Part shown: positions 1 to 24,739 of the stretch, piece after piece
Numbering within the stretch: the stretch's first letter is position 1
Layout of the letters: each line of letters starts with the position of its first letter
IMG/VR virus record: IMGVR_UViG_3300037558_000564
Location: 1 to 24,739 of that record
Strand: one strand, 5' to 3'
DNA from: a virus
Length of the DNA: 24,739 bases
Program-made: the position numbers and the translations under genes
The notes under the pieces: model-generated
The model's database searches: none
What the model was told of the DNA's origin: nothing
The model's input: only the letters and a program-made list of their open reading frames with translations

Positions 1-3000
1 TTATTTTTTCAACTCTTTGCTGCTCTTTACCTAAAGCTTTTATTTCTTTTTTAGTAAGCCCTAAATCTAAAAGCATATCAACTTGCTCTTGAGTTTTAGT
101 TTCTTTTTTCATTGTAATAACATCTTCGATGGCTTGCTCTTCAGGAGTTAATACTTTTGCAGCATCAAATCCACCATAGTATCCTAATCCTACGTCCCAG
201 GTAGACCAACCTAATCCTAGCGCAACTTTTTGCCAAAGGGCGGATTGTTCGTTTACAATACCTCGCATGCTATTAATTTTTTTAATAACTCTATCTAGCG
301 GAATATTAGTAAGACCTGTTACTATTTGAGCACCTGCTAAATAAGCTGGATTGTCTAAACTAAAACCTTTGCTTTTAATATCTTTCATATTCCAGCTAAA
401 GCTCCTAAGTCCTCCGTTTATTTTTTGAACTTTAGACCCAAGAGGCGGTGAAAAGCCTAGCAAATCAAATACGGCTTCTTCGTATGCAGGTCTGTTTTTA
501 GCATGCTGCTTACCTAATTCCATTAAAGTACTTTTTAATGCAACTACTGCAGCTCCACCAATTCCTAAACCTTTAAGCTGGGAGTCAATCATACCATTTG
601 CAACTCTTGAAATTTTTTCTTTTTTCTTAGCGTCTTTTACTTCTTTGTCTTCGTCTTCACCAAACCCTAATGCAAACACCGCTTGCTGTAGTGCATTGAA
701 TATTAAATTCTGTACAGCGCCGTAATAAACTATTTTAGATACATTAGTTTTCCAATCGCCACGACCATTTATAAGGTCTTGACCGGCTCTTTTTTGTATA
801 CGAGCATATTGCATTGGTGTATTTGCCCAGGCTAATATAACACGTCCAGCACCAGATGCTTGCTGTTGACTAATTCTATTTGGATTACTAGATTGTTGGC
901 TTTCTTCTGCTATTTGCCTAAAGTCTTCAAAAGCTTGTGCTTCTGCAGCTTTTTGCTCCATGCCTTTGCCTACTAAAGCTTTTACTCTGTTTCTGTAAAA
1001 AGTAGATCCTCCAGTTGCAATTGCAAAACTATCCGCAAATCTTGTCATTACAAAACCTTTGCTAAGCAAAAATGCTATAGCCGCTTTTACTTTATTTTTA
1101 GAATCTCTTACAGCATCTGCAATTTCAGATTCACTTACATTTATTTTAAGACCTTCTCTTCTTTCAACCAAGTAATCAGAATTCATAAGCGTCATAAAGT
1201 CACTCCAGAATTGTTTTTGATTTGCAAATGCTAAACCCGCCTTTACTATGTTATTATCACCCCAGTTTATAAAGTTTACCGCGGATATAGTTTGAAGCAA
1301 TGCAGATCTTGTATTTAAAAACATTACAGCACCTACTGAATTGTTTAACCAGTCAAGCAATCCGTCTGTTACGCTGTTGCCTCCAGGAGGTCTGTTGCTG
1401 CCAGATTTCATTCTTCGCAATGAATCTTCCATAGCTTTACGCCATCTAGTTCCATATGCAGCTTCCATTTTGTTCATGTTATCTTCAGAAAATATGATGT
1501 CTACATTTTCTCTAAACTCTTGCTGATATTCTGCTCTGTTTACTTTGTTAATATCATTTATAATATCGCTAGTTATATTTCCACCTAACCAATTATCCCC
1601 TGGTTTTGGATAAGGTTTACCTTTTTGAATTTTCATTAATTCATTAGTAAAAACGCTAAGCTCAGCATTGTTATCTACAAAATCGTTTAATTCTTTTATA
1701 TCTTTTTTAGACAGCCCAGGTATATTCATACCTTGTTTTGACCATACAGCTACACGAACAGCATAGGAAAAAGTAAACCCTCCAATGCCAGTTGGCTTAC
1801 TTAAGCTTTTAGGTAAAGTTTTTAGGTTTTGTTTTAATGCTTTAAAATCATTTGCCGCGGCTATTTTAGCTTGCGTTACAGCTGACTCAGCTCTATCATA
1901 AGGATCAAGCAAATTTGTTTTAAGAAACGCCATTTGAGCATCACCTTTTTTGCCTTTACCTAGCATTTTATACAATAACCCTGTAAAGTCTTCAGCACTT
2001 GCTGGAATAAAGAAATTAAATCGACCTTTACTAGCGCCAACTGTTTGAGCTCTAGCGGCAGAATATTGTTTATAAGTTTTAATACCAGAAGAATCTTCAA
2101 TCATATCATTTGTAATGATATCAAAAGTTTCTATTTTACTTTCTTTTGCTAATTGAACTTTAGACTTAACATCTATTTGACTTAATACATTTTTAACAGC
2201 CTGCACATTTTTAATAGCATCATCTGCAAAATAAAAATCATTATAACCCTCTGCTGCTTTACCCATTATCCAGCCAGCTTTTGCTTCAGCTGCGCCATCG
2301 CTTAATCCTGTTATATTTTTTAAAGGTATGTCAATACCGTTTGCTTTCATAAAAGCTTTTATAGGCCCATCAGCATTTTGAGGTCTTGCTGTAAGTATAA
2401 ATACATCTTCAGTTCCTTTAGCGTCTGCTATTTTTTGAGCAACTTCAAACAAAGGTCCTTTCTTGCCTTCAACAACTTTACTAAATTCTGTAAAATCAAA
2501 CTCTGCGCCTTGCGATTCAAGTTCAGATGCCTGCTGAGCAAATTGAGTTGCGTTTATTTTTTTGTTAGTTCCGTCAGGCATATTAACAATAACCATGCTT
2601 TTTGATTTTGCTAGTGTATCATCAAAATCAAATACTCTAATTTTTTTAACAGGTTGATTTAGTTTTCTAGCGTTGTTTAACGCTTTATCAGTTTTTTCTA
2701 ATGCATTTACAGCTGTTTGTACAGTTATAAATCTGTCATACTTTATATCATTTGGTATTAAATCACTATCAAGCTTTGAAGCCATTGACTTTCCTGGTAC
2801 TAAAGGTATAAAAGCTTTAATAACTTTTGCTACGTTATAATCAGAATTTTCTATAGTTTCTAGTATAGCTTCGTTTTGAATACTAGAAGCTTGCACTTTT
2901 TCGTTAGCATTATATCCGTCATATATTTTTGGGTCAATACCAAAACCACTTTCTTCAGCAACTGTTTTTCCTGTATTAGGATTTTTAAGTGTATTTAAAT

Positions 3001-6000
3001 CAATTCCTGCGGCAGCAAGCCTTGTTATAGGATTATTAAATATGCTTTGCCCTTCTACTAACGTAGAATCCAATTTAGCTTGATCCAATAAATCATCATC
3101 AAATTTAGAAAGCTGCGTTTGATAATAGTTTTCTTTTATAGCTTTCATTGTAGGAACAGCAGCATTGCTTTTAATGGCTAAAAGTATAGACGCACCAACT
3201 ACTGAAGCAGGAGGATTGTGTTCTTCTCTATATTTTTTTCCTTCTCTTTGTTGCTTTTTTGAATTAATACCCCCATATCTCATTTCGATTGAGCGATATT
3301 TAAATTGTGCAGATATTTTTACTAAACCTGTAGTAGCTTGATAACTTTGTATAATAATGGCAGCAGCTATATCTAATGACATACCATCTGCAACAGCATC
3401 AGTAAGTTGGTTGACCACATGATCCAAAACAACCATGTTATCTTTAGCTCTTTGTGTAGCTAGTTCTCTAACTTTTTTATTTTTAGAAAAAGCTTGAATA
3501 GGCGACACTCGCATAGCTTTAGGGCCATTATAAGCCTTAGCACTTTCTATTAGCTTTTTGTAAGCAGGGTCACTTTTGCCGTAATATAACCTACCGGGTT
3601 TAGCAATCCAATTTGTTATGCCTTTAGTATCAATTTCAACAAATTTACCGTCTGTTGTTTTTCCAAACTTAATGGGTTTTTTTATCCCAGCTTCAGAAGC
3701 TTGCTTAGCAGAAGAATACATTTTTCCTCCTTTAATACCATAAAAAGTTTGTTTACCACCGCTACCCATTTTGCCAGCTTCTATAACAGCAGCGTCTAAT
3801 CCATACTCAACAACAGCTTTCTGCATAGCAACCTGCTGAGCTTCTCTGTTAGATCCATTTATAGGCGGAGACTTAAAACCTAGCTCGTTAGCTAATTGTT
3901 TTTTGTTTTTTAAGACAGACACCTCTTTAAATGCGGTTTTAATTTTAGGAGGCATAGCATCAAAGCTTTCCAGCTTGCTAGCCATCGATGTATTCTTGCC
4001 GGCTGCAACATCCTGTTTAGTTTCTAAACTTAAATTTGTATCGGATCTTACAATTTCGTTTGTTACAAGTCTTCCATACAAATTAGCAATACCTTTTAAA
4101 GCTTGAGCTTGAGAAGATCTAGCTTTAAACCCTTCTTGTTTCTTACCATCAACAATACCAAATGCTTCTAAAAATTTTGCTTTTGTAATTCCTTTATTTA
4201 AAACAAATGGCGAAAGCCCAGCACCTTTGCCAAGTCTATTTTTTTTAGTATAAAACGCATCAAGCAATCCTTTCGGCACGCCCGTAGAGGTGCCTAAAAG
4301 CTTCTCTGTCGCGGCTTCTACTACTGCGCCCTGTGGTAATATCTTTAATAGTTTATCGGCGTTCTTATTAACAAATTGCTGTATAGCTGTTGCGTCTCCT
4401 TTTGATAAATTAGCAGCGGGTACAGTAAGTTTTTTAACCGGTATTCCAATTTCTTCTGCAATAATTTCAGGAGCTAAATCACCAAGTTTTTTAAACGTTA
4501 AATTTTTAGGGTCAATGCCTTCAATCTTTTCTTGTATTTGCTCTTTAATCTTGTCTACGGCATTGTTAGATATAAGAGAGCTAGGCTTTATTTTTCTTTT
4601 TACAGGCTTTGTAGCAACTTCTGTTGTTACTTCTTCAGCCATTACGCCTTTAGCTTCTGTAACATCAGTTGTAAATTCTTCTCCTAAAACTCTTTGAGAA
4701 GCTTCTATAGCTCTAGCTGGTAAAAATTTGTTTATATAAGCAGCTAATGGAACACCTGATTCAGGCTTGTATTCTTTAATTAAATCAATTATACCACGCT
4801 TACCTGTTTCTATTTCGTCTGTTAAAAGTTGGCGATCAAAATTAGGCGCTTCACTTCTTTTTTCTACTATTTTACTTACTATAGGCTTAAATTGCTCTAT
4901 AATTTCAAAAGTTCCATCTGTGCCTTTTGTTTCATAAATAGTTTGCACTTTTTCACTTGCCTTAACATTAGACTCTAGCTTGCTTTCTTTTGCAATTACA
5001 TCATTAGTTTCAGACTCAATTCTAGCTAATTCAACTTTAGCCAACTCACTGTCTATTGATTTAGTTTCACGAGCTCCTTTGGTTCTACCGTCAACTTTTT
5101 CAACTATTCCATCAACTAATTTGCCCTCCGCTCCTTCTCTAGCTATTTTAAGTTGTGCTTCACTTAATTTTTTACCAGAGTTAATTGTATTATTATATTC
5201 TCTTAAAAAATTAAAAACATCTAAGCCAGTATTAAATTCAATATTTAGCGGTTGCTTTTTATTAGATTTAAAAACATTAGATATTTTATCTTTTAATGCT
5301 TCAAAAAAGCTTTTTGTTTTTTCATTATAAACAATATCACCATCTGAAATAGCTTCACTAACCAAAGGAATGACTTCCTCATAGGTCATTTCAGCTGAGT
5401 AGTTTTTATCATCTATATAGTCCTGAAGCCTGGCTCTCATCTTAGCGCCACCTTGAATTTGTTTATTATTTAATATTTCCGTTATTAAAGACTTCCCAAA
5501 TGTTATTGCTAGCTCTGGGTTGTTTTGGAATGTTTGTTTAAAAAATGGGTGTAAAAGTTCGTGTTGATCTGTAGTATACTTCTGTCTTTCTGCAGCAACT
5601 CTATCGTTTATTAATATAATAGTTTCACCATCAAACTCAATAGCCTGTCCATATCCTAATGACTTTTGCACCTTAGCTCCTTTACCTGCAAGCTCTTTAA
5701 CTCTAGCATCGTAAGATTCTTGTGTGCCGTAATTTTCAAATTTTGCTCCTAATTGTTCCGCTATTAATCTTGCACCTTCTCTAGTTTTAGAGCTTTCAAT
5801 GTCGGTAACCCTATCCTGCACAATACGTTCCTCAATTTGCAATTTTACTTCATCTAATTGCGCTTGATCTCCATTGTTATTAGTGATATCAGAGTCATTT
5901 ACTTTTTTAATTTTTTCTTGTAATTTATTTCTTTGGATTAAAAGCTTAGCTATAGGTGCTTGGTTTTCAAAATTAACACCAGCTTCTGATAATATTTTTG

Positions 6001-8272
6001 CACTATTTTGTGTATTTATAAAATTTTGCTTTATTATATCTGCTTCTCCTTGAGTCATTTCCCCGCGATTAACTTCTGCTTTTAGCTGCGTATTTAGTAA
6101 GCTTAAAGAGCCATTAACGTTTGATATTTTTAAAGAAGTTTCAGACACGTTAGAATCCCCAAAGGCGTTGTACATGTAATCAACCTTACCGTCTTCCAAT
6201 AAAGTATTAACCCTTCTATTAGTTGCCGCTTGGTTTAAATAAGATCTTCCTGCTCCAAGGGCTGTAAGTTTTGACCCAAAAGCACCTCCTATTAAAAATG
6301 TATCAAATCCTTCTGCAAACTTTTTATTAAAATCTATTTCGTTTCCAGTGTATAAATATTCTGCTAATTCATTTAAAACAAATGTACCTGTTTCTGATCC
6401 ACCCTCTGAAGCAAAACCTAAACCTATATCTTTAAAATAATTTCCTAAATTTTTAAAAGCATCATCTGCATTTTTTGGCCTAAAACCAAAAGCTTTTTTA
6501 GCTAAACCTCTAGTTACAATTTCTAGAGCACCCTCAGATACACCAATCATCATAGAATAACCTGTAAGCGCTAGATCTAAATCATTACCTTCCCTTTGTT
6601 TTTCTCTACTAGCAGCAGAAGCCTCACCTACTATTAACAAAGGTATGCCCACATAAGGTATTGCAACCTCAATTAAACTAGTAGCAGAGGTTAAAGCATC
6701 AGTAGACAGCCTAGTCATTTGACTTACAAAGCTTCTATCAAAAACTCCCTCTGTAATAGTTTGATCAAATACACGCATAGAGGAGTTTATCCTGTCTACT
6801 TCTCTAAACATTTCATCTGATATGTTTAATAAATAATTAGCAACCATTCCTTGATCACCTCCAGGAGTCATTCCCGCTAGCTTATTTATTGCTCTAGCTC
6901 TTTGTTCGTAAGGCAAAGCATTTAAAGCTGTTAATGTTTTATCGTCAAGAGTAATAGAAGCTATTGTTTGATTAATATAACTTGGTATACTTAAAACTTT
7001 ACCCCCTATACGAATAGCTCCTGCTTTAAGACCTTTGCCTAAACGGTCTCCAAATTCTAAGCGTTCTGCGTTTTCAGAATTTTGTTGCATAGTTGATAGT
7101 ACTACACCAAATTTATCTTGCTCAGTTGTTAGGTTATAATCTTCAGCGGTTAATTGCATTACAGAAGTAGCTTTTTTGCCTGTTCTTGCTTCGTAATTAT
7201 CAAAAGCCTGTTGGTCGTTTGCTTTAGGAATTTCTTGCTGTTTCCCTTTTCTATAGAATCCGCCTTTCTCATCGTAAAGCGCTTGCTCAGGGTTATTTTT
7301 TAATTTACCATCAGTATCCCTTAAGTTATTCATTTCAGCTATTTCCTGATTTGTAGGGCCTTCCTTTATTTTTTTTGCAAAGGTATAATCCTCTACTAAT
7401 TCATTTCTATTTTTTAATAAATTATTATAAAGAACTGCCTCTTCTTTAGTGTAAATAATAGGCTCTCCTTTATCATTGAAATTAAAATCAGTAGTAATAA
7501 TTTCATCATATTTTTCTATTTGAATCTCCAAAGGAACAGGCTTATAACCGGGAGCATAAGGGCCTACATAAGGATTTTCTTCTTTTACAAGCTCTCCTTT
7601 TGAGTCCATTTTCCATATATTAGGATCATCTCCTTCTTTAATTGGCTGATCTAAAGGTATAGTAGAGGGTACTAAAGTATTGTTATTAAGTTGATTTTGT
7701 CTTTCAATAGCTTTAATTCTTCTTTTTTCAGCTTGTCTTTTTCTTTTTTTAAAATCTTTTAGCTGTTTTTCTTGCTCTTCATTTAAGTGACCTAATTCTC
7801 CTGCTATGCTAAAAATAGCAGTGCTATTATTTTCTAATTTCCAATTTTCTGCACCTTCTTTTTTTTGGTAGTACTCTATGTTTCCTTGCTCATCAACGTT
7901 CCATTTAAAATCGTAACTATTAGCTGTGTACGTTTGATCTTTAGATACAACAGAATTAAGCTTTTCGTTTTGCTTTTCTTGTTTTTTAAAATCATTTAAA
8001 GATACGCCAAATGAATCTTGAAACATATCACTAAATACTCCTGTGTAGTATTTGGATTTTCCACTTCCAGAAGTTGAATTCTCGGACGCTGCATTGTTTT
8101 TCCCTGGTGCAGACACATCCGTCTTTTCCTCCACAACAGGGTCTATCTTTACTTTTTCAACAACTTCTTCCTCAACTTTAGGTTGGTTTTTCTTTTTCCA
8201 CTCTTGAACTTTAGCAGGTATATCTATAGCTCCTTGTTCTTGTAGTGACTGTACGTATTCTAGTAATGTCAT
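1..8272 (-). CDS. Giant multidomain internal-virion / polyvalent-type protein, partial (C-terminus beyond left edge)
   Basis: One uninterrupted minus-strand frame starts at ATG 8272-8270 (MTLLEYVQSL...) and is still open at position 2, giving at least 2,757 residues. It begins 5 nt after the previous stop. Regions by residue: 1-370 charged and helical; 533-548 strongly hydrophobic (IEVAIPYVGIPLLIV) inside an Ala/Gly-rich helical area; about 880-985 zincin-like with HELLH at 904-908; 1142-1205 resembling sigma-70 region 2; about 1875-2035 HAD phosphatase with D1882, D1884, T1961, D2017 and D2018; about 2075 to the end a module opening near SAEDFTGLLYKMLGKGKKGD, with hydrophobic stretches near 2315-2345, 2510-2535 and 2567-2585. 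Large phage polyvalent and ejection proteins combine enzymes and hydrophobic segments in this way. Its place after two smaller ejection-type genes suggests a T7 gp16-like internal protein ejected at infection. That role is inferred. The motifs are read directly. Confidence 0.85.
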   Translation of the reverse strand, partial: MTLLEYVQSLQEQGAIDIPAKVQEWKKKNQPKVEEEVVEKVKIDPVVEEKTDVSAPGKNNAASENSTSGSGKSKYYTGVFSDMFQDSFGVSLNDFKKQEKQNEKLNSVVSKDQTYTANSYDFKWNVDEQGNIEYYQKKEGAENWKLENNSTAIFSIAGELGHLNEEQEKQLKDFKKRKRQAEKRRIKAIERQNQLNNNTLVPSTIPLDQPIKEGDDPNIWKMDSKGELVKEENPYVGPYAPGYKPVPLEIQIEKYDEIITTDFNFNDKGEPIIYTKEEAVLYNNLLKNRNELVEDYTFAKKIKEGPTNQEIAEMNNLRDTDGKLKNNPEQALYDEKGGFYRKGKQQEIPKANDQQAFDNYEARTGKKATSVMQLTAEDYNLTTEQDKFGVVLSTMQQNSENAERLEFGDRLGKGLKAGAIRIGGKVLSIPSYINQTIASITLDDKTLTALNALPYEQRARAINKLAGMTPGGDQGMVANYLLNISDEMFREVDRINSSMRVFDQTITEGVFDRSFVSQMTRLSTDALTSATSLIEVAIPYVGIPLLIVGEASAASREKQREGNDLDLALTGYSMMIGVSEGALEIVTRGLAKKAFGFRPKNADDAFKNLGNYFKDIGLGFASEGGSETGTFVLNELAEYLYTGNEIDFNKKFAEGFDTFLIGGAFGSKLTALGAGRSYLNQAATNRRVNTLLEDGKVDYMYNAFGDSNVSETSLKISNVNGSLSLLNTQLKAEVNRGEMTQGEADIIKQNFINTQNSAKILSEAGVNFENQAPIAKLLIQRNKLQEKIKKVNDSDITNNNGDQAQLDEVKLQIEERIVQDRVTDIESSKTREGARLIAEQLGAKFENYGTQESYDARVKELAGKGAKVQKSLGYGQAIEFDGETIILINDRVAAERQKYTTDQHELLHPFFKQTFQNNPELAITFGKSLITEILNNKQIQGGAKMRARLQDYIDDKNYSAEMTYEEVIPLVSEAISDGDIVYNEKTKSFFEALKDKISNVFKSNKKQPLNIEFNTGLDVFNFLREYNNTINSGKKLSEAQLKIAREGAEGKLVDGIVEKVDGRTKGARETKSIDSELAKVELARIESETNDVIAKESKLESNVKASEKVQTIYETKGTDGTFEIIEQFKPIVSKIVEKRSEAPNFDRQLLTDEIETGKRGIIDLIKEYKPESGVPLAAYINKFLPARAIEASQRVLGEEFTTDVTEAKGVMAEEVTTEVATKPVKRKIKPSSLISNNAVDKIKEQIQEKIEGIDPKNLTFKKLGDLAPEIIAEEIGIPVKKLTVPAANLSKGDATAIQQFVNKNADKLLKILPQGAVVEAATEKLLGTSTGVPKGLLDAFYTKKNRLGKGAGLSPFVLNKGITKAKFLEAFGIVDGKKQEGFKARSSQAQALKGIANLYGRLVTNEIVRSDTNLSLETKQDVAAGKNTSMASKLESFDAMPPKIKTAFKEVSVLKNKKQLANELGFKSPPINGSNREAQQVAMQKAVVEYGLDAAVIEAGKMGSGGKQTFYGIKGGKMYSSAKQASEAGIKKPIKFGKTTDGKFVEIDTKGITNWIAKPGRLYYGKSDPAYKKLIESAKAYNGPKAMRVSPIQAFSKNKKVRELATQRAKDNMVVLDHVVNQLTDAVADGMSLDIAAAIIIQSYQATTGLVKISAQFKYRSIEMRYGGINSKKQQREGKKYREEHNPPASVVGASILLAIKSNAAVPTMKAIKENYYQTQLSKFDDDLLDQAKLDSTLVEGQSIFNNPITRLAAAGIDLNTLKNPNTGKTVAEESGFGIDPKIYDGYNANEKVQASSIQNEAILETIENSDYNVAKVIKAFIPLVPGKSMASKLDSDLIPNDIKYDRFITVQTAVNALEKTDKALNNARKLNQPVKKIRVFDFDDTLAKSKSMVIVNMPDGTNKKINATQFAQQASELESQGAEFDFTEFSKVVEGKKGPLFEVAQKIADAKGTEDVFILTARPQNADGPIKAFMKANGIDIPLKNITGLSDGAAEAKAGWIMGKAAEGYNDFYFADDAIKNVQAVKNVLSQIDVKSKVQLAKESKIETFDIITNDMIEDSSGIKTYKQYSAARAQTVGASKGRFNFFIPASAEDFTGLLYKMLGKGKKGDAQMAFLKTNLLDPYDRAESAVTQAKIAAANDFKALKQNLKTLPKSLSKPTGIGGFTFSYAVRVAVWSKQGMNIPGLSKKDIKELNDFVDNNAELSVFTNELMKIQKGKPYPKPGDNWLGGNITSDIINDINKVNRAEYQQEFRENVDIIFSEDNMNKMEAAYGTRWRKAMEDSLRRMKSGSNRPPGGNSVTDGLLDWLNNSVGAVMFLNTRSALLQTISAVNFINWGDNNIVKAGLAFANQKQFWSDFMTLMNSDYLVERREGLKINVSESEIADAVRDSKNKVKAAIAFLLSKGFVMTRFADSFAIATGGSTFYRNRVKALVGKGMEQKAAEAQAFEDFRQIAEESQQSSNPNRISQQQASGAGRVILAWANTPMQYARIQKRAGQDLINGRGDWKTNVSKIVYYGAVQNLIFNALQQAVFALGFGEDEDKEVKDAKKKEKISRVANGMIDSQLKGLGIGGAAVVALKSTLMELGKQHAKNRPAYEEAVFDLLGFSPPLGSKVQKINGGLRSFSWNMKDIKSKGFSLDNPAYLAGAQIVTGLTNIPLDRVIKKINSMRGIVNEQSALWQKVALGLGWSTWDVGLGYYGGFDAAKVLTPEEQAIEDVITMKKETKTQEQVDMLLDLGLTKKEIKALGKEQQRVEKI
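2168..2650 (-). other. HAD-superfamily phosphatase domain inside the giant protein
   Basis: Residues about 1875-2035 carry all recognisable HAD motifs in order. Motif I is VFDFDDTLA (nucleophile D1882, acid/base D1884). Motif II is VFILTARPQ (T1961). A Lys-containing helix that could supply motif III follows (AEAKAGWIMGKAAEGY). Motif IV is FYFADDAIKNV (D2017, D2018). The spacing fits a compact HAD with little cap, similar in style to polynucleotide 3'-phosphatase or small-molecule phosphatase members. Catalytic residues appear intact. The substrate cannot be told from sequence. Such a domain embedded in an internal virion protein suggests an enzyme delivered into the host at infection, which is inference. 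Confidence 0.75.
5318..5635 (-). other. Zincin-like metallopeptidase domain inside the giant protein
   Basis: Residues about 880-985 of the giant frame contain H904-E905-L906-L907-H908, preceded by a short hydrophobic strand (ETIILIND) and Q903. This is the usual layout of a zincin active-site helix: two zinc-binding histidines flanking the catalytic glutamate. An acidic helix about 57 residues later (MTYEEVIPLVSEAISD, E965/E966 or E973) could give the third ligand, as in gluzincins. HExxH peptidase domains are known in phage polyvalent proteins, where self-processing or attack on host proteins has been proposed. The motif is seen; the fold, third ligand and activity are inferred. Confidence 0.6.
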
Positions 8273-8277
8273 TTAAT

Positions 8278-9378
8278 TTAATTTAAGTTGTTATCATCTA
8301 AGAATTTCTGAGCTTTTGCTTTTTTAGCTTCTGCTAAATCAAATACTGCTGCATCTTCTTTTACTGTAGGTATCTGATTTTTTGTAAATTGCTCTAGATA
8401 ATTATTCATAAAGTATTCTTTGTATTTTGTTTCAAATAAAACTTTTTTATCTTGAGCTAAAGGTAAGTCTAACTCGTAGCTCCAACTAGAGCCTGCTGCG
8501 TTTGCATTTTGAGCCATTTGAGCGTCTTCACTAATGCTTGTGTCTTTAGATATATAAACGTTCCAAGCAGCCACTACGTCTTGCTCAGAGCTCATTAAAC
8601 CAGCAACCTCAGCATTTATAAAGGGTGTTACTTTCTTTTCAATTTTATTCATGTCAAACTTAAGTACATTTTTTCCTTTGCCCTCACCTAAATCTATAAT
8701 TTCATAATCAAAAGAACCATCCGCGTTTTTAATAATAAACTCTTCGCTTATTTTAGCGTTAGCTTTTAATTCTTTATTTTCATTAATCATTTCTTGCATA
8801 AACAAACCAGTTTCAGGTAATAGCCTTAACATATCTTTTCCTATGTTTGGTGTTGAAACCACTAAAGAGGTATCTGAATCTAATAAAGCACTCAATGAAG
8901 AGCTGTTAATAACTAAAGGAGGTTGCAATGCTGGTCCTATAAAAGCTATTTGTTGTGATCCATTTTGTAATAAATCCAAGTAAACTTGGTAGCCGTCTGT
9001 TTTTGAAAATCCAGGTTTACCTGTCATTACGCTATTAGCTGCTGCATATCTGTAATCGTTGTTAGGATCAAAGCTTGATTCCTCAGTTACACTTAGTTCT
9101 GATATTACAGATTCTAAAAAATTTAATGAGACTTGAGGTGCTTCCTCTAATTGTTTTAACTGCTGTAATTCTAAAGCGCAATGTTCAGACTCGCATTTAT
9201 TAGAGTCAATAGCTATTTTTAATTTAGCATAGTATTTACCGGCCAGCCTGTATGCGTTGTCTAAAAGCTGAAAGTTATAATCACTGTCGCTAGCAACAAA
9301 AGCTTTATTATAAGCAATAGCATTACTTTCGTTAAATTGCTTTAAAAATAAGTTTTGAAGTATGTTATTGTTTTCCAT
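8278..9378 (-). CDS. Putative internal virion / ejection protein (T7 gp15-like by position)
   Basis: A 366-aa soluble, acidic, mostly helical protein starting MENNNILQNL and ending at TAA 8280-8278. No signal peptide or membrane segment is visible, and I recognise no enzymatic motif. Two cysteines lie close together (NKCESEHC, about residues 61-67). The C-terminal third is rich in Lys, Asp, Ala and Glu and probably helical. The gene sits 6 nt downstream of the 230-aa glycine-rich protein and 5 nt upstream of the giant frame, so the three are almost certainly co-translated. In T7-like phages the middle gene of such a trio (gp15) is an ejected protein that forms part of the trans-envelope channel. 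That parallel rests on order and size only. The leader CAATTAATAAAAC-ATG lacks a Shine-Dalgarno sequence. Confidence 0.8.
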   Translation of the reverse strand: MENNNILQNLFLKQFNESNAIAYNKAFVASDSDYNFQLLDNAYRLAGKYYAKLKIAIDSNKCESEHCALELQQLKQLEEAPQVSLNFLESVISELSVTEESSFDPNNDYRYAAANSVMTGKPGFSKTDGYQVYLDLLQNGSQQIAFIGPALQPPLVINSSSLSALLDSDTSLVVSTPNIGKDMLRLLPETGLFMQEMINENKELKANAKISEEFIIKNADGSFDYEIIDLGEGKGKNVLKFDMNKIEKKVTPFINAEVAGLMSSEQDVVAAWNVYISKDTSISEDAQMAQNANAAGSSWSYELDLPLAQDKKVLFETKYKEYFMNNYLEQFTKNQIPTVKEDAAVFDLAEAKKAKAQKFLDDNNLN

Positions 9379-9384
9379 GTTTTA

Positions 9385-10077
9385 TTAATTGTTTGATGGA
9401 GTAGTTGAAGATGTTTTTGGGTCAAATAATCCAGGCGTTGCGGCAATACTACCTAAAGAATTAAACATACCCCCTATAGCGCTTGCTTGGTCTTTGTTTG
9501 CTTGTGCCTCTGCTTGCTTAGCCATACCTAACTGAGCTGCAGTTCTGTCTAATTGAGCAACTTCTCTTCCTTCTCTTGTGCTAAACATAAATTGTTCACC
9601 AGCAACATCTGCTTGTTGTAATCTTTGTGCTTCAGCCATTTTTTGTTGTTGCAAATTAGCTTCTCCCGCGGCTCTTTTGTCTTCATTTGTTTTTTCTTGC
9701 GCTTCAATACTAGCTGCTACTCCTTTTTTAGATTTTAAAGCCGCTTGAGCTAATGCTGTAGCTCCACCTGCGCTACCGCCTGTTTGTCGTATAGTGTCTA
9801 ATGTATTTGCTAAAGATATATCAGCTTCTTCTATTTGCATTTCTGCAGCGGCAGTAGCTACAGATAAATTTGCAAAAGGATTACTAACCATACTACTTAA
9901 GTCCACTACTCCTTCGTAAGGGTTTATTATGGCTTGACGATTTTTTTCTAAAGTATTTAATTTATTATTAAGTCTTCGCCTTTCTCTAGCCGCGGCTCTA
10001 GCTCTTTTTTTAGCAGCGCTAGAACCAAAAAGGCCGCCTGCTATTGACATAGCGCCGCCTATTATTGCTCCTACCAT
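9385..10077 (-). CDS. Small glycine/alanine-rich membrane-active virion protein (T7 gp14-like / DNA-injection type)
   Basis: A 230-aa protein with an N-terminal glycine-rich hydrophobic segment (GAIIGGAMSIAGGLFGSS, residues 3-20) followed at once by a very basic stretch (AAKKRARAAARERRR). The rest is Ala/Gln-rich helix, with a second small hydrophobic Gly-rich segment near the end (AIGGMFNSLGSIAATPGLF). This pattern is typical of phage DNA-injection and internal virion proteins that insert in the host envelope. The segment is not a normal cleavable signal peptide. The gene follows the 506-aa tail gene after 12 nt and precedes the 366-aa gene by 6 nt. By order it would be the first member of a gp14-gp15-gp16-like set. 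The functional call is inferred from composition and context. Confidence 0.78.
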   Translation of the reverse strand: MVGAIIGGAMSIAGGLFGSSAAKKRARAAARERRRLNNKLNTLEKNRQAIINPYEGVVDLSSMVSNPFANLSVATAAAEMQIEEADISLANTLDTIRQTGGSAGGATALAQAALKSKKGVAASIEAQEKTNEDKRAAGEANLQQQKMAEAQRLQQADVAGEQFMFSTREGREVAQLDRTAAQLGMAKQAEAQANKDQASAIGGMFNSLGSIAATPGLFDPKTSSTTPSNN

Positions 10078-10089
10078 ATTTTTATATTT

Positions 10090-11610
10090 TTAATATCCAT
10101 TGTTCATTGTATATGCGCTTTCTATTGAAAACAATTGTTTTTCACCGCCATTATCGGTTGTTTGATCTGTTGCCATAACTCCCGTAACAAAATAACCTTT
10201 TATTCCAGAAACAGCTTCTCCAAAAATTACTTCACCTGGCATTGGCGTGCTAGCATTAATTAAATTAGACACGTATCTGTTTTCTTTTCTATTAAACCCT
10301 GCATAGTATCTAGGCACAGGGGGGTTTATTGTTCCAAAACCAGGTGGATTTTGGTTTGGTTGTCTATCGTAATCTGATCTAGGTATAGCAACTCCATTTG
10401 TGTTAAAAGCGTATTCACCTTCATAATAGCTGTTTATGCCACTTGATTGATCAAAATACATTTCCAAAGCTAAATTAGAAGGATTTAAATTTTTACCAGT
10501 AGCATCTGATGAAAGAGATAATAATTTCCAACCATTGCTGCCTTCATAGCCTATTGTTTTAAATGTTTTTGACCTAACTGGTTCCGCATTTAGTATAAAT
10601 GTTACATTAGCGCCTGGGTTTGTTTGAGCATAAAAATCCGCTCTGTTTGCTCTGGTATCATAATGTTTCCATAATTTTAAAGTGCCCACCCTGTCCACCT
10701 GCACAGAATAAAAATTAGCTCCTAAACTAAACATTACTTGGGGAGCATAGGAATATCTACTTGTCCAGCCTCGTACAGATTCATCAAATGATAACGTATT
10801 GTACACTTGTGGTATTACTGTTGGTGCGCTGTACTGTTGTAAAGAAGCAACATACTGATTATTGTATATATCGTAGGCGCCTAAAACAGAACCTACGCCA
10901 GCAGTTGTATTTAAATTATTTAAATTATCTCTAAAAAAATCTTTCATATTAATAGCAGAAATCTCATCAATACCTGATCTACTTAATCGCAGTATTGCAT
11001 TGTTTTCTTTATCTGCAAAGTACTTATGATATCCATAAATAGCAAAGCTTTCTGGATTTTTACTTATTCCATATTTACCGGCATAAGGTTGTATAACTCC
11101 TATAGTTAAATTGCTTGCAGTAACTGCGCCTCCGCCTTCAGCTGCATATATAGCATCTTTGTCTACCAATGCTCTACTAACTTTCCTTTCTTGGAATATT
11201 ACTAAATTAGTATCCTCAGCATATAGTTTTTGTACAGAGCCATTAGCTGGATCAGCACTTTTAGTTATATCGTCTGCTGTAGAAAAAACATTTGTATTAT
11301 TAATCCCTGTTCTTGAATTAAATATACCTGAGTATATTAATGTATTAAATCTTGTTACTGCATTTGGCTCGTCTTCGACTAAATATGCTTTAGCGCCATA
11401 ATCAGTAGAAGTGTTATTATAACCTCCTCTTATACGCGCTTCTTCTATGGCCCAATTACTTGGCATATTAGTAATACCAACTACAGGATAACCACCAGCT
11501 ACATTGTTAGGTATACCGTCTGAGCCATTCCACATTATATTATTGTCAGCTGTCGCAACCTTCTTTAAAACAAAAGAGTTAAAATACTTTACTTCGACTA
11601 CTGCTCCCAT
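10090..11610 (-). CDS. Tail hub / tail-stabilisation-type structural protein, 506 aa
   Basis: A beta-rich protein rich in aromatic residues, without signal peptide or membrane segment, starting MGAVVEVKYFNSFVLKK. Recognisable stretches are NWAIEEARIRGGYNN (51-65), VQKLYAEDTNLVIFQERKVS (126-145), GISKNPESFAIYGYHKYFAD (181-200), ILRLSRSGIDEIS (206-218) and SFDESVRGWTSRYSYAPQ (274-291), then FYSV...LWKHY (300-317). I associate these with tail stabilisation or hub proteins of crAss-like and uncultured marine podoviral phages, from memory. It starts 34 nt after the 1439-aa gene. The codon just 5' of CCT-ATG is TAA in this frame, so the start is well defined and the two genes are separate. It probably forms part of the same short-tail assembly as the 1439-aa product. 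Confidence 0.72.
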   Translation of the reverse strand: MGAVVEVKYFNSFVLKKVATADNNIMWNGSDGIPNNVAGGYPVVGITNMPSNWAIEEARIRGGYNNTSTDYGAKAYLVEDEPNAVTRFNTLIYSGIFNSRTGINNTNVFSTADDITKSADPANGSVQKLYAEDTNLVIFQERKVSRALVDKDAIYAAEGGGAVTASNLTIGVIQPYAGKYGISKNPESFAIYGYHKYFADKENNAILRLSRSGIDEISAINMKDFFRDNLNNLNTTAGVGSVLGAYDIYNNQYVASLQQYSAPTVIPQVYNTLSFDESVRGWTSRYSYAPQVMFSLGANFYSVQVDRVGTLKLWKHYDTRANRADFYAQTNPGANVTFILNAEPVRSKTFKTIGYEGSNGWKLLSLSSDATGKNLNPSNLALEMYFDQSSGINSYYEGEYAFNTNGVAIPRSDYDRQPNQNPPGFGTINPPVPRYYAGFNRKENRYVSNLINASTPMPGEVIFGEAVSGIKGYFVTGVMATDQTTDNGGEKQLFSIESAYTMNNGY

Positions 11611-11644
11611 AGGTTATTATTACTTATTTTATTATACATTTCCA

Positions 11645-14600
11645 TTACACTATTTCAAAGCTATACCCTGTAAAATCTACAGCGGTTTCGGTTGGAGTTG
11701 AAAAGTTTGTATTACAATCTGTGCAAGGATGAGTTGGTCCCGTGCCTGCATACAAATCATACACAAAATTTTTATTAGTAGAGGTTAAAGCTCCAGCTCT
11801 AAAGAAAGGAATAGTTTGATTGTTAGGGCAAGTTCCCCCCGTACTTGTTACAGCATCTGTATTATTTATTGTAACTATATTATTACCTGCTGTTAAATTT
11901 CCTATGCCTGTAGTAGGGAATAAATAAAAACCGTTTTGCCCAATTCCAGCGCCCTCTACCCCAATTAGCACAAAAGGATAACTAAGGGGGCTTCCATCAG
12001 TGTCTTGGCATTGTAATTCCCCTGTAACAATACTTGTAGGTGTTACACTTAAATCTATCGTAGAAGTGTAGCTTTGTTGCTGTCCTGCACCACCCGCATC
12101 TCTTGCAACTAAGACAAATGTAAATTTACTAGCTGGCATATTTGGATTTGGTAATATTTTTATAGCGCCTACTTTTGTATTAGTATTTGCTGGATCATCA
12201 TTTTGATCTAATTGAAAATAGCCAGAGCTTAAAACATTTTGACTTCCTGCAGGAGCGTTTAAATCTGTTAAAGTTGTAAGAGTATAATCGAAGTCATCGG
12301 TTCTTAAACTAGTATTTCCTGCTCCGTTATGCGCTTTGACTTCAAAAACAGGAGATGAAACTTGCGTTCTATTAGCGCGAATAGTTGTAGGTACTGATGA
12401 TACAACGTTTCCATTTACTTTAAGCTCTGTTGTTATAGGCGCTATATTAATAGGACCCAATGGCGAACTTCCAATAGGCACAATATTCGTAGAGGCTACT
12501 CCGTCTACATCTTTTGTTACAACTATTAATTCAAAACTAAACAACCTTACCGCTTGGTTTGTGCTAAAAAATATGTTATTTACATATTCAGCGGTTGGCT
12601 TTATATTAAAGCTACCGTTTGTGCTGTTATATGTTAATGCAAAATATGGACTAACTGCTTGCACATTTACATTATTCAAATTAAAAACATTGCCAAGAGT
12701 TATACTAAATACCCCTGCCGTTGGGCCTGCCGCATTATATACAGGTAAATTAGTTCCAAAAGCATCAACTAAAAATACAGGTGCATTAAATATATTTTCA
12801 GTAGCCGTTATAGTTTCATCCCAGTCAGCCACAAAATTACCAACTCCACCTGCTGCATCACTAGAGTTTAAAATTAAAGTGTTTAAATCGCTTATTATAC
12901 CTGTAGTTGCAGTCTCCCAAAATATATCTAAAAGACTATCCACAGGCTCTGTTTCATACACGGATAAATATTGAATACTAGGAGTTGCTAATTCACGAAC
13001 ACCGCTTGATAGCTGTAATCCTGGAGCAAAATATAATACATCATTTGTTGACAGAACTACAGCGTTGTTTAAACCTATTTTAGCAGGGTTGCTAGCAGTG
13101 GCAACATTAAATATTGCAACGTATGTACCCTCTGGAATACCTATTCCTGTAACTATTGCATTGGTTGCTATACTTCCTGAAATGTTTTTTATAGGAATAT
13201 TACCAGTAGCTGGGGTAGTATCGGTCCAAGCAGGGTAATCAATGGGAGTTAAAGCTCCTGCATTTATTTGCGCTTCACCTGGGCTATAATTTAATGTAGA
13301 TATTTGACCTATTTTATTGTTAGTACTTATTCTAGCAACTAACGGGTTTGAATCTAGTAAATAAAACTGTGGAAAGTAATTAGGGCTTGGTCTATTGTTA
13401 GGGTTATAATCAAATAAATCTTGAAGAGTTGATATTGTAGAAACTGTATGAGATTGCCTGCCTGGAAAATACTGATCGTTCATCAATGCAGGTTGCGCTA
13501 AATTTGATGTTCCCGCAATAAAAGGAGTAGATCCTAAATCTGTATTTTCAACTCTTCCAAATAGCCTAACTGAACTTCTAAATTGTTTTTGGTCTGGACC
13601 TACTTCGTTTAAATCTCTAGGTACTTTATTTATATTGTCATTTATTAAAACGGTGTGCGATGTTTTATTTATTTCTAAATCAACATCCTGCGGGTATGCA
13701 GCCATTATACCAGGCAAATAAACATTGTAGTATTCTTGCTCTGTTTGTTTTACAACAATTTTATAAGAATACCATCCAAGAGGGTTATAGCTGCTTCCGT
13801 CAGCGGCACCGTTGTATATACCAGGAGTTCCTAAGCCTACGTTTCTAGACGAAGATATTACAGAGTTAAACAATACTTTTAGTGAATTACCCGGAAAAGA
13901 GTTTTGTTCAATATTATTACCTAAATAAGGAGAATATATTGTGTCTCCTTGGAAAGCATTGCTTTCTGCTGTTACTAAATTTTCATTATTTGAAAGAATA
14001 ACCGAAGAAGTTCTGCCGTATCTGTCTGACAATACTACGCCTACTTGATATGTTCTGTTTTGTTTTACAGTTGCATTAGGATACTCTACTATTGAAACCG
14101 TATCTTTATCGTCACTAAATGCAGTTACAGTTAAAACTTGACCAGCTGATATATTTGTTATGGTTTTATTTAATGTTATGTCTGTTAAGTTAGGCTCAGT
14201 CCCAGACACGGCTGTAATTTGTGTTTCTGCTAGAACTCCTGATCCTGAAACAAAGCTACCCACTTCTATGTTACCCTGGCCAGATCCTTGGTTGGTTGCT
14301 ATTACAGTTCCTGCGTTATAAGTGCCGGCATTTGTTACTTGAATAGACCCGCCTTGTAGATTAAATGCGCTTTTTTTGCTAACACCTACATTGTAATCTA
14401 ATGATGCTGGTGGCGTGTGTTTATTTTGAAAATTACCATATACAATTCTGTTGCTAGCTATTTCTTGAGCAAAAGCACGAACAGGCACTTTGTCAAAAAC
14501 TCGAGTAATTGCATCGCTTGGTAATGTTTTTATAGGCTTTTTAGATATATAATTGTATGCAAATACAGTGTCAGTTGCTGTGCCTTCTGTTAACTTAGCT

Positions 14601-15964
14601 ATAGGTATTGTATCTATAACTTTTACAGCCAAGCCGTCTGACTCCTTATAAAGTATTTCTAATTCTTGTATTTTTAACGCATCGCTAAGTTCACTTTTTT
14701 GAAAAGGCAATGGTATACGTAAAGTTATATCGTCAACTTTATTCTCCATAAAAGAAACAATTGTACTTCTATACGCAGCCGTTTGGTCATCATTTAATTC
14801 TAACTTAATTGCTTCGGTATCTTTATTGTAAGTAAAATAACCGTCTTGCTTAGGTATAAATGCAGGCTGCGTAAATGGAGCCATTATAGAATATTCATTG
14901 TCATCAAATCTATATCTATAGCTAAATCTAACAAATTTGTCTTCTAGGTAAGATGGATCTCCTGCAAAATTTGGGTTATAATAAGGGTTTGGGTTTAATA
15001 CTATTTCATCATCCTCGTCAATATCGAAAGGAAATGTAGATACGCCAGAAAGATAGAGAGTCCATTGAGGTGGTGGGGTTGGAGTGCCTGGTATAGTTGC
15101 GGTCCAAGTGACTGCAGTTACTGTAGCCCCTGGTATTATTAGTATAGTACCGTCAGTTTGAACAACGCCAATTGTAGCTGCTCCATAAACTGTCCCGCTT
15201 ATTGAATTATTAGTAGCGCCAGCACTTGAGAAAGCTGCTATTTGACCGGATACAGAATCAACTTTAATTTGACTAGCACTTGTGCCTGCAGTATATTGTT
15301 GTACTGAAAATCCAGCACCTCCGTTTGGAAGAAACTTGCTGGTAACATCTTTCATTGTAGTTTCATACTTTCCAGCACCACCCAAAGTGCTCGCTTGCCA
15401 TAGCTCTATAGCTTGATAAGGATTATATTTTGCTACACTTATTTGATCCTCTGTTGTGTAGTAGGCTGCATTGTCTTCTGCATAGCCTATGTTTATCTTT
15501 CTAGGCTGATTATAATTGTCAGTCCAAAATAAAAAATCCTCTAATATATTTGATGCATATATTCTATAATCTGTTGAAAAGTTTAAAAACGCTCCTTCTA
15601 CTAATATTTTTGTAGCGTTAGCTCCTTCGCTTGAATTGTTTGTATCAAATTGTATTATATAATTTTTAGCTAATTTTTCATATGAAAGAGATTGAAAATT
15701 ATTAGTTAAAAATAAATAAACATAACCGTTGGACTCATCGACTTGCTGACCTATGCATTCTAAACCTGCTGCTAAGCCAGGCATGGTGGCTATATTAAGT
15801 ACTGGATAATTGCCTAATACATTTTCTAAAGACCCAACTGAATCTCCTTCAGATTTGTTTACTTGTATATTTACAGCATCTCTATACTCACCCTGAGGCA
15901 CTAGCCTAGCGTCTAAATCTTTATTTAATTTGCTTTTTATAAAGGTATTTCTTGCTTGTGCCAT
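11645..15964 (-). CDS. Large tail/hub structural protein with beta-repeat insertions and cadherin-like C-terminal domains, 1439 aa
   Basis: The N-terminus (TFIKSKLNKDLDARLVPQGE, then YRDAVNIQVNKSEGDSVGSL) is a strong match, from memory, to the start of stabilisation/tail-tube-type proteins of crAss-like and marine phages. Other core pieces are ILEDFLFWTDNYNQPRKINI (140-159), FVRFSYRYRFDDNEYSIMAP (344-363), YQVGVVLSDRYGRTSS (639-654), WYSYKIVVKQTEQEYYNVYL (731-750) and YETEPVDSLLDIFWET (1003-1018). The core is interrupted by related small beta-repeats (about 232-323, 560-616 and 919-980). After it come two cadherin- or Ig-like stretches (about 1055-1307; FSFELIVVTKDVDG, FTFVLVARDAGG), then a cysteine-containing tail (CPNNQT, CTDC). 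The beta domains may serve contacts with receptor, glycan or other tail parts; that is inference. It starts 6 nt after the 407-aa gene. Confidence 0.75.
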   Translation of the reverse strand: MAQARNTFIKSKLNKDLDARLVPQGEYRDAVNIQVNKSEGDSVGSLENVLGNYPVLNIATMPGLAAGLECIGQQVDESNGYVYLFLTNNFQSLSYEKLAKNYIIQFDTNNSSEGANATKILVEGAFLNFSTDYRIYASNILEDFLFWTDNYNQPRKINIGYAEDNAAYYTTEDQISVAKYNPYQAIELWQASTLGGAGKYETTMKDVTSKFLPNGGAGFSVQQYTAGTSASQIKVDSVSGQIAAFSSAGATNNSISGTVYGAATIGVVQTDGTILIIPGATVTAVTWTATIPGTPTPPPQWTLYLSGVSTFPFDIDEDDEIVLNPNPYYNPNFAGDPSYLEDKFVRFSYRYRFDDNEYSIMAPFTQPAFIPKQDGYFTYNKDTEAIKLELNDDQTAAYRSTIVSFMENKVDDITLRIPLPFQKSELSDALKIQELEILYKESDGLAVKVIDTIPIAKLTEGTATDTVFAYNYISKKPIKTLPSDAITRVFDKVPVRAFAQEIASNRIVYGNFQNKHTPPASLDYNVGVSKKSAFNLQGGSIQVTNAGTYNAGTVIATNQGSGQGNIEVGSFVSGSGVLAETQITAVSGTEPNLTDITLNKTITNISAGQVLTVTAFSDDKDTVSIVEYPNATVKQNRTYQVGVVLSDRYGRTSSVILSNNENLVTAESNAFQGDTIYSPYLGNNIEQNSFPGNSLKVLFNSVISSSRNVGLGTPGIYNGAADGSSYNPLGWYSYKIVVKQTEQEYYNVYLPGIMAAYPQDVDLEINKTSHTVLINDNINKVPRDLNEVGPDQKQFRSSVRLFGRVENTDLGSTPFIAGTSNLAQPALMNDQYFPGRQSHTVSTISTLQDLFDYNPNNRPSPNYFPQFYLLDSNPLVARISTNNKIGQISTLNYSPGEAQINAGALTPIDYPAWTDTTPATGNIPIKNISGSIATNAIVTGIGIPEGTYVAIFNVATASNPAKIGLNNAVVLSTNDVLYFAPGLQLSSGVRELATPSIQYLSVYETEPVDSLLDIFWETATTGIISDLNTLILNSSDAAGGVGNFVADWDETITATENIFNAPVFLVDAFGTNLPVYNAAGPTAGVFSITLGNVFNLNNVNVQAVSPYFALTYNSTNGSFNIKPTAEYVNNIFFSTNQAVRLFSFELIVVTKDVDGVASTNIVPIGSSPLGPINIAPITTELKVNGNVVSSVPTTIRANRTQVSSPVFEVKAHNGAGNTSLRTDDFDYTLTTLTDLNAPAGSQNVLSSGYFQLDQNDDPANTNTKVGAIKILPNPNMPASKFTFVLVARDAGGAGQQQSYTSTIDLSVTPTSIVTGELQCQDTDGSPLSYPFVLIGVEGAGIGQNGFYLFPTTGIGNLTAGNNIVTINNTDAVTSTGGTCPNNQTIPFFRAGALTSTNKNFVYDLYAGTGPTHPCTDCNTNFSTPTETAVDFTGYSFEIV
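13025..13210 (-). repeat. Protein-level beta-repeat, second copy in the 1439-aa tail protein (residues 919-980)
   Basis: The segment (ATGNIPIKNISGSIATNAIV, then TGIGIPEGTYVAIFNVA...AKIGLNNAVVLSTNDVLYFA) parallels residues 560-616. The TGIGIPEGTYVA part fits a widespread phage beta-motif of the form V-x-G-x-G-I-P-x-G-T-x-I. A weaker third relative may be residues about 232-323. Duplication inside the gene is inferred from this shared pattern. Confidence 0.5.
14117..14287 (-). repeat. Protein-level beta-repeat, copy in the 1439-aa tail protein (residues 560-616)
   Basis: This segment (GNIEVGSFVSGSGVLAETQI, then TAVSGTEPN...ITLN...ISAGQVLTV) shares its pattern with residues 919-980 of the same protein: G-N-I-x-V/I, S-G-S/I-x-V, a T-x-I/V core, an I-x-L-N strand, then a final hydrophobic strand after about ten residues. 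The similarity is at the amino-acid level; the DNA is diverged. It is most likely a small beta-sandwich decoration inserted between core elements of the tail protein. The boundary estimates are approximate. Confidence 0.5.
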
Positions 15965-15970
15965 TAAATT

Positions 15971-17194
15971 TTAGTGTTTAATCCATTTCGATTTACCTCT
16001 CATAACTTGAACTATTTCATCAAGTTTAATGTTTGATAATCTTATTTTTGCATTTCTAAGCTTTGCTCTTCTATCTTTTTGAAGACGCGCAACTAAATAC
16101 TCTTGCTGCCCTGCTCTTGTAGATATCATAGAATACAATATAGACGCGTATAACGCATCTTCAGCCATCTTAGGTACTTTAGTATCTGCGTCGTAAGCTA
16201 AGCCGTCAGATATGTATTCTAATACAATTAGTTTGCCGGCTAAATTACTTGAAAAAGACATTTTACCGTCACGCTCGTCCATGTTAAACCAGCCATTTAC
16301 CTGAGAAGTTTGTGGATCTAATCCGTATTGTCTTCCCCAGTTCCAGCTGCCTTCAATGCCATACGCGTTTCTAAAGTCAATAACTTCATCTATATCATTT
16401 CCCTGCTGGCTGTTTATTATACTATCATTTGCTTTTTTCCATCTTTCCGAGGTAAGAGAAGTTCCTTCAATGTTTTCCCCAAAGTTGTCTTGCGTCGGCA
16501 CACCTGCTTGATCTTGCACAGGCGTTCCAAAAGGAGCTATAGTTAAATTATTTGCAGGGTATATAATTCTTTTTACACCTAATTCATCTATCCAAGATAC
16601 TCTAACGTAATTTACGTAGTCTTGAGGCAATATAACGCTTAAACTAGCAGGTATATTTAACTCTTGTGAATGAATACTTTTTAAAGTATCATAGCTAAAT
16701 TCTTGCAAAGATCTTTTTGCAAAAAATAATACATCAGATTTTTTGGCATTTTGTATTAGTTTACCATCCCCTACATAACCAACCATAAAGTTGTCTATAG
16801 CATCTGTTAACTTTATATATTCATAGCTTCCGTAATTATCTTCTACGGTATCTCCATAAGCTTTTTCAGCTTCTGTTTGACCATACTTACCTCCTGTTAA
16901 AACTTTTAATTGCACAACAACAAAAGTCCCAGCGGGTAAAGTAGCTGTAATATCTACAACATTATTTACAACAGCGTAAGCTAATAAATACTCTGTATAA
17001 GTTCCAGGCAAACCATTTGCGCTAGTATATACTTTAAAATTATTTAAAGCATAATTAGCATTAGCTGGGTTCCAATCACCGAATACTAAATCTGTATCAA
17101 ATGTAGTTGAATATACTTGATTGTTTGCTCCAGTAGATAAAAATCCCTGAGCACCTTGATAGTATTGTTTATTTGTTTCAGTTATTAATCCCAT
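15971..17194 (-). CDS. Putative neck/ring (head-tail connector) protein with an extra N-terminal beta domain, 407 aa
   Basis: The protein has two parts. Residues 1-125 are beta-rich and open with MGLITETNKQYYQGAQGF. From about 129 on comes a helical core (LTDAIDNFMVGYVGDGKLI, FFAKRSLQEFSYDTLKSI at 157-174, LPQDYVNYVRVSWIDELGVK at 189-208) and a basic helical end (RLQKDRRAKLRNAKIRL). The core is of the kind found in conserved structural proteins between the capsid gene and the tail-hub gene in crAss-like and marine podoviral phages. A ring or tail-tubular protein (P22 gp4 or T7 gp11 analogue) is the likely role, from gene order. It starts 6 nt after the tandem stop of the 258-aa gene and ends 6 nt before the 1439-aa gene. 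No Shine-Dalgarno sequence is present (TAGTAACAA-ATG). Confidence 0.65.
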   Translation of the reverse strand: MGLITETNKQYYQGAQGFLSTGANNQVYSTTFDTDLVFGDWNPANANYALNNFKVYTSANGLPGTYTEYLLAYAVVNNVVDITATLPAGTFVVVQLKVLTGGKYGQTEAEKAYGDTVEDNYGSYEYIKLTDAIDNFMVGYVGDGKLIQNAKKSDVLFFAKRSLQEFSYDTLKSIHSQELNIPASLSVILPQDYVNYVRVSWIDELGVKRIIYPANNLTIAPFGTPVQDQAGVPTQDNFGENIEGTSLTSERWKKANDSIINSQQGNDIDEVIDFRNAYGIEGSWNWGRQYGLDPQTSQVNGWFNMDERDGKMSFSSNLAGKLIVLEYISDGLAYDADTKVPKMAEDALYASILYSMISTRAGQQEYLVARLQKDRRAKLRNAKIRLSNIKLDEIVQVMRGKSKWIKH

Positions 17195-17200
17195 TTGTTA

Positions 17201-17977
17201 CTATGATTTTTCGTTAATTGATGTTTGTTGGGCTTCTTGAGAAGCTACTTGTATTATAGTAGGATCATTTATTATTACTCCAGCGTATTTTAATATGTTA
17301 ATTATTAAATTATTTTTTTCAGATATATCTAATTCAAAATCTACAGACGGACCAGAAGCACTGGCGTCATATAAGTATTGTCCTTGTGTACCAATATTAA
17401 ATCCCCAATTAGGAACAGTTGGTGCAAAAAGACAGTTTATATTTAATGTCATATTTGTAACAAAAGGAGTTACTTTAACAAGAAGTTGTTGCACTATAGA
17501 TGGAGCAACCAATGTAGTTGTTTGAGTTGTTACCGCTAACGGATATTGAACGGTAGGAATTGTTAGTTTAGACCTTGTAATTTTATTAAAATCTGATTGG
17601 CTAACTAATTCTGTTACAGAATTGTAAGTAGGATTTCCAGGATAGGTTGATATTATATCCCCTATTTTATATATAACGCCAGCTCCTGAGTATATAAAAC
17701 CAAGGTTTGTTGTGTTATAAGTAAAGGCAGCATTTCTTTCGAACGGAAAAAGTTTATAAGCGGTGTCTTTAAACATGTTAAAAAACTCTGTATCGTTTTG
17801 AGTATTTTTTTGGTTTTGACGGTTTAATTGATTACCGTCTGGAAAGTAAGACATAAATATTTCGCTTTGTACTTGAGTTGCTAAACTATTAAACTCAGCT
17901 GGAGGTATATACCCTCTCTGTTCTTTGTTTAATATGTACAAGACTGTTTGATATACTGTGTTTATACTTACTGCCAT
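17201..17977 (-). CDS. Putative head-tail adaptor / neck protein, 258 aa
   Basis: The N-terminus (TVYQTVLYILNKEQRGYIPP, then AEFNSLATQVQSEIFMSYFP, residues 7-46) is a helical signature that I recall from conserved virion proteins placed just after the head genes in marine and crAss-like phages. The rest is beta-rich. No catalytic motif, signal peptide or membrane segment is visible. The gene is the first after the terminator-like hairpin at about 18000 and starts only about 20 nt past its U-run. Its stop is a tandem TAG-TAA (17203-17198). Position between capsid and ring-type genes suggests a connector or adaptor, with no direct evidence. Confidence 0.6.
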   Translation of the reverse strand: MAVSINTVYQTVLYILNKEQRGYIPPAEFNSLATQVQSEIFMSYFPDGNQLNRQNQKNTQNDTEFFNMFKDTAYKLFPFERNAAFTYNTTNLGFIYSGAGVIYKIGDIISTYPGNPTYNSVTELVSQSDFNKITRSKLTIPTVQYPLAVTTQTTTLVAPSIVQQLLVKVTPFVTNMTLNINCLFAPTVPNWGFNIGTQGQYLYDASASGPSVDFELDISEKNNLIINILKYAGVIINDPTIIQVASQEAQQTSINEKS

Positions 17978-17996
17978 TTGTTTATTTTTATATACT

Positions 17997-18018
17997 AAAA
18001 AGGCGGCCGAAACCGCCT
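17997..18018 (-). terminator. Rho-independent terminator-like hairpin with UUCG loop
   Basis: On the minus strand the RNA reads AGGCGGU-UUCG-GCCGCCU followed by UUUU. The arms 18018-18013 and 18006-18001 pair perfectly over six base pairs. A U-G pair closes a UUCG tetraloop, and a U-run follows at 18000-17997. It is by far the most GC-rich palindrome in this AT-rich stretch. It lies 21 nt after the stop of the 274-aa gene and about 20 nt before the next ATG. It probably ends or attenuates transcripts from the head genes. Confidence 0.85.
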
Positions 18019-18038
18019 ATATATAGTATCACTTGTTT

Positions 18039-18863
18039 TTATAGTTTTTTATCTATAGATTTATAGATTTCAACACCTTCGTCTGTTTTTAAGAAAGCCG
18101 CAAATGCTGAATAAGGATTTTCATCAAAAGGTACGTTCATTAATTTTCTATCATTCGATCCCCAACTAAAAGTTCGTTGATCTTGTGATAGCTTAATAAT
18201 CCCCATTTCCTGTGCTCTAATAGAAAAGTTTCTTAATTGCACATTTTCATCATTAGCTAAACTTAAAAATAGTTCAGGATTGCTTCTCGCAAATAATAAT
18301 AAATCTCTTTTTAATTCTTTTGAGCTCATATCATTTACTTTAGACCCTATTTCTACTCTTAAAATAGCTTCTCCAAAATCTACGTCCATTGCTCTAGCAG
18401 CGTTTAAAGCATCAATTTGAAGATCTAAAATATTCAAATCATCTGAAGCTTCTGTTACAGCACTAAATTCTTCGTACATTTTACCCTTTAAAGGATGGTA
18501 TAAAGATAATAGCTTTTGTAAATTTTGTTGTTCTTTTTTGACAGTTAAACTGCCTTTTAAAAATCTTATATGTCCCATTGTAACTTCACCTTTTTGTTCA
18601 TCTACAAGAGGTGAATCTTGATTGGTAGCATATCTTATTTCTCTTTGTTTTCCAGTTTTTTCGTCAAAGAATAATAAAGCGTGCTTTCGCGTGTGTTTAC
18701 CCGGTAATGTTAATGTTAAAGGATTTTTATTTCCTTTTAAATAATATACTCTATCTTTAATTTCCCACTCTGGTTTTGTGGGTTTTACTGGAGTAGCAAC
18801 TTTTGTTACCACTTCTTTTTGAGGTGCAACCTCAATAGTTCCTGCTTTAGCTTGTTTAGCCAT
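18039..18863 (-). CDS. Virion-associated protein of unknown function, 274 aa
   Basis: It starts MAKQAKAGTIEVAPQKE with a Lys/Pro/Val-rich flexible N-terminus (about 1-32). A beta-rich middle follows (WEIKDRVYYLKGNKNPLTLT, about 33-52, and HALLFFDEKTGKQREIRY), then a helical C-terminal half (LRVEIGSKVNDMSSKELKRD...). I recognise no enzyme motif. Its place between the capsid gene and the neck genes, preceded and followed by hairpins, suggests a highly expressed head-associated protein such as a decoration, head-completion or assembly factor. That is context only. The 25-nt leader up to and including its ATG is nearly identical to that of the scaffold gene (24 of 25 bases). The start codon is fixed by this shared leader and the absence of a better upstream ATG. 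Confidence 0.7.
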   Translation of the reverse strand: MAKQAKAGTIEVAPQKEVVTKVATPVKPTKPEWEIKDRVYYLKGNKNPLTLTLPGKHTRKHALLFFDEKTGKQREIRYATNQDSPLVDEQKGEVTMGHIRFLKGSLTVKKEQQNLQKLLSLYHPLKGKMYEEFSAVTEASDDLNILDLQIDALNAARAMDVDFGEAILRVEIGSKVNDMSSKELKRDLLLFARSNPELFLSLANDENVQLRNFSIRAQEMGIIKLSQDQRTFSWGSNDRKLMNVPFDENPYSAFAAFLKTDEGVEIYKSIDKKL

Positions 18864-18885
18864 AATATAATAAAATTAAATAGTT
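18861..18885 (-). promoter_or_regulatory. Shared AT-rich leader ending in the start codon of the 274-aa gene
   Basis: The minus-strand leader AACTATTTAATTTTATTATATT-ATG matches the leader of the scaffold gene (21657-21633) at 24 of 25 positions. The surrounding coding sequences are unrelated, so the match is not gene duplication. It contains no Shine-Dalgarno sequence. It may be a translation-initiation leader for a host that does not use Shine-Dalgarno pairing, or the downstream part of a repeated promoter. Confidence 0.55.
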
Positions 18886-18898
18886 ATAAAAGTAATAA

Positions 18899-18925
18899 TT
18901 ACCCCCGTCAGTTCAACGAGGGTAA
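18899..18925 (-). terminator. Hairpin after the capsid gene, possible attenuator or weak terminator
   Basis: The minus strand reads UUACCCUCGU-UGAACUG-ACGGGGGUAA. The ten-base-pair stem contains one U-G pair and has a seven-base loop. It starts 24 nt downstream of the capsid stop codon. The tail after the stem (AUUAUUACUUUU) is U-rich but broken, so termination would be partial. It may also protect the 3' end of the capsid mRNA. It is the only intergenic sequence here besides the UUCG hairpin with a clear GC-rich palindrome. Confidence 0.6.
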
Positions 18926-18948
18926 AAATTACATTAATGTTGAATCAA

Positions 18949-20424
18949 TTAGATTCCTTTGAATAATACAAAGTTGTTAGCAGCTTGTGTTACTAAACAT
19001 CTTTCAGATAGGAAGTTTACTTCCATAGCATCTAAAGTAGATGTAAATGCACCACCGGCAGAACCAGTTAACCAAGATTTCATTCTTCTATCATCAGCTT
19101 GTGAAGCTCTATATCTTACGTGTAAGAAAGGTCTTCTGATGTTAGTTCCTAATACTTGATCGTATACTGTTGAAGTTCCAGCAGGTACTAATACTCCTTC
19201 TACTGAATTGATACCTACAATTCCACCTCTTGTAGAAGCGTCATTTAAGTATTTCCAATCTGTTTTGTAAAAGTCGTAAGAACCTCTTCTAAATCCTGAA
19301 AATCCAAGATTTAAAGCCATTTCTTCTGAATTTTCGAATAATCCGAAAGCAGTACCTCCTTGAGATCCTCCTGAGATTGCAGCTAGCATATCATCAAAAT
19401 CCAAAGCAGTTTGTCTTTGTAAGAATAACATGTTTTCTTCAATAGCCCCTTGAGTGTCTAAGTTTTTAAGAATTGCATCAAATTCGTCAAGTCCAGCAGC
19501 AGCAGTAAATCCTACTTCTACATTACCACGAGATTGAATAGCAGCAAATAATCCTTCAGATCCAGGCATAGTAGCGTTAGCATAACCTGCTCCACCTGCT
19601 CCACCTGCGCCTATCTGGCTAAATTCACTTTCGATCATACTCATTTCTAAGTAATCTTCAAAACGCAATCTTGTTTCAGATTCAGCTTTTAAATACCATA
19701 AGTATCCAGATGTTCCGTCTTCAGTTGCAACTTCTACCCATCCAATTTGAGCCATATCAGATCCAGATACTATGTACTGGCTTCTTAGGATAATTGGTGA
19801 ATTAGAATATTGTGTAAACTGAGGTTCAACAGATTGTCTTGCCGCAGAGTTACCAACTCCAGCACCTATTGTAGTTCCTTTTGTGTAAGAAGAACCATAT
19901 ACAAATACTTTAATTGATCCTGAAGTTAAAGCAGCACCTCCAACAAGAGCAGCTCCACCGAAAGCAGATACAGCAATTGTTCCGTTAGCGCCAGCGGCAA
20001 CTGCAGGAATAGAAGCGGTAACAATACCTTTTTGCTCAGCACCTGTTGCAGTGTCTAAAAGAACAACTGTATCATTTACTGATATAACATTTTGTACCCC
20101 TGGAAGACCAGCAGCAGGTGCTACTGTAATAAGTCCACCAGCAAACGTACAATTGTCGTAAGATATGTGTAATCTATTTTGTTCTGACCAAATTACTTGA
20201 TCACTTGTCATTGGCATTTCAGCGCCAACCATTCTTAAGAAGCCAGATAACGTACGGTTTCCGTAACGCTCTACTTCAGCTTCATATACTTCTGGCAAAT
20301 ACTGCTGAGCGAAAGAATTTGAATCGCCCGCGTTAGCACCGCCGTTAAATTGTAGATAGTTGCTATTTAATAGCTCCTGTCTAGAGGAAGGGATTAAGCT
20401 TCCAAATTGTGGAGTTAAAGCCAT
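18949..20424 (-). CDS. Major capsid protein
   Basis: A 491-aa protein starting MALTPQFGSLIPSSRQELL. The signature stretch (YLPEVYEAEVERYGNRTLSG, then FLRMVGAEMPMTSDQVIWSE, about residues 43-82) is one that I associate with HK97-fold major capsid proteins of crAss-like and marine phages. A Gly/Ala/Val-rich beta insertion lies at about 94-190. The C-terminal part (RRPFLHVRYRASQADDRRMK and a Cys near the end) continues the capsid body. Size, placement directly after the scaffold gene, and a base composition visibly richer in G and C than neighbours (expected for a highly expressed gene) all fit. The leader is AACTAAAAAACTAAAAAATT-ATG without Shine-Dalgarno. A hairpin follows the gene. The capsid call is strong; the exact family is from memory. 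Confidence 0.85.
   Translation of the reverse strand: MALTPQFGSLIPSSRQELLNSNYLQFNGGANAGDSNSFAQQYLPEVYEAEVERYGNRTLSGFLRMVGAEMPMTSDQVIWSEQNRLHISYDNCTFAGGLITVAPAAGLPGVQNVISVNDTVVLLDTATGAEQKGIVTASIPAVAAGANGTIAVSAFGGAALVGGAALTSGSIKVFVYGSSYTKGTTIGAGVGNSAARQSVEPQFTQYSNSPIILRSQYIVSGSDMAQIGWVEVATEDGTSGYLWYLKAESETRLRFEDYLEMSMIESEFSQIGAGGAGGAGYANATMPGSEGLFAAIQSRGNVEVGFTAAAGLDEFDAILKNLDTQGAIEENMLFLQRQTALDFDDMLAAISGGSQGGTAFGLFENSEEMALNLGFSGFRRGSYDFYKTDWKYLNDASTRGGIVGINSVEGVLVPAGTSTVYDQVLGTNIRRPFLHVRYRASQADDRRMKSWLTGSAGGAFTSTLDAMEVNFLSERCLVTQAANNFVLFKGI
19586..19612 (-). repeat. Nine-base tandem repeat in the capsid gene (Gly-Ala-Gly runs)
   Basis: The plus strand has cctgctcca twice, then the diverged copy cctgcgcct. 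On the coding strand it encodes the glycine-rich turn IGAGGAGGAGYAN of the capsid protein. It could expand or contract by slippage in steps of three residues. It is probably just a flexible loop. Confidence 0.6.
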
Positions 20425-20438
20425 AATTTTTTAGTTTT

Positions 20439-21635
20439 TTAGTTAAATTTTTTTGTTTTAATTCGTAAGCTTTTGGAATCAGCACCGCTTATAGCTTTTA
20501 CCTTAAGTCCATTTATAAACACATCTCCTTGAGTAGACCTAGCTTTAGTACTACTTAAGTTTTTAGAACTGTTTACAACTTCCTTTACAGCATCTGCTTT
20601 TCCTTGCTCATAAAAATGAGCTGCGATCTTATCCACGTTGTCGGCCGCATACATAGCTTTGTGATAACCTTTTGTATCAGTAACATTACCTTCAGCGTCT
20701 AGGAACTTCCCGACAAGGTTTTTAATGTTTGATTGATTTTCTGCAACTTTATCACGATTTTGAATATTGTACTTATAATTCTTTTCTCCAACCTTAATAT
20801 CGAAACCTTCGAAATTGTCATTAAAAAGCTGTTTAGTACTTTCTTTAAATTGTGTATGTTGTTGCTCCGCTTGTTCTTGCTGCTCGTTATATCGGTTAAA
20901 AAAGTCCATAGCTTTTTGTTGATCTTGAGTAACGCCCGGTCTCAACTTGATCTCGTCGTAATACTTACTCTTAGTTTCTTCCAAATAGTTTTTGGCTTTT
21001 GCAACTTCTTCTTTAAACGCAATTTTCTTTTTGCGCATATCTTTTTCCTCATCAATATCTTCGTCATAAACAAAGTCTTCTAAAATGAGATCTATATCTT
21101 CGCCTTCTAAGTAAGGCTTTTCTTTTTTGTAATATTCTTTTAACAATGTAACATCATCCACTTTGGAATAGTCCGCATTTAGTCTAGTATAGTCCTCTAT
21201 TGTCCCACCTGTATCTTCCATAAAAGAAACAAGCTTTTCAATATTTTCCGGTAATTCTTTACCAAGAATTTTTTTGTCTTCCTTAGCTTTTTCAACTTCA
21301 GCTTTTACTTCTTCTACGCTATCTACTTTGACTTCTTTGATTGGAGAAAACCCTTCAACATCCTCGTTGGACTCTTGTACAGGTTCTCCCATCTTTGTGC
21401 TATCTCCGGATGGTTCTTCCACAGATACTTTCTCTGTTTCTCCGATTCGAATGGCATCTTCTTCTTGTTTAGGTATTGTTACTTTTTTAACGTCTGGCTC
21501 TAATTCAACTAAGGGTTCTTTAATATTAACCTTAACTGGCTCTTCGCTTACGTTTGCTAATTTTTTAGGAGTTTTCTTTTTAATTTTAAACTCACCTTCC
21601 TGTTTAACAGGTTCATTTGTTTTTGTTTCTGACAT
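20439..21635 (-). CDS. Putative scaffolding / head-assembly protein, 398 aa
   Basis: A highly charged, hydrophilic, mostly helical protein between portal and capsid genes, the standard place for a phage scaffold. Residues 1-110 are disordered and Glu/Lys/Pro/Val-rich. The middle has a very acidic stretch (DIDLILEDFVYDEDIDEEKD, about 180-199) followed by a coiled coil rich in Lys, Glu and Gln (about 200-275). The C-terminus is basic (KSLRIKTKKFN), as expected for a scaffold tail that contacts the capsid protein. No protease motif is visible, so scaffold removal by a protease encoded within it is not supported. The gene shares its 25-nt leader with the 274-aa gene and ends 14 nt before the capsid ATG. 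Function is inferred from composition and context. Confidence 0.75.
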   Translation of the reverse strand: MSETKTNEPVKQEGEFKIKKKTPKKLANVSEEPVKVNIKEPLVELEPDVKKVTIPKQEEDAIRIGETEKVSVEEPSGDSTKMGEPVQESNEDVEGFSPIKEVKVDSVEEVKAEVEKAKEDKKILGKELPENIEKLVSFMEDTGGTIEDYTRLNADYSKVDDVTLLKEYYKKEKPYLEGEDIDLILEDFVYDEDIDEEKDMRKKKIAFKEEVAKAKNYLEETKSKYYDEIKLRPGVTQDQQKAMDFFNRYNEQQEQAEQQHTQFKESTKQLFNDNFEGFDIKVGEKNYKYNIQNRDKVAENQSNIKNLVGKFLDAEGNVTDTKGYHKAMYAADNVDKIAAHFYEQGKADAVKEVVNSSKNLSSTKARSTQGDVFINGLKVKAISGADSKSLRIKTKKFN

Positions 21636-21657
21636 AATATAATATAATTAAATAGTT
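21633..21657 (-). promoter_or_regulatory. Shared AT-rich leader ending in the start codon of the scaffold gene
   Basis: The minus strand reads AACTATTTAATTATATTATATT-ATG, differing by one base from the leader of the 274-aa gene (18885-18861). It lies in the 30-nt gap after the portal gene, so any promoter would overlap the portal 3' end. No Shine-Dalgarno sequence is present. Confidence 0.55.
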
Positions 21658-21665
21658 GTTACTTT

Positions 21666-24053
21666 CTACATGAAAGCTTGCATGCCTTGATCAGGCTGAT
21701 TTTCAAAGTCTATTGGTAAGCCGTCATTTTTTCTTTGACTTATTAATTCACTTTGTTGTGTAGCTTCCATTTTGCTACGTTTATCTTTACGATCTTCAAT
21801 TGCTCCTTCTTTTTGTTGGATTGTTTGAACATCTAATTGTTTAAGTTGCATATCATATTGGAACTTTGTTTGCATTTTTTGCGCTTCTAATTGCGCCGCT
21901 ATTTCCATACGTTGTATTTCCATTTGATTTGTAGCTTGCTCAAATTGCACTTTAGAACTCATTATAGCTTCTTGCTTTTGAACTTCAGCCATAGCTGTTT
22001 TTTCTGCAGTATCAGCCTGTGCTTGCCCTTGAGCTGCAATATTAGCTTGCTGATTAGCTTGATCTTGTTTAGCTTTTGCTTTACGCTTTATTTTAAGCAT
22101 TTGATTTGCTAGCTTAAGATTTTTAATTTGTCTTAAGTCTATAGCGTCCTCTAAATCTAAACTTCCTTGTTGTAATGAAACTTGAATGTTTGCCTCAAGC
22201 TGTGCTAGCTCTTCGTCATCTGGCTCTAATTCTAAGAATATACCAAAGTCATGCAGGTTTAAATTTATAACCTCGTCTAAAGTTTTTATATTAAACGTTG
22301 ATATAGAATTTTGTAATGCACTTCTTGTAAGCGGAAATTCTAAAGCATCTGCTATTTTAAGAGCAATGTTTTCAGCTAGTTTAAGTGTTATATAAAGGCT
22401 AGACTGGTTAATATGTCTAGTAGCAACATTGGACGCATTAGCGGCCATTTTTTGCAGTCCCACGAGCGAATTCTTATCCATTGCTGTGCCGTCTCTTGCT
22501 TCGTTTAAGCCCGTTACATCACGTATCATTTGTAAATAATATTGATACGTTTGTATAAGTGCTGCAATTTTAGCTTGACCGCTTGAGCTATTAAGTTCTT
22601 GGATAGGTACTTTACCGGCATTCATATCACCGTCTTGTGTAAGTGATCTACCTACAATAGAACCTGTTTGGAAATACATATTAAGTGCTTCTGCAGGATT
22701 GTAGTTTGTGCCATTACCTAAATCAACTTCTGCAAGTCCGTCCATATCTAAGTATACACCGTCTGGTACCATACGAGATAAAACTTGCTGCAGCTTTAAA
22801 TGAGTTAATTGAATCATATCAGCAAAACCAATACATTTGCTTACAATAGATTCAATTCTTCCTTTGTACATTCTAGGTGCACATATAGCATAATTCATTT
22901 CAACCTTAGTTGTATCTGCTACGGGCCTTGACATATTTTCTGCCAACTCCCATTTAAGCATATCATTATTGCCTAATACTTTTGCTCCTGTATATAATAC
23001 TTCAATAGATCTTGATACTCTTTCAAAATTATCATTTTCAGGTGGGTTAAATGTATCTGGCTTTTCTAAAGCTTTCATTAACCCTTGTTCTGTTTGCTTT
23101 ATTTTAAATACTTGATTATGATATGTTTTGTATTCAAAGTATAAAACTTGTACAGTATTTTTATCGTAATTACCCCACCCCGTTACATATTGGCTGTTGC
23201 CTGGCATTTTTTGAATTCTAGCAAGTTCTTCTTCGGATATGTTAGGAAATTCTTTTTTAAGTTCAGGAATTGTTATAGACTTTACTTCGCCTACATAATA
23301 TATGTCATCAAAGTTTGGATCTTCCGTGTAAGAATAAATGGCATAAGCTGGATCTACATAATCAACTGTTACACCTTCTGCAGTATTAAAACCTGTTTTA
23401 GCAATAGCAATCCCTAGAACAGTTAAATCCATGTTTAATCTTTTCCTAGTAAGATCGTATTTGTTTTGAGCAAGCACAGATGATATAGCTTCTTCTTCTG
23501 CTATTTCAATTGATTGCTTGTAGCTTAGTTGCATATGAAGTTCAAGCTCTTCTTTAGACTCTGGTATTGTATCTATATTAGGTGTTTGGTATAAATCAAT
23601 TCCTAACGTTTGTTTTAAGCTATCTAAATATTCTTTAGCAACCATATCCTCATAAAGCATAGAAGCATAGTCCGTTCTTTTCTTTATTGATTGAGGATCT
23701 TGTGCATATGCTTTTATATCATAAGACTTAGATGAAATACCATTAACTACTATATCTACAAATTTAGATAATATAGGGACAGGCTTCCAGTCTAAGTTTA
23801 AATAAGATAAATCGCCATTAATTGACAGTTCATCTTTATACTTTTGTATTGATTGCTCTCCTCGAGCATATAATCTTAATTGGTGAAATTGATTCCAACT
23901 AGTTAAATATCTATTACCGTTAGTTCGACCTTGACCAAACCATTCATATTCAATAGCCTGCCCAACTTGCGTACCATATTCCAAACTCGCTTTCTCTGCA
24001 TCACTTACTACCTGACTTGGAAAAGCGCTGTTTGTGTTAGTATATATACTCAT
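21666..24053 (-). CDS. Portal protein
   Basis: A 795-aa protein directly after TerL, the usual portal position. The body (WNQFHQLRLYARGEQSIQKY near residue 60, then WKPVPILSKFVDIVVNGISS near 95) and the helix-rich portion around 515-545 (MIRDVTGLNEARDGTAMDKN) match what I know of portals of crAss-like and related Bacteroidota phages. From about residue 647 to 765 comes a long Gln/Ala/Lys-rich helical tail (AQGQAQADTAEKTAMAEVQK ...), expected to form the portal barrel or extend into the capsid. The protein ends QPDQGMQAFM. TerL's stop and the portal start touch without a gap (TAA-ATG), indicating coupled translation. The stop is TAG at 21668-21666. A dodecameric ring at the packaging vertex is known for the family, not shown here. 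Confidence 0.88.
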   Translation of the reverse strand: MSIYTNTNSAFPSQVVSDAEKASLEYGTQVGQAIEYEWFGQGRTNGNRYLTSWNQFHQLRLYARGEQSIQKYKDELSINGDLSYLNLDWKPVPILSKFVDIVVNGISSKSYDIKAYAQDPQSIKKRTDYASMLYEDMVAKEYLDSLKQTLGIDLYQTPNIDTIPESKEELELHMQLSYKQSIEIAEEEAISSVLAQNKYDLTRKRLNMDLTVLGIAIAKTGFNTAEGVTVDYVDPAYAIYSYTEDPNFDDIYYVGEVKSITIPELKKEFPNISEEELARIQKMPGNSQYVTGWGNYDKNTVQVLYFEYKTYHNQVFKIKQTEQGLMKALEKPDTFNPPENDNFERVSRSIEVLYTGAKVLGNNDMLKWELAENMSRPVADTTKVEMNYAICAPRMYKGRIESIVSKCIGFADMIQLTHLKLQQVLSRMVPDGVYLDMDGLAEVDLGNGTNYNPAEALNMYFQTGSIVGRSLTQDGDMNAGKVPIQELNSSSGQAKIAALIQTYQYYLQMIRDVTGLNEARDGTAMDKNSLVGLQKMAANASNVATRHINQSSLYITLKLAENIALKIADALEFPLTRSALQNSISTFNIKTLDEVINLNLHDFGIFLELEPDDEELAQLEANIQVSLQQGSLDLEDAIDLRQIKNLKLANQMLKIKRKAKAKQDQANQQANIAAQGQAQADTAEKTAMAEVQKQEAIMSSKVQFEQATNQMEIQRMEIAAQLEAQKMQTKFQYDMQLKQLDVQTIQQKEGAIEDRKDKRSKMEATQQSELISQRKNDGLPIDFENQPDQGMQAFM

Positions 24054-24739
24054 TTAACTTATTATTTTTGATATTGAACCTTTGTTGTCGTACTTTTTAA
24101 TTCCTAAATCAACCGGTAACGGTCTTTCTCTTTTAGGACCTGGCGTGTATCTATGCTTATTACATGCCATCAATGCTAAGCCTGAGCTTATAGATGCATC
24201 GTGTTTTGTTCTATTATTAATATTAAACTTTGCCCAATCTTCTAATGTTCTTTGGAAATATACATCTCCATATCCTGTTTCTTTGAGCCCTACAAATTCA
24301 TTTACATATGTTTCTATAGCAGCCGCGTGAGCTTGTTTTATGTCTTCACTTGAGTTTGGTATACCACCTAGCTCTTTTTCTGTTACTGATAATTTGTTAT
24401 ATTTTCTATCTGGCCGGTTAATTGAATAGCCCCTATAGCCTCTTCGTTTAAAATGATATAACAATCTGGGTTTATTATTTTCAGCTAATATTGGCATACC
24501 ATAAAATACGCAAGCCATTAATACATCTTCAAAAAATATTTCAGCAGTTTGAGGTCTGGCTATATATTCTAAAAAGAAATGATTAGGAGGCACATCCTCC
24601 ATGCTAAACTTTGTTAAACCGTGAAGAGCGCCTTTCGACCCCCTACCGTCCACAGTGCCTGATATATCATATGGATCACAACCAAATGCTCCACAGTGCT
24701 CATTGCCAGGATAATTAGTACCATTTTTTATATATCTTT
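24054..24739 (-). CDS. terL: Terminase large subunit, C-terminal nuclease half (N-terminus beyond right edge)
   Basis: The frame is open to the right edge, so the gene starts outside the window. The GTG at 24653 is inside the protein and not a start. About 227 residues are visible. The RNase H-like nuclease triad can be read: FGCDPYD (first Asp, codon 24677-24675), MPILAENN (Glu, codon 24482-24480) and TKHDASISSGLALMAC (last Asp, codon 24200-24198). Other typical pieces are EDVLMACVFYG and LLYHFKRRGYRGY. The ATPase domain with Walker motifs would lie to the right. TerL cuts concatemeric genomes and drives packaging through the portal encoded next to it. The protein ends with a short polar tail (YDNKGSISKIIS). 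Its stop directly abuts the portal ATG. Confidence 0.9.
   Translation of the reverse strand, partial: RYIKNGTNYPGNEHCGAFGCDPYDISGTVDGRGSKGALHGLTKFSMEDVPPNHFFLEYIARPQTAEIFFEDVLMACVFYGMPILAENNKPRLLYHFKRRGYRGYSINRPDRKYNKLSVTEKELGGIPNSSEDIKQAHAAAIETYVNEFVGLKETGYGDVYFQRTLEDWAKFNINNRTKHDASISSGLALMACNKHRYTPGPKRERPLPVDLGIKKYDNKGSISKIIS

Follow-up and report, generated by a model that had tools for sequence, protein, structure and literature searches.

What kind of protein is encoded by a frame that fills the first 8,272 nucleotides of a viral contig and runs off its end, and could it be delivered into the host cell together with the phage DNA? The stretch analysed here (the window, 24,739 nucleotides) is the entire public IMG/VR record IMGVR_UViG_3300037558_000564, a linear virus fragment. 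We propose, with a probability of roughly 0.75, that the giant protein is the third and largest ejection protein (gp16 slot, polyvalent type) of a podovirus-like Bacteroidetes phage and that it is ejected with attached enzymes.

Results

The giant frame

The initial annotation of this DNA described a continuous minus-strand frame of at least 2,757 codons that runs off the edge, and this description was borne out: the frame begins with ATG and is a single in-frame run without a stop, open at the window edge. The features of the locus are presented in Table 1. The remaining five frames of the same interval contain 95-385 stops per ~2,757 codons, and the differences between the giant and its nearest relative amount to 13.1, 8.0 and 31.1% at codon positions 1, 2 and 3, respectively. 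The absence of stops from this one frame and the third-position bias of the differences thus show that it is truly coding and under selection. Because the contig comes from a metagenome and breaks off within the gene, an artefact of assembly or a frame open by chance was also considered; however, equally long frames occur in tens of independent assemblies and the differences are distributed over the codon positions as in coding DNA under selection, which rules out this explanation for practical purposes.

Complete copies of the giant in close relatives measure 2,733-3,139 aa, so that ~90-270 aa at the end are all that the window copy lacks; in those complete relatives that were inspected, this 3' part carries the last helical unit a second time. 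In relatives L003 (18647 onward) and L010 (18812 onward), the stop of the giant and the start of a short gene seem to overlap; the small product of that gene has a single hydrophobic segment and looks like a holin by eye. No RNA families or tRNAs were found in the window.

Table 1 Coordinates of the giant frame, its predicted parts and the adjoining late genes in the window
Feature	Residues	Coordinates	Strand	Basis or remark
Giant ORF		2..8272	-	2,757 codons, ATG start, 3' end cut by contig edge
Conserved N-terminal segment, starts MTLLEYVQSL	1-170	7763..8272	-	HMM matches in many relatives
Helical segment with membrane-helix-like stretch (530-548)	400-700	6173..7075	-	Panino similarity, hydropathy
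Predicted zinc peptidase domain	~860-1030	5183..5695	-	HELLH 904-908 and downstream E966
Candidate sigma-70 region-2-like helix bundle (DEIETGKRGIIDLIKEYKPESGVPLAAYINKFLPARAIEAS)	~1112-1198	4679..4939	-	borderline profile and structure tests
Domain after the sigma-like part	1255-1440	3953..4510	-	usually exchanged together with the sigma-like part
E-H domain	~1600-1800	2873..3475	-	invariant E-H, nearly invariant Q and R
HAD phosphatase domain (by motifs and model)	1870-2060	2093..2665	-	FDFDDT 1881, LTAR 1960, FADD 2015
All-helical C-terminal module	2060-2710	143..2095	-	most conserved part
C-terminal helical unit, first copy	2720-2757	2..115	-	second copy downstream in complete relatives
366-aa protein, T7 gp15 / phi40:1 gp100 slot		8278..9378	-	position
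230-aa T7 gp14-like ejection protein		9385..10077	-	Pfam T7_gp14 E 7e-4, below curated cut-off
Muzzle-like tail protein, crassvirus type		10090..11610	-	Pfam crAss_MUZ_C E 1.6e-5, just under cut-off
Terminase end, portal, scaffold-like, major capsid		18949..24737	-	PHROG matches; homologous to phi40:1 gp091-gp093

Gene neighbourhood

The large genes of the window share one orientation and all are late genes, in the order terminase end, portal, scaffold-like, capsid, ring-type structural, muzzle-type, gp14-like, 366-aa protein and giant. The capsid and packaging genes place the giant in the late operon. The gene-order part of the earlier argument is supported: the giant lies directly behind this series, and the arrangement is kept in nearly all relatives. 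The slot order is that of T7, with three consecutive genes after the muzzle gene, the first of them gp14-like, and this order also recurs in relatives.

The giant was further said to follow two smaller ejection-type genes. This holds for the gp14-like gene, whose product has a glycine-rich hydrophobic N-terminus and also matches phi40:1 gp099 (E 4e-4); the 366-aa protein has no family match in Pfam or PHROG, but it occupies the slot of phi40:1 gp100. The muzzle-like protein additionally matches phrog_14478 and, at E 2e-37, phi40:1 gp097. The proteins encoded at 11645-15964 and 10090-11610 correspond to different parts of that single 1,324-aa phi40:1 protein, which points to the splitting or fusion of a tail-module gene.

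Relatives of the portal protein come from phages of Flavobacterium, Cellulophaga, Tenacibaculum and Maribacter and from one unassigned record. The best explanation is that the window derives from a marine flavobacterial phage related to Pervagoviridae and Elemovirus phages.

Predicted domains of the giant protein

Which activities could such a chain carry? The initial annotation claimed a layout of several activities, and unrelated enzyme-like domains are indeed predicted within one chain, as in polyvalent proteins. The claimed peptidase site is present and conserved: HELLH begins at residue 904, and in an alignment of 44 divergent sequences (A8) the Glu and second His of HExxH and the downstream Glu are invariant. 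Two members of the zincin alignment match Peptidase_M78 (best E 6.9e-7), and a PDB search with the zincin-domain profile gave no match. On these sequence grounds, we refer to the HELLH region as a predicted zinc peptidase of the zincin type.

The E-H domain is named after its Glu and His, which are invariant in an alignment of 42 sequences (A7) with 13-25% identity for most pairs. Its AF2 pLDDT exceeds 90 over most of its length, and a PDB search with its profile gave no match.

The claimed phosphatase domain is also recovered, with the conserved HAD motif FDFDDT at residue 1881. The motifs FDFDDT, LTAR, Lys and FADD are conserved in alignments A3/A5, and AF2 models the region as alternating strands and helices, Rossmann-like. 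In agreement with these motifs, class C acid phosphatases top the Foldseek PDB list for the HAD-containing model (probability 0.97-0.98, E ~0.4), and the region matches phrog_415 at E 0.002. Judged by motifs and predicted fold, residues 1870-2060 are a HAD phosphatase domain. In L066, L068, L071-L074, L120 and L121, this domain is interrupted shortly after motif I by an insertion of ~200 residues, at the usual site of HAD cap domains; L029, L125 and L126 are without any HAD match.

The C-terminal module, helical by AF2, retains 75-98% protein identity in most blocks among close relatives, and this helical end of ~650 residues has no match in Pfam or PDB.

The AF2 models of residues 855-1800 (mean pLDDT 81) and 1670-2757 (mean pLDDT 76) support separate domains, and all Foldseek PDB matches of both models lie above E 0.3. 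The structure prediction and structure search that had been proposed thus delineated domains and gave no significant PDB match. The middle model has matches in BFVD to two proteins of uncultured viruses (E 1.7e-12 and 6e-4), of which one bears the name UDP-N-acetylglucosamine kinase; relatives of the giant are therefore already in public databases, without a described function. Two candidates from the whole-protein profile search of PDB were set aside: SMC proteins as coiled-coil composition, and DNA polymerase IV as weak (E 0.08 or worse) and unconfirmed by later profiles.

The N-terminal half and cassette exchange

In the close alignment, conservation is high over the C-terminal 880 residues, moderate in the zincin and poor in the N-terminal half. 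The conserved N-terminal segment has an invariant first Met and L4 among the aligned relatives, and residues 400-700 are the only part of the giant clearly similar to that of Maribacter phage Panino (E 7e-10). The hydrophobic modules of the initial annotation reduce to one membrane-helix-like segment at residues 530-548, the remainder being weakly hydrophobic.

Pfam gave no match on the window giant, which is without SLT and thus without an N-terminal lytic transglycosylase of the T7 gp16 type. Relatives do have peptidoglycan-cutting domains: L024 has an N-terminal GH108 and two sequences of alignment A2 have SLT. LysM occurs in one close relative; among nine divergent N-terminal regions of relatives, Pfam found GH108 again and nothing else.

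DNA identity between the window and L010 is ~60% in the zincin, 85-95% over residues 1126-1425, 38-42% over residues 1426-1800 and 84-93% in the C-terminal module, and in L011 and L017 it shifts at the same borders. Blocks of 91-95% identity beside blocks of 38-42% within one gene indicate cassette exchange. Thus, the N-terminal and middle parts are swapped as cassettes between related phages, an exchange visible at the DNA level inside a single (putative) virion gene.

The sigma-like region

Is the helical stretch initially called sigma-like related to sigma factors at all? Pfam PF04542 (Sigma70_r2) has no match in the window, and several tests back the assignment, each of them borderline. 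When a profile of 65 relatives was compared with PDB, 20 sequences matched at E up to 1 (0.02-0.9), all of them sigma factors on the same profile stretch; these targets are mutually related and were therefore treated as a single result. The alignment to the top match, 8x6f, is divided over two weak domains, and with a narrower profile of 18 sequences two Piwi entries ranked above two sigma factors. Comparison by hhalign with sigma factors from four bacterial bins yielded P values of 3e-4 to 4e-4, against 0.28 or worse for five other parts of the giant. In the AF2 model, a run of helices at high pLDDT fits the order of region 2. Foldseek against viral models returned phage sigma factors at probabilities of 0.91 and 0.84, yet with E values of 0.2-0.3, and against PDB it returned several sigma chains among insignificant matches. 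These four tests agree in direction, none being decisive, and we lean towards a true region-2-like fold for residues ~1112-1198.

The tryptophan pair used in -10 melting is absent, since by eye against a sigma sequence the helix PLAAYINKFLPARAIEAS has the tyrosine only, and no region 4 (-35 binding) was seen in the giant. Consequently, the bundle could at most be a core-docking element and not a full sigma factor; docking on RNA polymerase is a less secure proposition than the fold.

Is there, then, a transcription machinery in these phages to which such an element could belong? A stand-alone sigma-like protein of ~213-265 aa (Sigma70_r2) is encoded in 10 of the 12 long relatives, in eight of them over the Pfam cut-off. 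Stand-alone sigma-70-type proteins of 253 aa with recognisable regions 2 and 4 lie in L157 (1148-1906), L158 (894-1652), L159 (542-1303, minus strand) and L160 (868-1626). No multi-subunit RNA polymerase matched over the cut-off in the 12 long relatives, whose contigs are possibly incomplete, and the DxDGD-type polymerase motif is absent from the close set of giants. The single-subunit polymerase family PF00940 was silent in the same 12 relatives, as was its control. An RNA polymerase of the crassvirus type was rejected for the giant, given no DxDGD motif and no multi-subunit match; one of the N4 type is improbable, given no Pfam match in the window copy and a single-subunit search whose control gave no signal. 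A sigma factor of their own and no detected multi-subunit polymerase fit phages that work through the host RNA polymerase, as far as these possibly incomplete contigs go.

Spread of the family

A single-sequence scan for the giant found 29 relatives, and a profile of the C-terminal module matched at least 349 IMG/VR contigs. The profile also had seven matches in genome contigs from metagenome bins, which may be phage contigs; these bins (L120-L126), named as bacteria or an archaeon, hold contigs of the phage family of the giant, probably binned phage contigs rather than prophages. Eighty of the 349 relatives were fetched, and the census covers 79 non-redundant copies with an N-terminus. The C-terminal module is present in 79/79 by construction, because the sample was drawn by it; HAD was found in 76/79, HExxH in ~75/79 and the sigma-like part in ~31/79, with a gp14-like gene upstream in 77/79 and a muzzle gene upstream in 76/79. 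With the exception of one frameshifted copy, the census copies are single long frames of ~2.2-3.4 thousand residues. In L085, one of 77 complete frames, the giant is broken near locus position 8290-8300 into two long overlapping frames, either by a sequencing error or by a real frameshift.

Discussion

A probable ejected giant and its alternatives

These data bring us back to the initial question of what the giant is. The best support for its packaging is positional and comes from phage phi40:1, in which gp099, gp100 and gp101 bear the note 'annotation based on experimental MS/MS proteomics analysis' (virion/structural), gp101 being in the slot of the giant. In favour of an ejection protein we also counted the fixed gene order, the conserved zinc residues and HAD motifs, the cassette exchange within the gene, the plan shared with N4 gp50, and the GH108 and SLT domains of relatives, which are reminiscent of T7 gp16. 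Against it we counted the size of the giant, ~310 kDa, which would have to pass through the tail, together with the non-homology to phi40:1 gp101, the silence of Pfam and Foldseek PDB matches all at E >0.3.

As an ejection protein, the giant would be packed in the capsid; once the gp14-like and gp15-slot proteins had opened a path across the envelope, it would exit by way of the tail, and the enzymes joined to it would reach the cell together with the first DNA. The frame, its domains, their conservation, the gene order and the cassette exchange are observed, whereas packaging, ejection and all biochemical activities are deduced. The helical C-terminal module might then be a common chassis serving packaging, or docking to portal, membrane or DNA. 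The zinc peptidase could separate modules or cut a host protein, the HAD domain may be an active phosphatase, and the sigma-2-like bundle could dock on host RNA polymerase. The exchange of N-terminal and middle modules between phages is what would be expected of parts that face host differences. More speculative, and in our view doubtful as a whole, is the proposal that an ejected giant with a sigma-region-2-like element captures host RNA polymerase at entry in phages with their own sigma factor but no polymerase, as a counterpart of the carried polymerase of N4 built of a chassis and exchangeable cassettes. A literature search for an ejected sigma-like domain gave nothing relevant beyond the N4 paper.

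Could the peptidase instead act during assembly? The giant might be a polyprotein cut into virion or assembly proteins, so that no multi-enzyme chain would be ejected. A zincin within independent domains joined by low-confidence linkers (AF2) suits this idea, as do the proposed peptidase processing of polyvalent proteins (PMC5512222) and the last late region of phi46:3, which consists of two genes, gp120 and gp121. However, the domains stand in a single frame in all but one of the fetched relatives, and we regard this explanation as unlikely. A poorer chance still is given to an internal virion protein that processes peptidoglycan and envelope, whose swapped modules serve wall passage only and whose enzyme-like domains are relics or structural. 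T7 gp16 carries a peptidoglycan-cutting domain and acts on the cell wall, and the GH108, SLT and LysM domains of relatives point the same way; yet the window giant has no such domain, and the retention of the zinc ligands, HAD motifs and E-H pair in highly diverged sequences speaks for active domains instead of relics.

The giant could also be an intracellular late enzyme and not a virion protein, its place as the last late gene being accidental. The lack of sequence homology to the MS-detected gp101 would agree with this, but the position after the muzzle and gp14-like genes is fixed in nearly all relatives and the same slot is virion-borne in phi40:1, and we consider it very improbable. Thus, a packaged and ejected giant is the reading that we retain. 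If packaging is confirmed, the giants, with at least 349 IMG/VR contigs by the C-terminal module, would be a large marine family with a new domain plan for ejected proteins. This raises testable questions: what role the conserved helical module has, whether the zinc peptidase targets its own chain or some protein of the host, and whether delivery of a sigma-like element from the virion can serve to take over host transcription.

Comparison with known systems

The description of the locus as a little-described system was too strong, because N4 gp50, crassvirus cargo and polyvalent proteins are already described (PMC12633501, PMC10172136, PMC5512222). The kind of protein is known, and the set of zinc peptidase, sigma-2-like bundle, E-H domain, HAD and helical C-terminal module is absent from Pfam, PHROGs and the literature searched.

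Cellulophaga phage phi40:1 (Pervagoviridae, Callevirus) has genes from portal through gp14-like that are homologous to those of the window and in the same order, and its gp101 (AGO47966.1) holds the same slot as the last late gene. In contrast to the giant, gp101 has 1,691 aa and no HExxH; the two proteins have no detectable sequence homology, and packaging of the giant is therefore argued from position. Sequence and profile comparison likewise found no homology of the giant to phi19:3 gp129 or phi46:3 gp120/gp121. The Elemovirus giant of Flavobacterium phage vB_FspP_elemoA_7-9A (QLF85284.1, 3,694 aa) occupies the same slot and carries a homologous zinc peptidase (hhalign P 5e-5), but its other modules differ, including DUF3293, and no HAD or C-terminal module was detected. 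PANI_CDS0069 of Panino, again in this slot, is homologous to residues 400-669 of the window giant (E 7e-10); it differs in its length of 1,829 aa, a tRNA-methyltransferase-like module and an LPD38 match (E 1.8e-5), with no zincin or HAD detected. LPD38 (PF18857) had no match in the window giant or the relatives tested, and profile comparison was not significant. In Cellulophaga phage phi46:3 (KC821622 66438-72957, L183), the slot is divided between gp120 (1,439 aa) and gp121 (626 aa), and gp121 and the LPD38 end of the giant of Panino are homologous.

In crassviruses, which have a related virion plan with a muzzle protein, the phiCrAss001 cargo proteins gp45-gp50 are encoded after the muzzle gene, are packaged and include RNA polymerase subunits (PMC10172136), whereas no DxDGD motif or multi-subunit domain was found in the giant family. 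In T7, the outer-membrane channel is formed by gp14 and the tunnel through the periplasm by gp15, and gp16, which extends as far as the inner membrane, recruits host RNA polymerase; N4 gp50, likewise of giant size and third among the ejection proteins, combines an HExxH domain with a large helical C-terminal domain that has no known relatives (PMC12633501). The giant resembles N4 vRNAP gp50 and the ejected polymerases of other schitoviruses in plan: in each, the third ejection slot is filled by a protein with a zincin and, behind it, a large helical end. A single-subunit RNA polymerase domain is present in N4 gp50, whereas none was found in the giant by a T7-type search whose control was silent.

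Among the domains that we saw named in the polyvalent-protein paper of Iyer et al. 2017 (PMC5512222), no sigma-2-like bundle, E-H domain or helical C-terminal module occurs, nor does that paper mention 'sigma factor'. Polyvalent proteins combine several unrelated enzyme-like domains per chain with a zincin peptidase and are encoded among late virion genes (PMC5512222), and the giant shows the same combination: multiple unrelated predicted domains, a zincin-like domain and late virion genes as neighbours.
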